NCBI RefSeq assembly: GCF_023656545.1
Contig: NZ_JAMOKF010000006.1
Coordinates: 1-64,000, forward strand
Source: Micromonospora phytophila
GTDB lineage: Bacteria > Actinomycetota > Actinomycetes > Mycobacteriales > Micromonosporaceae
DNA: 64,000 nucleotides
Reading direction: 5' to 3'
The notes beneath the pieces were generated by a model. That model ran no database searches, had not been told where the DNA came from, and was given only the letters and a program-made list of their open reading frames with translations. Below are positions 1 to 64,000 of the stretch, in pieces. Numbering within the stretch: the first letter of the stretch is position 1; each line of letters opens with the position of its first letter. The translations under genes were made by a program, and so were the position numbers.

Positions 1-710
1 ACCCGTTCTCCGGCGAGCCGGGCGCCCGCCTCTACCGCACCGGCGACCTGGCCCGGTGGCGCGCCGACGGCACGCTGGAGTACCTGGGTCGCCGCGACAA
101 CCAGGTCAAGATCCGCGGCATGCGGGTCGAGCTGGGCGAGATCGAGGCGGCGCTGCTGGCCCGCCCGGACGTGCGGGCGGCGGCGGTCGTGGTGCGCGCC
201 GACTCCGGCGAGCCGACTCTGGTCGGCTACCTGGTCGGGACCGTCGACGAGTCGGCGCTCGCCGCTGACCTGGCGCGTGAGCTGCCGGCGCATCTGGTGC
301 CGTCGGCGTTCGTCCGGCTCGACGCGCTGCCGCTGACCCCGAACGGCAAGCTGGACCCGGCGGCGCTGCCCGCCCCGGCCGCCGGCGAGGCCGCCGACGC
401 GTTCGTCGCCCCCCGCACCGACGCCGAGGCGCTGGTCGCCGAGGTCTACGCCGAGATCCTCCAGGTGGACAAGGTCGGGGCGCTGGACGACTTCTTCGCC
501 CTCGGCGGCAACTCGCTGCGCGGCATGCGGGCGATGGCCCGCATCCGCGCCGAGGTGGACGTGGACCTGCCGATGCGGGCGCTGTTCAGCACCCCGGTGG
601 TGGCCGACCTGGCCGCCCAGATCGAGCAGCGGATCGCCGCCGAACTCGACGAGCTCTCCGACACCGAGGTCGCCGCGCTGCTCGCGGCGGAGAAGGACGC
701 CCCGTCATGA
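1..710 (+). CDS. Non-ribosomal peptide synthetase, C-terminal end (A-domain end and PCP)
   Basis: The 5' end lies outside the window; the frame is open from base 3. The visible part begins in the adenylation domain at core A7 ([10 protein letters not shown]), continues through A8 ([11 protein letters not shown]) and A10 (PLTPNGKLD), and ends in a peptidyl carrier domain with the phosphopantetheine site FFALGGNSL (Ser codon 513-515). There is no condensation, epimerase or thioesterase domain after the PCP, so the tethered intermediate must pass to the next protein. The stop overlaps the next start as ATGA (707-710), which indicates translational coupling within one NRPS operon. The substrate-binding half of the A domain is outside the window, so the amino acid it selects cannot be read. 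Confidence 0.95.
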
Positions 711-3700
711 CCGACCTGAAGGATCCGGCCCGGGACGCGGCCCGGCAGGCGCTGATCGCGCAACGCCTGCGCAGGCGGCAGGCCGCCCCGCCCACGGCCC
801 GGATCACCCCGCGTCCGCCGGACGCCGAGGTGCCGCTGTCGTATGCCCAGGAGCGGGTCTGGTTCATGGACCAGCTCGCCCCGGGCGAGGCGGCGTACCA
901 CATCGCGGTGCCGCTGCGGGTGCACGGGCCGCTTGACGTCGCGGCGCTGCGCCGGGCGCTGGCGGAGCTGACCCGGCGGCACGAGTCGCTGCGCACCCGG
1001 TTCCCGGCCGACGCCGACGGCCGGCCGACCGTCGTGATCGAGGAGGCGGTGACCGTTCCACTGGCCATCGTGGACGCCGCCGACGAAAGCGCCGGGCAGG
1101 CGCTGGTGGACGCCGCCGCCGCCGAGCCGTTCGACCTGGCGAACGGGCCGCTGCTGCGGGCCCTGCTGATCCGGCTGGCCGCCGACGAGCACGTGCTGTT
1201 CCTCGGCAAGCACCACATCGTCGGTGACGGCTGGTCGGTCGACGTGCTGCTGCGTGACCTGATCACCCTCTACCGGGGCGGTCAGCCGCCCACCCTGCCC
1301 GTCCAGTACGGCGACTTCGCCCACTGGGAGGCCCGGGAGCTGGACGGGCCGCAGGCCCGCCGGCACCTGGACTTCTGGAAGCAGCGGCTGGCCGGGATCA
1401 CCCCGCTGGAGCTGCCGCTGGACCTGCCCCGCCCGGCCACCCAGACCTACGCCGGCGACTTCGTCGAGTTCCAGCTGGACCGGGCGGGCACCGACGGGCT
1501 GAACGCGCTCACCCGCTCCTACGGCGGCACGCTGTTCATGACGCTGCTCGCGGCGTACCAGGTGCTGCTGTCCCGGCACACCGGGCAGGACGACTTCGCC
1601 GTCGGGGCGTCGGTGGCCGGTCGTTCCGCGCCGGAGCTGGAGAACGTGGTCGGCATGTTCATCAACATGCTGCCGCTGCGGGCCGAGCTGGCCGGTGACC
1701 CCACCTTCACCGAACTGCTCGCGCGTACCCGGCGTAGCGTGCTGGACGGCCTGGAGCACGCCGAGGTGCCGTTCGCCAAGGTGGTGCACGAGCTGGGGCT
1801 GCCCCGCGACGTGAGCCGCTCGCCGGTGTTCCAGGCGATGTTCGTGCTGCAGAACTACGAGATGGGCCGGTTCACCGAGGTGTCGGACGCCGCCGGGGTC
1901 ACCTTCGAGTGGACGCCGATGGAGCTGCGCGCCACCCGCTTCGACTTCGAGCTGCACGCCGTCGAGACGACCGACGGGCTCTGGGGCAAGCTGGTCTTCA
2001 ACACCGACCTGTTCACCCGGGACACGGTGCAGCGGATCGCGCAGCGGCTCACCACGCTGCTGCGGGCGGTGGTGGCCGCCCCGGACACCCCGGTCTCCGC
2101 GCTGGACCTGCTCCCGGCGGGCGAGCGGGAGCTGCTGGCCGGGTGGAACGACACCGCCGCCGACTTCCCGACCGCCCAGACGCTGCACGCCCCGATCGAG
2201 GAGCGGGCCGCCCGTACCCCCGACGCCGTGGCGCTCACCTTCGAGGGCCGTGGTGTCACCTACGCCGAGCTGAACGCCGCGGCGAACCGGATCGCGCACC
2301 GGCTGCGCGGCGCCGGGGTGGGCCCGGAGACCCTGGTCGGGGTCTGCGCGGAGCGGTCGGTGGAGCTGGTCGCCGGCCTGCTGGGCGTGCTCAAGGCAGG
2401 CGGCGCCTACCTGCCGCTGGACCCGGAGTACCCGGCCGACCGGCTCGCGTTCATGCTCACCGACGCGGACGCGCCCGTGGTGCTGGTGCAGGAACACCTG
2501 CGCGACGTGCTGCCGGCCACCGGCGCGCAGGTGCTGGCGCTGGACGACGCGGCGCTCTGGGCCGACCAGCCCGCCGAGGACCCGACGCCGTCGGCCGGGC
2601 CGGAGCACCTGGCGTACGTCATCTACACCTCCGGCTCCACCGGCCGCCCGAAGGGGGTGCCGAACACCCACCGGGGCATCGTCAACCGGCTCGACTGGAT
2701 GCAGCAGACCTACCGGCTGGGCGCCGACGACGCCGTGTTGCAGAAGACCCCGGCCAGCTTCGACGTCTCGGTGTGGGAGTTCTTCTGGCCGCTGCGCGAG
2801 GGCGCCCGGCTGGTGGTGGCGAAGCCCGGCGGGCACAAGGACGCCGGCTACCTGCGCGACCTGCTGGTCGGCGAGCGGGTCACCACCGCCCACTTCGTCC
2901 CGTCCATGCTGACCGTCTTCCTCGTCGAGGACGGCGTCGAGGCGGCCACGGCGCTGCGCCGGGTGATCTGCTCCGGTGAGGAACTGCCGCTGGCCTCCGC
3001 GGTCGACTTCACCGCCCGACTGCCCTGGTGCGGGCTGCACAACCTGTACGGTCCGACCGAGGCGGCCATCGACGTCAGCTCCTGGCGGTGCGATCCGGCG
3101 CTGCTGGCCGGGCTGACCGGCGTGCCGATCGGCGCGCCGATCGCCAACCTGCGGCTGCACGTGCTGGACGCCGCCGGCAACGAGTGCCCCGTCGGGGTCG
3201 CCGGTGAGCTGCACATCGGCGGGGTGGGGCTGGCCCGCGGCTACCACCGTCGGCCCGCGCTCACGGCGGAGAAGTTCGTGCCCGACCCGTTCTCCGGCGA
3301 GCCGGGCGCCCGCCTCTACCGCACCGGCGACCTGGCCCGCTGGGTGGTCGCCCCGACCGCGTCCGGGGTCGCTCCGGCCGTACCCGCTCCGGCGGTCGAC
3401 GCCGGGCCCACCGCGACCGGCCCGACGGCCGGGACCGGCGACGTGGCCGGCCGGCCGACCGGGGTGATCGAGTTCCTCGGCCGCATCGACCACCAGGTCA
3501 AGCTGCGCGGCCTGCGCATCGAGCTGGGCGAGATCGAGAGCGCGCTGCGCGAGCAGCCCGGGGTCACCGAGGCGGCGGTGATCGTCCGCGAGGACAGCCC
3601 CGGCGACAAGCGGCTGACCGCCTACCTGGTGGGCGCAGCCGAGCACGCCGAGGTGAAGGCGGCGCTGAAGGAGACGCTGCCCGAGTACATGGTGCCGAGC

Positions 3701-6307
3701 GCGATCGTCGGTCTGGACGCGTTGCCCCTGAGCCCGAACGGCAAGCTCGACCGCCGGGCGCTGCCCGCCCCGGTGGTCACCCGCGAGGCGTCGGTGGCGC
3801 TGGTGGAGCCGCGCGACGACACCGAGCGCCTGCTGGCCGGGATCTGGTCGGAGGTGCTCGGCGTCGACACGCTCGGCATCGACGACGACTTCTTCGACCT
3901 CGGCGGGCATTCCATGCTCGCCACCCAGGTGGTCGCGAAGATCCGCAAGGCCGGGCACGGCGGGCGGCCGGTGGGCGTGATGGACCTGTTCCAGCAGCGG
4001 ACCATCCGCGACCTGGCCGCCTTCATGGCCGGCAGCGCCGGGTCGGAGGGGCCGCGCCGGCTGCTCTACGAGCTGACCAAGCCGATCCCGGCGGCGCAGC
4101 GGGTGCTCACCTACGTCTGCGTCCCCTACGGCGGCGGCAGCGCGATCGTCTACCAGCCGCTGGCGGACGCGCTGCCCGCCGGGTACGCGCTCTGGTCGCT
4201 GGCCATCCCCGGCCACGACGTCGGCCTCACCGAGGACGGCCTGCCCTTCGACGAGCTGACCAGCCGGGTCGCCGAGGAGATCCTGGAGCGCATCGAGGGC
4301 CCAGTCGCCCTGTACGGCCACTGCGGCGTGGGCAGCGCGATCGTCGCCGAGGTGGCCCGCAAGGTCGAGGTGGCCGGGCGGAACCTGACGGCGCTCTACA
4401 TCGGGGCGATGTTCCCGTTCGCCCGCCCGAAGGGCGTGTTCGCCGCGATGCGCAACCGGCTGGAGCAGCTGCGCAGCAACCGGCACTACGCGAGCTGGCT
4501 CAAGTCGATGGGGGTGGACACCGACGAGCTGGAGCCGGAGCAGGCCGACCGGATCATCAGCAACATGCGGGCCGACTCCCGCGCCTCCGAGGAGTACTTC
4601 ACCGGGCTACTCGACCGGCGGGCGCCCAAGCTGCGCGTGCCGATCATCTCGGTGGTCGGCTCCGAGGACCCGGTCACCGACTACCACACCGAGCGGTACG
4701 CCGAGTGGCAGTTCCTCAGCGACACCCTCGGCCTGGTGGTGCTGGACCAGGCCGGGCACTTCTTCCTGAAGTACCGCGCCGACGAGCTGGCCGAGATCGT
4801 CACGCGGGTCCACCCCGCGGTCGTGGCCGGCGACGTCGCGGAACTCACCCCTGCCGCCAGGGGCGAGGACGCCGGTTGGGTGGTCGCCGACCACCAGCGG
4901 ATCGGCCTGGACGACCGGCCGGAGAAGGCGGTGGTCACGCCCTCCATGGCCCGGTTCGTCGCGGTCACCGCCGGGCAGCTCGTCTCCACCACCGGCTCCG
5001 CGCTGACCGCGTTCGCCCTGCCCATCTGGCTGTTCACCCGCACCGGCTCGGTGGCCGACCTGGGGATGCTCTGGGCCCTGGCGCTGATCTGCGGCGTGCT
5101 GATGCTGCCGATCGCCGGCGCGGTCACCGACCGGATCAGCCGCCGGAAGATCATGATGATCGCCAGCTCCAGCGCCGGCGCCATCCAACTGGTCCTCGCC
5201 GCGCTGCTCTGGACCGACAACCTCCAGCTCTGGAACATCTACCTCCTGGTGGCGCTGAGCCAGGTCGCCGGGTCGTTCCAGCGCATCGCGTTCCAGTCGG
5301 CGGTGCCGCAGCTGGTGCCGAAGCGCTACCTCGGCCACGCCATGGGCATCACCCAGCTCACCAACGGCTTCGCCATGCTGCTGATGCCGGTCTTCGCCGC
5401 CGGCCTGCTGGCCGCCATCGAGCTCAGGGGCATCCTGCTGATCGACGTGGCCAGCTACGTGGTGGCGGTGCTGACCCTGGCCGTGGTCCGCTTCCCCGAC
5501 CTGCTCGGCTGGCGGCCGAAGGAACGGCTGCTCGTCGCCATCGCCAACGGGCTGCGCTACTCCTGGCAGCACCGCGGTTTCCGGTTGATGCTCGGCTACT
5601 TCGCGCTGGGCAACATCTTCCTGGCGCCCGCGCTGGTGCTCACCACGCCGCTGGTGCTCTCCTTCGGCACCGCCACCCAGGTGGCGCAGGTGGCGTTGGC
5701 CGAGGCGCTCGGCGCGGTGGCCGGCGGTGTGCTCATGTCCGTCTGGGGCGGGCCCCGGCGGCGGCGGATGATCGGCGTGCTCATCGGCAACCTGGGCACC
5801 GCGGTCGGCTGCGTGCTGATCGGCCTGGACGCCTCGCTGGCGATGATCTGTGTCGGCGCGTTCTGGCTGGCCATGGCGATGACCACGGCGCAGTCCATCT
5901 ACGCCACCATCGTCCAGGTCAAGGTGCCGCAGCGCTTCCACGGCCGGGTTTTCAGCCTGAACCAGACCATCTCCTGGTCGACGCTGCCGATCGGGTTCGC
6001 GCTGCTCGCCCCGGGCGCGACGGCCCTGTTCGAGCCGATGCTCGCCCCGGGCGGGGCGTTGGCCGGGTCGGTGGGCGCGGTGATCGGCACCGGCGAGGGC
6101 CGCGGCATCGGTTTCGCCTACGTCTGCTTCGGCGCGGCGTTGGTGCTGATCACCCTCGGCGGGTTCGCGATCCGGCTGCTGCGCCGCTTCGACCTGGAGG
6201 TGCCGGATTCGTTGCCGGACGACCTGATCGGCGCGCAGGAGCGGGAGCGCCGGCTGGCGGCCCGCGCCGCCGAACGCGAGCAGGAGCGGGTGCCGGTGGC
6301 GGCCTGA
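707..6307 (+). CDS. NRPS terminal module C-A-PCP-TE fused to an MFS transporter
   Basis: This 1866-aa protein adds the last residue, releases the peptide and probably exports it. Domains: condensation (about 40-470, HHIVGDG at 169-175, LCL-like); adenylation (about 485-985, [10 protein letters not shown] near 641); PCP with LGGHS (Ser1069); thioesterase (about 1085-1370) with GHCGVG, where Cys1206 replaces the usual Ser, and His1351 in DQAGHFF; then from about Met1414 a complete MFS transporter of 10-12 membrane helices to about 1830. The specificity residues read by alignment to GrsA are D-V-W-H-I-S-L-I-D, one change from the common serine code (inferred by eye). A Pro/Ala/Thr/Gly-rich insertion of about 35 residues sits between A7 ([10 protein letters not shown]) and A8 ([11 protein letters not shown]). 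The NRPS-MFS joint is in frame with no sign of a frameshift. The product cannot be named; siderophores and lipopeptides are possible. Confidence 0.93.
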
Positions 6308-6318
6308 CCGGCGGGGGA

Positions 6319-6349
6319 CCGCCGCGGTGCCGCATCGGCACCGCGGCGG
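6319..6349 (+). terminator. Hairpin terminator after the NRPS operon
   Basis: A perfect 14-bp GC stem (6319-6332 with 6336-6349) and 3-nt loop CAT lie 12 bases after the NRPS stop. There is no T-run, as is usual for high-GC actinobacterial terminators. It separates the NRPS operon from the next MFS gene. Confidence 0.75.
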
Positions 6350-6491
6350 CGCCCACCGGCCGCGTCCCACAGCCTCCTGGGGCGGCGACGACTGGTCCTG
6401 GCTGGCCGATGATCTCGCAACCGCATCGGGACAGCGCCGGACAACACCGTCGTTTCCGCCGCGCCTTGATCCCGCGCCTTAGCGTGGCTGG

Positions 6492-7715
6492 GTGGCAGCA
6501 CCCCGCATGGCACCGCCGTCGGAGATGAGCCGCCGGCTGACGTTCCTGTTCGCGGTGGCGGCGGGAGTGGCCATCGGCAACCTGTACTGGGCGCAGCCGC
6601 TACTCGGCTTCATCGCCGGCGACCTGCGCGCCGCGACCGCGACGGCCGGCTGGCTCGTCACCGCGACGCAGGTCGGGTACGCCGTCGGCGTGCTGCTGCT
6701 CGTGCCGCTCGGCGACACGCTGGACCGCCGCCGGTTCGTTCCGGTGATGCTGCTGACCTCGGCCGCCGCACTGCTGCTGTGCGCGCTGGCGCCGTCGATC
6801 GGCGTACTCCTGCTCGCACTGGGCGTGCTCGGCGTGACAACGGTTTCCGGGCAGGTCCTCACCCCGCTCGCCGGGGACCTTGCCGGCGACGCCCACCGCG
6901 GCCGGGTCGTCGCTACCATCGGGTCCGGGACCCTCACCGGTATCCTGGCCTCCCGCACGATCAGCGGGTTCGTCGCCGATGCCGCCGGGTGGCGTGCGAT
7001 CTTCGCTCTCGCCGCGGTCGTCGCCGTCCTGCTCGCGGTCCTGCTTCATCGCGCGATTCCACCGCTGGCACCGCGGACGCGCATGCCGTACCCGGCGCTC
7101 ATCGCCTCGGTCGGCGCGGTGGTCATGCGCGAGCGGGCGGCCCGATGGACGCTGGTCCTCGCCGCCACCGGGTTCGCCGCGTTCTCGCTGTTCTGGACGG
7201 CGCTGACGTTCCTGCTGAGCGGCCCACCGTTCCGGTACCCGGTAGCGGTGATCGGGTTGTTCGGGTTGGCCGGCCTCGCCGGTGTCCCTTCCGGCCTGCA
7301 CGGCGGTCGTCTGCACGACGGTGGTTGGTCGCTTCCGGCCACCGGCGCGGCCTGGGTACTGGCCCTCGGCGCCTTCGTCGTCGCGGCGTTCGCCGGCCGG
7401 TCCGTCGTACTCATCATCATCGTGATCATCGTGATCGATGTTGTCCTCCAGACGCAGGCCCTCCTCAACCGGGCGCGGCTGTTCGCCCTCTCCCACGAGG
7501 CCCGCAGCCGGCTCAACACGGCGCTGGCCACCGGCAACTTCATCGGCGCTGCGATCGGCTCCGCCGCCGCGACCGCGCTCTGGTCCGCGGGCGGCTGGAC
7601 AGCGGTCACGATCGCGGGAGCGGCACTGTGCTGCTTCGCGCTCACCGTGTGGGCGCTCGGACGTCGGGGCCCACTCGTGATCGCTTCGCCGTCTGGGGCA
7701 GATGAGTGCACATGA
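6492..7715 (+). CDS. MFS transporter (DHA1-type efflux)
   Basis: The protein has up to 407 aa and about 12 membrane helices. The first helix region contains GNLYWAQPLLGFIAGDL, and the loop between helices 2 and 3 has the family motif LGDTLDRRRF. The start could also be 6507 or 6525 (MSRR). It lies after the NRPS terminator, so it is probably a separate unit, though export of the NRPS product is possible. The substrate is unknown. The stop abuts the stop of the convergent YdeI-family gene with no spacer. Confidence 0.85.
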   Translation: MAAPRMAPPSEMSRRLTFLFAVAAGVAIGNLYWAQPLLGFIAGDLRAATATAGWLVTATQVGYAVGVLLLVPLGDTLDRRRFVPVMLLTSAAALLLCALAPSIGVLLLALGVLGVTTVSGQVLTPLAGDLAGDAHRGRVVATIGSGTLTGILASRTISGFVADAAGWRAIFALAAVVAVLLAVLLHRAIPPLAPRTRMPYPALIASVGAVVMRERAARWTLVLAATGFAAFSLFWTALTFLLSGPPFRYPVAVIGLFGLAGLAGVPSGLHGGRLHDGGWSLPATGAAWVLALGAFVVAAFAGRSVVLIIIVIIVIDVVLQTQALLNRARLFALSHEARSRLNTALATGNFIGAAIGSAAATALWSAGGWTAVTIAGAALCCFALTVWALGRRGPLVIASPSGADECT

Positions 7716-8336
7716 TCATGAAGATGTCGATTGCGGGGAGTTCGGAGGCTTGGCCTTCTGCGGGTAGATCGTTTCGTGACGGGCCAGCATGGCAACGAAC
7801 TCGCCGATCTTCCGCTCACGGGTCTGCGCCCGTTTGACGGCATTGACGCGGTGGATGAGAGCGAACCGGTTGGTTTTGGTGAGTACGTCGAACATGGCCT
7901 GGGCGGCGGGGACGGCAGCGATGGCGGCGAGTAGGTCGGCCGGCACCTCGGCTTCCGACGGCGGGGCGTAGGCGGCCGCCCACCGCCCGTCCGCCTTCGC
8001 GGCTTCTACCACGACGCGGCCCGGGGGCAGCATTCGCCCCTGCGCCTCCAGCCGGGCCACGTGGGCGACGTTGCGCTGTGACCAGGAACTGCGGGGCCTG
8101 CGAGGGGTGAACCGGATCCAGGAGGTTTCCTGATCCCGTTTACGGGCCTGCCCGTCGATCCAGCCGAAACACAGGGCCTCGTCGACCGCCTGCTGCCAGG
8201 TCAGCGTCGTGACTGTGCCGCCCTTCTTGGTCAGGGCGAGCCAGACACCGGGCGACGTGGCGTGGTTGGCCGACAACCACGCGCGCAGCGCGTCGGCGTC
8301 CGCGACGATCAACTCATCCAGCTCGGCGCTCGTCAT
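7716..8336 (-). CDS. YdeI/OmpD-associated family protein
   Basis: The 206-aa protein has the family's N-terminal block: LRAWLSANHATSPGVWLAL, then WQQAVDEALCFGWIDG, then the WIRFTPRRPRSSWSQRN segment. The C-terminal half ends in helical sequence and a basic RERKIGEFV segment. The family has been linked by annotation to bacteriocin resistance, but no biochemical activity is established. It is convergent with the MFS gene and monocistronic. Confidence 0.85.
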   Translation of the reverse strand: MTSAELDELIVADADALRAWLSANHATSPGVWLALTKKGGTVTTLTWQQAVDEALCFGWIDGQARKRDQETSWIRFTPRRPRSSWSQRNVAHVARLEAQGRMLPPGRVVVEAAKADGRWAAAYAPPSEAEVPADLLAAIAAVPAAQAMFDVLTKTNRFALIHRVNAVKRAQTRERKIGEFVAMLARHETIYPQKAKPPNSPQSTSS

Positions 8337-8943
8337 GACGGCAGGCTATAGCTACCCGTTGCCGCAGCCTCTGCCTGTGAGCCAGCCCGACTCGCCGGGG
8401 CCGGCGCGCCGGTCGCTCGGCGGACCGTCGGAGGCAGGACCTCCATGGTCAGGACGGTCTCGACGTCGGGCCGGCATGTCGGACTCCTCGTGCACGCGCC
8501 GGTTGCGGCGAGCGTCGACCACGACCACGGGCCTCTGACAATCGCCAGCGCCATCCACGGTGGCGGCCACACGCCGTACGAGCCGGCGACGCCCGGCGAC
8601 CCAGCCGCGCACCTCAACCGCCCGGTCGGCGGCGTGACAGCGCGTTGCGGACGAGGTCGCGCCTCGACCGGGGGAATATGGAGCAAGGCGCTGCTGGTGT
8701 TGCCGAGGGAGCGTCGTCGCGCTGATCGCGGCTGGGCGCGGCGAACCGTTCGCACCCGCCGGGCTGGTGTTTCGGGGATGGGTGGCCGTCGCGGATGCGC
8801 TGGCGCGGCCTGCTACCGAGGGGCGAGACCACGCCGGGGCGATGGTTGGAAAATAGTTCCCCCGGGGGCGTCCAGAACAGGGGTGGCGGCTTCGACCAGG
8901 AGCCGCGACCCGGATGAGGAGCGCCGGACGGAGAGGACGCGGT
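8337..8943. other. Gap, no recognised gene
   Basis: About 600 bp with no convincing coding region on either strand. A ribosome binding site GGAGAGG at 8931-8937 belongs to the next gene, and its promoter should lie here. Open frames in this stretch have no recognisable motifs. Confidence 0.5.
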
Positions 8944-9306
8944 ATGAAGTACATGATCATGATGTTCGGTGGGGTCGGTGAGACGCTCGCGAACCGGTCG
9001 CCGGAGTGGATTGCCGGCATGCAGAAGCTCATGATGGAGATCGACGGTGAGCTGCGGGAGAACGGCGAGTTGGTGGCGAGCGACGCGCTCGTCGACCCGG
9101 CGCAGGCGAGCACCGTGCGCTTCCACAACGGCGCGCCGCTGCCGACGGACGGGCCGTTCGCGGAGGTGAAGGAGTCTCTCGCGGGCTTCTGGATCGTCGA
9201 GGTGAGCGAGGAGCGGGCCATTGAGATCGCGTCGCGGGCGGTCGCCTACATCGAGTTCCCGATGGAGGTCCGCCGCCTCATGGACCACCAGCCGCCCCAG
9301 TCGTGA
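8944..9306 (+). CDS. YCII-related (DGPF) protein
   Basis: A 120-aa protein with the family block beginning MKYMIMMFGG and the signature LPTDGPFAEVKESLAGFWIVE. ATG 8944 was chosen because GGAGAGG lies six bases upstream and the family starts with this methionine. In actinobacteria DGPF proteins are usually encoded just before an ECF sigma factor gene. Here only the first codons of such a gene follow (9314-9402), so this copy is probably an orphan. The function is unknown; a small-molecule-binding ferredoxin-like fold is expected. Confidence 0.9.
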   Translation: MKYMIMMFGGVGETLANRSPEWIAGMQKLMMEIDGELRENGELVASDALVDPAQASTVRFHNGAPLPTDGPFAEVKESLAGFWIVEVSEERAIEIASRAVAYIEFPMEVRRLMDHQPPQS

Positions 9307-9313
9307 AGCGGTG

Positions 9314-9402
9314 GTGAGCGACCAGTCCGTCGGGGACCTGCTGCGCGAACTCGCGCCGCGGGTCCTCGGCACGCTGGTGCGCCGGCACGGGCAGTTCGGC
9401 GC
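9314..9402 (+). pseudogene. 5' remnant of an ECF sigma factor gene (DGPF-associated type)
   Basis: GTG at 9311 or 9314 opens a frame reading SVGDLLRELAPRVLGTLVRR, the typical start of the sigma factors that follow DGPF genes. After HGQFG, near 9402, the similarity stops: the expected DAVQEA segment is missing and the frame becomes unrelated sequence. All of sigma regions 2 and 4 is absent. A deletion or rearrangement joined this stub to the next 300 bp, in which I recognise nothing. Confidence 0.6.
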
Positions 9403-9699
9403 CACTCGATCCACCACCCGGCGAAGCTACCCGACAGGGACCACCACCGCGCTCCCCCAACCTGTGCGCGCGCAGCCACTGGTGATGACTTTGAAGTGCG
9501 AGCGACTCTGTCCGCCGCCCGCACGCCGACCCGCCCGCCACAGCGATCGCGGCTCCTTGCCGCAGGCGTTTCGTCATGGCTGGCAGCGGCTCGGCCCAAC
9601 CCAATAGTCACCGACGGCACCCGGTGCGCGCTCGTCCCCCTCGGGCAATCGCGCGACGCAGGGGGACCTGCCGCCGGACCAGGGGACGGACGGCTCGGC

Positions 9700-10091
9700 T
9701 CACGCCCCGACTCCGCGGCCAACCGGGTAAAGGAGCTGCCGGATGTTCTTTGGCAGCTCGGCTTCCAGGTCCTCGAGTTCCTCGGCGCTCACCGCCTCGC
9801 GCAGGGTGATCAATACCGCGCGGGCGCCGTCAGCGGTCCGCTGGTCATCCAGTCCCGTGCGCGCCCGTACCTCATTGAGGAACTCCACGAGGTCAAGCTG
9901 TTCGGCGAAGTCCACTTCCTTGTGCAGGTACCCTCGGAACTCCTCGGGAAGCTGCGTGGCCAGGTCGCGGCCTCGCCGCCACTGATCCGTTGCGTCAATG
10001 TCGTGAGCGTGGCGCGGATGACGTTCGCTGCCTCCGTCGCCGGCATTCCCGCCCGCTTCCCCACCGCTTCGAGAAACTCGGCGTAGTTCAC
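9700..10091 (-). pseudogene. DUF2267 protein gene, frameshifted
   Basis: GTG at 10091 starts NYAEFLEAVGKRAGMPATEA in one frame. After RISGGEA, near 9970, the continuation LATQLPEEFRGYLHKEVDF is in another frame. Comparison with the intact paralogue at 23470-23862 shows one base missing (GAGGCCGCGACCTGG here, GAGGCGCGACACCTGG there). The rest of the protein, to PVGRGVGA, is preserved. Either a recent frameshift or a sequencing indel. DUF2267 proteins are small helical proteins of unknown function, often found in actinobacterial stress or phage-related contexts. Confidence 0.7.
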
Positions 10092-10269
10092 GGGTTCTCC
10101 CTCCCCGGACCGGCGTCGCGTCCCCAATTTCGAGGCGACGAGCGCCGCTTACCCGAGCGCTGTCTGGCAAAACGGCGCCTGTGGAGGCAGGCTGCGCGAC
10201 GCGGCCGTAACTGCCTGAGGCCAACGGCGGGCCGGAACTCCTCGGCTTCTCGAGCGACGATCCGGCAGG

Positions 10270-11505
10270 TTACCGGCGAAGAACTCGGGCCTGCGTAGCC
10301 GGTCGGACCATGGTGAGGAACATGGCTAGGGCGATGGCCTGGATGCCGGCCACGGTAACGATCACGGCGGTGATCGAGTAGTCGTAGAGGGCTCCGGTGA
10401 GCAGCCCGCCGACCAGGGTCGCCGCGCCCAACCCAGCGGCGAAGATGCCGTACGCGGTGCCCCGCCGCGCGGCGGGGACGATGTCGGCGATGGTCGCACG
10501 CATAGTGGATTCCTGGATGCCGAGCACCGCGCCCCAGGCCAGGATCCCGGCGACTGCGGTCACCGGGGTCGTGGTGAACGCTGCCAACGGGATCAGGGCG
10601 GCCAGCACGGGTACGGCGGCCAGTACCCGGACGCCGGCCCGGTCGTACAACCACCCGGTGGCCAGCGCGGCGAGCGCGTCGACACCCATCGCGGCGGCGT
10701 ACACGACGGGGACCACCGCCACCGGTACGACGTGGCGGGTGGCGAGGTGGAAGCTGAGCACTCCGAAGGTGGCGAAGCCGGCCGTGGTCAGCACCGTGAA
10801 CGCCAGATAGGTCCAGAACACGCGGGGCAGCCGGCCGCCCGGCGGGGCGGGCGCGGCGCCGGGTCGAGGGCCCGGTTCGAAGCGACGCGGGTCGGGAACC
10901 CCGGCGCGTAGCCACAGCAGCACGAGCATCGCCGCCACGGCGGGTACGGCCAGGGCGAGGAACGCGGGCCGGTAGTTGTGGGCGGTGGCGGCCAGTACGG
11001 CGGCGACCAGCAACGGCCCGGCGACGCCGCCGGCCTGGTCGAGCGCCTCATGGACGGCGAAGCCCTTGCCGCGGCCGACTGCCGCAGCGGCGTGCGAGAG
11101 CATGACGTCCCTGGCCGGGCCGCGGATCGCCTTGCCGGCGCGCTCCGCGACGAACAGGGCCGCGGCCAGCCACAGCGCGGTGGTCAGCCCGAGAGCGGGC
11201 ACGGCGATCATGGTCACGGCGTAGCCGACCAGGACGAGCGGCCAGTAGGCGCGGGTCCGGTCCGCGAGGGGTCCGGTGGCCAGCCGCCCGGCCAGGGCGG
11301 TCGCCTCGCCGGCGCCGGTGACCAGCCCGACGACGGTCGCGGATGCGCCGAAGGTGGCCAGGTAGGGGCCGATGACCGACCGGGCGCCCTCGTACACCAC
11401 GTCCGACAGCAGGCTGACAACACCGAAGGCGGTCACGAACCGCCACGGCGTCCACCTGGTGGTGAGCGCGGTGACTCTCACCCGTGCAGTCTGGACTACC
11501 GGCAA
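10270..11505 (-). CDS. MFS transporter
   Basis: A 411-aa protein with about 12 helices. It contains SLLSDVVYEGARSVIGPYL in helix 1 and the loop motif GPLADRTRAYWPL. A Pro-rich cytoplasmic loop (about 205-230, PGPRPGAAPAPPGG) divides the two halves. The N-terminal start may be a GTG about ten codons later (VTALTTRW). It diverges from the DUF4326 gene, whose ATG is 60 bp away, so the two promoters overlap. The substrate is unknown. Confidence 0.85.
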   Translation of the reverse strand: MPVVQTARVRVTALTTRWTPWRFVTAFGVVSLLSDVVYEGARSVIGPYLATFGASATVVGLVTGAGEATALAGRLATGPLADRTRAYWPLVLVGYAVTMIAVPALGLTTALWLAAALFVAERAGKAIRGPARDVMLSHAAAAVGRGKGFAVHEALDQAGGVAGPLLVAAVLAATAHNYRPAFLALAVPAVAAMLVLLWLRAGVPDPRRFEPGPRPGAAPAPPGGRLPRVFWTYLAFTVLTTAGFATFGVLSFHLATRHVVPVAVVPVVYAAAMGVDALAALATGWLYDRAGVRVLAAVPVLAALIPLAAFTTTPVTAVAGILAWGAVLGIQESTMRATIADIVPAARRGTAYGIFAAGLGAATLVGGLLTGALYDYSITAVIVTVAGIQAIALAMFLTMVRPATQARVLRR

Positions 11506-11564
11506 GCTGCCCGGGTGTGGATCGCCCGACTACCGTTTGCCGGGGAGAACCGAGGAGCCGAGCC

Positions 11565-11891
11565 ATGCAGGCAACCACAGTCGTCAACCTGAAGGGCCAC
11601 CGCGACGACCCGGCGTACGCCGACGTGGTCTACGTCGGGCGCGCCATGTATCGCGGCGGCTGGCAACTCCCTCGCTCCCCGTTGTCCAGCCCGTACCGCC
11701 CCGGCCCGGACGGTACCCGGGACGAGGTCGTCGAGAAGTACCGCGCATACCTGCTCGACAGCCCCGAACTGCTCGCCCTCCTCCCGGGACTGCGCGGGCG
11801 CAGGCTCGGCTGCTGGTGTGTGCCGGAGCGCTGTCACGCCGAGGTGATCGCAGAACTCGCCGACTCGCCGCCGGCGTCGAGCCTCCGGTAG
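11565..11891 (+). CDS. DUF4326 domain protein
   Basis: A 108-aa protein. ATG 11565 is preceded by GAGGAG at the correct distance. It reads TTVVNLKGHRDDPAYADVVY and has GCWCVPERCHAEVIAEL at the C-terminus; the Trp/Cys-rich CWC...CH segment is diagnostic of the family and could bind a metal. Such proteins are found in phages and chromosomes, and their function is not established. The next gene is convergent, 17 bp away. Confidence 0.8.
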   Translation: MQATTVVNLKGHRDDPAYADVVYVGRAMYRGGWQLPRSPLSSPYRPGPDGTRDEVVEKYRAYLLDSPELLALLPGLRGRRLGCWCVPERCHAEVIAELADSPPASSLR

Positions 11892-11908
11892 GAGTCCGGC
11901 GGAGCTGT

Positions 11909-12313
11909 TTAGTCGACGTGGTCCGCACGGGGCACGGTGCGGAGATGGAGGAACTCCGTCACGCCGATCATGCCGACGAGTTGGCGGACCACCGGCGGCA
12001 TGTCGCGGCGGGTGGGGTCGTGCACGAGGCGGGGACCGGTGAGGGGCACGCGCCGGCCGCGGATCTCCAGCTCACAGCCGCCGGCGGCCAGCACGTTCCT
12101 CGCCCAGTCGCCCACCCCGTAGGTCAGGGCGGCGACGTAACCGTCGGACGTCCGGAAGATGTTGATCGGCGTGCGGTACTCGCGACCGGAGCGGCGGCCG
12201 CGATGGATGATGACGCCGAAGCCGGGCAGCCGAGCGGCCAGCGGACCGGTCACCCGGTTGGTGACGACCCGGTTGAACCGCGCCAACCGCTTGGGTAACA
12301 CCATGGCCACCAT
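11909..12313 (-). CDS. Deazaflavin (F420)-dependent nitroreductase family protein
   Basis: A 134-aa protein (or 131 from ATG 12304). It has the Ddn-like core: LPGFGVIIHRGRRSGREYRT, then PINIFRTSDGYVAALTYG, then DWARNVLAAGGCELEIRGRR. Members use F420H2 to reduce nitro or other electrophilic groups in the cytoplasm. It lies near two other F420-type genes at 22-23.4 kb. It is monocistronic, with only fragmentary DNA upstream. Confidence 0.85.
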   Translation of the reverse strand: MVAMVLPKRLARFNRVVTNRVTGPLAARLPGFGVIIHRGRRSGREYRTPINIFRTSDGYVAALTYGVGDWARNVLAAGGCELEIRGRRVPLTGPRLVHDPTRRDMPPVVRQLVGMIGVTEFLHLRTVPRADHVD

Positions 12314-12390
12314 GTTCCCCGCAGGGCGATCGAAGCGTCGGCCGACACGTCGATCGCTGCATTTGGTCTTGCTACCGGCCGACCGGTTGC

Positions 12391-12618
12391 TCAGCTGTTC
12401 TGTGGGAAGCCGAGGTTCACGCCGCCGTGGGACGGATCGAGCCACCTGCTGGTGACCACCTTGGCCCTGGTGAAGAAGTGCACACCGTGCGGCCCGTACG
12501 CGTGCGAGTCACCGAACAGTGAGTCCTTCCACCCCCCGAACGAGTAGTACGAGACCGGAACCGGGATCGCCACGTTGACGCCGACCATGCCGACCTCGAT
12601 TTCATTCTGGTACCGCCG
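12391..12618 (-). pseudogene. mmsA: C-terminal fragment of methylmalonate-semialdehyde dehydrogenase
   Basis: About 75 codons encode [37 protein letters not shown] and [12 protein letters not shown], ending [10 protein letters not shown], which is the last part of CoA-acylating MmsA. The NAD-binding part and the catalytic Cys are missing. Similarity stops near 12618 and unrelated DNA follows. The fragment shows no internal stop, so the truncation may be recent. Confidence 0.75.
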
Positions 12619-12891
12619 CGCGGCGCACGTCGCCGGTGCCGCGCTGCGCTCCCCCGGCACGCAGCTCTACCACCGCTTGGATGACGTGCGACTGCGCGGC
12701 CTGCTGCACCTGCTGCGCGAGGACGAGCGGGTCGTGGCGTTGGAGTCGGGCCCTGGTTCGTGGGCCGCGCCGTTTGGAGGCTGTGCGGTTGGCGCCGGGT
12801 GATGACGCGGCGGCAGTCACAGCCGGGCACTGCGGGACATCGTGGGGCGGCTGATCGGCTGGCCAGTGGCAGGCGGGTGATTCGAACATCC

Positions 12892-13168
12892 CAGGTCCGC
12901 CGCTGGGACTCCTGGCACCGCCACGCCACCCTCGCCCTGGCCGCCCTCGCCGTCCTGGCGATCTGCGCCGCTGACGCCGCCACCGACGGAGCCGACGATC
13001 CCACCGACACCAAATTGATCAAGCTGACCGTCAACGAAGTCCGCCGTCTGATCAACACCTTCATCATCCAGCCGATCCGCGACCTCGCTCACCGTCTGCG
13101 CTGGTCACAGTGGCGCCACCAAGTCGACATCCAACACATGCTCGCGGTCGAACAGAGCCGGCAACAAC
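12892..13168 (+). pseudogene. C-terminal remnant of an IS701/IS4-type transposase
   Basis: One frame reads QVRRWDSWHRHATLALAALA, then IKLTVNEVRRLINTF, then HRLRWSQWRHQ. This is the C-terminal end typical of actinobacterial IS701-like DDE transposases. The catalytic part is absent. The fragment abuts the 3' end of the convergent FAD-disulfide reductase gene and lies next to the mmsA stub, so an IS insertion followed by deletion probably made this junction. About 270 bp between the two remnants (12619-12891) is unassigned. Confidence 0.55.
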
Positions 13169-14650
13169 TCAGGCTTCCGGGGGCAGCATTTGATCCTGCT
13201 GCCGGCCCCGGAAGGTCTCCAGCAGCCTCAGCCAGACCTCACTGATCGTCGGGAACGCGGGCACGGCATGCCAGAGCCGTTCCACCGGCACTTCGCATGC
13301 GACCGTGACGGTGGCCGAGTGCAGCAGTTCCCCGACGCCGGGCCCGACGAAGGTGACTCCCGCTACCGTGCCGCGGTCCACATCGACCAGCATGCGGGCC
13401 TGGCCGCGATAGCCCTCGGCGTACTGGTGCGCGCCCGCGACACGTGCGATGTCGTAGTCGACCACCTCGATCCGGCGTCCGGCCCGCTCCGCCTCGCGCG
13501 TGGTCAGGCCGACGGACGCGACCTCCGGATCGGTGAAGACGACCTGCGGCACAGCCGCGCCGTCGGCGGTCGTGGCGTGCACGCCCCACCTGGCGTCGTC
13601 GACCGGCTCTCTCTTGGCGCGGGCGCCGATGGCGGCACCGACGATCCGGGCCTGGTACTTCCCCTGATGAGTCAGCAGTGCCCGGTGGTTGACATCGCCG
13701 GCGGCGTAGAGCCAGCCGTCGGCGACGGCGGTCACCCGCCCGGTGTCGTCCACGGTCAGCCAGTCGCCCGCGGTGAGACCAACGGTCTCCAGGCCGAGGT
13801 CCGCCGTCCGCGGGGCTCTGCCCGTGGCGAACAGGATCTCATCGGCGACCAGTTCTGCGCCGTCGGCCAGCGTCATCCGCACCTCGCCGTCCTCGCGCGC
13901 CACGTATGTCACAGAGGCCCCGAACCGGATGTCAACGCCGGCTTCGCGAAGCCCGTCCGCGACCAGCTCGCCGGCGAACGGCTCCATCCTCGGCAGCAGT
14001 CCGGCGTCGCCGCGGACCAGCATGGTCACCTGGGCGCCGAGCGCCTGCCAGGCGGTTGCCATCTCGACGGCCACCACGCCGCCGCCGACGATCGCGAGAC
14101 GGCCTGGTACGTGGTCTGCGCTGGTGGCCTCACGGCTGGTCCAGGGGCGTACGGTGTCGAGTCCGGGTGTGTCGGGCAGGGCCGCGCTGGTGCCGGTGCA
14201 AATGGCGACGGCGTGCCGTGCGGTCAGCCGGACGGTGTCGCCGTCAGGGGTCTGCACCGCCACCTGGCGGGGGCCGACGAGCCGGCCGTGGCCGCGTATC
14301 AGGTCGACGGAAACCGCGTCCAGCCAGTCGACCTGGGCCTCGTCGTTCCAGTACGCGGACATCTTGTCACGATGCGCGAGGACCGCCTCGACGTCCAGCG
14401 GCCCGACCACCGCCCGGCGCAGCCCGGGGACGCGGCGGGCGTCGGCGCGTGCCAGCACCGGCCGCAGCAGCGCCTTGCTGGGCTCGCAGGCCCAGTACGA
14501 GCACTCGCCGCCGAGCAGTTCGCGCTCCACGATCACGCTGCTGAGCCCGGCGGCGCTGGCCCGGTCGGCCACGTTCTCGCCGACCGGGCCAGCGCCGATG
14601 ACGACCACGTCGTAGGTGCGCGGTGCCTCGTTCGTCACTGCCACCTCCAT
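13169..14650 (-). CDS. FAD-dependent pyridine nucleotide-disulfide oxidoreductase
   Basis: A 493-aa protein. The N-terminal FAD site is VVVIGAGPVGENVADRA, the redox pair is in GGECSYWACEPSK (Cys-x4-Cys), a second NAD(P)-binding Rossmann motif is LAIVGGGVVAVEMA, and the C-terminal dimer interface carries HAVPAFPTISEVW with the active-site His. This is the dihydrolipoamide dehydrogenase/mercuric reductase class; it lacks the N-terminal metal-binding domain of MerA. No 2-oxoacid dehydrogenase genes are nearby, so the substrate is open. ATG 14650 was chosen; a GTG four codons later is possible. Confidence 0.88.
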   Translation of the reverse strand: MEVAVTNEAPRTYDVVVIGAGPVGENVADRASAAGLSSVIVERELLGGECSYWACEPSKALLRPVLARADARRVPGLRRAVVGPLDVEAVLAHRDKMSAYWNDEAQVDWLDAVSVDLIRGHGRLVGPRQVAVQTPDGDTVRLTARHAVAICTGTSAALPDTPGLDTVRPWTSREATSADHVPGRLAIVGGGVVAVEMATAWQALGAQVTMLVRGDAGLLPRMEPFAGELVADGLREAGVDIRFGASVTYVAREDGEVRMTLADGAELVADEILFATGRAPRTADLGLETVGLTAGDWLTVDDTGRVTAVADGWLYAAGDVNHRALLTHQGKYQARIVGAAIGARAKREPVDDARWGVHATTADGAAVPQVVFTDPEVASVGLTTREAERAGRRIEVVDYDIARVAGAHQYAEGYRGQARMLVDVDRGTVAGVTFVGPGVGELLHSATVTVACEVPVERLWHAVPAFPTISEVWLRLLETFRGRQQDQMLPPEA

Positions 14651-15106
14651 CACTGCGTCTGAAACTCTGTCAAGCTTGCGGCTTCCGCAGAAGCGGGGCT
14701 GCCGGGCCGAGGCGCCCTGGTCGTGCCTGCGGTACGCCGGCTCGCCGCCGAAGCGCCCGCTGATGCCGCTGCATGCCGGCGATGGTGCCCGAGGCCGCGC
14801 CTCGGGTCGCCGAGGAGGGCCGTGAGCCTGGCCTGGATCTCGGCTGAACGCCGTTGTGCCCTGGTCCCCGGTCGGCCCAGCCGCGCCACCGTACGGCGTA
14901 TGGCTGTGGTCACGCTCAGGCCGCGGAGGGCGCCCCGGCGGCAGCCGCCTCTCGGTGCCTGGCCCTGCCCTGCGACGCACTGGTCCTTCATCGGGGAGCT
15001 GCGCGGCGACGCGGCCGACGAGATCCAATGCGCATCGAGGGCGGAGCGGGCCGGCCGCCACGTAGGCTGGTCCCGTCCCGTCGTGCCCTCGGCGACTGAG
15101 GTGGTG
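14651..15106. other. Gap, no recognised gene
   Basis: About 450 bp, GC-rich, with open frames on both strands but no recognisable protein motif. It should hold the promoter of the FAD-disulfide reductase gene (leftward). Confidence 0.4.
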
Positions 15107-15580
15107 TCAGCGACCGGGGGCCCGCTTCTTGACCTCCTGGAGTACCCAGCCGTTGCCGTCCGGGTCGCTGAAGGTGGCGAAGGAGCCGTAGTCGGCACGG
15201 GCGGGTTGCGGGCCGGCGATCCGCGCCTGGCCGGCGGCGCGGTGGACGATGTCTCCGCCGTCGTGGCCGTGGTATATCAGTCCGCCGGCATCGTGGAACA
15301 CCTCGCTCACCTCGATGCCGCGACCCACGAGCTCCGCGCGGGCCTCCTCGATGTCCGAGACGACGAGGTACAGGCCCTGGGCCGAGCCGGGTGCGGCGGA
15401 AGTGATCCCAGTGCCGAACATGATCGAGCCCTCGGAACCGGGCGGCGTGAAGTGCACCGCCCGCCACTCCTCGCTGACGGCCTTGTCGACATCCAGGCGG
15501 AATCCCGCCGCCTCGTAGAAAGCCTTGGCCCGATCGACGTCGGATACCGGCAGCATGATGAGTTCGAGCTTCAGATCCAC
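15107..15580 (-). CDS. VOC (glyoxalase/bleomycin resistance fold) protein
   Basis: A 157-aa protein with two VOC repeats: LELIMLPVSDVDRAKAFYE at the N-terminus and FATFSDPDGNGWVLQEV at the C-terminus. GTG 15580 was chosen because GAAGGA lies six bases upstream; an in-frame ATG at 15595 overlaps that site. The metal ligands and the substrate cannot be fixed from sequence alone. Monocistronic. Confidence 0.85.
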   Translation of the reverse strand: MDLKLELIMLPVSDVDRAKAFYEAAGFRLDVDKAVSEEWRAVHFTPPGSEGSIMFGTGITSAAPGSAQGLYLVVSDIEEARAELVGRGIEVSEVFHDAGGLIYHGHDGGDIVHRAAGQARIAGPQPARADYGSFATFSDPDGNGWVLQEVKKRAPGR

Positions 15581-16050
15581 GGGATGTCCTTCCATCGCCT
15601 CGGTCGCATAGCGGACCGTCAGGGCACCTCTGCGGTCGCGGAGTGAAGCATATCGTCCTAGATGTACACCTATTGGCGAATCGTCAGGCGGTCCGGACTG
15701 AGCCCCCTTCACGCATGGGAGCAGTTGCTCCTACTCCGGGTTGGGGAAGCTTGGAGGGCCACGATGAGTACTGCGGTGACGAGAGTCATCGACCCGTGCA
15801 ACAACCTGGCGCTGCGCAAGGCGGCCCCTCGGCGCGACCCGAGACAAGGCGCTGGCCTCGTCCGGTCTTCGTGCGACGCAGTTCAGCACCCGGCAGAAGC
15901 TCGGTGCTCACGGAGACATAACATCGGCAGCCTCGCTGACATGATCGCCATGGACTGCACGGCGATGGCCTCGGACCTCAAGCCGCTCGCGAGGGAAACC
16001 TTGACCGACGGCGTACGCGCCGGGAGTCCTCGGCCGGGACGATCAGCCGG
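15581..16050. other. Gap with a possible small open frame
   Basis: An ATG at 15764 opens MSTAVTRVIDPCNNLALRKA and runs on into sequence antisense to the permease gene. I do not recognise it. Nothing else is visible except the upstream region of the VOC gene. Confidence 0.3.
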
Positions 16051-17583
16051 TCAGCGCGGCGGGGGCGACGAGGAGCCGAAACCGGTGTCGAGGTCCGGCT
16101 GGCCAGGCATCGGTGGGCCTTCCTGCCCGCCGTGGGCAAGGCGACTGCGCCGATAGCCGTAGAGGAAGTAGACGACGATCCCCACCGCCATCCAGGCGAA
16201 GAACCGCAGCCAGGTCTCGACGGTGAGGAACAGCATCAGCACGGCGCAGGCAACCATCGCGAGAACCGGAATCACCGGCCCCCAGGGGACGCGGAAGCCG
16301 CGAGGCAGGTCCGGCCGGGTACGGCGCAACAGAATGACCGCCGCCGCGACGAGGACGAACGCGAACAGGGTGCCGATGTTGACCAGTTCGGCGAGTTCCT
16401 CCAGCGGGATGAACCCGGCGAGCACGGCCACCACCACGCCCACGATGACGGTGATGCGGTGCGGGGTGCCGAAGCGCGGATGCACCCGCGCCAACCAGCG
16501 CGGCAGCAACCCGTCACGACTCATGGCGAACGCGACCCGGCTCTGCCCCAGCATCAGGATCATGACCACCGTGGTCAGCCCGGCGAGAGCGCCGACGGTG
16601 ATCAAGTTGGCGATGAACGGCTGCCCGACGGCCTGGAACGCCGCAGCGAGCGGTGCCTCCGTGTCCAGCTCGGCGTAGTTCTGCATGCCCACCACCACCA
16701 GTGAGACGGCGACGTAGAGCGTGGTGCAGACAGCCAGCGAACCGAGGATCCCGCGCGGCACGTCGCGATGCGGCACCCGGGTCTCCTCGGCCGCGGTGGC
16801 CACGATGTCGAAGCCGATGAACGCGAAGAACACCAGCGCACCCGCGGCGAAGATGCCGCTGATCCCGAAGTTGGCGGGGGCCTGCCCGAAGACGGCCTCC
16901 AGCAGGGTCGCATCGGCGCCGGCACCGCCCGACGCGGGCTCGGCCGGCGGGACGAACGGCGTGTAGTTGTCGCGCTTGACGAAGAACAGTCCGGCGACGA
17001 TCACGAAGAGGACCACCGCCACCTTGATGGTGACCACCACGGCGTTCAGCCGCGACGAGATCTTGATGCCGGCGACCAGGACCGCGGTGAGGATCAACAC
17101 GATCAACGCGGCGGGCAGGTTGAACGCGGCGCCCTCGCCCCCGGTGATGGCGGGCGGCAGCGTCACCCCGAGCGTCTCCAGGAGCACCGCGAGGTACTGC
17201 GACCAGCCCACGGCCACCACCGCAGCGGCGAGGACGAACTCCAGGATGAGGTCCCAGCCGATGATCCACGCGATCAGCTCGCCGAGCGCCGCGTACGAAT
17301 AGGTGTAGGCGCTGCCGGCGACCGGCACGGTGGACGCGAACTCCGCGTAGCACAGCGCCGCCAGCGCGCAGGCGATGCCGGCCGCGACGAAGGACAGCGC
17401 GACCGCCGGCCCGGCAGTCTGGTTCGCGGCCACCCCGGTCAGCACGAAGATGCCCGTACCGATGATGACCCCGATGCCGAACACGGTGAGATCCAGGCCG
17501 GAGAGGTCCTTGCGAAGCCGGTGCTCCGGCTGCTCCGTGTCGCGCATCGACTGCTCGACCGATTTCCTGCGCAAGAGACTCAC
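16051..17583 (-). CDS. APC-family amino acid permease (cationic amino acid transporter type)
   Basis: A 510-aa protein with about 12 helices. Helix 1 has the family glycine motif TVFGIGVIIGTGIFVLTG; helix 6 region has FFAFIGFDIVATAAEETRVP, the conserved region of CAT-type carriers. The N-terminus is cytoplasmic, with EHRLRKDLSGLDL. Start GTG 17583 follows a GAGGTGA-like ribosome site. It imports or exchanges amino acids at the plasma membrane; the exact substrate is unknown. It is a single gene, convergent with nothing, read in the same direction as the lipoprotein gene upstream. Confidence 0.9.
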   Translation of the reverse strand: MSLLRRKSVEQSMRDTEQPEHRLRKDLSGLDLTVFGIGVIIGTGIFVLTGVAANQTAGPAVALSFVAAGIACALAALCYAEFASTVPVAGSAYTYSYAALGELIAWIIGWDLILEFVLAAAVVAVGWSQYLAVLLETLGVTLPPAITGGEGAAFNLPAALIVLILTAVLVAGIKISSRLNAVVVTIKVAVVLFVIVAGLFFVKRDNYTPFVPPAEPASGGAGADATLLEAVFGQAPANFGISGIFAAGALVFFAFIGFDIVATAAEETRVPHRDVPRGILGSLAVCTTLYVAVSLVVVGMQNYAELDTEAPLAAAFQAVGQPFIANLITVGALAGLTTVVMILMLGQSRVAFAMSRDGLLPRWLARVHPRFGTPHRITVIVGVVVAVLAGFIPLEELAELVNIGTLFAFVLVAAAVILLRRTRPDLPRGFRVPWGPVIPVLAMVACAVLMLFLTVETWLRFFAWMAVGIVVYFLYGYRRSRLAHGGQEGPPMPGQPDLDTGFGSSSPPPR

Positions 17584-17700
17584 AACCAGTCACCTCACCG
17601 TCTCCCCGACCTGATGTTGCCCACGAATGACCCGAATCAGGACGAACAAACCTGGCGCGTCGTGCCTGCCGCGCCTTCTTGCGCAGGACCGGCGTGCCTG

Positions 17701-19719
17701 TCACGCCGTGCGCAGCCAGCCGAGGGTCTTCATGGTGGAGAGGCTGGTCGCCTCAAGGCCGGCGTCGGAAACAGTCCAGAGGACTCCGTCGACCACCAGT
17801 GACCGGCGGATCGGCGCCAGATCCTCGGGGCGCCCCGTGCCCCGCGTGTGGTCGACCGTGCCGACCTCGGTGAACCCGCCGTCACCGACTCGCAGAGCCA
17901 GCGCCACGTTGCTCGGCAGGCCCTTGCCGTGGACGGTCAGTGGGACCACCACCAGGCGTTCGGCCGGCCAGTAGAGGAACGCGTGCGGGTCGAACTCCGC
18001 CTCGGAGTGCCCCTGCTTGACGTGATGCTGGGCGATCCGGGTCGGCTTGGCCGGATCGGAGACGTCGAAGAGCGAGAGCTGGGTGCCCTGGACACGGCCC
18101 TGGTCGGACGCCTCCTGCCCGACACCGAGCAGCCGTCCTTCGCCGGACGGGTGCAGGTACGCCGAATACCCGTTGATCTTCAGTTCGCCGCTCACCTTCG
18201 GCGCCCTCGGATCATGCAGGTCGACGGTGTAGAGCGGGTCGGTCTGCCGGAAGGTGACGACGTACCCGGTGCCGCCGACGAACCGTACCGCGTATATCCG
18301 TTCCCCCTTGCCCAGTCCGGTGACTCTGCCGACCTGGGTCAGCGCCGTGCCGTCGGCGCGCAGGACGTACACGCTGGAGGTCGAGTTCGGCTTGTCGCCC
18401 CAGGTACGGCCACTGGTGGTGGCCACTCTCAGGTGCCCGTCCCACTCGGACATGGCGTACTGGTTGATGAGCCAGCCCGGTACGGACGCGGCGGCGACGT
18501 ACCGCGGGGCACCCGCGCCCGAGATGTCGAACTGGTAGATCTCGGTGGTCTCGTCTTTGGGATCGGGTGCGATGTTCCGCGCGGTCAGCATCGGCAGCAC
18601 CCGCCAGCGCTGGTCGTTGGCGACGTACAGCCGGGGTCCGTTGCTGTAGACGGTGTCGCCGTCGGCGATCACGGTGACCGGGTCGCCAGCGCCGAGCGTA
18701 GCCGCACCGAGGTCGAAGCTGAGCACGGTCACCAGCGACGTGCCGGAGTAGGCGGCCGGCCGGCTCACCCGTTCGCAGCCGACCCGTCCCGCGCTGGTTC
18801 GCCCGCCGGAGGTGACCTCGTACCGGGGCAGCCAGTCGTCGGCGGTGGCGTTGTCGATGATCTCGCGGTTGGCGGTGGTGCGCTGCTCATCGGTGGCCCG
18901 TTGCCGGTACGGGAAGTTCAGCCGGGGCGCGGAGCGGACCACGACCCGGACCGTCGTGCCCACCTGGCGGGCGTCCACCAGATTGCCGTCGATCCGGTAT
19001 TCGCCGATGATCTTCGGCTCGCCGGACAGGTCGACCATGATCAGCTGGGGGCCGACGATGCCGTGCGGCATCGGGGCGCCTCCCGGGACGGCGCGCGCGC
19101 CTCCCTCGGGGACGGCCGGTTTCGCCATCCCGGCCCACCCGTCGCGGCGCAGCACCAGCGCCCGGTCACCGTGCAGCAGCAGGGCGTCTTCGGCCCCGCC
19201 GAACCCATCGGCACCCGGTGCCAGTTCCAGCTCTCCGGTCAGTCGGCGGGTGGCCGGGTCGACCACGTACAGCTTGCCGTGGCTCACGGTGACAATCCGC
19301 TTGCCGTCGGTCTTGACCAGGTCCGGTTCATCGGCCCCGGCCTCGTGGGTGTTGGTGCCCGAGTAGCCCTTGGCCGCCGCATCCGCCCGCCCCGCTGCGG
19401 CGGGCGCCTCAGCCTGTTCGGCGCGGCCGAAGCTACGCATGTCCCCGATCGGCCCGAACCCCCAGGGCCCGACGTAGGCCTTGGCAGCCGTCTTCAGCTG
19501 CCGCAGCGCCTCCGGGCAGGAGTCGAACGCGACGAGCCGCAACCCGCCGGCGGGCACTCCCCGGTCACGTGGCGGCGCGGGGGCCGGCTCCGCCGTACAG
19601 CCGGTGACCAGCGCCAGGCCGGCGACCAGGGCCAGCCCCATGACGCGAGCTGGAGTCATGACTCGGGGGACGCCGGTGGCGGCCGTTGGCTGGGGTACGT
19701 GGGCGCTGCTACCCGTCAT
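17701..19719 (-). CDS. Secreted beta-propeller lipoprotein
   Basis: A protein of 672 aa from ATG 19719 (or 652 aa from ATG 19659). It has an N-terminal signal with lipobox LALVTGC, so it is predicted to be anchored outside the membrane. Repeated blade-like segments follow (GKLYVVDPATRRLTGELEL, LSLFDVSDPAKPTRIAQHHV, YTVDLHDPRAPKVSGEL), typical of the actinobacterial proteins with a C-terminal beta-propeller distantly related to WD40. The segment GYSGTNTHEAGADEPDLVKTD is a hallmark of this family. The function is unknown; structural or ligand-binding roles are proposed for the family. Confidence 0.85.
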   Translation of the reverse strand: MTGSSAHVPQPTAATGVPRVMTPARVMGLALVAGLALVTGCTAEPAPAPPRDRGVPAGGLRLVAFDSCPEALRQLKTAAKAYVGPWGFGPIGDMRSFGRAEQAEAPAAAGRADAAAKGYSGTNTHEAGADEPDLVKTDGKRIVTVSHGKLYVVDPATRRLTGELELAPGADGFGGAEDALLLHGDRALVLRRDGWAGMAKPAVPEGGARAVPGGAPMPHGIVGPQLIMVDLSGEPKIIGEYRIDGNLVDARQVGTTVRVVVRSAPRLNFPYRQRATDEQRTTANREIIDNATADDWLPRYEVTSGGRTSAGRVGCERVSRPAAYSGTSLVTVLSFDLGAATLGAGDPVTVIADGDTVYSNGPRLYVANDQRWRVLPMLTARNIAPDPKDETTEIYQFDISGAGAPRYVAAASVPGWLINQYAMSEWDGHLRVATTSGRTWGDKPNSTSSVYVLRADGTALTQVGRVTGLGKGERIYAVRFVGGTGYVVTFRQTDPLYTVDLHDPRAPKVSGELKINGYSAYLHPSGEGRLLGVGQEASDQGRVQGTQLSLFDVSDPAKPTRIAQHHVKQGHSEAEFDPHAFLYWPAERLVVVPLTVHGKGLPSNVALALRVGDGGFTEVGTVDHTRGTGRPEDLAPIRRSLVVDGVLWTVSDAGLEATSLSTMKTLGWLRTA

Positions 19720-19877
19720 GCCCCCTACGACGTGGCTGCCCCGGGCTGGGTTCCCGGCCGCTTCACAAAGAGTCCGGTTGATCACATTTGAAGGTAGATG
19801 TTGCGTTGCGTACATAGCACAACTCGTATGGCTACTCGCAGAGATGTGAAGCAGCATGTAGGCAAGGGTTTGGTGGG

Positions 19878-21029
19878 GTGGTTGACGTGGTCAGTACCTG
19901 TAAGACAATTCGGAATTTTAGCCGTTTCCCCGCCAAAGCCCAGCGGTTGGCGGATGCGGCGGCGCAGGAGCGCGAGCAGCGGCTCGGGAAGATCACCAAA
20001 AAGCGCAGCAGTAAGGCCGCGAAACTGTCAGCCGATGCTGGCGACCGGCTGCAGCGCCTGCTGGGCGACGACAACTGGACGGACTTGCGGCAACTCATGC
20101 AGCAGGAGCGGTTGACGTTTCGCGACCTGCTTCAGCCACCGCAAGGGTTGCGGTCGCCCTACGACGAACTCAACGAAGCCAGGAAACATAAGGCTGACGC
20201 ATTCATGCGAAGTCGGGACATCAGCCGTGAGGCGATTGTCGCGATCGCGACCGACTACCACGAGGCGGTAGCCGACGTCTTCACGGCGGACGAGAACGTC
20301 ACGGCCGGGTTCCACCTCTCGAGCAACCTCGACAAATGGCTGGGGCTGTCTCCGTTCCACGAGCACGCGCTTCCCTGGGGAGTCTACGAGCCCGACGACA
20401 GCGGCCCACACCGGTGGGAACTCTTCCGGCCGCCGTTCTTCGGGTTCAACTTCGGCTTCGTCCCGGTACACAACGACAACTTCGTCGTTGATCGCATCCA
20501 TACGCTCAACCCGTCCGTCGGCGACGTCGGCATCTCGATCACAATGGACAACGGCGACGCCGGCGACTTCGACTACGCATCCGGCGACGGGTTCAGCTCG
20601 ATAGCGTTCGCCTTCGTGCCGCCCACCACCGGTCTGGTCGAGGTCCTCATCGACGCGCAGTGCGTCGAGGCGACGCACCGCCTGGAAACAGAGGACGAAT
20701 GGGGATGGTCGAACTCCCGCACAGGCCAGCTGAACTTCCTGATGCTCGACGTCCTGCATCCCAACGTGTCCGAGCCCTCATATGCCGAGATGTCGGTCCT
20801 CGACGAGGCGACCGACGATGACGAGAGCTTCCTGCAGGAGAAGTTGACCCGGGGTGCCCACTACTTCGCACAGCTGTTCAGCGCGGGACCGGTGCCGGCA
20901 GGTCAGTCCGTCGTCGTGTGCGCCGGGACGCGTTCGTTCGACAAGAGCGGCACCAACGACGTTGCCATTCACAGCACGTCCGACTTTCGGTGGTTCATCA
21001 GCTCCGTAGAGGTACGAGTCTCGCCGTAG
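19878..21029 (+). CDS. Hypothetical protein
   Basis: A 383-aa protein with GTG start 19878. I do not recognise a family. The N-terminal 90 residues are basic and helical (AAAQEREQRLGKITKKRSSK), possibly a coiled coil. The remainder is aromatic- and acid-rich with beta-type segments (FFGFNFGFVPVHNDNFVVDR, SSIAFAFVPPTTGLVEVLID) and no signal peptide or membrane helix. It reads divergently from the lipoprotein gene. The codon pattern is slightly less GC-biased than in its neighbours. Confidence 0.7.
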   Translation: MVDVVSTCKTIRNFSRFPAKAQRLADAAAQEREQRLGKITKKRSSKAAKLSADAGDRLQRLLGDDNWTDLRQLMQQERLTFRDLLQPPQGLRSPYDELNEARKHKADAFMRSRDISREAIVAIATDYHEAVADVFTADENVTAGFHLSSNLDKWLGLSPFHEHALPWGVYEPDDSGPHRWELFRPPFFGFNFGFVPVHNDNFVVDRIHTLNPSVGDVGISITMDNGDAGDFDYASGDGFSSIAFAFVPPTTGLVEVLIDAQCVEATHRLETEDEWGWSNSRTGQLNFLMLDVLHPNVSEPSYAEMSVLDEATDDDESFLQEKLTRGAHYFAQLFSAGPVPAGQSVVVCAGTRSFDKSGTNDVAIHSTSDFRWFISSVEVRVSP

Positions 21030-21056
21030 GACACACCGGGACGCAGATCGGCGGGC

Positions 21057-21416
21057 TCAGCGGGGTCGGCTCAGCCGCTGCCATGCGCGGCGCAGGTCCG
21101 CCTGCACCGGGTGGTGAGCCGCTTCCTCGACCACTCCAGCCGGCGGGTCCTCGCCCGGATCGCGCATCTCGGCACCGGGTACCGACAGCACGACGCCCCG
21201 CTCGTACAGGTCGGCGATCTGCTCCCGGTGGGCGAAGCGGTGGGACTGCTCCGGCCCCGGCGGCGCCACGATGACGCCGTGGAAGATGTCCCACCGTTCG
21301 TCGGTGAGCACCTCCTCGACCACGCCGACGGGCGCCGAGTCGACGTCGTAGACCCGGGTGCCGACGGCGAGCGCGAGGTACGACAGCTTCGCGCCGAGAT
21401 CCTGCACGACGTTCAC
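21057..21416 (-). CDS. PRC-barrel/DUF2171-like protein
   Basis: A 119-aa protein. The N-terminal half reads SYLALAVGTRVYDVDSAPVG, VVEEVLTDERWDIFHGVIV and HREQIADLYERGVVLSV, a compact beta-barrel pattern seen in PRC-barrel and DUF2171 proteins. The C-terminal 30 residues are acidic then basic. The role is unknown; PRC barrels often sense or bind small molecules or RNA. Confidence 0.6.
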   Translation of the reverse strand: MNVVQDLGAKLSYLALAVGTRVYDVDSAPVGVVEEVLTDERWDIFHGVIVAPPGPEQSHRFAHREQIADLYERGVVLSVPGAEMRDPGEDPPAGVVEEAAHHPVQADLRRAWQRLSRPR

Positions 21417-21503
21417 GCTACCCGCCGCCTGATCACCAGGGGCCCGATCACGATGGTTGGTCTGGCCGTGACCAGGGCTGCCGGCGGGCGCCGATCGTCA
21501 GGC

Positions 21504-21953
21504 TCAGGCGGAGGCTGCCCGACCCATCTCGGCGAGGATCCCGGTGCCCTGACCGAGCTCGATCAGATAGCCGTCCGGGTCCCGCAGGTAGCACCGGATC
21601 TCGACGCCATGATCCTTGGGCTCGGTCAGGAACTCCCCACCCCGTGACCGCCACTGCTCGTAGACGGCTCGAACGTCGGTGACCCGGACGTTCATCGCGC
21701 TGCTGAGCGTGTTCGAATCCGGCGGCGCCTGTGCCTGCACGCCCGGCTTGTCGTCGGTCGGACCACCTTCGTCGTTGATCACGATGTAGCTGTTGTGCAA
21801 CCGCAGGATCGCCGGCTGGCGTTCCCGCACCACGGTCGCGCCCAGCACCCGCTGGTAGAACTCCCGGGAACGGTCCACATCCCGCACGATCAGCAGGTGC
21901 GTGAGCACCAGCCCAGCCTCGGGCTGGAAGTAGTCGGGCGCCTCGCTGGCCAT
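21504..21953 (-). CDS. VOC family protein
   Basis: A 149-aa protein. ATG 21953 has GGGAGG five bases upstream. It contains LVLTHLLIVRDVDRSREFYQ and RCYLRDPDGYLIELGQGTG, the two halves of a VOC fold; the His of THLLIV and the Glu of YLIELGQ are likely metal ligands. Family members include glyoxalases, dioxygenases and antibiotic-binding proteins. It is divergent from the PPOX gene, with about 110 bp of shared promoter region. Confidence 0.87.
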   Translation of the reverse strand: MASEAPDYFQPEAGLVLTHLLIVRDVDRSREFYQRVLGATVVRERQPAILRLHNSYIVINDEGGPTDDKPGVQAQAPPDSNTLSSAMNVRVTDVRAVYEQWRSRGGEFLTEPKDHGVEIRCYLRDPDGYLIELGQGTGILAEMGRAASA

Positions 21954-22066
21954 CACACCTCCCCCGGGTCCGATCGGCAGGGCGTACCCGCATGCGCCGC
22001 CGGCACACCCCGCCAGCTCGGCCACAACGAGTCACCAGGACCGGGGTCGGCTGTTACGGTCGGGCC

Positions 22067-22501
22067 GTGCCCGCCGACGACATCCGGCATCGGGTCCGGT
22101 CGGCCAGGGTGGCCCGGCTGACCACCGTCGGAGCCGATGGACGTCCCCACCTGGTGCCCGTGTGCTTCGTGCTGCTCGACGATGTCGTCTACCACGCGGT
22201 GGACGAGAAGCCCAAGCGCCACCGGCGGCTACGCCGGCTGGAGAACATCCGGGCGACGGGGCATGCCTGCCTGCTCATCGACGAGTACGACGAGGACTGG
22301 TCGCGGCTGTGGTGGGTCCGCCTGGATGGGCACGGCCGGCTGGTGCAGGACCGCGCGGAGGAGGCCGCGGCCCGCGCGGCGCTGGCCGACAAGTACCCGC
22401 AGTACGTCCAGCGGCCACCAGCCGGGCCGGTGATCGCGGTGGCGGTGACCGGCTGGTCGGCGTGGTCCGCGACGGACGCGGCAGCCGACCCGGCCGGGTG
22501 A
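22067..22501 (+). CDS. PPOX-class F420-dependent oxidoreductase
   Basis: A 144-aa protein with GTG start 22067. The split-barrel fold reads ARLTTVGADGRPHLVPVCFV, DDVVYHAVDEKPK, RLENIRATGHACLLIDEYDE and WWVRLDGHGRLVQDRAEE, the Rv2074/TIGR03668-like pattern. It binds a flavin or F420 and works in the cytoplasm. It is convergent with the LLM F420 enzyme, 16 bp apart. Confidence 0.85.
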   Translation: MPADDIRHRVRSARVARLTTVGADGRPHLVPVCFVLLDDVVYHAVDEKPKRHRRLRRLENIRATGHACLLIDEYDEDWSRLWWVRLDGHGRLVQDRAEEAAARAALADKYPQYVQRPPAGPVIAVAVTGWSAWSATDAAADPAG

Positions 22502-22517
22502 GCGCCGGTCGGGGATG

Positions 22518-23429
22518 TCAGCGGCTCGGAGCCAGGGCGTCGAGCACCTCGTCGGCCCGGCGCAGCGACGCCTGCGCGTCGGCGCGGGGTGAGCCGATCT
22601 CCGGATCGAAGTTGAGGTCGACGAACACTTCCGTGATGCCGGCTTCGGCAAGCCTGCCGAGATCCGACCGGATCTGCTCGAGCGTGCCGGTGAGCGGCTC
22701 GCGCTCGGGCGGGCTCGTCGGGCGTACCCGGACCGCGCCACGGCAGACGAATCGCAGTGCGCGGGGATCCCGGCCGGCCTCCGCAGCGGCGGCCTTGACG
22801 GTCGCGACCGCCTCGCCGATGCCCGTCAGGTCCGCCTGGCTGCCACTGACCCAGCCGTCGGCGAGCCGGCCGGCCCGACGCAGCGCGGCGGGCGCCTGGC
22901 CGCCGAGCAGAATCGGCGGGTGTGGCCGCTGCACGGGCTTCGGCTCCAGACGCATCGGGGGGATCTGGTAGAACTCGCCGCGATGCTCGGCGACGTCGTC
23001 CTGCCAGAGGGCGCGGAGAACGGCGAGGAACTCCTCGGCTCGACGGCCCCGCCGATGCTTGCTCGCACCCGTCGCCTGGTACTCCTCGTCCGCCCAGCCG
23101 AGGCCGAGTCCGACGTCGAGCCGTCCGTCGGCGAGGATGTCGAGAGTCGCGGTCTGCTTGGCCAGCAGCACCGGAGAGATGAACGGCATGTTGAGCACCG
23201 CGACGCCGAGCCGGACCCGGGTGGTGTGGGCCGCCAGGAACGCCAGCGTGGTCAGCGGGTCCTGGACGCTGTGGTAAGTCTCGCTCCAGCCGAGGTCGGC
23301 GGGGACCAGGAGCCGCTGGAACGTCCAGAGCGAGTGGTATCCGAGCTGCTCGGCGCGGCGGGCAACGTGGACCATGCTCTCCGGGGTCGCCCACGAGCCG
23401 GAGACGGGCGGGGCGAATCCAACCTCCAC
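22518..23429 (-). CDS. LLM-class F420-dependent oxidoreductase
   Basis: A 303-aa TIM-barrel protein of the luciferase-like monooxygenase superfamily, with GTG start 23429. Characteristic segments: ARRAEQLGYHSLWTFQRLLV, LAAHTTRVRLGVAVLN, DGRLDVGLGLGWADEEYQ and PHPPILLGG. Length and motifs match the TIGR03619-type F420 oxidoreductases. It presumably transfers hydride to or from F420; the substrate is unknown. Confidence 0.88.
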   Translation of the reverse strand: MEVGFAPPVSGSWATPESMVHVARRAEQLGYHSLWTFQRLLVPADLGWSETYHSVQDPLTTLAFLAAHTTRVRLGVAVLNMPFISPVLLAKQTATLDILADGRLDVGLGLGWADEEYQATGASKHRRGRRAEEFLAVLRALWQDDVAEHRGEFYQIPPMRLEPKPVQRPHPPILLGGQAPAALRRAGRLADGWVSGSQADLTGIGEAVATVKAAAAEAGRDPRALRFVCRGAVRVRPTSPPEREPLTGTLEQIRSDLGRLAEAGITEVFVDLNFDPEIGSPRADAQASLRRADEVLDALAPSR

Positions 23430-23469
23430 CCGCGCACCGTACCCAGATCGGGCCAGGAAGTGGCTCGGT

Positions 23470-23862
23470 TCAGCCCCCGACGCCGCGGTCCAAGGGATGA
23501 AGCAGCCGCCGGATGTCCTTCGGCAGCTCGGATTCCAGGTTCTTGAGGTCTTCGGCGTTCACCGCCTCGCGCAGGGTCGTCAACACGGCGCGGGCGGCCT
23601 CAGCGCTCCGGTCGTCATCCGTTCCCGCGCGGACCCCCACCTCATTGAGGAACTCCACGAGGTCGAGCTGTTCGGCGAAGTCCACTTCCTTGTGCAGGTA
23701 CCCGCGCAACTCCTCGGGGAGCTGCGTGGCCAGGTGTCGCGCCTCGCCGCCGCTGACCCGTTCCGCCAATGTCGTCAGCGTGGCGCCGACGACGTTCGCC
23801 GCCTCCGCCGCCGGCATTTCGGCCCGCTTCCCCACCGCTTCGAGAAACTCGGCGTAGTTCAC
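23470..23862 (-). CDS. DUF2267 protein, intact copy
   Basis: A 130-aa acidic helical protein with GTG start 23862: NYAEFLEAVGKRAEMPAAEA, LATQLPEELRGYLHKEVDF, LDLVEFLNEV and ELPKDIRRLLHPL. It is the intact paralogue of the frameshifted gene at 9700-10091; DNA identity over about 380 bp is high by eye. It probably forms a short operon with the second DUF2267 gene upstream. No biochemical function is established. Confidence 0.85.
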   Translation of the reverse strand: MNYAEFLEAVGKRAEMPAAEAANVVGATLTTLAERVSGGEARHLATQLPEELRGYLHKEVDFAEQLDLVEFLNEVGVRAGTDDDRSAEAARAVLTTLREAVNAEDLKNLESELPKDIRRLLHPLDRGVGG

Positions 23863-23987
23863 GCGTTCTCCTTCCAGACCAGTCGGGGTGCGTCGCGGCG
23901 TCCGTGACCGGCGTCGAGAGATGCTCGCTCTCCTACGTCTACCTGCGGGCGCCGTTCCGCGCCGGCGCGCGCCCCGACCGGCTCGTG

Positions 23988-24407
23988 CTACGAGCCGGGA
24001 CGCTGCCTGCCACCGGCACCCACCGGTTCGATCACCTGCCGGAACTCCTTGGGAAGCTGGGCCATCGCGTCCTCGAACTCGTCGCGGGAAACAGCCTCAC
24101 GGAGCGTGGTGAGCACCGCGCGGACCCCGGCACCGGCGAGCGCACGGTCGATGGCCGGGTGGTCCGCCACCCGCCGCACGAACTCTTCGAGCCCGAACGA
24201 CTTGGCATGTTCCTCCCTTCTGTGCGGTGGCGGTTTGCGCAGGTGATCGTCAAGGCCTTCGGGAAGCTGATAGGCAAGGTCCTCAGCCTGGCCGGCGCTG
24301 ATCCGATCTGCCAATGTCTCCAACGTCGCGCTGGTGAGTGTCGCCGCCTGATCGGTCGACACCTTTGCCCGCGTGGCCACTGCGTTGATGAAATCCTCGT
24401 ATTCCAC
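23988..24407 (-). CDS. DUF2267 protein, second copy
   Basis: A 139-aa protein with GTG start 24407, preceded by GGAGAATCAG. It reads EYEDFINAVATRAKVSTDQA, LAYQLPEGLDDHLRKPP, FVRRVADHPAIDRALAGAG and MAQLPKEFRQVIEPVGAGG. It is diverged from its neighbour: the central YLHKEVDFAEQ segment is replaced by a basic KPPPHRREEHAKSFG segment, so the two copies may not be redundant. Confidence 0.8.
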   Translation of the reverse strand: MEYEDFINAVATRAKVSTDQAATLTSATLETLADRISAGQAEDLAYQLPEGLDDHLRKPPPHRREEHAKSFGLEEFVRRVADHPAIDRALAGAGVRAVLTTLREAVSRDEFEDAMAQLPKEFRQVIEPVGAGGRQRPGS

Positions 24408-24732
24408 CTGATTCTCCTCTCCGGTCCGATCGCCGTCGAACCACCAGTTACGAGCCCCTGACCTCAATGCGCCGCGGTTCGATTCGGTGCGCCTTGCCCA
24501 CGCGTACGGTCAAACACCCCGCCGGAAAGACTCGCGTCGACGCTGTTCGGGTCGACGTCGCCCGGCGGCGTCACGAACGTGTTCGAACTGGCCGACCCTG
24601 CGTGCCCGGCGACGGAGGATCCCCCTGCGTTCCCGCTCCTTGATCTCACCGGTGATCCTCAACTGGTTTGTCGCGCAGCGAACTGGTACCTCGACAGCCT
24701 CCCGGGACCGGGGGTGACCCTGCCTCATCCCG

Positions 24733-25051
24733 ATCGGGCGAATCACCAAGGCGCCCTATGGCGACATCCTCGACATCCCGACGGACCGGGACGCGACGGC
24801 GAGCGCGGAGCAGATCATCGCCGTCGTCGAAGAGCTCGGCGACGTCGTGAGCGCCCTGCGGACGCCGAGCCGGAACACAAGCCGGAGGTCTACCGCAGCC
24901 TCGGGCTACACCTGTCGTACGCCCCGGAAACACAAACGGTGCGGGCAAGTGTTGACCTTGCCGCGCACCGTTGGGATTCGGTTCGTGTCCGAGGGGCGAG
25001 TCGAACCCCAAGCACATGATCGAGATAGCCGCTGACCTGCGGCTATTCTGA
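24733..25051 (+). pseudogene. C-terminal remnant of a large serine recombinase
   Basis: Three frames together give the tail of an actinobacterial serine recombinase: IGRITKAPYGDILDIPTDRD and ELGDVVSALR (frame 1), then EHKPEVYRSLGLHLSYAPE (another frame), then CPRGESNPKH before the stop. The first shift is near 24858 (one base missing in ctgcggacgccg). The catalytic serine domain is absent. The terminal CPRGESNP reading is common in integrases that end over an attachment site. The stretch 24408-24732 upstream is unassigned. The family assignment is from memory of similar tails. Confidence 0.5.
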
Positions 25052-25261
25052 AATTGCCGCTTTGGGCCGGGTTCTCAGGTCATACCGAGCCCGAGGTAGT
25101 CGGGTCGATTCCGGCCGGTCGCCCGACTCGCGCTGCGCTAGACCTCTGGCCGACAGCCAGCTCGAAGACCCGGCGAGCCGAAATGAACCCGCGAATGCCT
25201 CGAGGTGGCCGCCTGGCCAAGAGCGGGCCGTCCGCGCCAACCGGGCCATTCTGGCGCATGA

Positions 25262-25955
25262 TCATGCGTCGAGCAGGCCGTATTGCCGAAGCCAGGCTTC
25301 GACGGCGGGACCGCCATCGTTGACTTCTTCGCCGCGGACGGCGAGCCCGGCGGCGACGACAGCGCCGCGACAGGAGGCCGCGTAGTCGCATTCGGTGGGT
25401 GCCCAGGCCGCTCATGGCGTGGGTGGTGACCGGGTGGACGGTCTTGCCGGTGAAGTCGTAGCTGTCGGCGAACGTCGACATGATCATGGGCGCGCGAACG
25501 TTCCGGATCCCGCTGGCCAGGAAAACGGTGTCGTACTGGTCGATCGACGCGAGCGGGTTGCCGATGGCCGGGCGGGCGTTGGCGTTCTGTTCGCGCACGT
25601 TGCGCTCGACGGTGTCGTGGTAGTCGTCGGAGTATGAATCGGCTGCTTCGATGCGGTGGACGTCGCAGCCGATGAGCTTGCTGATCATGCCCGCGAGCAC
25701 TTCAGTGTTGCCAGTCGGCAGGTACTTACGGCCTCCGTAGTGGTAATTCCAGCCGGCACGGGAGAAGTACGCCAACAGCACCCTGGGCCGCTCGCTCGGT
25801 GTGGCAGAGGTGCGGGGTGAAGCGCTTGCTGTCGGCTGGCGGGGCGTCTCGGCCCCGCAGCCGCCGAGGGTGCTTCCGACCACGGCGCTGACCGCGCCCA
25901 GACCGGCGAAGCGCAGCAGCGACCGTCGTCGTACTGCCGGTGCCGGGTCATGCAT
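25262..25955 (-). pseudogene. Flavodoxin-like lipoprotein gene, frameshifted
   Basis: The N-terminus has a twin-arginine signal (RRRSLLRFAGLG) and a lipobox-like GGC, then a Pro/Ser/Thr linker, then the flavodoxin core: VLLAYFSRAGWNY, the loop GNTEVLAGMISKLIG, DSYSDDYHDTVERN and YDTVFLASGIRNVRAPM. After HAMSGLGT the frame shifts near 25397 (one extra C); the true end, DYAASCRGAVVAAGLAV and AWLRQYGLLDA, follows in the next frame. The product would be an exported FMN reductase-like protein. Either a recent mutation or a sequence error, since both halves are otherwise perfect. Confidence 0.75.
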
Positions 25956-26001
25956 GTCGTTCGCCTCCAGGGTCGTCGGCCTGCTGCCGCGGTGGCGGGC
26001 G

Positions 26002-26393
26002 CTAACGTTCGATCATCTGCATCTGGGCTTCGGTGTGGTGGCCGCCCTCGGCCGGGTTCGGCGGTCCAGGAGGGCGATCTGATCGGCGCTGAGCTCGATG
26101 GCGTCGGCGGCGATGTTCTCCTCCAGGCACGGTGGACGCGCTTGGTGCCGGGAATGGGAACGATGTCGTCACCCCTGGCCAGCGGCCAGGCGAGAGCGAC
26201 CTGGGGCCGGTGTGGCACCGGTCTGGTCGGCAACGGCCTGCACTTCGTCGGCGATGCGCAGGTTGCGCTCGAAGTTCTTTCCGGCGAACCGCGGGTTGTT
26301 CTTGCGGAAGTCGCTGTCATCGAGGCGCGGGAGGTCAGCGGCACTACGGATGGTCCCGGTGAGGAAGCCGTGCCCGAGTGGAGAGTAGGCCAC
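26002..26393 (-). pseudogene. Aldo/keto reductase, C-terminal part, frameshifted
   Basis: Fragments in several frames match the second half of an aldo/keto reductase: AYSPLGHGFLTGTIRSAADL, NNPRFAGKNFERNLRIADEV, VALAWPLARGDDIVPIPGTK, then EENIAADAIELSADQIALLD and EAQMQMIER at the stop (26002-26004). The N-terminal half with the catalytic Tyr is missing: at 26393 the sequence changes directly to a transposase fragment. Confidence 0.7.
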
Positions 26394-26925
26394 CAGCCGT
26401 TGAGCGAGTGCGCCGTCAGCAGCGCCGCCACCGAGACGTGCAGATCCGCCAACCGCGACGCGCCGCCGGTCACCGACGTAAACGCGTCGGCCACCTGCGG
26501 GTGCCAGCTCATCACCTCCAGGATCTGCTCGGACAGGTCGATCCGCGGGAGCATGCCCTCCACCGGTGTCCGCAGGTCCTTCAGGCTCGACGGCTCCTCC
26601 AGGGCATCGTCCTTGCCCAGGTGCAGCCGGCCGTCGGCGCCCACCCTCAGGTGCGTGTTGGCGTCCAGGCCCGCGGCGGTCGCTCGCGACGCCTCGTCCA
26701 GGTCACCAGCGTGGGCCTCCAGCAGCTCGCTGGGGTCTTCGGGCAGCAGCAACGCGGACAGTACCGGCTGCTTGACCGCCTCCCACGCGTCGTCGGACAG
26801 CAGCCGGGCCCGCGGGTCGGCGAACCGGTCGGACTCCTTGGCGAAATGTCGCGGCGCTTGAGGCCGTCGTGTAACAGCTCCAGCACGCAGAACACGTGCT
26901 TGACTCGGCGCTCGGCGAGTGATCT
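26394..26925 (-). pseudogene. Internal fragment of a Tn3-family transposase
   Basis: The segments AERRVKHVFCVLELLHDGLK, FADPRARLLSDDAWEAVKQ, GRLHLGKDDALEEPSSLKDL, GMLPRIDLSEQILEVMSW and RLADLHVSVAALLTAHSLNG match the middle of Tn3-type transposases. One T is missing near 26845 (ATTTCGCC for ATTTTCGCC), shifting the frame. Both ends are cut, the 3' one within the AKR fragment. No inverted repeats or resolvase were seen. Confidence 0.65.
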
Positions 26926-26935
26926 GACTCACTGA

Positions 26936-26963
26936 TGTCACAAACCGCCGGACGCGCGGTGTC
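26936..26963 (+). promoter_or_regulatory. ECF41-type sigma factor promoter
   Basis: TGTCACA at 26936-26942, then 17 bases, then TGTC at 26960-26963. The ECF41 consensus is TGTCACA with about 16 bases to CGTC. It stands about 35 bp before the ATG of the oxidoreductase gene that is co-directional with the ECF41 sigma gene, so autoregulation is likely. Known consensus recalled; match seen by eye. Confidence 0.6.
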
Positions 26964-26996
26964 TTGAGGCCGCACCTTGCAGACGAAGGAGAGACC

Positions 26997-28199
26997 ATGG
27001 CTGAGAACACCGATGTCATCGTGGTCGGCGGCGGATACGCCGGCGTGATGGCGGCCAACCGCCTGACGCGGCGCGACGGCGTGACAGTGACCCTGATCAA
27101 CCCGCGTCCGGCGTTTGTCGAGCGGATCCGCCTGCACCAGCTCGTCGGCGGGTCGGACGACGCGGTTGTGGACTACCAAAGGATTCTGGCCGGCGGCGTC
27201 GGGCTGGTGGTCGACACCGTGACCCGGATCGACACGTCCGGGCGTCGCGTGACCCTGGCGAGCGGCGGCACGCTCGGCTACGACTACCTGATCTACGCCG
27301 TGGGCAGCGGCAGCGCCGACCCGAGCGTTCCCGGCGCGGCGGAGCACGCCTACCCGATTTCCACCCTGGAGGAGGCGCGGCGGCTGCGGCCGGTCGTCGA
27401 CGCCGCGCCCGCATCGGCTGCGGTGACGGTGGTGGGAGCCGGGTCGACCGGCCTTGAAACCGCTTTTGAACTGGCGGAGCTGGGCCGGAAGGTGACCCTG
27501 GTGTGCGGAAAGGTGCTCGGGCCCTACCTGCATCCCCGGGCCCGGCGCTCGGTGGCCGAGCGGCTCGCCAAGCTCGGGGTGACCGTGATCGAGGGCCCCG
27601 GCGCGACGGTGACGGGCGTGACACGCGATACCGTCCAGCTCGCCGACGGCCGCGAGTTGCACAGCGGCGTGACCATCTGGACCGCGGGATTCGGCGTGCC
27701 GGATCTGGCCGCCCGCAGCGGGCTGAGCACGGATGCCTTGGGGCGCCTGCTCACCGACGAGACGCTCACGAGCGTGGACGACACACGCGTCGTCGCGGCC
27801 GGGGACTCGGCGGCACCGTCGAACCTGCCGGTGCGGATGAGCTGCCAGTCCGCGGTGCAGCTGGGCCCGCAGGCCGCCGAGACGGTGCTGAGCCGGATCG
27901 CCGGCAAGCAGCCCGCCGACTTCAACGTCGGGTTTTTCGGCCAGTGCATCAGCCTGGGGCGCCGCGGCGGAATCGTCCAGTACGCCAAGAAAGACGACAC
28001 CGCGACAGGGGTGTTTTACCTGGGCGGCCGGTCCATGGCGATGCTCAAGGAGACCGTGTGCAAGAGCACCGTCTGGCAGATGGCGCAAGAGGCGCGCAAA
28101 CCCGGCTCGCTCAATCTCTGGTTCAAGGATCGCCAGCGCCAGGAGTTGCGGCGTGCCAAGGCCGGCGAGGCGCCGGCGGTCACCGGCCGGCGGGCCTGA
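26997..28199 (+). CDS. FAD-dependent NAD(P)H dehydrogenase-like oxidoreductase
   Basis: A 400-aa protein; ATG 26997 has AAGGAGA upstream. The FAD site is DVIVVGGGYAGVMAANRL and a second Rossmann motif is VTVVGAGSTGLETAFEL. The late FAD contact TRVVAAGDSAAP and the tail CQSAVQLGPQAAETVL fit type II NADH dehydrogenases and related soluble reductases. Family members of this kind are commonly encoded next to ECF41 sigma genes, as here (14 bp before the sigma start). It probably reduces a quinone or a small electrophile and is controlled by that sigma factor. Confidence 0.87.
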   Translation: MAENTDVIVVGGGYAGVMAANRLTRRDGVTVTLINPRPAFVERIRLHQLVGGSDDAVVDYQRILAGGVGLVVDTVTRIDTSGRRVTLASGGTLGYDYLIYAVGSGSADPSVPGAAEHAYPISTLEEARRLRPVVDAAPASAAVTVVGAGSTGLETAFELAELGRKVTLVCGKVLGPYLHPRARRSVAERLAKLGVTVIEGPGATVTGVTRDTVQLADGRELHSGVTIWTAGFGVPDLAARSGLSTDALGRLLTDETLTSVDDTRVVAAGDSAAPSNLPVRMSCQSAVQLGPQAAETVLSRIAGKQPADFNVGFFGQCISLGRRGGIVQYAKKDDTATGVFYLGGRSMAMLKETVCKSTVWQMAQEARKPGSLNLWFKDRQRQELRRAKAGEAPAVTGRRA

Positions 28200-28213
28200 G
28201 GAGAGGTGCCGAG

Positions 28214-29110
28214 ATGAGCGACCACGCCGGTGACCCGGCGACCGAGACCTTCGTTGCCCACCGAAACCTGCTCTTCACCGTCGCCTACGAGATCCTCGGA
28301 TCGGCGGCCGACGCGGAGGACGTGCTGCAGGAGACCTGGCTGCGGTGGGTCAAGGTCGATCTGGATCAGGTACGCGATCAGCGTGCGTACCTGATCCGGA
28401 TCACCACCCGCCAGTCGCTCAACCGCCTGCGCACCATGCAGCGGCGCAAGGAGGCGTACGTCGGTCCCTGGCTGCCCGAGCCGCTGCTCACCCCGCCGAA
28501 CACGGCCGAGGATGTCGAGCTGGCCGAGAGTGTGTCGATGGCGCTGATGCTCGTCCTCGAGACGCTCTCGCCGACCGAGCGCGCCGTCTTCGTGCTGCGC
28601 GAGGCCTTCGATGTCAGCTACGACGAGATCGCGGCGGCCGTCGACAAGAGCCCGGCGGCCGTACGCCAGATCGCGCACCGCGCCCGGCGGCACGTCGATG
28701 CCCGCCGCCCCCGCAAGGTGGTCTCCCCGAGTGAAAGGCGGGCGGCGCTGGAGGCGTTCCAGCGCGCGGTCGACACCAGCGACCTGCGGGGCCTGCTCGA
28801 CGTGCTCGCGCCCGAGGTGGTTGTGGTCAGCGACGGCGGCGGCGTCAAACAGGCCGCGCTGCGGCCAATCGTCGGCGCGGAGAAGGCGATCCGCCTGTTC
28901 ATCGGTAGCATGCAAAAAGTCGGAGGCACGCTCACCACCGAACCGACCGTGATCAACGGCAGCCCGGCACTGCTGTTTCGCCTCGACGGAGAGATCGACG
29001 GCGTCGCCGCGCTGCGGATCGAGGACGCTCGCGTCACCGGCATCTACTACGTCCGTAACCCGGAGAAGCTGTCCCGCATCGAGTCCGAAACCCCGCTCAC
29101 CCTGCACTGA
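28214..29110 (+). CDS. sigJ: ECF41-group RNA polymerase sigma factor (SigJ-like)
   Basis: A 298-aa protein. Sigma region 2: YEILGSAADAEDVLQETWLRW (about 25-45). Region 4: LSPTERAVFVLREAFDVSYD with the helix-turn-helix to SPAAVRQIAHRARRHV. The C-terminal part (about 180-298) is the SnoaL-like domain that replaces an anti-sigma factor in this group: LRGLLDVLAPEVVVVSDGGG, then GVAALRIEDARVTGIYYVRN. The group is known to be regulated by this fused domain. It forms an operon with the upstream oxidoreductase, preceded by a matching promoter. Confidence 0.92.
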   Translation: MSDHAGDPATETFVAHRNLLFTVAYEILGSAADAEDVLQETWLRWVKVDLDQVRDQRAYLIRITTRQSLNRLRTMQRRKEAYVGPWLPEPLLTPPNTAEDVELAESVSMALMLVLETLSPTERAVFVLREAFDVSYDEIAAAVDKSPAAVRQIAHRARRHVDARRPRKVVSPSERRAALEAFQRAVDTSDLRGLLDVLAPEVVVVSDGGGVKQAALRPIVGAEKAIRLFIGSMQKVGGTLTTEPTVINGSPALLFRLDGEIDGVAALRIEDARVTGIYYVRNPEKLSRIESETPLTLH

Positions 29111-29349
29111 GACGACCTTAAGCATCTACGTCTATCGGGTCGATTGCGGGAACTGCTTTACCCCGCGTTCCGCAGTTCGTAGACAAACGGGACCTCGAAA
29201 ACGGGGGTTGACCACGGAAATGGGTTCAACAGCCGGAGTCCCGTGTACCCCCTCTATGCCGGTTATGTCCGCATCATTTCGGACATCCGACTCAAACAAC
29301 GGCGTTCACCAGGGACGTGGATATCACCGTGGTGCCCCAGTCCGGATCG

Positions 29350-29909
29350 AACGATCCTCGAGGCGACGGTCGAGGCGCTGTCGGTGGCCGACGTCGCGCG
29401 GCGAGCCGGGTCGACGCCGGCGATCTATGGCGGTTCCCCGCCAAGCCGGAACTTGTCCTCGCGGCCCTGGACTATGAGCTACAGGCCGCGCCTCGGGCCT
29501 TTCCCGATCAAGGCAGTCTCCGCGCGGACCTCGTGGCCTGGACGACCCTGACGTCCGACGCGGTCAACGACAACGCACCCGGATCCTGGCCGGCCTACGG
29601 CTCGCCGCTCCCAAGACCCCCGAACCGGCCGAACGGCTCGTCACCGCACTCGGTGAGGCCAGCGCGGCGGGCTGGAGCGCCATGGTCGATCGTGCCCGCG
29701 GTGAACTGCATGGCGAGCCCACCGGTCAGCTGCTGCCACGGGTCCCGCCTGCGCTCATCACCAATCGGGCGCTGCTGGGCGAGCCACCATTGTCCGCCAT
29801 GCAGATCGACGAACTCGTCGACGCGGTCATGCTCCCCGCGCTGCACGCCGCGAATCCACGACCGCAGTCACCACACCCCCGAGACCACCATCACGACATC
29901 GAGGTGTAA
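29350..29909 (+). pseudogene. TetR family regulator, multiply frameshifted
   Basis: The HTH region reads RTILEATVEALSVADVARRA up to TPAIY, then the frame changes to FPAKPELVLAALDYELQAAP with SLRADLVAWTTLTSDAV, then again to MVDRARGELHGEPTGQLLP and MQIDELVDAVMLPALHA. At least two frameshifts are present. It ends three bases before the carotenoid-type gene, which it may once have regulated. Confidence 0.6.
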
Positions 29910-29912
29910 GCC

Positions 29913-30809
29913 ATGACGACCATAGCGACCCAACGCCCGACCGGGCGCGCACTGGACAAAGTCCAGTGGATCTTCGTCGGGCTCGCCGTAACCACGGCGA
30001 TGCTGCTGCCGCTGACCGGCACGACCGCCACGTTCAATGCGCTCCTGCTCACGATCCCCTTCGCGGCCATTCACGGCATCCGCCGCTACGGTTGGCGACG
30101 ATTCCTGGCCTTCTTCGCCGTGACGTTCGTGGTGAGCAACGCCTTCGAGAACCTCAGCATCGTCACCGGTTTTCCGTTCGGCAACTACCACTACACCGGC
30201 GACCTGAAACTGTTCTACGTGCCGATCTTCATCGGCCCGATCTACTTCGGCCTGGGCTACATCAGCTGGCTGACCGCCTCCACCGTCCTCGACCGCGCCG
30301 ACGAACGCCTCAACTGGCGCGAACGCATCGGCAAATTCAACGTCGTCGCCCTGCCTGCCCTGGCCGCCGCCGTCATGACCATGTTCGACGTGGCGAGCGA
30401 CTCCCATGCATCCACCGTGATCGAGACGTGGATCTGGCACGACGGCGGCGGCGTGTTCGGCGTCCCGTACACCAACTACCTCGGCTGGTGGCTGGTCACC
30501 TACATCTTCTTCCAGATCTTCGCCCTCCTCCTGGCAGCAGCACAGACCCGCGACCCCCAGCCGAGCAGTGTCGTCGTGCCGGGGTCACTCACCCAGCCGG
30601 TGCTCATCTACGCCGCACTGGGCCTGACCTCGATCCCGTACTTCTTCGCCGCCGAACCGGGCACCGTGGTCGACATGGCCGGCGCCCAATGGGGCATCAG
30701 CGCGATCAACGAGACCATGATGACGATCAACATCTTCACCGTCGTCACGGTTGCCTTCCTCGCTCTGACCAAGATCGCACGAGGCGACACGGCCACCCCG
30801 CGTCAATAG
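29913..30809 (+). CDS. Carotenoid biosynthesis protein family membrane protein (CruF-like)
   Basis: A 298-aa protein with about 7-8 helices. The family signature is FENLSIVTGFPFGNYHYT, followed by GPIYFGLGYISWLTAS, VVALPALAAAVMTMFDVASD and WHDGGGVFGVPYTNYLGWWL. The family contains carotenoid 1,2-hydratases (CruF) and bisanhydrobacterioruberin hydratase. No other carotenoid genes lie in the window, so the substrate is unproved. It stands directly behind the TetR relic. Confidence 0.8.
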   Translation: MTTIATQRPTGRALDKVQWIFVGLAVTTAMLLPLTGTTATFNALLLTIPFAAIHGIRRYGWRRFLAFFAVTFVVSNAFENLSIVTGFPFGNYHYTGDLKLFYVPIFIGPIYFGLGYISWLTASTVLDRADERLNWRERIGKFNVVALPALAAAVMTMFDVASDSHASTVIETWIWHDGGGVFGVPYTNYLGWWLVTYIFFQIFALLLAAAQTRDPQPSSVVVPGSLTQPVLIYAALGLTSIPYFFAAEPGTVVDMAGAQWGISAINETMMTINIFTVVTVAFLALTKIARGDTATPRQ

Positions 30810-31201
30810 TGGGCTTGCACGCCCCACGCCGACATCTCGGTAGGCGGGGCGGACGGCCACACTCCCGTCATAGCCAAACTCCTCGACTCGTACTCAGCCT
30901 TTGAAAGCGCCGCGGACGAGACGCGCAGTGGTTTCCGCGGCGTGCCCGCCTGCGCTGGTAGCACGGTGGTGCAGGTGTCGGCGGTGAAGGCGTAGCTGGT
31001 GGCACCGCCTTCAACCCGGCGCGCGCCCAGGGCGAGATGGCCGCGCCGCGGGCCGTGTAGCCGCACCGCCGCAACGGACCTCGAGACCCGGCCAGGCGCG
31101 TTGTCGCGGAGGCACACTTCGACACAGGCCTGCCCATTCAGGGGTCGGTTGTGACCGTACCAGCCGCGCGAAGGAGGGTCATGACGCATGAGCGGGCACG
31201 A
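30810..31201. other. Gap, no recognised gene
   Basis: About 390 bp with open frames but no recognisable motif, between the carotenoid-type gene and the convergent TetR gene. No clear terminator hairpin was seen. Confidence 0.4.
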
Positions 31202-31795
31202 TCATCGGGTTGAAGGCTGAGCGTTGAAGGCGCGCAGGGCGTGCGCTATGAGCGTGTGGAGTTGCTCGGGGTCGGGCATGCCGAGGTGAAAGACGAGCCG
31301 GTGGTAGATCGGCCCGTAGAGCAGGTCGAGTGCGACGTCCAGGTCGGCGTCGGCGGGTAGCTGGCCGCTCTGCTGAGCTTTGCGCATGCGTTCTTTGAAT
31401 TCGGTGATGCGCGGTTGGATGAGTCGTTCCCGCAGGTCGTGTGCTAGTTCGTTGTCGTGGAGGGCTTCGGAGATGAGCCCGGTGACGGCGGAGTTGTTCG
31501 GCGGGTTGAGCAAGTTGATGACGGCCGTGAGTTGGGTGTGTAGGTCGGCGGCGAGATCACCGGTGTCGACGTGTTGGGCGACCACGTTCGCCGCGTCGTC
31601 GACGGCTTCCAAGATGACGGCTCCCTTGGAGGGCCACCACCGGTAGATGGTCTTCTTGCTGACGCCGGCGCGGGCGGCGATGGCCTCAATCGTCAGCCGC
31701 CCATACCCTTCCTCATCGCACAGGTGTAGCGCCGCTTCCAGGATCGCCCGGCGGCTGGACTCACTGCGGCGGAGCGGGTTTGGCGGTGTGGGCAT
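31202..31795 (-). CDS. TetR family transcriptional regulator
   Basis: A 197-aa protein, ATG 31795. The HTH is RRAILEAALHLCDEEGYGRL, TIEAIAARAGVSKKTIYRWW and PSKGAVILEAV; the ligand-binding half contains FKERMRKAQQSGQLPADADL and LLYGPIYHRLVFHLG. It diverges from the DoxX gene, and the 124-bp intergenic region carries palindromes over the DoxX promoter, so it probably represses the DoxX gene and itself. The inducer is unknown. Confidence 0.88.
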   Translation of the reverse strand: MPTPPNPLRRSESSRRAILEAALHLCDEEGYGRLTIEAIAARAGVSKKTIYRWWPSKGAVILEAVDDAANVVAQHVDTGDLAADLHTQLTAVINLLNPPNNSAVTGLISEALHDNELAHDLRERLIQPRITEFKERMRKAQQSGQLPADADLDVALDLLYGPIYHRLVFHLGMPDPEQLHTLIAHALRAFNAQPSTR

Positions 31796-31819
31796 GTCCA
31801 CACGATACCAGGAAACGGA

Positions 31820-31862
31820 ACGTGTCGTGTTGACACTCCGGCCTGACGACACGTAGCGTGTC
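31820..31862 (+). promoter_or_regulatory. DoxX promoter with overlapping TetR operators
   Basis: TTGACA at 31830-31835, an 18-base spacer and TAGCGT at 31854-31859 form a promoter towards the DoxX gene. A perfect palindrome GACACG-TAG-CGTGTC covers 31848-31862, over the -10. ACGTGTCGT (31820-31828) and ACGACACGT (31846-31854) are also exact inverted repeats. Binding there by the divergent TetR protein would block RNA polymerase. Sites seen directly; the regulator is inferred. Confidence 0.6.
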
Positions 31863-31919
31863 GCCATCCGGGCTGCGCGGCCCACGCGAAAAACACCTCA
31901 ACCCCGAACGGACATATTA

Positions 31920-32306
31920 ATGAACGCCGCTCTTTGGATGGCTGCTGGAATACTGGCCGCGGTCCTCATGGTCAGCACCGCCAAGATGTTTGTGCCCAGG
32001 GAGAAGATCGCCGCTATGGGCGGTGCCGCCGCGCAGTGGGTGCTGGACTTCAGCCCCGGCGCGCTGAGGACCATCGGCACCCTCGAAATCCTCGGTGCGG
32101 CAGGCCTGATTCTGCCCGCAGTCCTGGACATCGGACCCATCATGGTGCCGGTGACCGCCACATGCGTGGCGCTGCTGTTCACCGGCGCGGTGATCGTGCG
32201 CCTGCGTCGTGGCGAGAGGAAGACGGTCGTAGGCGACTTGGTCTACCTGGCCATGGCCGTCTTCGTGGCCTGGGGCCGCTTCGGCCCCGAGGCTTTCACC
32301 GGCTGA
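31920..32306 (+). CDS. DoxX family membrane protein
   Basis: A 128-aa protein with four predicted helices (AAGILAAVLMVSTAKMF; LRTIGTLEILGAAGLILPAV; VTATCVALLFTGAVIV; GDLVYLAMAVFVAWGRF). The sequence ALRTIGTLEILGAAGLILP is typical of DoxX-like proteins. These are linked to redox/thiol stress or quinone metabolism in some bacteria; the function here is unknown. It is under likely TetR control. Confidence 0.82.
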   Translation: MNAALWMAAGILAAVLMVSTAKMFVPREKIAAMGGAAAQWVLDFSPGALRTIGTLEILGAAGLILPAVLDIGPIMVPVTATCVALLFTGAVIVRLRRGERKTVVGDLVYLAMAVFVAWGRFGPEAFTG

Positions 32307-32441
32307 CCCGGAAGCTCCCACACAGGCCGCCCTGGCCGGGGCGGCCTTTGTGGTGCGTCTCCGTTCCGACAGCCTGGCGACGGCCCGGCTCGGGTCTTCG
32401 CTTGTCTCGGCCCTCTGGATGGCACAACCTCGGATGGTGAG

Positions 32442-32690
32442 CGAAGCATCCGATGGGCGGCGCAGACCTGGTGCGACCTCGCCGTACTCGTCGGCGTCCT
32501 AGTGGTGCTGGAGGGCGAGTTGATGGCCGGCGAGGCTCCCCGGCACCTGGCCGAGAGGCTCCGGGACCGGTTCGCTCGGAAGGGCCTTCTGGAGCCTGGC
32601 GCAAGCGAACGAGACCTGCGGCAGGCGATCAGTGCCCTGAAACATTGACTCCGCTACGGACTCGGCGAGTACCGGGGTTGCCACGGCAGT
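32442..32690 (+). pseudogene. Small hypothetical protein gene, nonsense-disrupted
   Basis: One frame reads WCDLAVLVGVLVVLEGELMA, HLAERLRDRFARKGLLEPGA and SERDLRQAISALKH, then TGA (32646-32648), then LRYGLGEYR in the same frame. The sequence after the stop looks like the natural continuation (compare ...LNERLRYGLGEYxEP in remembered homologues). A real start was not found; GTG 32502/32505 is a candidate for a shortened product of about 48 residues. Confidence 0.35.
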
Positions 32691-32754
32691 TGCAGTTCCT
32701 GACCGAGCGCCTGATAGGGCGAACACCCACGCTTGTCTTGCCATCCCGATGCTC

Positions 32755-33821
32755 CTATGGAGGTCGAGGGGCGAGGGCGGCGAGGGCGGCGCGTAGGGCG
32801 GTGTAGACGTCGCGGACGATGTAGCGCTTGAGGCAGCGCAGGATCTCCTGCTTGCTGAGGCCTTCGGTGATGCGGCGGTGGACGTAGGCGCGGGTGCGCT
32901 GGTCGTAGCGCATGCGGCAGAGCGCGATGGTGTGCAGGGCGTGGTTGGCGCCGCGGTCGCCTCCTCGGTGGAGGCGGTGGCGGCGCACCCGTCCGGAGCT
33001 CGCGGGGATGGGTGCGGCGCCGCAGAGGTGGGCGAGGGCGGCTTCGGAGTGCAGCCGGTCGGGGTTGTCGCCGGCGGTGGTGAGCAGCTGCGCGGCGACA
33101 TCGGGGCCGACGCCGAACAAGGCCATGGTGCGGGGTGCCGCTTTCCGGACGATGGGTGTCACCTGCCGGTCGAGGGTGGTGATCTCCTCGGTGAGGGCGG
33201 TGAGACCCGGCGGGCGAGCCCGACCAGGGCTGCGGCGGTGGCGTGCTCCGGTTCGTGGAGTCTGGCCGGGTCGTAGGTCAGGGCAGCGCAGCGGCTGACC
33301 AGCACGGCGGCGCTGGCCCTGGTCAGGTGGGCTCGCAGAGGTTCGGGGGCGGCGGCGACCAGGCCGCGCATCTGATTCAAGGCGGCGGTGCGGGCCTTGA
33401 CCGCTCCTCGGCGGGCGACCCTGAGGGCGCGGATCGCCTCGACCGGTCCGGTGCGGGTCTTCGGGGTGCCCATGGCGGTGCCGGCGAGGGTGGCCCGGGC
33501 GGCGGTGATCGCGTCGATCGGATCGGACTTGCCCTGGTTGCGGCGGGCGCAGCGGTCCGGCCGGTCCACCTCTATAACGGTGATCTTTTTGCTGGTCAGG
33601 TAGCGGGCCAGGCCGGCGCCGTAGCTGCCGGTGCCCTCCACGCCCACGGCAGTTACCCGCCCGAAGGAGCACATCCAGGCCAGCAGATCCACGTAGCCGG
33701 CGGTGGTCGCGGGGAACTCGGCGTCGGCCACGAGACCGCCGGTGCTGTCGATGACAGCGGCGTGGTGGGTGTCGCGGTGGGTGTCAACACCACCGATGAG
33801 AGATCGCTTCTTGGCTGCCAT
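32755..33821 (-). pseudogene. IS110-family transposase, frameshifted
   Basis: The N-terminal RuvC-like DEDD part is in one frame (SLIGGVDTHRDTHHAAVIDS with Asp13; VEGTGSYGAGLARYL; GKSDPIDAITAARATL). After ALVGLARRVS the C-terminal Transposase_20 part continues in the next frame (ALFGVGPDVAAQLLTTAGDN; SEAALAHLCGAAPIPASSG; HTIALCRMRYDQRTRAYV). The shift is near 33200. IS110 elements have no terminal inverted repeats, so the ends are not defined. It differs from the intact IS110 at 57913-59115, so they are not copies of each other. Confidence 0.8.
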
Positions 33822-34723
33822 GCTGGCGTGGTCCGCCCTTCTCGGTCACTTCGAGAACACGTGGACACGTCACCGGTCAGGCGATGCGGACAACACAGTG
33901 GTGGGCGCCTCTCGCACAGGCTCCTATCAGGTCACGACACCTGACCGGTGACCTGCAGCTGCCGGGGCCACCAAGCTGGCCGACGAATCGGGATGAGGAC
34001 AGCAACCGTCGGTCTGCCGGTGAGTCAGACCAACCCGGCGACCCACCACACCATCCTCACTGTCTGCCATCGACCCGCCCTCTGGGGAGCGCGCCGCCGC
34101 CTGGCCCGCCACGTCATCCATGAAGGAGCGGGGCCGGTCAAGGCCGGGGTTGTTACCTGCTGGCGTTGTTTTGCCCGTCTTCCGGCCGGGTTTCGAGGCA
34201 GGCGTATGTGCGGCGTCGGGGTCAAGGCTGGGCCGTAGGCCCACCCGGTAGGGCTTGGCCTTGAAGCCGGCGTCGTGGACGCCATGCTGGTGATGCCGGA
34301 AGCGGCGTTGTGGCCTCGTGCTCGTAGCAACAATGCGCAGCCCCTCGAAGCGGCTCCCAGCGTCAAACAGCTTGACGGCCTCACCTGCGCCATGAAAGTA
34401 CCGACGTCGGCGGGCGACCACCTCGATTTTCCCGCATACGCGGCGCCCCGAAGGGACCCGGAAACAGCTTGGGAAGTGCGTTGATTGACGGCTTGGGCAG
34501 CCCTGTCAGCTGGCGGAGAAGCCTGGGCAGTTCAGGTTGAGGCTCGTCAACATGCCGCCGGTGGCCCTTGTTGACCGCTAGATCGGGCACGTGACGGGCA
34601 CGGGCGTCGAGCTATGTGGCGGCTTCCCAGCCGTCGTAATCGGCGTGATGGCGCTCAGCCAGGGCTTCGAAAAGGTCGAGCCGCGTTGGTGGCGGCGGTG
34701 ACGCTCGCACCTTCAGACACAAG
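33822..34723. other. Gap with possible gene remnants
   Basis: About 900 bp, no intact gene. Bases about 34069-34125 resemble a segment near 37187 (both with CGCCACGTCA after a Gly/Cys-rich codon run), suggesting an old shared repeat. At 34612-34690 (minus) a frame ends LDLFEALAERHHADYDGWEA, reminiscent of the RraB/ribonuclease E inhibitor C-terminus (weak). The rest is not recognised. Confidence 0.3.
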
Positions 34724-34758
34724 TTGACGGCATATACCGGCAGACGTAATCTACCTGC
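34724..34758 (+). promoter_or_regulatory. Promoter of the PadR operon, probably leaderless
   Basis: TTGACG (34724-34729), 17 bases, TAATCT (34747-34752). Transcription would begin about seven bases after the -10, at the A of ATG 34759. There is no ribosome binding site, which is consistent with a leaderless mRNA. Confidence 0.6.
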
Positions 34759-35121
34759 ATGACATCGATGCAAGAGCCGACGTTCTTGATCCTCACCGCG
34801 TTGGCGACGGGGCCCAAGCATGGCTACGGGGTGACTCAGGAGGTCGTCGAGCTCTCCGAGGGAACGGTGAAGCTGCGGGCCGGCACCCTCTACGGAGCCC
34901 TCGACCGCCTCGTGGAGCAGGAACTCGTCACGGTCGACCGCCAGGAGGTCGTCGACGGGCGGCTACGTCGCTATTACCGGCTCACCGACGCGGGTGCCGG
35001 CAAGCTTGCCGAGCGGGCCCGCCGCCTGCGCAAGCACGCGGAGGCAGCGGAAAGCCGACTACAGGCGCGACCGAACGTGGCCCTCGGATTCATGGCTGAC
35101 CCGTTCGGGGCTCACGCATGA
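34759..35121 (+). CDS. PadR family transcriptional regulator
   Basis: A 120-aa protein. Winged helix: FLILTALATGPKHGYGVTQE, LRAGTLYGALDRLVEQELVT, then GRLRRYYRLTDAGAGKLAER. It follows the PadR pattern LAxGPxHGYxI...LxxGTLYxxLxRLxxxGLI. Its stop overlaps the start of the next gene by four bases, so the two are co-translated, and it probably represses its own operon. The effector is unknown. Confidence 0.9.
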   Translation: MTSMQEPTFLILTALATGPKHGYGVTQEVVELSEGTVKLRAGTLYGALDRLVEQELVTVDRQEVVDGRLRRYYRLTDAGAGKLAERARRLRKHAEAAESRLQARPNVALGFMADPFGAHA

Positions 35122-36188
35122 CCGCCTCGGGGGAGGTTATGCGGGAGCTGCCGGCGCATGTGAGGCTGGAACGCCGGTACCGGCGGCTGCTGTGGGCATA
35201 TCCGATCGGATACCGCCGCGCCCACGGCGAGGAGATCCTCACGATGCTGATGGACTCCGCCGAGCCGGGCCGTTGTGTGCCTGCCCGCGCCGAAGTGGTG
35301 GATTTGGTGCGCGGGGCGGTGCGGCAATGGTTCCGACTGCCGATCGGCCGTACGGCGGTGGTGGCGGCCGTGCTGTCGGCCGTGATTCTCGGAGCCGTGG
35401 GAGCGGGCGTGGGTTCCTGGCTGGCTTGGCAGACGGCTTCGGAACTGCCGTCCGACACGGCGGCCCTGCAGACGGCCGAAACCGTAGCGGCTGCTCCCAT
35501 GACCGCGCCGTATGTCGCCCGCATGGCTGGTCGACGGGAACCCTTTCCCGAGGCGCACGTGTTCGACCCGCCTCATGAGCGACAGCTTCCGAACTGGACG
35601 CTGGAAGCTGCGCAGGCGCGACTGCGGGCCGACGGCTGGACGCTCGGCCCCGTCGGGGAATACACCCTCAAGGCGCGGGAGAAAAAGCCAGAAACGCACG
35701 TCCACACGTTCCAGGCCACCCGGAATGGCTACAAACTTGACGCGGTCGCGGGTACCGCCTCCCTGGGAGGCTTCACCAGCACCAACGTGCACGTGGGCAT
35801 CTACCCGATCCCGCCGAGCTGGGAACCCGGGGCGATCCTGGTGGGCTGGCTCGCCGGCGCGGTCACTGGCTGGCTCCTCACCGGCTTCGCAAGCTACCGC
35901 CTCCGAGGCCGCACTCTGCCGCGCCGGCTTACCGCTCTAGCGCTCGGCGTCACCGCGCTGGGGCTCGCCGCCGAATCCACCACCGGCCTGTACAAGACGC
36001 TGGCCGACTACGCCTTCCTCGACCCTGAACTCGAGAGGTTCAGGTTCGCCCCGGCCTACAACTGGGTGGCGACCAGTCCCGCCACCGAACATATCGGCGG
36101 AGCACTGGCCATCGGACTCATGATCCTTGCCCTAGCCGCCACGGGCCGCCGCCGGCCCACAGCACGGCCCACCGCAGCGGCGGCCTAA
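35118..36188 (+). CDS. Membrane protein co-transcribed with PadR
   Basis: A 356-aa protein. The N-terminus resembles the cytoplasmic part of membrane proteins paired with PadR (LERRYRRLLWAYPIGYRRAH). There is one helix near 75-100 (VVAAVLSAVILGAVGAGVGS), an extracytoplasmic region of about 130 residues, and three helices from about 235 (ILVGWLAGAVTGWLLTGFAS; LTALALGVTALGLAAES; IGGALAIGLMILALAATG). The start overlaps the PadR stop (ATGA). The function is not known. Confidence 0.8.
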   Translation: MTASGEVMRELPAHVRLERRYRRLLWAYPIGYRRAHGEEILTMLMDSAEPGRCVPARAEVVDLVRGAVRQWFRLPIGRTAVVAAVLSAVILGAVGAGVGSWLAWQTASELPSDTAALQTAETVAAAPMTAPYVARMAGRREPFPEAHVFDPPHERQLPNWTLEAAQARLRADGWTLGPVGEYTLKAREKKPETHVHTFQATRNGYKLDAVAGTASLGGFTSTNVHVGIYPIPPSWEPGAILVGWLAGAVTGWLLTGFASYRLRGRTLPRRLTALALGVTALGLAAESTTGLYKTLADYAFLDPELERFRFAPAYNWVATSPATEHIGGALAIGLMILALAATGRRRPTARPTAAAA

Positions 36189-36189
36189 C

Positions 36190-36459
36190 GAGGTCGGCGA
36201 CGCCGCATACGGCACGGTCGACGACCGACAGTCGTTGCTGGCCGCGTTGCGGTAGCTGACCCGGCGGGAAAGGGCCGCCGTCGTCTTGCGCTACTTGGAC
36301 GACCGCACCGAGGCCGATGTGGCCCACATGCTCCAGACGCGCGTCGGCACGGTCAAGGCCACCTGTCACAAAGCGCTGCGCAAGCTGCGCCGGGAACTTC
36401 AGGACAAGCCGTTCGACGGTCTGCAGACCGCAGCACAGGATGGAAGCCAGATCCGATGA
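36190..36459 (+). pseudogene. 3' remnant of a SigE-type sigma factor gene
   Basis: The frame reads EVGDAAYGTVDDRQSLLAAL, then TAG at 36253-36255, then LTRRERAAVVLRYLDDRTEA and DVAHMLQTRVGTVKATCHKA. This is sigma region 4 with its helix-turn-helix. Region 2 is missing and a stop interrupts the linker. The stop at 36457-36459 still overlaps the start of the following membrane protein gene (ATGA), so the original operon order is preserved. Confidence 0.7.
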
Positions 36460-37112
36460 AGACCGAGATGGACCTGCACGAAGCGATGGGCGCCATCGCC
36501 GCCACCACCCCATCGCTGGAAGCTTCCACCATCATGGCCCGAGGCAAGGAACACCGCAGCCGGCGAAGGGCCCTGCTGGCGGCCGGTGCCGCCGTCACGG
36601 TAATCCTCGGCTTCGGTGCCGCGCTGTCGAACCTTCCGCTGGCGTCACGTCCGCCGCACCAGTCAGCCGGCCCCACGGTCGCGGCGACGCCGTCCGGCCC
36701 GGTGGCCTCCTCAGCCGTGAGCCCGACTCCCGCCCCGAAGCCGGCGCTGGAGCCGGCGAAGCGTTTCACCAAACGCCGCGAGAAGCCATACAACGGGGCA
36801 TATGAGTCGGACATCATCGACAAGTCACTGCCGTCCGACTACCCGGGCGGCAGGTTCCTGCGCCTCATCCGGGATCCCCACATCACGACGCTGTCGGATC
36901 ACGTGGACGACGTGACACCGAAGCATCTGCTCGTCAACGGCGTTGAGGTTCGCATGTACCTCACGGGCAGTGACGAGGGCGTTCAGCAGGCGGAATGGGT
37001 CCACAACCGCTCGTTTTATGTCCTGCAATGGCAGCCGCAGCCAGCTCCCTACCGGATTTCCGAATCGGACATCCAGTGGATGATCGCCGCCGCTATCGAC
37101 GGAAGCTTTTGA
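36456..37112 (+). CDS. Anti-sigma-like single-pass membrane protein
   Basis: A 218-aa protein. The first 50 residues are cytoplasmic and charged (LHEAMGAIAATTPSLEAS, ARGKEHRSRRR), followed by one helix (ALLAAGAAVTVILGFGAAL), a Pro/Ser/Ala-rich linker and an outer domain of about 130 residues. Its position behind a SigE-type sigma gene and the overlapping start suggest it was that sigma factor's regulator or a secreted partner. The sigma gene is broken, so it is probably an orphan. Confidence 0.7.
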   Translation: MKTEMDLHEAMGAIAATTPSLEASTIMARGKEHRSRRRALLAAGAAVTVILGFGAALSNLPLASRPPHQSAGPTVAATPSGPVASSAVSPTPAPKPALEPAKRFTKRREKPYNGAYESDIIDKSLPSDYPGGRFLRLIRDPHITTLSDHVDDVTPKHLLVNGVEVRMYLTGSDEGVQQAEWVHNRSFYVLQWQPQPAPYRISESDIQWMIAAAIDGSF

Positions 37113-37800
37113 CCCGATTTGGGGCTGTTTGAAGTGGAATGCTAGCTACTGACCCCAACTCTGTGAAATCACAGCGCGCCAACCTGCCATCCCGTCTGCC
37201 GTCGGCCCGCCCTCCTGAGGAGCGGGCCGCCGCCCGGCCCGCCACGTCAAGCGGACCTTGACACAGGTTCGGACGCTGGCGGGTCGGGCGACGGTCTGCT
37301 CGGCTTGCCCGGGTCGATGGCAGACGGGATGGCCTACCGCCACCACCCACGAACCTGGCGGCTGCCGGCGATCTTCGGCCATCCTGGAGCCGGAGCGCCC
37401 CCGCCGGAGGCGCAGTGACCGTAACCCCGCGACCGCCGCCATCTCGCCGGTGCGGCCGGCGTGCGCTCCCCTACGCCGCGCGGGCTGCTGGCCGCGCGGC
37501 CCGGCCGGCTGCCGGCCACCACCCCACCGGTCATCGGCCTGTCGTTATGCGGCGGCCCTTCGGGCTCCCCGCCCCTTCGCGCCAGCCGCCGGGCATCAGG
37601 CGTGACGGCCGCAGAGCGACAGCGGCAGCGGCCGGCGCGCGCCCAGGCGGCGGCGCGTGCGGCCCGTTCAGGGCCGCCTTGATAGACGTAAAGAAAGTCC
37701 TCCCACACCCAGGTCGGCAGCTTGCCGGCATTGGCGATCGTCGCCGCCTTGACTGGTCTTCATACGCCTGCGATCGGCGGCTCGTGCGAAGATCAGGCCC
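37113..37800. other. Gap with inverted repeats
   Basis: About 690 bp, very GC-rich. It has a hairpin near 37203-37226 (GCCCGCCC...GAGGAGCGGGC) in a segment that resembles 34069-34125. On the minus strand near 37705 a frame reads TWVWEDFLYVYQGGPERAA and continues without a stop, but I do not recognise it. The GTG at 37801 follows directly. Confidence 0.35.
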
Positions 37801-38235
37801 GTGTCGAGCGGCGAGGCAGGCGGCGCCAGGAGGCTACGCCTGATCGGATACTGGAGCGGACCGGGCGAAGAGCACTGGCCCGATCCCGCCCTGTTCATAG
37901 ACAGTGGGGCAGACCCGTCGAGACTCCGATGGGTAGGCGAATACCTGCGGTCTGGGACCGTCTTTGTGGCTGCGGCGGGCACATCGCCGTGTCGGCTGTG
38001 CGGCATCGCCAACGGATCCACAGAGTTGACCGACGGCGTGCACTTCGTGTGGCCGCAGGGCCTTGCCCACTACGTCGAGGCGCACAACGTACGGCTGCCC
38101 GATGAGATCACTCAGCTGATGGTGCAGTCGCCGGCCCCTGTCGACGTAGAAGCGTTCGAGCGTGACATCTTGGAGACGGGGAACGTCGTCATCGACGACG
38201 GATGGTGGCGCTCGACATATGGCTCAGGCTCTTGA
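37801..38235 (+). CDS. Conserved hypothetical protein with CRxCG motif
   Basis: A 144-aa protein, GTG 37801. Motifs: LRLIGYWSGPGEEHWPDPAL, VGEYLRSGTVFVAAAGTSPC then RLCG, and TDGVHFVWPQGLAHYVEAHN. This pattern (GYW...WPDP, SPCRxCG, TDG-YxWPxGLAHY-xxH) recurs in actinobacterial proteins of unknown function; the Cys pair and two His may bind zinc. It stands alone, not in an operon. Confidence 0.7.
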   Translation: MSSGEAGGARRLRLIGYWSGPGEEHWPDPALFIDSGADPSRLRWVGEYLRSGTVFVAAAGTSPCRLCGIANGSTELTDGVHFVWPQGLAHYVEAHNVRLPDEITQLMVQSPAPVDVEAFERDILETGNVVIDDGWWRSTYGSGS

Positions 38236-38795
38236 GCCCGGCTGAGTCGCTGATGCCGTTAGCCGGGCACCTGGGAGACCAGGCGCAAAACCGATCACGG
38301 CCGTTGACGTATCGGCACCCGGTGCTACTCTGGCGCTCGTCGAGCACGCCAGCGCAGCCTTTCTGCCGGATCGCTGGACTCGACGTCGGAGATGCCGAGC
38401 GGCCTTCCTGCCGCTGATGCGGGCCGCGTCCCGCCGGCTCTCGATCGCACCGGCCGCTACGCCGGTTCCCCGAATCCGTTAAGTGGCTCAGCACGGCCCT
38501 TACCTGCCGTCCACGATGCCCCGGATTCGTGAGCTTCCACGGGTGGGGGCAGCCTGCGGCAACCGCCGGATGCCGACATCCCAGGCTCCCCACCCGTGCC
38601 GGCCCCACTCATCAGGTCCACGAGCGCGAAAGGACACGACCCATCGGTGGGACGTGGCACCACCACGATTCCGCCCTCCGGCGTCAGCCGCCCTCTCGGC
38701 GGTGCCAGGAGACACGACGAACACCACCAGCGGACTGGCGTCCACGGCTGGTGGTGCTTCGTCTCCCGTCCCTGCCACCCCATGAGGAGGAAGTC
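38236..38795. other. Gap before the integrative-element genes
   Basis: About 560 bp without a recognised gene. AGGAGGA (38786-38792) is the ribosome site of the rep gene. The promoter and origin of replication of the element would be expected here or within rep, but I see no clear iterons. Confidence 0.35.
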
Positions 38796-40366
38796 CTGTC
38801 CACCCTGCTCGACCTGTACCGACCCGGCCTCGCCGCCGGCCGTGACGCCCAAGCTCTGCACCGCGCCGCCACGCCGGAGTTCTCCGGCTGGCTGGAGCGT
38901 GCACCGCCCCCGCCGGCGGCTGTACCCGCCCAATCCGTCTCGCTGGCACCATCGCCGCCGTCGAGACGACCACCGGCCGCATCACCCGCCAACTGCGCAC
39001 CGACGAGCTGCCCGACCGGGCTCTCTACAAGGCGTCCGGCAACCGCCGGGAAACGCAGTGTCGCGACTTCGCCTGGGTCTACGCCGGTGACGCCTACCAG
39101 GTCGTGCGCTGCGGCCTGACCGGCGGCAAAGGCGTCCCCGCATCGGTCGGCCGACACCCAATCGTCTTCGCCACCTTCACCGCACCGTCCTTCGGCGCGG
39201 TCCACCACCGCCACGTCCCCCGCCACACCTGCGCCACCCGGCAGCGCTGCGACTGCCGCCCCGCTCCCTGCCGCGCCCGCAGCACCGCCGGCACCTGCCC
39301 GCACGGGCAGCCCGCGGCGTGCTTCGCCCGCCACGACGCCGACGATCCACGCCTCGGGCAGCCCTTGTGCCTGGACTGCTACAACCACGACCACCAGGTC
39401 GTCTGGAACTACTTCTCAGGCGAGCTGTGGCGGCGTACCAAGCAGGCGATCGAACGCCACCTCGCCGCCCTCTGCCCCCAACGCGGCATCCCCCTCGTCC
39501 GGGTCGCCACCGCCTCGGGCAAGGTCCGCTGGGTGCCGCCGGTCCGGGTGTCGCACGGCAAGGTCGCCGAGATGCAACGCCGGGCAGCCGTGCATTTCCA
39601 CGCCCTGCTGCGCCTCGACGGCATCGACTCCGACGACCCGGACGCCCTCGTGCCACCACCGGCCGGCATCACCGTCGACGACCTGGACGCCGCCGTCCAC
39701 GCTGCCGCCCGCCAGATCACCGTCACCACACCGCCGCACCCTGACCAGCCGCAGGGCTGGCTGGTCGCCTGGGGCGAGCAGGTTGACGTGCGCCGCATCA
39801 ACAGCGCTGGCGGTGAGCTGACCGATAGCAAGGTGGCCGCCTACCTGGCCAAGTACGCCACCAAGGCCACCGAGGTCACCGGCCACTCCTTCACCCGGCT
39901 CACCCCCGCCACCATCGACAACTACGCCGACCCCGGAGGCGACCACACCGCCCGCCTCATCGACGCCTGCTGGCAACTTGGACGTCCCACGGACACCGAT
40001 ACCGCCAGCGGCGCCGCAACGGTCAACCGCCGTCAAGCCGGCCTTGACACCGAATCCAACGCCTACGCAGGGCTGCGTCGTTGGGCGCACATGCTCGGCT
40101 TCGGCGGCCACTTCCTCACCAAAGCACGCCGCTACTCGGTCACCTTCGGCCTGCTCCGCGACACCCGCGCCACCTACCGCCGCACTGAGGACGACGACAC
40201 CGCAGACGTCATCACCCTCTGCGCCCTCAGCTACGCCGGGTCCGGGTGGCTCAGCGACGGTGACGCCCTGCTCGCCAACACCGCCGCGAGACAGCGACGG
40301 GAGAGCAGACGCATCGGCCGGGAAGAACTCGCCCACGAAGCCTGGCTCACGGGAGCCGCCGCATGA
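38796..40366 (+). pseudogene. RepSA-like replication initiator of a pSAM2-type element, frameshifted
   Basis: The N-terminal frame reads LSTLLDLYRPGLAAGRDAQ and ATPEFSGWLER; near 38900-38918 it shifts, and the rest is in the next frame: GGCTRPIRLAGTI, VYAGDAYQVVRCGLTGGKGV, FATFTAPSFGAVHHRHVPR, CLDCYNHDHQVVWNYFSGEL. The HUH motif is VHFHALLRLDG, and the Tyr/Lys motif is VAAYLAKYATKATE. Such proteins start rolling-circle replication of actinomycete integrative conjugative elements. The best-placed start relative to AGGAGG is a CTG at 38796. The gene overlaps xis by four bases (ATGA). It is inactive if the frameshift is real. Confidence 0.8.
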
Positions 40367-40559
40367 GCCATGACCTCGCCCCGCGCTGGTACTCGCCCGC
40401 CGAGGTCGCCGTCCTGCTCGGCTTCGGCATCTCCAAGGTCAAGATGAAGATCGCCACCGGCGAGCTGCGCTCCATCAAGGATGGCAAGTACCGCCGCATC
40501 CTCCCGAATGGGTCGACGACTACATCCGCGAACAGGTCGAACGTCAGGAGGCTGCCTGA
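40363..40559 (+). pseudogene. Excisionase (Xis, AlpA/MerR-like HTH), frameshifted
   Basis: MSHDLAPRWYSPAEVAVLLG and SKVKMKIATGELRSIKDGKY form a winged HTH typical of excisionases. After RILP the frame shifts near 40500, and EWVDDYIREQVERQEAA ends at the stop in the next frame. The stop at 40557-40559 overlaps the integrase ATG. In pSAM2-type elements Xis directs excision together with Int. Confidence 0.75.
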
Positions 40560-41810
40560 TGCCTGCACGTGCCCGAGCCAACGGCGAAGGCTCGATCTTC
40601 CCTACCGTGGGTGGTGATGCCGCCGTCGACCGGGATCACGCAACGGCTTCGCCGCCTACGTCTGGGTCACCAAGCCCGACGGCAAGCGCACCCGCAAATA
40701 CGTCTACGGCAAGACCCGGGAGGCCGTCCACGACAAGTGGATCAAGTTGCACCAGCAGGCCAAGGCCGGGCCGGTGGCGACCAGCGTCCCGACCGTCGGC
40801 AGCTTCCTCACCTACTGGCTGTCGGAGATCATCGAGCCGAACCGGGCACCGTTGACCTACGCGACCTACGAGACGTTCGTCCGCCGCTACATCGCCCCTG
40901 GCCTCGGGGCCAAGCGGCTCGACCGGCTCCAGTCACGCGACGTGCAGACCTGGATCAACCAGGTGGCCCGCACCTGCCAGTGCTGCTCACAAGGCAAGGA
41001 CGCCGCCCGCGCCAAGCAGAAGCGGCGCTGCTGCGCCGCCGGTCGCTGCTGCCAGGCCGTCCCGTCGACGCGCACGGTCAGCGACATCCGGGCGGCGCTG
41101 CGGGCCGCCCTCACCCACGCCCAGGCCGAAGACCTCATCACCAAGAACCCGGCCGTGCCGGTCACCCTCGCCACCGTCCGCCGGCGGCGGGGCAAGTCCT
41201 GGTCCAGCGACGAGGCCCGCAAGTTCCTGGAGTCCGCCCGCCACGACGAGGACCCGCTCTACGCCGCCTACGCCCTGGTCCTCGTCGTCGGCCTCCGCAA
41301 GGGCGAGGCGTTGGGACTCACCTGGAAGGACGTCGACCTCGACGCGGGAGAGCTGACTGTCGGCCGTCAACTGCAACGGGTCCGGGGAAGACTGCTCCAC
41401 CGCGACACCAAGACCCAGGCATCCGACGCCACACTCCCCCTCCCCGAAATCCGCCTGACCGCGCTCAAGCTGAGAAGCAAACAACGCGACGAGGCACGAG
41501 AAACCGCCGGAAAGGCGTGGCAGGAATCCGACCTTGTATTCACCACCCGCGATGGCACACCCATCGAGCCACGCAATTTCCAACGGAGTTGGCAGACCCG
41601 GTGCGACAAGGCGGGCACACGGCCGATCACGGTTCACGACGCAAGGCGTACCTGCGCCTCGCTGCTGGCCGACCTCGACGTCCACCCACGAGTCGCCCCA
41701 TGCAGGTGCTCCGGCACGCCCGCTTTTCCGTGACGATGGACATCTACACCCAGGTCTACTCGAAGGCGACCCGGGACGCGCTCAAGCGCCTCGGCGATTC
41801 CCTCGGCTGA
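40559..41810 (+). pseudogene. Tyrosine site-specific integrase, twice frameshifted
   Basis: The N-terminus (MPARARANGEGSIF) is followed by a frame change before GFAAYVWVTKPDGKR; near 41695 a second change separates HDARRTCASLLADLDVHPR from MQVLRHARFSVTMDIYTQVY. The catalytic elements are all present: Arg in GLRKGEALGL, H-x-x-R in HDARR, and Tyr in MDIYTQVY. A Cys-rich arm (TCQCCSQGK...RRCCAAGRCC) is typical of AICE integrases. The gene lies beside the tRNA-Val att site, as expected. It is inactive unless the indels are sequencing errors. Confidence 0.82.
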
Positions 41811-41843
41811 GCCGTTGCTGCTTGGCTGCTGTACGAGCAGCAA

Positions 41844-41876
41844 AAAGGCCACCCCCAATGAATGGGAATGGCCTTT
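41844..41876 (+). terminator. Terminator of the integrase gene
   Basis: AAAGGCCA (41844-41851) and TGGCCTTT (41869-41876) form a perfect 8-bp stem ending in TTT, 34 bases after the integrase stop. There is an A-run before and a T-run after, so it may work in both directions. Confidence 0.6.
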
Positions 41877-41884
41877 GACCTGCG

Positions 41885-41926
41885 TGGGCGATACTGGGAT
41901 CGAACCAGTGACCTCTTCGGTGTGAA
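41885..41926 (-). other. tRNA-Val(CAC) 3' half, attachment site of the integrative element
   Basis: On the minus strand it reads from the anticodon loop (TTCACAC, anticodon CAC) through CGAAG, variable loop AGGTC, T-arm ACTGG-TTCGATC-CCAGT, and acceptor ATCGCCC with discriminator A. The 5' half is replaced by element DNA (CTGT...). This is the usual product of integration by a tyrosine recombinase with crossover in the anticodon loop. The T stem is perfect. The intact tRNA would lie at the other element end, not in this window. Confidence 0.8.
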
Positions 41927-42062
41927 ACAGGACGCCGCACGGACTCTGACCTGCGAAAACGAGAAGCCGCAGGAAGGGGTGGGTGCAGTTGTGCGCCGTT
42001 GCTTGCCGTTCGGTGCAGTTGAAGGCCGTTCGGTGCACCCTGTTGCTCCCAACCTGCTCCCC
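41919..42062. repeat. Att-associated repeat, copy A, with 10-bp repeats
   Basis: It begins TCGGTGTGAAACAGGACGCC beside the tRNA fragment. ACCTGCG (41949-41955) and an imperfect partner follow, then GC(A/C)GTT at exactly 41985, 41995, 42005, 42015 and 42025, and GCACCC at 42035, then TGCTCCCAACCTGCTCCCCC. Copies B and C share this order. Possible arm-type sites for Int or Xis. Confidence 0.75.
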
Positions 42063-42426
42063 CGATCCCGGGCTCGTGATCCGACTGCTGCCGGCAGGCT
42101 TACATGAAGGGTCCAGCAGGTTGTTCGGCAACGGCTCGTGGCTGCTGGCCCAGCGGCCTTGGCTGGCGGCGGCGTCCGGCCAGCGACCGCTAGCCTCAAG
42201 CGCTCCCGACCTGCTCCCACTGCCTTACGTTCACCGACCACACTCACGGGATGGCGCGCCTTATCAGCGGCAGATCAATGCACCCGTGCAGCGCTCGTCG
42301 ACACAGCGGGGCTGGCGACTTGATGCAGCAGGCTAATATGGTCGCCGGACGTTGGGAGCGTCCACTGCGGTAGACACATGCTCGGGGTGCGGAGGCATAC
42401 GTAACTCGACGAAAGGTGCGTATGCC

Positions 42427-42540
42427 GTGGACCTACGTGGGATCTTGCTGTGGGTTGTCCTAAGCGCCGCCGCTGGCGTGGTAGGCAACTTCGCGTATTA
42501 CCTCCTCAACCGGGCTTCGAGCCGCCGGCGGAGAAAGTAG
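42427..42540 (+). CDS. Small single-pass membrane peptide
   Basis: A 37-aa peptide with GTG start 42427: VDLRGILLWVVLSAAAGVVG then NFAYYLLNRASSRRRRK. One helix followed by a strongly basic tail (orientation N-out or tail-in is likely). AAAGG lies upstream. It could be a toxin, an anchor, or a spurious frame; its place beside the att site favours element cargo. Confidence 0.4.
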   Translation: MDLRGILLWVVLSAAAGVVGNFAYYLLNRASSRRRRK

Positions 42541-42827
42541 CCAGCGCTGCATAGCGCGCGCCTCTTGGCTGCAGCGTGCGATGGTAACTAGGTCTGCCCA
42601 ATCGTCGCCGCCTTGGCCGGCAGGCGCGCTACGCGGCACGAGAGTGCAGGTTCGCGTGTGATCTGCCCGATGACTCTGCAGACGCATCGGGGCTGTGGTC
42701 GGCGAATAACCAGGTCGCGACGCCATCCGTGCTTTCCAAGGCAAGATCAAAGACTGTTGCGCAATAGGCATCAACACCGCACGGACAGCCTCACCGGCGG
42801 GCGCTGACCGAGGCAACACCCAGGTTA

Positions 42828-43415
42828 TCAACGGAATTGATTAGGATCGAACGCCTGGAGTCCTTCGACGAGGTTTTGACGAACGAGCTCGAAGTCGCAT
42901 GCCAGTTCTTCAAGTTCACTTACATGCCGGTGCTCGACATCGCGTTTGAATTTCCTACGGATGCTGCGCTCGACGTGATACTCGCCTTCGTTTACCTTTC
43001 CACCGTTTGATGCTGCAATTTCGCAGGTGCCGCCCAGTGACGCGGGGCAGACCCTCCAGCTTGCGTGAACTACAGCATTGCGCCGCTTCCACACCCCATT
43101 GGCTTCTGAAAGCGCTACGCCAATCTCGGGGAGCGCCTCGTCATTGCAGCGCCTGGTAGCGTAACTGGGTTCCTTCTGGAGTCCGACGGCCATGCTGTGC
43201 AACCAGTCCCAACTCTGCCCCATGAGGAGAACATCAACGTCGTTGCCGAGTCCACCCAAGATCGCGACACACTCGCGAAGAACCTCCTCAAGGTACGCAC
43301 CCTCCCGCACCACCTTGCCGATGAAGTCGTCGAGCTCATTCGGAAAGGCCAACTTCATCGACAACGAAAGGATTTCGGGCTTATTCTTCGCCGATCCGTC
43401 ACTCATGGAAGCCAT
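42828..43415 (-). CDS. HEPN-like protein 1
   Basis: A 195-aa helical protein, ATG 43415 (or 43406). The motif KRRNAVVHASW contains R112-N-A-V-V-H117, the Rx4H motif of HEPN ribonucleases. Before it, a long helix pair (ELDDFIGKVVREGAYLEEVL; SEANGVWKRRN) fits the fold; after it lies a charged tail. Base composition is lower in GC than the flanks. HEPN proteins are often RNases in toxin-antitoxin and anti-phage systems. No obvious antitoxin (MNT) gene is adjacent. Function inferred. Confidence 0.6.
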   Translation of the reverse strand: MASMSDGSAKNKPEILSLSMKLAFPNELDDFIGKVVREGAYLEEVLRECVAILGGLGNDVDVLLMGQSWDWLHSMAVGLQKEPSYATRRCNDEALPEIGVALSEANGVWKRRNAVVHASWRVCPASLGGTCEIAASNGGKVNEGEYHVERSIRRKFKRDVEHRHVSELEELACDFELVRQNLVEGLQAFDPNQFR

Positions 43416-43774
43416 CGTGCTCGACTCGTCGTCTCATTTCAATAGGCATCCGCGACTTACTTCGGGGCCGTCGCTGGGCCGGAGAAGTTCGACGCCCTGG
43501 TCAAGCCATTGGGTTCGCCCACCAGGGGTGCGGCCGGGAAGGACATGCCGCGGTCCCGGGCGTCGGTCAGCCAGACGAACTTGGTGACCACGGGCGTCGG
43601 CAGGGTGGAACTATCGGTACTGCGGGCAGGGCTCGATCTACTGAGCCACCGGTGGGTGGCTCCAAAGTAGGCGAGATTGCTTCGGGGCCACAAAGCGCGC
43701 CGTACCCACGGGCTTCCAGGGCGTCATGGCCGTAGCTCGTCGCCCCGCACTGGTAGTCGCAATGCGTCGTTACG
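43416..43774. other. Gap between HEPN genes with a possible remnant
   Basis: On the minus strand near 43600 a frame reads TPVVTKFVWLTDARDRGMSF and ends SGPATAPK; it resembles the end of a secreted or transposon protein but I do not recognise it. No other gene is seen. Confidence 0.3.
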
Positions 43775-44443
43775 TCAATCAACCAATGCCTCTAGCGCGA
43801 TGGCGATTTTACCGACCGTGAACAGTGTGTCGTCCATGGACTCCGGTGTGAGTATTCGTTCTGCGGTCGGTTGATCCCAGTAGGATCCCGTGAGCGTGTG
43901 GGCGAAAGAGTTCCGTCGCTCCCGCACCCTTGAGACCATTTCGATGATGCGTTCCGTCTCATTTGACGAGACGTTCCGTCGCTTCAGGAATTCCTTCAGC
44001 GTTTGATCGAGCCCACTCCGCGTATCAGCACTGTCCGACAATTCCTTGAGCAAGAGTTCCAGCGCGGCGACAGCAGCCAATATGGCGGCGCCAATCGCAA
44101 TCTTCTCTGCATCTTCAACTACGCCGACTGATTCCTCAAGGACGCCGTCGGACTCAGCTTCCCACCCAGGAAAGCGATGGGATCCATCTCGCCGTTGTTG
44201 CTGAAGCCTGGCCATCAGTCGCGAGGTGGCAATCCTGGCCGAGCGAGCAACGAGTATTGTGGCGCTCAATCGGCCCTTAAACAGGAGGAACTCGACTCGA
44301 CCAAAATCGTGAAAATTTAGGTAAAGATCCGCCAGCGACTCCGGGTCATTGTCGGCATTGGCCCAATACACCTGGACATGCTCTAGCTGGTCTAGGGGGC
44401 GCGAAAGATCGGGATCCCCTTTTTCGTCGGCGTGAAAGTACAT
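43775..44443 (-). CDS. HEPN-like protein 2
   Basis: A 222-aa protein, ATG 44443. The N-terminal half (about 1-90) has a mixed alpha/beta sequence (HVQVYWANADNDPESLADLY; EFLLFKGRLSATILVARSAR). The C-terminal half (about 105-222) is helical, with AEKIAIGAAILAAVAALELL and the motif VRERRNSFAHTLTGSYW, in which R177-N-S-F-A-H182 is an Rx4H HEPN motif. Like its neighbour it has lower GC and the same orientation. A role in RNA cleavage or defence is inferred from motif and context only. Confidence 0.6.
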   Translation of the reverse strand: MYFHADEKGDPDLSRPLDQLEHVQVYWANADNDPESLADLYLNFHDFGRVEFLLFKGRLSATILVARSARIATSRLMARLQQQRRDGSHRFPGWEAESDGVLEESVGVVEDAEKIAIGAAILAAVAALELLLKELSDSADTRSGLDQTLKEFLKRRNVSSNETERIIEMVSRVRERRNSFAHTLTGSYWDQPTAERILTPESMDDTLFTVGKIAIALEALVD

Positions 44444-44848
44444 TTGGTCAGCTTTTCAGGGCGATCCGCCATGGTCAAGGTACGATACGGCCAGCGCCCT
44501 CGGGCAACGAGAGACGCCCGGCGAGAGGCGCCGAGGTAGACGGCGCGGTCCTTGCGGTAGCCGGTCGCACCTCACTGCAAGCTGAACACACCGCGCCACA
44601 TTAGGGCTACCGTGCGGCCGGCACTTGTTGTCCTGGCCCATCCTGCGATGGCCGTGCCCAGGGTGCGCTCCGACTCACTCACATCGGCTACTTAGAGACT
44701 TGGTCCAGGATCGATGTCCGGCCAAACTCGGTCCATGAGCGTGCGCCTGATCTTGCGGCCAGCGCGCTCCGGATCGCGGCTACTTGTTTCATTGACCTAT
44801 GACTGTGGCCCCGGCCAGGCTTCGGTTGAGGCGCCCGAGCAGTGAGCC
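44444..44848. other. Gap, no recognised gene
   Basis: About 400 bp without a recognised gene; it should contain the promoter of the leftward HEPN genes. Confidence 0.35.
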
Positions 44849-45067
44849 TCACTGGTGATCGGGAATCGGACCGCGCCGAGGTACACACAGCACCGTCAAC
44901 GTGCATCCGGCGGGCACATCGAGCAGGCCAGCAGGCAGCACCCCGCCGCCTGTCATCCGCAGGATGCTGTGCTCCTGCCCGCCCCATTGCAGCGCAAGCC
45001 CGATCACCGGTCCATAATCGGACCCGCTCAGCGGCGGCTCGTGCTGCCACGGCGTCGCGGTCACCAT
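44849..45067 (-). CDS. Small hypothetical protein
   Basis: A 72-aa protein from ATG 45067 with GC-rich third positions: VTATPWQHEPPLSGSDYGPV, IGLALQWGGQEHSILRMTGG, GVLPAGLLDVPAGCTLTVL. I do not recognise a family; the pattern suggests a small beta-rich domain. It diverges from the broken gene at 45073. Confidence 0.4.
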   Translation of the reverse strand: MVTATPWQHEPPLSGSDYGPVIGLALQWGGQEHSILRMTGGGVLPAGLLDVPAGCTLTVLCVPRRGPIPDHQ

Positions 45068-45072
45068 AGTCG

Positions 45073-45380
45073 GCGGGCCGCCGACCAAGCCCTCGAACGG
45101 TCGAACACGTTCTTCGCCGCCGGCCGCGTCTTGGACACCCTACGGCTGTTGCACGGTGCCCTGGCGCGCCTGATCCGCGACGATTCCGGGGTCCGGCTGG
45201 TCCACGCCACCCTCGCCACCGCCGAGGCGTACCAGCGGCTGCACCTGTACGCGGCGCCAACTCACCCTCCGGCAGCCGATCGACCTCGCAGCGGTCCGCC
45301 ACCTGCTGACCGTCCGCTACCGGTGGAACGCCGACGATGTCGCTCACGACGATCCCTTCCTGCCACCGGGACGCGACTGA
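45073..45380 (+). pseudogene. Hypothetical gene, frameshifted
   Basis: One frame reads ALERSNTFFAAGRVLDTLRL, ALARLIRDDSGVRLVHATLA and AEAYQRLHLYA; one base later the frame RQLTLRQPIDLAAVRHLLTV and RYRWNADDVAHDDPFLPP runs to the stop at 45378-45380. The shift is near 45255. I do not recognise the family; the protein would be helical and cytoplasmic. Confidence 0.45.
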
Positions 45381-45548
45381 CCCAGCGACCGCACCGGCTT
45401 GCGGTGTCCCCGCCGGCCAGTACGGTCAACCCGACTCGGCGATCGGCTGGGCGCAGATCCTCGAGACGGGGCTGCCGCGTAGCGGGCCACGACGTCATTT
45501 TCGGAATGCCCTGCCCTAGGCTAGTACGGCTACTCGGGGAGGGCAGTG

Positions 45549-46370
45549 ATGGTCGAGGGGCACGTCGTAATGATCCATGGGCTCTGGTCATCGCCGACGA
45601 CCTGGGATCGGCTCGAGCAGGTTCTGAGGGCGGACGCCGACCTGTCAGGGATCCAGTGGGCCCGGTACGGGTACCCGTCGCCCAAACTCGGCATCCCGTT
45701 TCTTCCCCGCCGGATCCCCGACTACGACGACATCGCCCAGGCCCTGGATTCCTTCGTGCAGGCCCGCGTGCCGGACGATGGACCCTGGGCCGTGGTGACC
45801 CACAGCCAGGGCGGCTTGATCCTCCAACGCTATCTCGCCTGGAAGGTGAACGACGGGCGCGGGCGTGACCTTGCCCGGATCCGCTCGATCGTGATGCTCG
45901 CGTGCCCGCACGAAGGCAGTGATTACCTGCGCCTTTTCCGGAATGTGGCAGGGTTCGGCTTTCGTCCGCAGACCGAGTCGCTGCAGCAGTTCCGCACCGA
46001 CGTCGCCGCCTCGAAACGTACGGTACTGAACCAGATCACCAACGCGACTGCGGTCAGTGACCGGACCTGCCCCATCCCGGTCCATGTCTACGCGGGCGAC
46101 AGCGACAACGTCGTGCGCCGGGTCTCGGCCCAGGCCACCTTCCCCGATGCGGGGGTGCTGCCCGGGGACCACTTTTCGATCCTCGACCCGGCCTGGCCGG
46201 GGAATGTCACGGCGGAGACCATCCGGCGACATCTGGTCACCGACTTCTCCGCACCGGCGCCATCGGCACCCGTACCCCCACCCGTAGAACAGAGCACCAT
46301 CACCATTGCGGATAGCTCCGGGTTTCAGATCGGCAACAGCAACACCCAGATCAACCGGATCGACCGGTGA
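45549..46370 (+). CDS. Alpha/beta hydrolase effector with C-terminal amyloid-signalling motif
   Basis: A 273-aa protein; ATG 45549 has GGGAGG five bases before it. The fold begins VVMIHGLWSSPTTWDRLEQV (oxyanion HG) and has the nucleophile elbow VVTHSQGGL (Ser86), acid in AGDSDNVV (Asp184 or Asp186) and LPGDHFSIL (His208), so the triad is complete as in lipases and esterases. After a Pro/Ala linker (PAPSAPVPPPVEQ) the last 20 residues contain SSGFQIGNSNTQIN, a short Q/N/G-rich motif of the RHIM/PP-like amyloid class. The next gene starts with nearly the same motif. By analogy, the motif pair would bring receptor and effector together, and the hydrolase would then attack lipids. Substrate and activity are unproved. 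Confidence 0.82.
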   Translation: MVEGHVVMIHGLWSSPTTWDRLEQVLRADADLSGIQWARYGYPSPKLGIPFLPRRIPDYDDIAQALDSFVQARVPDDGPWAVVTHSQGGLILQRYLAWKVNDGRGRDLARIRSIVMLACPHEGSDYLRLFRNVAGFGFRPQTESLQQFRTDVAASKRTVLNQITNATAVSDRTCPIPVHVYAGDSDNVVRRVSAQATFPDAGVLPGDHFSILDPAWPGNVTAETIRRHLVTDFSAPAPSAPVPPPVEQSTITIADSSGFQIGNSNTQINRIDR

Positions 46371-49300
46371 ACGTGACCGTCTCCGGCAGTTCCGGGTTCC
46401 AGATCGGTGACGGCAACCTCCAGATCAATGTCGCCGGCGAATCCGCCACCGCCCAGGCCACGAATGTCTGGTGGTCCACCGTTTGGTTGCCGGCCACCGA
46501 ACCCGTGCTGAGCAGCGACATCGTGCTGGCCGGGCGGCAGGCTGCAGCCGATGGCCTACGAGCGGCCCTGACGAGCGACGAGGCCATCATCTCGGTCGGC
46601 GGTGACTTGGGCGTGATGGAGTTCAAAGCGTTCTTGGCCGCCGCGCTGGTCGGCAGCCCGCTCGCGACGCGGGCGTTCTTCGTCGGCGGCGCGACCACGC
46701 TCACCATCGACGGCGACGCTGCGGACCCGCCGATCCTGATGCTGGCGGCCGGCACCGAACCGTCAAGTCTTCCGTTGACAGGCTCCCACAAGATCGTCCT
46801 GTTTGGTCGGGGTGCCATTCGACCCGACCTGACCGTTCCCGCCGTCGACGGGATCGCCGTCGCGCGAATGCTAACCGCATCGCGCATCGATCAGAGCCAG
46901 GAGGTTCGGCTCGGCGCGCTCGCTCGCCGCGGCCTCGAACAGCTACGCCGGGCGCTGTCGCGCTTCCCGCAGTACCCGGAGGCCAGCTGGGCGGTGACCC
47001 CGGACCGGGTATGCCGGCGGCTGAGCTTGCTCGGCGAGTTCACCGCTAGGGACTCGCCGATGCTAGCCGGATTCGCGGGCGTGGCCCACGACCTGCTGGA
47101 GGACACGGCAGGTCATCTACTCACCGACCCCGACCGGCCGTTGTTCGGCCGGCTCGGCATCCACTGGTACCTGCAGGACCCGGAGGACGCCTTCCTGCTG
47201 TTGCGCACCAGATTCACGGCTCAGGACCTGGAATCATTCGCGGACCTTGCGGTGCGGGTGCTACGCGACGGCGAACCAGCTTCGCCGGTCCTGCGCCGTG
47301 GCGTGACACGCACCCTGCTCATGCTGGCCGTGCACGGCGACGACCTGCGGTACGACCAATCGGCGCGGCGCGGCTCCGTGATCGTCGATGCGGTCGTCCA
47401 TGAGGTGCTTGCCAGTAGGTCACCAGCGAGGTGGAGATCGCTGACCGACGTGATCGGGACGATCGCCGAGGCCGCGCCAGGCACCTTCCTGGACGCACTC
47501 GCGCACGCACCGGAGTGGCAGGCGGCGATGTTCGGCTCGGAAAGTGACTACCCGGCATTCCTGTGGGCTCTGGAACTCCTGGCCCGAGCCGTCGAGAACT
47601 TTGATGAGGCGGTGGACGCGCTAGCCCGGCTGGCCGCCCTGGACCCCGGTGGAAGGCTGTCGAACCGGCCGTCGGAGTCGCTGGCCGGAGTGTTCGACTG
47701 CGGGTTCCCTCAGACACGGGCGTCGCGTAGGCACCGGCAGCGGGCGCTGCGGCGGATCCTGCAGGACCATCCCACCGTCGGCCGGCAGCTGCTCCGGGAC
47801 CTCCTGCCCCACGGCGGCGTCATCCGGACCGCTCACCCGCAACCACAGGTCCGGCAATGGCCGCTGCCGGAAACGGACCCACCGAACGAGGTGTACCAGG
47901 CGTTCCGCGACGTCGCCGCGCTCGCCATCGACGACGCCGGCACGGATCCGGTGCGATGCGCGGAACTGGTGCCGTCCATCGACGCGATGCCGGCCGAGGA
48001 AGGCGTGGCTTTCCTGCAGGCTCTCGCTGACCTGCCGGTCCCCGACCGGATGCCGCGCCGGCAGCTGTTCGAGGCCCTCACGGATCTGGCGGGGTTGCAC
48101 CAGGGGCACGCCGACGAAGGTTGGGCACTGCCACAGGAACAGGTCGACGAGGTGGCTCGCATCGCCGGACTGTTCCGACCCGACCACGCCGCCGACCGCC
48201 ACCATTGGCTGTTCGCCGAATCGTGGCCGCGCCCCGGTCGCGGCGACCGCACCACCGGCCTCGGGCTGTATCAGGCCCGGACCGCGGCGGTCGCGGAGAT
48301 CATGTCCGAGGCCGACGGCTTCGCGGCCCTGCTTGCCCTCGCGGACGAAACCGGACACGGTGAGCTCATCGGCGAAGTCCTGCCACGCCAGCCCGACGAA
48401 GGATCGCTGCTGTCCTGGCTCACCGGCGAACGTCACCATCTCGCCTTCGAATACTTTGCCACCCAGATCCGCAACGGCACACCAGCCCGGCGGGCCGATC
48501 TACTCGCCGACGCTGGAGATGCCGCGCGCAGGGCAGCGATCCTGCTCGCGTCCCGGGATGAACGCTGGGCACTCGAACAACTGCCTACCCTGGACGCTCC
48601 CACCGCGGACGCCTACTGGCGCAGCTTTCCCAGTCGCGCCTTCGACTCCGAGCTCGTCGCCGACGTCGCGGCCGGTCTGTGCAGCGTCCACCGGTTCACC
48701 GCCGCGCTGGAGCTCGTTTCCCTGCACGCAAACGACGCTGACACCGCCGAGGTTGCCCAGCAGGCAATTCGAGCCGCGGAGGGATTCATCGCTGCCGGCA
48801 CCGACGCCGTAGAGTCTCATCTCGTGTCGCGGCACGATCTGCAGAGCGTGATCGACCTCTTGGCGCGGCATCTCAACGTCCTCGACCGTCACCGGGTCAT
48901 GAACATCGAACTCGCTTTCAGCGCCAAAATCGGCGGATTGAACCCCCGGCTGCCGGTTACCGCGGAGCTGATGCAGGAAGATCCGGCGGTCTTCGCGACC
49001 ATCGCGATAACCAGCCTGCAAGGCCCGACCCGCGCATCGAAGATCGCCGCTTGGTATGCGGTCAGGGCACCCCGCCGGTGTCCCGGCTCGGCCCCCGACG
49101 GCTCGGTCCAACTGGCGGCGCTGCTGAAATGGACACACGAAGCACGGAAACAGTTCGCAGCGGCGGACGTGCGAGCGTTCGGTGACCGGCGCATCGCGGA
49201 AGTCCTTGTGCACGCGATCCCCGCATCGCTGGAGGTGATCGGCGAACTGATCGAAGAGATACGCAGCAAGGACCTCGAACGCGGGATCGCGACCGCGCTC

Positions 49301-49504
49301 TACAACCGGCGCGGCATGACTATGCGTGCACTTACCGAGGGCGGGATACAAGAAAGGACGCTCGCCACACACTACCGCGACCTGATCGATCGCGCTCAGG
49401 ACTTCCCTAGGCTACAGGGTGTCCTGCGGCAACTAGCGGACGGCTACGTGGAGGAAGCACACGACGAGGACACACAGGCCGAGGCCTATCTCCGCGACCT
49501 TTAG
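46367..49504 (+). CDS. Large helical-repeat receptor-like protein with N-terminal amyloid-signalling motif
   Basis: A 1045-aa protein with GTG start 46367 overlapping the hydrolase stop (GTGA). Residues 5-21 carry VSGSSGFQIGDGNLQIN, the counterpart of the hydrolase's C-terminal motif. About 50-170 looks like a degraded NTPase or alpha/beta domain (SDIVLAGRQAAADGLRAALT; IISVGGDLGVMEFKAFLAA; KIVLFGRGAIRPDL) but has no GxxxxGK[ST] Walker A. From about 180 on it is almost entirely helical with Leu/Ala-rich repeats (ARRGLEQLRRALSRF; LQSVIDLLARHLNVL; ELIEEIRSKDLERGI), as in ligand-sensing solenoids. Inferred role: sensor that seeds the hydrolase. Known NLR-type partners have a P-loop, so this one would be atypical. 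Confidence 0.75.
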   Translation: MNVTVSGSSGFQIGDGNLQINVAGESATAQATNVWWSTVWLPATEPVLSSDIVLAGRQAAADGLRAALTSDEAIISVGGDLGVMEFKAFLAAALVGSPLATRAFFVGGATTLTIDGDAADPPILMLAAGTEPSSLPLTGSHKIVLFGRGAIRPDLTVPAVDGIAVARMLTASRIDQSQEVRLGALARRGLEQLRRALSRFPQYPEASWAVTPDRVCRRLSLLGEFTARDSPMLAGFAGVAHDLLEDTAGHLLTDPDRPLFGRLGIHWYLQDPEDAFLLLRTRFTAQDLESFADLAVRVLRDGEPASPVLRRGVTRTLLMLAVHGDDLRYDQSARRGSVIVDAVVHEVLASRSPARWRSLTDVIGTIAEAAPGTFLDALAHAPEWQAAMFGSESDYPAFLWALELLARAVENFDEAVDALARLAALDPGGRLSNRPSESLAGVFDCGFPQTRASRRHRQRALRRILQDHPTVGRQLLRDLLPHGGVIRTAHPQPQVRQWPLPETDPPNEVYQAFRDVAALAIDDAGTDPVRCAELVPSIDAMPAEEGVAFLQALADLPVPDRMPRRQLFEALTDLAGLHQGHADEGWALPQEQVDEVARIAGLFRPDHAADRHHWLFAESWPRPGRGDRTTGLGLYQARTAAVAEIMSEADGFAALLALADETGHGELIGEVLPRQPDEGSLLSWLTGERHHLAFEYFATQIRNGTPARRADLLADAGDAARRAAILLASRDERWALEQLPTLDAPTADAYWRSFPSRAFDSELVADVAAGLCSVHRFTAALELVSLHANDADTAEVAQQAIRAAEGFIAAGTDAVESHLVSRHDLQSVIDLLARHLNVLDRHRVMNIELAFSAKIGGLNPRLPVTAELMQEDPAVFATIAITSLQGPTRASKIAAWYAVRAPRRCPGSAPDGSVQLAALLKWTHEARKQFAAADVRAFGDRRIAEVLVHAIPASLEVIGELIEEIRSKDLERGIATALYNRRGMTMRALTEGGIQERTLATHYRDLIDRAQDFPRLQGVLRQLADGYVEEAHDEDTQAEAYLRDL

Positions 49505-49628
49505 CTAGTGACGACCAGAGTTAAAGCTCCGCACCACACGGAAGCACTCGGTCACTCCTTTTCCTCAACGCTGACACGACAGCAGGCGGGCTGGAGGGGC
49601 TTCTCGGCGCCGACGACGAGAGCCGACC

Positions 49629-50160
49629 TAAGCAGGCGGGCTGACGCCTTCGGTCTTCCCTGGGAGGTCACACCGGCCGGCTCGCCTACATCACCGCAGG
49701 TCAAAGGCCTCGTTCCCGTCCGGTGTCGGTGAACACTTCGGGCGTGGTGACCACTTAGCCAACCTGCACCCAATCTGCTCCCACTCGCAAGGCCAGGCCG
49801 CCCAGCAGCTCCTTACCGCCGTGACCAGCGCATACTCCCCTGCCAGGCAACATAGATTAACGTCGACTGCTGCCCAGAATCGCGGAGCACTCCGGTGTGA
49901 AGCAGGACGCCGCACCTACTCTGACCTGCGAAAACGCAAGACCGCAGGTTGCGGCGTACGCCGTTGGACGCCATTCGGTGCCGTTGAGCGCAGTTCAACG
50001 CCGTTCAGCGCACCCGGCTGCTCCCAACCTGCTCCCCCCGAACTGGTTTCCCACCAGGGCCGCCGATCACCGACCGCCGATGGATCGTTAGCCGCCGACC
50101 CCCAATGCATCGGCTGGCACCAGGGCCGCCCCGGACGCGGCATCGGTTGACTGGGCGCGC
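49629..50160. repeat. Att-associated repeat, copy B, with 10-bp repeats
   Basis: Long diverged repeat of 61814-62370 (copy C): shared blocks include TGGGAGGTCAC, TCACCGCAGGTCAA, GTGAACACTTCGGG, CCTTACCGCCGTGACC, GCATACTCCCC and CATAGATT. ACCTGCG (49924-49930) pairs with CGCAGGT (49943-49949). GCCGTT/GCCATT/GCAGTT units stand at 49960, 49970, 49980, 49990 and 50000 with GCACCC at 50010. It lies directly after the receptor gene. No tRNA fragment accompanies it. The remaining bases to 50276 are the NADAR gene's upstream region. Confidence 0.7.
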
Positions 50161-50276
50161 TCACGAACACCGCGCACTGTCAGCGGCAGATCCGGATGGT
50201 GGCCAGCGAACTCGGTTGCCGCTCTGTCGATGCCTGTGACACGGTGCAGATCCCCGACCCCCGCTCCGAGGCCCAG

Positions 50277-50759
50277 ATGACGATCTACTTCTACGGTGCC
50301 GACGAGGTTCCGTACGGCTGCTTTTCCAACTTCTCCGGCCACGGCTTCGACCTCGACGGCCACTGGTGGACGACCTCCGAGCACTACTTCCAGGCCCAGA
50401 AGTTCCCCGGTACCCGCCACGTCGAACTCATCCGGCGGACGGCGACCCCGTTGCGGGCCGCCGAGCTGGGCCGCGACCGGTCCCGGCCGCTGCGCCGCGA
50501 CTGGGAACGGGTCAAAGACGACGTGATGCGCCGGGCCGTGACGGCCAAGTTCACCGCACACGCCGACATCCGCGCCATCCTGTTGGACACCGGCGACGAG
50601 GAGATCGTCGAGGACACCAGCACTGACCACTACTGGGGACGCGGCCGGAGTGGCACCGGCAAGAACATGCTCGGACGGATCTTGATGCGCACCCGCACCC
50701 AGCTACGCGCCGACCTCACCCAGAACGCCAACACCCAGGGCCGCCGACAGCGGCGATAG
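50277..50759 (+). CDS. NADAR domain protein (YbiA-like)
   Basis: A 160-aa protein; ATG 50277 has GAGG six bases before. Motifs: YGCFSNFSGHGFDLDGHWW, TTSEHYFQAQKFPGTRHVEL, RDWERVKDDVMRRAVTAKF and HYWGRGRSGTGKNMLGRILM. The NADAR family includes N-glycosidases acting on riboflavin intermediates and hydrolases that remove ADP-ribose from guanine, the antitoxins of some DarT-like systems. No DarT-like partner is adjacent; a DUF7002 protein with a possible ART-like start lies 6.4 kb downstream. Either a metabolic or a defence role is possible. Confidence 0.88.
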   Translation: MTIYFYGADEVPYGCFSNFSGHGFDLDGHWWTTSEHYFQAQKFPGTRHVELIRRTATPLRAAELGRDRSRPLRRDWERVKDDVMRRAVTAKFTAHADIRAILLDTGDEEIVEDTSTDHYWGRGRSGTGKNMLGRILMRTRTQLRADLTQNANTQGRRQRR

Positions 50760-50834
50760 CACTGAGCGCAACCATCGCGAACGCGCTGTCCGCGGCATGT
50801 GCGGATATCGGCTTGGCGTCAGCTGGTACAGGGT

Positions 50835-51293
50835 ATGGGCGTGGGCGAAAGTCTCCTTCGTGTCGTGCCGACGGTGCCGGATTGGGTGCCGGCGCAGGAC
50901 GCCGCGGATGCTGCGGCCGAGGTCGTCTTGGCGATGTGTCCGGGCGCGGGAGAGTTGGTCGCCTGCCGGTACGCCGAGGTTACGTTCATCGACCAGGGCG
51001 CCAACTTCGAGGCAGTCGGCTGCCCGGTCTGCACGGCCCCGCTGGATGCCGACTGGTGGCAGGAGCGCATGGACGATGCCTATGCCACTCGCTTCGCAAC
51101 ATTGGACACGGTGACACCGTGCTGCAGCGCCACCGTCTCGCTCAACGACCTGGAGTACCACTGGCCGGCCGCCTTTGCGCGATTCGAACTTCAGGTTCGC
51201 AATCCAAGCCGCGGCTGGTTGTCGCCCGACGAGGCAGCGCAAGTGTCGATCGTGCTCGGCATCACGGTTCGTCAGGTCTTCAGTCACTACTGA
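50835..51293 (+). CDS. Conserved hypothetical zinc-binding-type protein
   Basis: A 152-aa protein from ATG 50835 (or 164 from 50799). It contains VGCPVCTAPLDADWWQERMD and TVTPCCSATVSLNDLEYHWP, two Cys pairs expected to hold one zinc. The N-terminal part (VVPTVPDWVPAQDAADAAAE) is a helical region. The pattern is recurrent among actinobacteria, with no known function. Single gene. Confidence 0.7.
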   Translation: MGVGESLLRVVPTVPDWVPAQDAADAAAEVVLAMCPGAGELVACRYAEVTFIDQGANFEAVGCPVCTAPLDADWWQERMDDAYATRFATLDTVTPCCSATVSLNDLEYHWPAAFARFELQVRNPSRGWLSPDEAAQVSIVLGITVRQVFSHY

Positions 51294-51883
51294 TGGAGCA
51301 CCGCAGGCAACGCCGCCCGCTCGGCGGCTACTTAGATTAAGGGTGAGCAATTCGCCGGCCTGGCCGTGCTCGCTGCCCGACCATCGCAACCGCACCGTCC
51401 GTGCCGGCACCCCTCGTTGCGAGCTGCCTGAACTGGCACGTACGTGGCGAACCCGGCCCTCCCTGACACCGGCAACGCCGCCGCCCGCTCCCGCACCCCT
51501 CACACGGGTACATGAGTCTCCGCACCCAGATGCTCTCGGCCGTCGCCCGTCGTCGGATGACCTACATCTTCCGCAGCGCGATCGCTCAGCAGTATTTGCG
51601 GGCGCTTCTTGAACCCCGGGGTTGCTTCGTTACGCGCGTACGAGCGCCCCTGGAGAACCTTCTGAGCGCGTACCAGGAGGCGTTCGGTTCGCTGGAGTGC
51701 TGGCCGAACGTCCCCGCCTACCAACGGCCGGTGTCGTGCCCGGAGTGGAATCTGGCAGCGGAGCACCAGCGACAACTCCCACAGCCAAACAGCCCGGCCG
51801 AAGCGAATGCTCCGCCCGGGCCGTTTTCGGTCAGGCGAGCCGAGGAGGCACTGCTGCCGGACTCGCTCTCGACGGCACCGACA
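51294..51883. other. Gap, no recognised gene
   Basis: About 590 bp with weak open frames. A GCCCGG...CCGGGC hairpin near 51789-51820 followed by GTTTT may be a rightward terminator. A frame near 51660 reads LSAYQEAFGSLECWPNVPAY and is not recognised. Confidence 0.35.
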
Positions 51884-52453
51884 TCAACTACTGTCGCGGC
51901 TGCGATAACGGTCAACGATGATGAGAATCATGGCGACCGAGCCCGCCAACGCAGCGAAGGTCAGCAACCACAGCCCGGACCCGACGCTCACCTGCACAGC
52001 TGCGCTCATCGCCTTTCCGAGGCCGAAGACATCGTCCTCCCCGGACATTTTCGCTCGCATTTCCGCCTCAGTCGCCTGCAGGTCAACGATCTTCCATACG
52101 CCTACACCAAGCAGCCCGAGGGCAGCAAGGACGGCAAGGACGGGCACGGCCATGTGGGTGCGCTGGCCGCGCAAGGTCATGCCGGCGTAGGCGACCAGCA
52201 CCAGGCCGAGACCCACCGTGATCCAACCGTCCGATCCGTCGACACCCGACACGGTGACCGTGCCGAGGATCGGTGCGCTCACCTTGCCCCACGGCATGAA
52301 TGACCCGATGACGGCTGCAATACCGGCTCCCAGCACGGCCCATTCACGGATTGGTCGTGCGGCGGTGGGCGCAACAGCCGGGGCCTCGGCGGGTTGGTCA
52401 CCGGACGGCGGCTGGTTGAGCGACGGCGGTACGGGCGGGGAAGATTGCGACAC
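51884..52453 (-). CDS. Four-helix membrane protein
   Basis: A 189-aa protein. GTG 52453 was chosen because AAAGGA lies six bases upstream (an earlier GTG at 52480 lacks this). The N-terminal 40 residues are Pro/Ala-rich and cytoplasmic; four helices follow (WAVLGAGIAAVIGSFMPW; WITVGLGLVLVAYAGMTL; VPVLAVLAALGLLGVGVW; GLWLLTFAALAGSVAMILI). It resembles small actinobacterial membrane proteins of unknown function. Confidence 0.75.
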   Translation of the reverse strand: MSQSSPPVPPSLNQPPSGDQPAEAPAVAPTAARPIREWAVLGAGIAAVIGSFMPWGKVSAPILGTVTVSGVDGSDGWITVGLGLVLVAYAGMTLRGQRTHMAVPVLAVLAALGLLGVGVWKIVDLQATEAEMRAKMSGEDDVFGLGKAMSAAVQVSVGSGLWLLTFAALAGSVAMILIIVDRYRSRDSS

Positions 52454-53085
52454 TAAAATTCCTTTGTTGTCGATGCCCACTCACCTTTTTGAGAGACATG
52501 AGGAGAGCAATCTAGATCAACGCTGGAGCAGGAACTAGCAGCCGTATGGGTGGCAGAGCCAAACGAAAGTGCGCCCGGAGTGGCCGAGAGACGCGAAAGT
52601 CGATCTTTTCAGCGATGGAAGGGCCGATAGGTTGCCAGACCGTTGCGTCGGCGACCCAGGGTCAGCAACGTGGCGAGCGTGCGGGCCGTCGACGGACGGC
52701 ATGGCGGTGTCAGTGGGCGGCGGCCATTGTCGACGTACGGTGTGTTCGGATGGGCCGGCTCGCGCGGCGATTTCCGCCGATGCAGATCGTATCCCGCCGG
52801 GTCGGCCTGGTCGCCATCCTCAGTCCCACCGAAACCCTCGGCCTCCTCGCAACGCTGGCTGAGGCCCACACCGGCGAGGCACCCACCGCGGCCTCCGTCA
52901 TGTTGAAGCGGTGGCCCATCCACCTCGACGTTGCTGACGGGTTACCGCCGCTGAAGGCGTACTGGTTGCCGGTGAATGGATCCGCGTTGAACTTCCCACC
53001 GGCGGCGCCGTCGTCGTTGGGTAGTCGCCGGGCAGGTGTGCCCAAGAATCCCGGTGTCTCGGAGCTCGACAGTTGGGAAATTTCC
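52454..53085. other. Gap before the lipoprotein gene
   Basis: About 630 bp. A frame near 52790 reads MQIVSRRVGLVAILSPTETL and runs into the lipoprotein frame without a stop, but it has no recognisable domain and lacks a good ribosome site. No other feature is seen. Confidence 0.3.
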
Positions 53086-53589
53086 GTGCGTCGATGGACG
53101 GCCGTCCTGACCTTGATCGTGCTGCTCGCCGGGTGTGGTACAGGCGAACAGGTCGACCCGCAAGCTCCAGCGCCGGTTTGGCAGAGTGCCGCGCCGACCA
53201 CCCCGGCCGCGCTGACGCCTGCGGAGGCGAAGTGCCGCTACCTGGCGATCGTGGCACCGTACAACACCGCGTTGGAAGACCTGGAGGACGCGGTCAACGC
53301 CGGGAAGCCGTGGCGGACGGTCCGCACACTGGTCGCCGACGTGGCCCGGACGAACGCGGCGCACGCGGTTGAACTGCGCGAGACGGTCTGGCCGGCAGAG
53401 GTCCGGGCGCCGATGGACGGACTCCTCAAGGAGAACGACGTCGCGTTACGGCATTGGCGGCGGGCCGGCCAAGCGGCGGACGCCGATGCGCTGATGCGGG
53501 AGATCCGCGCAGCAGCGGCACACAGCGGAGCCAAGGAGGACGGCAGGATCCGCACCGCGCTCGGGCTGCCCGCCTACCGGGAAGGCTGA
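53086..53589 (+). CDS. Small secreted lipoprotein
   Basis: A 167-aa protein, GTG 53086 with GGGAAA upstream. Signal: RRWTAVLTLIVLLAGC, a lipobox LLAGC. The mature part is a linker of Pro/Ala/Thr, then a helical domain (YLAIVAPYNTALEDLEDAVN; AVELRETVWPAEVRAPMDGL). A membrane-anchored extracellular helical protein of unknown role. Confidence 0.75.
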   Translation: MRRWTAVLTLIVLLAGCGTGEQVDPQAPAPVWQSAAPTTPAALTPAEAKCRYLAIVAPYNTALEDLEDAVNAGKPWRTVRTLVADVARTNAAHAVELRETVWPAEVRAPMDGLLKENDVALRHWRRAGQAADADALMREIRAAAAHSGAKEDGRIRTALGLPAYREG

Positions 53590-53809
53590 CGGCCTGCTGC
53601 CCGCCGACCATCGGCCAAGTGCGGCCGCAGCACCGGGCGCCGCTGCGTGCAAGGAGCCGGTTCAACTCGCACCGAGACTCGCGCTGCCTCCTGGCCTCGC
53701 TACCTGACGGCTTACCTATAAATACTCCGTGCACCTGTCTACCGATCGCACGCGTCACAACTCGCTAAGCCAGTGAGGCCATCGTTGCCGAAGTTGGCAG
53801 AATCTTCGC

Positions 53810-54112
53810 CTATTGACGCTTGCCTAGACCCACCGGACCGGCGATCGGCACATAGCCATAGCGAGCCATCCTCTCACGGCGCCAAATCTCATCACGGCGT
53901 CGTCTCTCAAGCCGCCGGCGCCGCGTCTTCTCACATTTCTCGCACACCACAAGCGAGCCGCGCAGCTTGGCGCCAGGTACCAGAGTCGCATTGGTGATGT
54001 CAGCACCGCAGACTGCAGAGATCGACAGCTTATTCAGTCGGTGGGCGACAGGCGGCGTTCCTTTCCTTCCGTCCAATCTGGATCCTGACGGCGGGACGAT
54101 AGCCCAATCCAT
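53810..54112 (-). CDS. Small hypothetical protein with CxxC and basic stretch
   Basis: A 100-aa frame from ATG 54112. It contains SAVCGADITNATLVPGAKLR, SLVVCEKCEKTRRRRLERRR and a basic/aromatic tail. The VCEKC pair and upstream Cys could hold zinc. Similar small basic proteins occur in phages. Moderate support only. Confidence 0.4.
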   Translation of the reverse strand: MDWAIVPPSGSRLDGRKGTPPVAHRLNKLSISAVCGADITNATLVPGAKLRGSLVVCEKCEKTRRRRLERRRRDEIWRRERMARYGYVPIAGPVGLGKRQ

Positions 54113-54344
54113 CCACGCAATGTACAGTCGCAGTCCCCGCCTGAGCGATCCTACGATTGGCCCCAGATGGCCCGATCATGGGGCGTCCTCCGCTCACCTG
54201 CGCCCCACGCCGACCGCTCACGGTCAACCACTCCCCCGTCATGACGTCAGGAGCAACCCGCGAAGGACGGCGTGGTAGTTCGGGCGCCACCCGCTCGTGG
54301 ACCCCGTCCGCAAGCTCGGCGACAACCGCACATCCCAAAGGCCC

Positions 54345-54465
54345 TAGCCGAGCAGACCGACGAATGGACCGAAGGCCGCCGCTACATGGGCCTGGAACTG
54401 CTCACCAATGCCCGCGCGGACGTGACCCCAGGCGCCGTGTTTGATAGTGGCGGCTCGTCACGGTG
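54345..54465 (+). pseudogene. C-terminal fragment of an IS256-type transposase
   Basis: The frame reads ALAEQTDEWTEGRRYMGLEL then LTNARADVTPGAVFDSGGSS, matching the last part of actinobacterial IS256 transposases (DEWxExRRYxGLxxL). All of the catalytic region is missing, and no terminal repeats are visible. Confidence 0.5.
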
Positions 54466-54663
54466 ATCGGATCCCGTCGGACGTGCGGCCTACCATGTAC
54501 GCCGTGACGAGGATGCTCGAAGCGCTCCCCTGCTAACTCGGAAGGCGGGCAGGCCCCGCTCTCTCGCGTACCCGCTCCACTCCCAACCTCGGAGGTGATC
54601 GACATGTCATCAAGGCGTTAGTCCCGCGCACGGTGCGCGGGCTGCCGAAGGGCAGGTCGTCAC

Positions 54664-55002
54664 ATGGCCCGTACCGACATTCACCGACCCGAGCGAGTGC
54701 AGCGACGGGACTCGCTGCTGCGTCACTGGTTCACCGACACCCACGAGCACGGCTCCGGCCCCTGCGACATTGACGAGTTCCTCGCCTCGCCCCACCGGAT
54801 CCGCACCCGCTGCTACCGGCAGCCGTCGACCCAGGCGCCGAACCTGTGCGGCTGCCAGCTCTGCAGCTTCCAGTCGCACCGCAAACTCGCCCGCCGGCAA
54901 GAGCGCGTCGCCTGGCGGGCGATCCGTCGGCAACTCCTCGCCGAGCACCGCGGCGACGAGCGCGACCTCGACGTCCCCCCGATCCGCGGAAAAGCCTGGT
55001 AG
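54664..55002 (+). CDS. Small phage-like protein with CGCQLC motif
   Basis: A 112-aa basic protein, ATG 54664: MARTDIHRPERVQRRDSLLR, CDIDEFLASPHRIRTRCYR, APNLCGCQLCSFQSHRKLAR, then a basic tail. The MARTDxHRP start and the Cys cluster with arginines resemble small proteins of actinobacteriophages and integrative elements. The role is unknown; nucleic-acid binding with zinc is a reasonable guess. Confidence 0.55.
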   Translation: MARTDIHRPERVQRRDSLLRHWFTDTHEHGSGPCDIDEFLASPHRIRTRCYRQPSTQAPNLCGCQLCSFQSHRKLARRQERVAWRAIRRQLLAEHRGDERDLDVPPIRGKAW

Positions 55003-55771
55003 GTGAAGCAGAAGCTCATCAGCGGCGACGAGCAAGACGTCATCGGGCGCAACCAGCGCACCTCCACGTACCTGCAGTCCGCGCAGGTCGAGCACTTCAA
55101 TTGCCGGCTGTCGTTGGCCGCTGTTGCCCCTCGGCCGCCGGATCGGGCACGCAACGGGCACGCGCCGACGGCTGCCGTGATGCCTCCCTGACAAGGCGGC
55201 TTCGGCAACGGTCGCAGCGTCCGCCGACGTCCATGAGGCCCGGCTCCGAGGCGGCGCCCGTCCGCACTCGTTCGACCTCGGCCGCCACCATTGATGTCAA
55301 CGACTGATGTCAGGCCGCCGCTGGTCCGCTCCATGCCTACCGTCGGCGCCGGCCGCCCGCCATACCGCCCTCGACCACCGACTCACCCGCCTGTGACACC
55401 GGCCGTTGAGATCGGATCGGGTGGGTACCGCTTGGGTCGAAGACTCATACGCCGCGTCCCGGCGCTGGTGGGTTGCGTACGGTCGTGGCTGTGGACGTGC
55501 TGCTGCGCGGCGGATCCGGTGACGGCCAGGTGGTGCCCGGCGGTGGGGAGGTCGTCGTCTGGCAGGCCTGCCTGTACGAGATCACGCGCGAGTACGGCCG
55601 CCGGCACGGACGCGACCTGCGCGTGTACCGGCACCGCCCTGACTGCTGTAACCCGTACGGCCGAGAGCTGCACTGGGCCCGCTCACGCAGCTTGCCCCTC
55701 CCGCGAGTCCCCCTGAGTCGGGATCTTTCGCTCAGGAGGTGCGCCACCACTGTCACAGGCTTCGGCGCGCG
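55003..55771. other. Gap, no recognised gene
   Basis: About 770 bp. A frame near 55490 reads QVVPGGGEVVVWQACLYEIT and continues into sequence antisense to the kinase-like gene; I do not recognise it. No clear terminator was seen. Confidence 0.3.
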
Positions 55772-56506
55772 TTACGGGTTCGGCAGGGTGGTGCGCCAGG
55801 CGGCGGCGAGTGCTGCCACGTCGAGGTATCGGTCGGCGGGTGTCGTGGTGGTGGCGCGTACGGCTACCTGTTGTTGGTGGTGGGAGCCGCGCCAGCCGTG
55901 TGGGGAGTCGAGGAGGTGGTGGATGGTGCGGCCGAGGATGTACACGGTGGTGCGCTGGTCGATGACGGCGCCGCGGACGAATTCTTCGGGGGCCATGTAC
56001 CGGCGGGATCCGGGGAGGCGGTCGGTGTCGAGAGTGAACGGCCCGGGACGGTACTCGTCGAGGTCGATCAGGCGGAGTCGGCGGGCGAGGAAGTCGTAGA
56101 GGAAGCAGCCGTCGTAGAGGTCGACCGCGACGTAGCCTGCGGCGGTGACGGCCAGGTGCGCGTCGAGGATGGTGTCGATGGCCCTTTCGACGTCGCGCAG
56201 GGGTAGTTGCTGGAACCGGTACAGGGCGCTGCGGTCCGAACCGTGAACGGTGGCGTGGTTCAGCACGGTGCCGTCATGCCACGGGTAGACCAGCGTCGGC
56301 CCGTCGAGGACGTGCTCGGGGCGCACGATCGCCGGGTGCTGGACCGCGGCGTGGAACCGGGCGGCCCGCAGCAATGAACGGCGGCTGGGCACGGTGGTGG
56401 CTGTCTTGACGAACCAGCGGCGTCCTGACGCCTCGACGCCGTAGGAGACGCAATCCGAGTCCTGGGCGTCAAAGACCGCGATCGCGGAGTGCAGGGGTAG
56501 TTCCAT
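55772..56506 (-). CDS. Serine/threonine kinase-like protein (unusual catalytic loop)
   Basis: A 244-aa protein from ATG 56506. Conserved kinase points: VEASGRRWFVKTA (Lys34), the catalytic loop AAGYVAVDLYDGCFLYD (Asp kept; HRD His and the loop Asn changed), LIDLDEYRPG in place of DFG, and GSRRYMAPEEF (APE). The small size and degenerate motifs suggest an atypical or weak kinase or pseudokinase. The C-terminus is a helical region (YILGRTIHHLLDSP; YLDVAALAAAWRTTL). No membrane helix. Target unknown. Confidence 0.7.
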   Translation of the reverse strand: MELPLHSAIAVFDAQDSDCVSYGVEASGRRWFVKTATTVPSRRSLLRAARFHAAVQHPAIVRPEHVLDGPTLVYPWHDGTVLNHATVHGSDRSALYRFQQLPLRDVERAIDTILDAHLAVTAAGYVAVDLYDGCFLYDFLARRLRLIDLDEYRPGPFTLDTDRLPGSRRYMAPEEFVRGAVIDQRTTVYILGRTIHHLLDSPHGWRGSHHQQQVAVRATTTTPADRYLDVAALAAAWRTTLPNP

Positions 56507-57165
56507 CACGTAGAGGAGAGTAGGGGCGTATCCCCTTCGCAGAGCGCGAGTGCCGCCTGCAGCGCCCGTGGTGAGTCGCATGGTTGTGGCATCGGTCCCC
56601 GGTTGGGGGGTGGCGCGGGTGGATGTGTCGTCGGCGCCGACGAGGTACGCCGAAGTGTTGCTGTTCACCGCCGAGGTGGTCGATGCGGCCACTCGCCCTC
56701 CACACGTTGACCACGGCGGGGGATTGCTGCGCGATCCCTACGTCGCGGGAGATGCTGGGCATCAGAGCGACTGGTCGTGGTGCGACAACCGGCAGGATGT
56801 CGACCTGGCCGCCGGCGGGGCGCTGCGCGCGACCGTCGAGTACGTCGCTCATCGTCACGCCACAGCGCTGCCCGACCACACCGGTCGCGCCGGTGAACAC
56901 TGGCCCGACGTCGATGACCGCCTTGCCCGGCTGGCCTCGGCGCCGCCCCCTTGCTCTTGACAGCCACGCGCGCGTAGATCATTTCTGGTCACTCGACGTC
57001 GTCGTAGCACCAGAAGAATGCCCAGCCCTCGGCAGGGCTGTCCAAGTAACGGTGTAACCGATCTGGCCAGACACGCCGAGCGTGGTCAGATTGGCGCGAA
57101 GGTGCGCGAGTGCCGGCCTGCCGGGCGAAGCGCAGCGCAGTCCTGTGACCGTGACGGGTGGGGTA
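56507..57165. other. Gap, no recognised gene
   Basis: About 660 bp. Open frames exist on both strands but without recognisable motifs. It must hold the kinase promoter (leftward). Confidence 0.3.
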
Positions 57166-57807
57166 TCAGTTGATGGCGCCTTCGATCTTGTCGGTGAGGT
57201 CGACGATGTCAGGGACGGCGTCCAACACAGTGACCTCGACCAAGGCGCCATGGCGGCCGTAGCGGCGGCGGTACTCGGCATACGGGTAGTCGGCGATCGG
57301 CAGCCAGGATCGGTGCCCCCGCATGGGGTGGTTCTTCTGCGTCACGGCGCCGGAGTTGAGCCGGCAGAGTTCGATTCGTGGGCCGTGTCGCTCGACGAGG
57401 GCACGAGTGTCGACGTGCAGGACCACCTGGTCCTCAGTGCGGTACTCCTTCGCGTGACGCAGCCGGTCCAGCCGCTCAGCGCTGGCCCAGAAGAAGACCC
57501 GGGAGTTGATGGCCGCGAGGTACTCAGTCAGCGAGGAGTTTGGATCGATCTTCTCCGTAACGAATTTCATCGGCTTCTGGTCGCGGATCACGGCAGGCGC
57601 TAGGCCGGGAGCGCGCAGAACGGTGGACTGCTTGCGAGGGGCGCTCAGGAGTCGGTCGCGCTCGGCCGAGTCGAGGTCGAACATATCGATCAGTCGCTGC
57701 GTGGATAGGAGGCCGTGTCGTCGCACCGATGGCCACGCGGTCGCCGACATCGTGTGGAAGACCCACGGATGCTGCGCGATCAGTTCCTCGACGTCCATGA
57801 CGGTCAT
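57166..57807 (-). CDS. DUF7002-like protein
   Basis: A 213-aa protein from ATG 57807. The N-terminus HPWVFHTMSATAWPSVRRHG, LLSTQRLIDMF looks like the start of ADP-ribosyltransferase-fold proteins (H...I...GLL). Later segments: EYLAAINSRVFFWASAERLD, EDQVVLHVDTRALVERHG, RRRYGRHGALVEVTVLDAVP. I assign it to DUF7002 from memory. The catalytic residues of an active ART cannot be fixed by eye. It is 6.4 kb from NADAR in the same block. Confidence 0.6.
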   Translation of the reverse strand: MTVMDVEELIAQHPWVFHTMSATAWPSVRRHGLLSTQRLIDMFDLDSAERDRLLSAPRKQSTVLRAPGLAPAVIRDQKPMKFVTEKIDPNSSLTEYLAAINSRVFFWASAERLDRLRHAKEYRTEDQVVLHVDTRALVERHGPRIELCRLNSGAVTQKNHPMRGHRSWLPIADYPYAEYRRRYGRHGALVEVTVLDAVPDIVDLTDKIEGAIN

Positions 57808-57912
57808 CATGCCGAACGCCGCGCCTACGGGCCATCAGCGAACCGCACGACGACCTCCCGTCACCTCGCGGCCGGCCTACTGTCGGCTCCGCCTGATTCT
57901 CAATGCTGTTTG

Positions 57913-59115
57913 TCAAGTGGCGAGGGCGGTGAGGGGTTGGCCTTCTTCGTAGGGACGGTCGTCGCGCAGCATCGCCCAGAGCACGTTGACGCGGCGCCGC
58001 GCGAGGGCGAGGACGGCTTGACCGTGGCGTTTGCCCTGAGCTCGTTTGCGCTCGTAGAACGACTTTGAGGCAGGGCTGCGTTGGATGCTGATCAGCGCTG
58101 ATGTGTAGAAGACGCGTTGGAGCTGGCGGTTGTATCGCTTTGGGCGGTGGAGGTTGCCGACGCGCCGGCCGGAGTCGCGTGGTGTGGGTGCGAGTCCGGC
58201 GTAGCCGGCGAGGTGGTCAGCGGACGCGAATCCGTCAAGGTTGCCGCCGGTGGCGGCGAGGAACTCTGCGCCGAGGAGGTCACCAATGCCGACCATGCTG
58301 GTGATCACCATGGCATGGTGGTGGCGGTGGAATCGGTCAGCGATGAGCTTGTCCAGCTCGGCGAGCTGCCGGTCGAGGTCGATCACGGTGGCCGCGAGCC
58401 GGCCGACGAGGTCCCCCGCCATCGCTTCACCCGGAACGCGGACGTGCTGAGCTTCGGCGGCTTGTATCGCTGCGGTGGCCAGCTTGTCCGCGTGGCGGAC
58501 TTTGCGCTCGCGGAGCCACCGCTCCAGTTCATCTCGCCCGGCTGCGATCAGAGCGGCCGGTGTCTGGAACTGGCTGATGAGCACGAGCGGTCCGCGGTTG
58601 GTGAAGTCGAGTGCGCGCTCCAGGGCGGGGAAGATGCCGAGCAGCCGTACCCGTAGCCGGTTGATGGTGCGGGTGCGATCGGCCGCGAGGTCGGCGCGGT
58701 GGGCGGTGAGCATGCGAAGTTCAGCGAGCAGGGTGTCCTCGAGGTGCAGCTCACGCAGGTCACGGCGCATGCGGGCCTGGTCAGCGATGACTGCCGCGTC
58801 CTTGGCGTCGGTCTTGCCCTCGCCGCGGTAAGCACCGGCGATTCGGTTCACTGCGACGCCTGGCAGGTAAAGGACCCGCTGGCCGCGCTCGAGCAGTAGC
58901 GTGATGGCAAGAGCGGCCGGACCGTCGGCCAGGTCGATGGCCCAGGTCACCTTCGCCGCTCGGGCGAGGACTGCGGTGATCACGGCAGCCAGCGCGGGTT
59001 CATCGTTGGACAGCCGCCGCGACAGCAGGCGGCGCCCTTCGCTGTCGATGACCACCAGGTGGTGGTGGCCCTTGCCGGCGTCGATCCCGGCCCATGCTTG
59101 CTCGACCTTCTGCAT
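57913..59115 (-). mobile_element. IS110-family insertion sequence, intact transposase
   Basis: A 400-aa uninterrupted transposase, ATG 59115. RuvC-like part: AWAGIDAGKGHHHLVVIDSE (Asp12), AIDLADG (Asp61), GKTDAKDAAVIADQ (Asp103/Asp106). C-terminal part: TSMVGIGDLLGAEFLAATGG, YAGLAPTPRDSGRRVGNLHR, RVFYTSALISIQRSPASK. IS110 elements move via a circular intermediate guided by an RNA from the non-coding end and lack inverted repeats, so the ends are not visible; the element probably extends into 59116-59340. Confidence 0.88.
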
Positions 59116-59632
59116 CCAGCCCTCTCCCTGCTCGTGATCGGCATGCCGTCGACGCGCTCGCCGTCCATTCCCTACGTAGCGATCGATGTCGCAGATCTCA
59201 ATCAGCGGTCAAGACGTCGTAGAGCACCGGGGTGGCCAATCAGGCGAAGCCATCAACGGCAGAAAACTGGAAGCCATGCCCCGGTGCTCCCGGCTGTCCG
59301 GACAGTACGACAGCCCGGACGATCCACAAGGTAGGGAAAACTGACCCCTCTGTTCCGGGCGGGTTCTGGAACCCGCCCGGAACAGAGGGGTCAAAGTTCA
59401 GCGTTGACACGCCCTCACTGATCGTCAGCCTGCCGGCCTCACATACAGGCAATGAGGCTTCTCATCTCAGCTACGAGGCTGGGCAGATCAAGAATCAGCC
59501 GATCTTGGACCTTCTTAACCTCGGCTGGCTGCGACCGCAGTGGGAAGACCCGGGCGTTGGGCGGCGGGCCAGGGCATTCGATCGTCATCGAGAGCGGGGT
59601 GCGAGTGCCAGACAACGAGTAGAGCCGCTCGG
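59116..59632. other. Non-coding end of IS110 and spacer
   Basis: About 500 bp, likely including the IS110 left end and its bridge-RNA region. AGCACCGGGG (59224-59233) and CCCCGGTGCT (59279-59288) are inverted repeats. A frame ending near 59622 reads GHSIVIESGVRVPDNE and is not recognised. The 24-bp hairpin at 59342-59393 is listed separately. Confidence 0.4.
59342..59393. repeat. Perfect 24-bp palindromic hairpin
   Basis: Left arm 59342-59365, loop CTGG (59366-59369), right arm 59370-59393, with no mismatch. It starts TGACCCCTCTGTTCCGG. It could be a strong bidirectional terminator or part of a mobile element's end. It is the longest perfect hairpin I saw in the window. Confidence 0.8.
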
Positions 59633-60346
59633 GTGCGCACCCTTGAGGAGCTGACCACTACATCCGATCCGGCGTGGCCGGGGCTCGAGATGGAACTGCT
59701 GTCGAATCCGCAGATCTCCATTTTGCCGGTCCCTGCAGCCGCCGGGCGGGACAGCCTGCACCGCCTGCAGGTCTCCAATCGGTCGCGGATGGGCGCGTTG
59801 GCATTGCACACCGGCGGTCTGCTGGTCGATGACGGCTGGCTGCGTGTGCTCGGCGGCGGTGGTGAGCGCGGCCTGCCCTCGCTGGCGGAGGCCAACGGCC
59901 TGCCGGGCGAGGAGCAAGCGCCTGCGGCGCTGGTCGTCGGCTACGACGTGCTTGGCGGACGGTTCGAGGTCAACGGCCCCGACCTGGCGACCATCGGCCG
60001 CCCCGGGGAGCCCGGCGAGGTGTGCTACTTCGGGCCGGACACGTTGGAGTGGGAGTCCCTCGGCGCTGGTCACGGCGACTGGCTGTCGTGGATCACCGAG
60101 GGTGGTACCGGCCAGTTCTACGAGTCGCTGCGCTGGCCAGGCTGGCAAGATGAGACAAGCCAGTTGCCCTTGTCGCACGGCATGACGGTCTACCCGTTCC
60201 TCTGGTCGCGCGAAGCACATCAGGACCTCGCTGGCACCACACGACGGCCGGCGCCCATGGCCGAGCTGTTCTCGTTGCAGGACAAGTTCGCTGCACGGAT
60301 CGCCGCGGAACCGGACACCACGGCGTTGCACATCCGCATCGTGTAG
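59633..60346 (+). CDS. DUF2625 family protein
   Basis: A 237-aa protein, GTG 59633 chosen to fit the family N-terminus (RTLEELTTTSDPAWPGLEME). Other segments: ALALHTGGLLVDDGWLRVLG, DVLGGRFEVNGPDLATIG, VCYFGPDTLEWESLGAGHGD, FYESLRWPGWQDE and MAELFSLQDKFAARI. The family is of unknown function, found in many bacteria. It may form a unit with the following gene, 133 bp downstream. Confidence 0.85.
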   Translation: MRTLEELTTTSDPAWPGLEMELLSNPQISILPVPAAAGRDSLHRLQVSNRSRMGALALHTGGLLVDDGWLRVLGGGGERGLPSLAEANGLPGEEQAPAALVVGYDVLGGRFEVNGPDLATIGRPGEPGEVCYFGPDTLEWESLGAGHGDWLSWITEGGTGQFYESLRWPGWQDETSQLPLSHGMTVYPFLWSREAHQDLAGTTRRPAPMAELFSLQDKFAARIAAEPDTTALHIRIV

Positions 60347-60479
60347 CGGCCGCGTCAGCACCCCAAGCCTGATCCTCAACGACGCACTCTCAGCGACGAT
60401 GGACTCTCAGCTGGACGCGTCTGGATGCTCGGTCACAGTGATCAACTACTATTTACCTCAGTCGGCGCGCGGGGGATAC

Positions 60480-61535
60480 ATGACGGTTTTCGGCTGCCGA
60501 ACCTGCGACACCGCTCTGACGGATCCGGTGTCGAGGGTGGCGCTGCCCGTCCACGCGGACCAGAAGTACGGCAACGGGCCAGGATCGCTCGCCCCGGCAC
60601 TGGAGCCGGGCACGTTCGCGGTGAATCCGCTGCCCTCCGGTTCACCATGGCGGCGGTGGGCCGATCTTGACGCCGGTGAAGCCGTGGCGCTCGGCTGGTA
60701 CGCGCCGAGGTTCAGCATCTCGGCCGGGCCGGTCGGCCAGGTGTTACTCGCCCCGGGAGACGTCCGCGGTGCCGTCATCGACCCGGCGCTGGCCGGCGAC
60801 TCCGCGTGCTGTGGCCTCGACGGCGGTGAGCCCAACATGGTCTGCCTAACCTGCGGCACGCCGGTGGCCGTCCGGATCGACGACTGCGGCCTGCGGCAGG
60901 CCACCTGGCTGGACCCGCGGACCACCCACATCCTCGAGGACGGCCTCGGCCCGCACCCGATACTCGACTGGGCGGACTTGATCGACCAGCGGCCCGGCAT
61001 CCCACCGACTGAACCGGGCGGTGGCTGGCACCCGATGTGGGCGGCCGCCGCAGCCTCGGCGCTGGCACACTTGCTGGCCGCCTCGGGCGGTGACCCTCCA
61101 GTGATCCCGGATCATCAGGTCGCCGCGGTCTTCCGGCCCACTTTCGAGCGTCTCGTCGGCGTGGTCAGCACGGGGCAGGAGCGCGCCCTGGTGCTGGCCG
61201 GGCCCGGCCTGCCGGATGCCGACGGCCACTTCGCCCTTGTCCCGGAGCATCCGCAGACCGGTGAGCTCTGGCCGGTGGCCCCGACGGTGAAGCCCGTCCC
61301 GCTGGCTTGGGACGCCTGGCGGCACCTCGCGTTTCACCGAGCCCCGAAGCCGGTTGGGCGGTCGGTCCCGAGCCCGCCGGAGGCCCTGCCGGCACTGCTC
61401 CCGGGTCACCGATTCGAGCCGGACGGCCAGATCTTCCTCAGCGTTCTGGCCCGACTGCCCGAGGTCAGGCAGCCACGGTTGCGTGTCATCTACGACCGAG
61501 GTCGTCCCTACAGCTACTCCTTCTACCGCTTCTGA
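60480..61535 (+). CDS. Conserved hypothetical protein with two CxxC pairs
   Basis: A 351-aa protein from ATG 60480 (an ATG-proximal longer form from 60399 is possible). FGCRTCDTAL (Cys6, Cys9) and MVCLTCGTPVAVRIDDCGLR (Cys122, Cys125) would bind zinc. Later segments: HILEDGLGPHPILDWADLID, AAAASALAHLLAASGGDPPV and RLRVIYDRGRPYSYSFYRF. It is soluble. The family is actinobacterial, of unknown role. It follows DUF2625 in the same direction. Confidence 0.7.
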   Translation: MTVFGCRTCDTALTDPVSRVALPVHADQKYGNGPGSLAPALEPGTFAVNPLPSGSPWRRWADLDAGEAVALGWYAPRFSISAGPVGQVLLAPGDVRGAVIDPALAGDSACCGLDGGEPNMVCLTCGTPVAVRIDDCGLRQATWLDPRTTHILEDGLGPHPILDWADLIDQRPGIPPTEPGGGWHPMWAAAAASALAHLLAASGGDPPVIPDHQVAAVFRPTFERLVGVVSTGQERALVLAGPGLPDADGHFALVPEHPQTGELWPVAPTVKPVPLAWDAWRHLAFHRAPKPVGRSVPSPPEALPALLPGHRFEPDGQIFLSVLARLPEVRQPRLRVIYDRGRPYSYSFYRF

Positions 61536-61686
61536 CCGCCTGCTCGTCGTGATAGCGCCCTCCCTCCGGCAGGTTTACCATCATCGGCGTGAGCGGACGT
61601 CGCCGGCCCTTGGAGCGGAGCTGCCGGCGGTGAGGCCTTCGGGCCCGCCGAAGAGGTCAACGCCCAGGAAGCCCTGGTCAGATGGC

Positions 61687-61740
61687 TGCCGGTGGGATTC
61701 GAGTCTCAGCTGCCGGAATCCCTACCAACTCCGCCATGGC
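61687..61740 (-). other. Degenerate tRNA-Leu-like remnant
   Basis: Minus strand: GCCATGGCGGAGTTGGTAGG (D-arm, as TGGCGGAATTGGTAG in tRNA-Leu), a short middle, then CTCGAATCCCACCGGCA (T-loop end and acceptor CACCGGC plus A). The anticodon arm and part of the variable loop are deleted, and the T stem is broken. This looks like an old attachment site 75 bp before repeat C. Confidence 0.35.
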
Positions 61741-61813
61741 GGATCTAGAGCCGCACGTCGATGCAGGATGGTCCCGGCGACTGGCATCGGCGGGCCCAGG
61801 ACGACAAGCCGGC

Positions 61814-62370
61814 AGTAGGCAGGCGGAGAGCAGCCAACGCTGACCACTTCGGTCTTCTCTGGGAGGTCACGCCGCACCACTCGACGGCATCACCGCAGGT
61901 CAAGCCCTTGCCCCTGTTCGATGTCGGTGAACACTTCGGGGGCTGTGAGCACTTCGCCAATCTGCACCCGATCTGCTCCCACTTGCAAGGCCAGGTCATC
62001 CACCGGCTCCTTACCGCCGTGACCTGCGCATACTCCCCGGCCAGGCGACATAGATTGCTGCCGACGGCTGCGCAAAACCGCTGAGCACTCCGTGTGAAGC
62101 AGGATGCTGGACCGCCTATGACCTGCGGGAACGCAAGACCGCAGGTCGGGGCGTATGCCGTTGGGCGCCGTTCGGTGCCGTTGAGTGCAGTTGAACGCCG
62201 TTCAGTGCACCCGACTGCTCCCAACGTGCTCCCCCACTGGGACCCAGACGGTCAGCCCGGGACAGTCTGCCTGACGCAGGACCGGCCGCCCGACGGCACG
62301 GAGCGAACGATCCGACGTTGGGTACGGACGGTGACGAACGCCCGCGGACGCCGCGCTTTGTCAGCGGCTA
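61814..62370. repeat. Att-associated repeat, copy C, with 10-bp repeats
   Basis: It matches copy B along its length. ACCTGCG (62121-62127) pairs with CGCAGGT (62140-62146). GCCGTT/GCAGTT units stand at 62157, 62167, 62177, 62187 and 62197, then GCACCC at 62207 and TGCTCCCAACGTGCTCCCCC. It follows the tRNA-Leu-like remnant. The stretch 61536-61813 otherwise holds nothing recognised. Confidence 0.72.
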
Positions 62371-62496
62371 CTTAACGGTCAGATAAGGCCGGCCGCCAAC
62401 GTTCGCCCGGCTGGCCCGCGCGGGACAGCGTGGTGGGAACGTCGCGTGGCAGGATTCGCTGGATCGCCGAGCGGTACCCCCGGAAGGATCAGCGAT

Positions 62497-63843
62497 TTGA
62501 GCGCGACGGCCTCCGCCGTGGACACCCGGATCTACCGCCAGCCGTCCGGACTGGCCGATGGCAACCTGGCCCTCGCCACGTCGGCGCCGGATCGGGTCGA
62601 CGAACAGACCTTCTTCGCCGGTTTTGTGCGTACGCCGCGGGTGGTCGCTGGGGGCCTGCTGGCGCTGGCCGACATCGCGGGCGCGGACTTCCGGCCGGTC
62701 CGCACCGGCACGGCGGGGCGTGACCCGGTGGTCACCGGCGACGGCGAGCGGCTGCGGTTCGAGGCGCTGTCGACGTGCGGTGGTTTGTACGGTCGGCTGG
62801 ACCTGACCGCCGCCGAGCTCGACGATGCGACGGTGGGCCGCGGCACCACCAACGTGGACATCAACCCTGCGTTGTACGAGTCGCTGACCCGGGTCGGCGG
62901 CGAGGACCCGTTGCGCCTGTCGGTGGGCGAGGACGAACTCGCCGTGTCGACGCTCGATGGAAAGGTCGTCGAGAAGCGGGTGCCGCTGCCGGCGCGCTGG
63001 TTGCGCGGGCTGGCCGAGGTGGCGGCGCACGCGCTGCCGATGGATCCGCGGCTGGAGATCCGCGCCGGGCGTGCGGTCGCGCTGCTGGCCGAGATGTCGG
63101 CGCGCACCGGCCGGCAGGCGCGCTGGCTGGTGCCGGCCGGGTCCGGGTGGCGGTCCACCACTCGCCCGGTCTCCGGCGCCGTCTGCGTGGCCGACGGATT
63201 CCGGCTGTCGGTGCTGCGGCCGCTCCTTCCCCTGGCGCGGACGGTAACCCTCTACGCACCGCCGGTCAGTGGCGCGCCCGCCGAGGTGAGTGGCTGGGTG
63301 CTGGACTTCGGCACGGCCCGGTTCACGCTGCTGCTGTCGAGCGCCGTCAGCCAGGGCTTCGCCGGCGACGGTCAGTTGCTGGCCGACCTCGGGTCCGGGT
63401 CCGCCGTCGCTGACGCCGACGCACTGGATGCCCTGCTGGCCGTCGACCCGGTCATCGATCGCGCGTCGGTCGCCGCGCGTACCGGGTGGGACGCCGGACG
63501 GGGCACGTCCGCCCTCGCCGCGCTGGCCACCGCGGGCCAGGTCGGGTACGACGTCGCCGAGGCGTCGTCGTTCCACCGCCCGCTGCCGTACCGGGCCGAT
63601 CTGGTTGCCGCGCTGCACCCTCGGCTTGCCGCAGCCCGGATCCTGACGACGACGGGCGGGGTGGTGGTGAGCGCAGCGGGCATCGAAGTGACCTCCGGCG
63701 AGTCCACGTATCTCGTCCATCGGCGCGGTGAGGAGTACGCCTGCACCTGCGCCTGGTGGGCCGAGCACCAGGGCCGGCGGGGGCCGTGCAAGCACGTCGT
63801 GGCGGCGATGATCTTCGGGCAGACGGGACAGCAGCGTGGGTGA
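62497..63843 (+). CDS. SWIM zinc finger protein
   Basis: A 448-aa protein; TTG 62497 chosen (GGAAGGA upstream, then SATASAVDTRIYRQPSGLAD). The SWIM finger is at the C-terminus: Cys416, Cys418, Cys431, His433 in YACTCAWWAEHQ and GPCKHVVAAMIF (CxC-x12-CxH). Such proteins are encoded with DUF6493, MoxR-type ATPase and VWA proteins in actinobacteria; the operon function is not known. The stop overlaps the next start. Confidence 0.85.
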   Translation: MSATASAVDTRIYRQPSGLADGNLALATSAPDRVDEQTFFAGFVRTPRVVAGGLLALADIAGADFRPVRTGTAGRDPVVTGDGERLRFEALSTCGGLYGRLDLTAAELDDATVGRGTTNVDINPALYESLTRVGGEDPLRLSVGEDELAVSTLDGKVVEKRVPLPARWLRGLAEVAAHALPMDPRLEIRAGRAVALLAEMSARTGRQARWLVPAGSGWRSTTRPVSGAVCVADGFRLSVLRPLLPLARTVTLYAPPVSGAPAEVSGWVLDFGTARFTLLLSSAVSQGFAGDGQLLADLGSGSAVADADALDALLAVDPVIDRASVAARTGWDAGRGTSALAALATAGQVGYDVAEASSFHRPLPYRADLVAALHPRLAAARILTTTGGVVVSAAGIEVTSGESTYLVHRRGEEYACTCAWWAEHQGRRGPCKHVVAAMIFGQTGQQRG

Positions 63844-64000
63844 CCTCTGGCGCGACGTGTGCGCACGGATCGACGACGCGGACTTCGACGCGCTCGCCGA
63901 CCTGCTTGCCGGTTTGGACGCCGACGGACGGGCAGCGCTGCTGCCGTCGCTGGAGGCGCACACCCCGACCCGCGCCGTGCCGGAGCCGGTCGTCCCGCCA
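63836..64000 (+). CDS. DUF6493-type protein, N-terminal part
   Basis: GTG 63836 overlaps the end of the SWIM gene by eight bases. The visible 55 residues, GDLWRDVCARIDDADFDALA, DLLAGLDADGRAALLPSLEA, fit the start of proteins that follow SWIM genes. The gene runs beyond the window. Confidence 0.65.
   Translation, partial: MGDLWRDVCARIDDADFDALADLLAGLDADGRAALLPSLEAHTPTRAVPEPVVPP

Follow-up and report, generated by a model that had tools for sequence, protein, structure and literature searches.

What does a cell gain when the domain that releases a peptide from a non-ribosomal peptide synthetase (NRPS) is continued, in one reading frame, by a transporter of the major facilitator superfamily (MFS), and is such a chain real? 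The question is raised by a gene near the start of a 64,000-nucleotide stretch of Micromonospora phytophila DNA (the window). An earlier note had described a thioesterase (TE) followed without a stop by a complete MFS transporter, had proposed that synthesis, release and export are joined at the membrane, and had called the arrangement unusual. Our reading, to which we give a probability of roughly 0.65, is that the protein is a membrane-tethered termination module in which a cysteine-type TE releases a serine-ended, perhaps reactive product beside its own exporter.

A single frame joins the termination module and the transporter

The gene is a single open reading frame with the order C-A-PCP-TE-MFS (Table 1), and all six of its Pfam matches exceed the Pfam cut-offs. 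In the NRPS part the four domains of a termination module (C, A, PCP, TE) are all present, as are the HHxxxDG motif and a carrier motif of the DLGGHS type, found as DFFDLGG. A linker of about 38 residues then leads to the 12-helix MFS part. There is no in-frame stop across residues 1331–1440, and third-position GC is 0.99 in the TE, 0.92 in the linker and 0.98 in the MFS part; hence there is no sign of a frame change through the junction. Reading frame, Pfam matches and third-position GC thus confirm the unbroken chain described earlier.

Table 1. Features of the fused gene and its upstream neighbor (positions in the window; residues of the fused protein).
Feature	Window positions	Strand	Basis
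3′ end of upstream NRPS gene (A-domain end, then PCP)	3..710	+	frame open at contig start
Fused gene C-A-PCP-TE-MFS, 1866 aa	707..6307	+	ORF and Pfam
Condensation domain, residues 41–477, HHxxxDG present as HHIVGDG	827..2137	+	Pfam Condensation (41–477) and motif
Adenylation domain, residues 498–1013, code DVWHISLIDK (serine type)	2198..3745	+	Pfam AMP-binding (498–847) and AMP-binding_C (942–1013), code reading
Peptidyl carrier domain, residues 1042–1106	3830..4024	+	Pfam PP-binding (1042–1106)
Thioesterase domain, residues 1137–1365, triad Cys1206-Asp1321-His1351	4115..4801	+	Pfam Thioesterase (1137–1365) and ObiF1 alignment
Codon of nucleophile Cys1206, in GHCGVG	4322..4324	+	alignment
Linker from TE to first transmembrane helix, residues 1376–1413, weakly constrained	4832..4945	+	pN/pS, helix prediction
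MFS transporter, residues 1414–1821, 12 predicted helices	4946..6169	+	Pfam MFS_1 (1422–1756), model
MFS motif A, from residue 1471	5117..5146	+	motif search

Distribution of the fusion

A tblastn-confirmed scan yielded 62 loci, and whole-genome searches and plasmids raised the collection to 88 single ORFs with TE and MFS outside the window's genome, representing 78 distinct sequences (ten contigs were duplicates). In 77 of the 78 a single ORF carries both domains complete; the sole exception, L080, is a fragment left by a frame break in its assembly. Gene calls cut or split the upstream NRPS part at three other loci (L028, L057 and L081) and leave the TE-MFS part unaffected. Neither a stop nor a frameshift lies between residues 1370 and 1414 in the window or at the corresponding place in any of the 77 relatives, and apparent stops in two homologs (G022 and G044) were placed by their coordinates at the ORF's own end. 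The window belongs to a draft genome in 628 contigs, in which an assembly or sequencing error might join two genes; such an artefact is ruled out by the fused frame in 77 distinct relatives, one of them on a complete chromosome (Dactylosporangium fulvum, NZ_CP073720.1).

The hosts belong to five named actinobacterial families, Micromonosporaceae, Pseudonocardiaceae, Streptosporangiaceae, Catenulisporaceae and Streptomycetaceae, the last represented by Streptomyces clavuligerus and Embleya plasmids. A single alignment crosses both domains in 23 of 61 relatives (the window's genome counted). When 121 genomes were drawn evenly from Micromonosporaceae, 49 of them, from 21 of 44 genera, matched at E 1e-90 or below. 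In 40 of these a single alignment runs through both domains; in the other nine the listed alignments are single-domain, and two of the nine (G466 and G505) proved to be fused when read out. Across the phylum, 112 of 396 genomes pass E 1e-30, with a full-length match only in the window's own genome and the other listed matches covering TE alone or MFS alone; this search scored two candidates per genome and may miss low-scoring second copies. In the plasmid collection, query coverage of at least 80% was reached in five of 370 matching records (two from Embleya, three from S. clavuligerus). Unusual as it is across the phylum, the fusion is ordinary within Micromonosporaceae.

Upstream of the TE the fused relatives vary, with C-A-T, A-T-C-A-T (L095) and C-A-T-C-T (L092) arrangements and, in the 3,989-residue form at L097, C-A-T-KS-AT-T-C-A-T. 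At L170 a free-standing TE-MFS protein, with no NRPS domain in its ORF, has Gly in place of the catalytic Cys, indicating that TE activity is not always kept.

The thioesterase

The nearest solved TE by sequence is that of the obafluorin synthetase ObiF1 (6n8e, E 1.6e-31), followed by the GHS thioesterase 6vap (1.4e-18) and the TE of SulM (8w2c, 1.7e-9). Foldseek on the predicted model also ranks ObiF1 (6n8e) first and SulM (8w2d) second. Cys1146, Asp1254, His1284 and Arg1190 of ObiF1 align with Cys1206, Asp1321, His1351 and Arg1256 of the window protein, which has a Cys-Asp-His triad with its Asp in the place seen in ObiF1 and RifR; Gly1173 of ObiF1 aligns with Ala1234, adjoining a Gly. Arg1190 is important for ObiF1 product formation. 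The earlier note had overlooked that the nucleophile is Cys, not Ser, and that the TE falls in a Cys-type class nearest ObiF1.

Apart from the L080 fragment, all of the 78 distinct outside sequences have a Cys nucleophile (GHC in 77), and GHC is found in every one of 88 aligned rows, which comprise the window and the 87 ORFs other than L080. The nucleophile turn reads GHCGVG in the window and most members, one residue longer than the GxCxG of ObiF1; the strict GxCxG motif is absent from the window TE, and the six aligned rows (of 88) that read GHCxG all belong to distant members, with one duplicate among them.

Cysteine TEs at NRPS ends also exist unfused (L106–L109 and L129). In a tree of 46 TE sequences, the 27 fused lie on one side of a branch supported at 93/91 and the 19 unfused on the other; unfused L106 branches next to the fused clade, and ObiF1 forms a long branch near the base. 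Outside that clade, Ser-type L130 and L143 stand among Cys-type L107–L109 and L129, and this mixing means that Cys alone does not fix the reaction.

Adenylation specificity and the released product

With positions set by motif rules, the last A domain gives a ten-letter code that resembles two published serine codes, DVWHFSLVDK (PMC3795760) and DVWHLSLIDK (PMC10634486), suggesting that the domain loads serine. Codes could be read in 76 distinct outside sequences (two were unreadable), and 67 of these have DVWHxSL(I/V)DK, a majority that is largely one orthologous cluster type and thus not independent evidence. The nine others comprise five of DFTK type, one DLYNMSLIWK and three of other kinds. 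We take the DFTK-type codes, one of the five a shaky reading, to be Asp-like, and DLYNMSLIWK to be Cys-like. The code of L092, whose last module has no A domain, is unsound, and those of L093 and L095, where the usual YGPT motif was not found, are shaky.

A more specific chemistry can be considered, in which the Cys-TE closes a strained or reactive ring (a serine β-lactone in the Ser-ended majority) that passes straight into the attached MFS. According to PMC6668435, the Cys nucleophile and the form of the triad favor β-lactone closure in ObiF1, whose C1146S variant is reported to yield hydrolysed product, and a like argument is made for β-lactam closure by SulM in PMC11298585. We regard this version as doubtful and do not make it the main claim, since strict GxCxG is lacking and some relatives probably end without a β-hydroxyl. 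As a product of the whole family the β-lactone is untenable: with Asp-like or Cys-like last codes in some relatives, one chemistry cannot serve all. Anything past the release of a Ser-ended chain by a Cys-TE is a guess. If the strained ring were real, the protein would be a covalent machine for synthesis, release and export, its reactive product would scarcely be free in the cytoplasm, and the family would give genome mining a handle on new electrophilic natural products.

The transporter part

The MFS part matches PF07690 at 89.3 bits, against a gathering cut-off of 33.4, and has 12 predicted helices and motif A. In an alignment of 20 sequences (A1), D355 is nearly invariant and R356, R359 and R360 are invariant. 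The nearest named NCBIfam models are all efflux pumps, TIGR00900, Mef(A), Mef(B) and EntS, and all are matched below their cut-offs (154.1 bits against 319.6 for TIGR00900, the 2A0121 H+ antiporter; 69.9 against 324 for EntS, NF007792). A PCP-TE-MFS model built from 26 sequences has a mean pLDDT of 80.2 and a pTM of 0.57, which does not fix the placement of the TE relative to the MFS. In VIA-align, model residues 380–802 fit solved MFS chains with Z up to 37.3, the list being filled by the MFS part.

In MFS transporters motif A belongs to the cytoplasmic loop that connects helices 2 and 3. Both the N-terminal end of the MFS part and the TE would accordingly be cytoplasmic, with the module held at the inner membrane. 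All eight Lys/Arg residues of the inter-helix loops are in loops 2–3, 6–7 and 8–9, and none is in an odd-numbered loop, a distribution that likewise would place the TE in the cytoplasm.

Among five close Micromonospora orthologs (L056, L071, L025, L036 and L029), pN/pS is 0.18–0.23 in the MFS, 0.13–0.25 in the TE and 0.46–0.77 in the linker; four remoter ones (L058, L060, L061 and L068) give 0.39–0.64, 0.33–0.56 and 0.68–1.04, respectively, in values that are uncorrected and rise with distance. By this measure the MFS part is under purifying selection like the catalytic domains, and the linker alone is loose. Linker length in the fused relatives ranges from 11 to 74 residues. A linker so weakly constrained and variable in length does not suggest a fixed TE-MFS interface.

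Rather than exporting a product, the MFS might mainly anchor the megasynthase to the membrane or act as its scaffold, or it might import a precursor. Cereulide synthesis offers a parallel, as it needs a transporter that tethers a biosynthetic enzyme to the membrane (PMC7527721). We consider this unlikely here, given that motif A and the invariant positions are kept, that the MFS and the enzymes are under matching selection, and that the nearest named models, albeit below their cut-offs, are efflux pumps.

The fusion could also be partly formal, with internal initiation or proteolysis yielding some or most of the MFS as a protein of its own. In the fused gene of the window, AGGA- or GGAG-like stretches stand upstream of two GTG codons (residues 1392 and 1409), and such a GTG recurs at one aligned place in 12 related ORFs and at another in nine. 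Start-like sites near the MFS start are nevertheless present in only 24 of 88 fused ORFs (27%, duplicates included), compared with 373 of 1,869 same-size control windows (20%). Without clear enrichment over the controls, an internal start is no conserved feature, and we consider a separate MFS very unlikely.

Origin of the fusion

In an MFS tree of 46 sequences, 27 fused rows are separated by a branch supported at 100/99 from 19 unfused rows, among which several long branches and uneven composition were flagged; the fused clade contains no unfused row. TE and MFS distances among 27 proteins are correlated (r 0.93, rho 0.81), as common descent alone would also predict. In Trichormus and two Nostoc plasmids, gaps of 14, 1 and 32 bp separate an NRPS gene from the related unfused MFS gene that follows it. 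There the homologous MFS is immediately 3′ of the NRPS gene as in the window, but in a second gene, and the NRPS TEs, unlike that of the window, are of the Ser type (GWSMG, GYSFG and GWSMG). In a fourth cyanobacterial record, Nostoc NIES-3756, a related MFS stands among iron-uptake genes. The Micromonospora relative at L096 has an unfused MFS relative after an NRPS gene whose tail is reductase-like by eye, and L094 has separate, adjoining genes for a stand-alone TE of the Ser type and for an MFS. The trees and the unfused MFS genes next to NRPS genes indicate an NRPS-linked MFS lineage, and probably one fusion of that lineage to a Cys-TE founded the fused family.

The earlier note had also overlooked that the fusion recurs, is probably of single origin and is not peculiar to one genome.

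The same data bear on a rival explanation, that the fusion ensures only equal amounts and joint inheritance of the two parts, with no hand-over and with diffusion of the product to the pump. The poorly conserved, length-variable linker fits it, as do the cyanobacterial arrangements, where an MFS gene so close behind the NRPS gene remained separate and co-transcription probably sufficed. Against it stand the absence of unfused rows from the fused MFS clade and the parallel divergence of TE and MFS, although simple linkage predicts both too. We hold this explanation to be a real possibility, but not the one we favor.

Gene cluster

The window opens contig C559 and begins inside the upstream NRPS gene, whose stop codon shares the ATGA at 707–710 with the start codon of the fused gene. 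The order of these two genes is intact in a complete genome, G006, where the cluster encodes a LanB-type N-terminal protein, A-T-C-T, a PKS (KS-AT-DH-KR-ACP), TauD, MbtH, C-A-T and finally C-A-T-TE-MFS. A 3.7-kb contig of the window's own genome (C384) carries the end of a PKS, TauD, MbtH and the start of a C-A-T gene, from which it is very probable that this genome has the same cluster, broken by assembly. The LanB-type gene was not found in the draft genome, which may lack it or have left it out of the assembly.

Context of 11 kb or more was available for 72 loci, which include three with an unfused MFS and mostly reach only 10 kb upstream. Relatives of TauD are present in 53 of them, of MbtH in 59 and of the LanB-type protein in three; matches to carrier domains inflate the PKS count (62 of 72), which was left unused. 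A second MFS gene in the window (6525–7715) was rejected as a cluster member, having no homolog at E 1e-8 among the genes called in the 72 loci. The TauD gene prompted a comparison with the detoxin/rimosamide clusters, whose signature is an NRPS/PKS hybrid ending KR-T-TE together with a dioxygenase. That signature is absent from the G006 cluster: TauD is there, but the KS-AT-DH-KR-ACP protein is separate and has no TE. Membership was rejected on this architecture.

Proposed function

The protein would be the terminal module of an NRPS-PKS line with a dedicated exporter built in. The last A domain would load Ser and the peptide would be transferred to Cys1206. Release at the TE, by ring closure, perhaps through the Ser hydroxyl, or otherwise, would yield a small, possibly reactive product. 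That product would form within one linker length of the MFS, which would export it, probably by proton antiport. Such coupling may keep down both the amount of free product in the cytoplasm and its hydrolysis ahead of export. A Cys-nucleophile TE of the class nearest ObiF1 provides a chemical reason for coupling release to export.

The earlier idea of joined synthesis, release and export holds in so far as there is one conserved chain, with an MFS under selection and its motif kept. Location, export and product we infer from sequence; tethering and coupled export would be the natural reading of a conserved single chain with a selected transporter.

Comparison with known systems and significance

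ObiF1 (C-A-PCP-TE-MbtH) shares with the window protein the C-A-PCP-TE order, an extra C-terminal domain after the TE, the Cys nucleophile, the Asp in the RifR-like place and the equivalent of Arg1190. Where the window protein has a transporter, ObiF1 has an MbtH-like protein, and the A code of ObiF1 (D/A/W/G/C/G/M/I) differs from that of the window protein. The TE of SulM, which forms the β-lactam of sulfazecin, has a PCP-TE fold and a Cys nucleophile, but there is no transporter, the sequence match is weak, and the surroundings of the Cys (Gln-Cys-Asn, PMC11298585) differ from the window motif.

The enterobactin synthetase EntF resembles the window protein in its C-A-PCP-TE order, Ser-type A code and related kind of MFS exporter (EntS), and differs from our reading in that it trimerises and makes a macrolactone. 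We also take its nucleophile to be Ser and EntS to be a separate gene.

The cereulide synthetase and transporter (CesAB/CesCD) resemble our reading in that the NRPS is held at the membrane by a transporter, yet there the contact is non-covalent, through C domains, and the transporter is of ABC type; PpsE-MmpL7 is cited beside cereulide in the same source (PMC7527721). With LplT-Aas, some bacteria encode an MFS transporter together with a biosynthetic enzyme as one ORF (PMC11416262), but this fusion serves lipid repair and involves no NRPS. The NCBIfam acyltransferase NF006386 (1147 positions), with an N-terminal MFS-like part, gave a weak match at positions 52–371 (E 0.0013).

Our searches of the open-access literature gave no description of an NRPS-MFS or TE-MFS fusion. 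NCBI automatic annotation uses product names such as "non-ribosomal peptide synthetase/MFS transporter", and annotation software has probably met such fusions. Enzyme-MFS fusion (LplT-Aas) and transporter-tethered NRPS (cereulide) were known already; the covalent NRPS-TE-MFS fusion would be a new form of these.

The hand-over from assembly line to exporter is usually studied in loose complexes, while here one chain, conserved in many species, holds both the release domain and the pump, so that cuts or mutations in a single gene can test the question. Its near-strict association with a Cys nucleophile points to unusual release chemistry. A GHC-type TE followed directly by an MFS transporter may thus serve as a search signature for uncharacterised, possibly reactive products.

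Nucleophile turn and linker of the fused protein

The thioesterase (TE) alignment shows that the turn around the nucleophile Cys1206, GHCGVG in the window protein and most of its relatives, is one residue longer than the usual GxCxG, while GHCxG is found in 6 of the 88 aligned TE rows. The linker to the transporter is otherwise loose, and a Trp within it is nearly invariant (W360 of the 26-row alignment A2). This Trp is located in a strand predicted by the structure model, and may dock on the TE or on the membrane.

Features of the window and of the related loci
Feature	Location	Strand	Remarks
TE nucleophile turn	window 4316-4333		GHCGVG
Linker stretch with conserved Trp	window 4877-4900		residues 1391-1398
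Second, separate MFS gene	window 6525-7715	+	PF07690
Phage-type integrase	window 40747-41733		mobile-element trace
IS110-family transposase	window 57913-59115		mobile-element trace
PF04738 protein	L086:77-2386		TE-MFS locus
PF04738 protein	L099:3-2249		TE-MFS locus
PF04738 protein	L099:11848-14070		TE-MFS locus, second of two in L099
PF04738 protein	L096:8843-11146		adjoins unfused NRPS and MFS
PF04738 protein	L154:178-2526		adjoins Ser-type TE
Free-standing TE-MFS	L170:4316-6457	-	713 aa, genome G480

Relatives of differing architecture

The free-standing TE-MFS of locus L170 has its nucleophile Cys replaced by Gly (GHGGAG) and retains MFS motif A; no NRPS domain was found, neither in the reading frame itself nor elsewhere in the 13 kb covered at this locus. 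Either the protein is a remnant, or a fusion has been put to new use solely as a pump. In Micromonospora sp. NBS 11-29 (L080), the orthologous gene is in pieces in that assembly, reflecting either a draft error or a pseudogene. Two free-standing MFS proteins (L121 and L122, from genomes G104 and G361 of 2.2 and 2.5 Mb) are related to the fused clade, with model scores of 423 bits, and no NRPS domain was found in the stretches read around them.

Neighboring genes

The second MFS gene of the window begins 217 bp after the fused gene. Since no homolog was detected at E 1e-8 in the 72 related loci, it is probably unrelated. Farther downstream, the GC content of the mobile-element stretch (window 40000-60000) is 0.64-0.67, compared to 0.69-0.74 in the first 20 kb.

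Five proteins of ~740-780 residues encoded at related loci match only PF04738, the N-terminal lantibiotic dehydratase family. Glutamylation or dehydration of an NRPS-bound Ser by these proteins is conceivable, as Ser is often the last NRPS residue.
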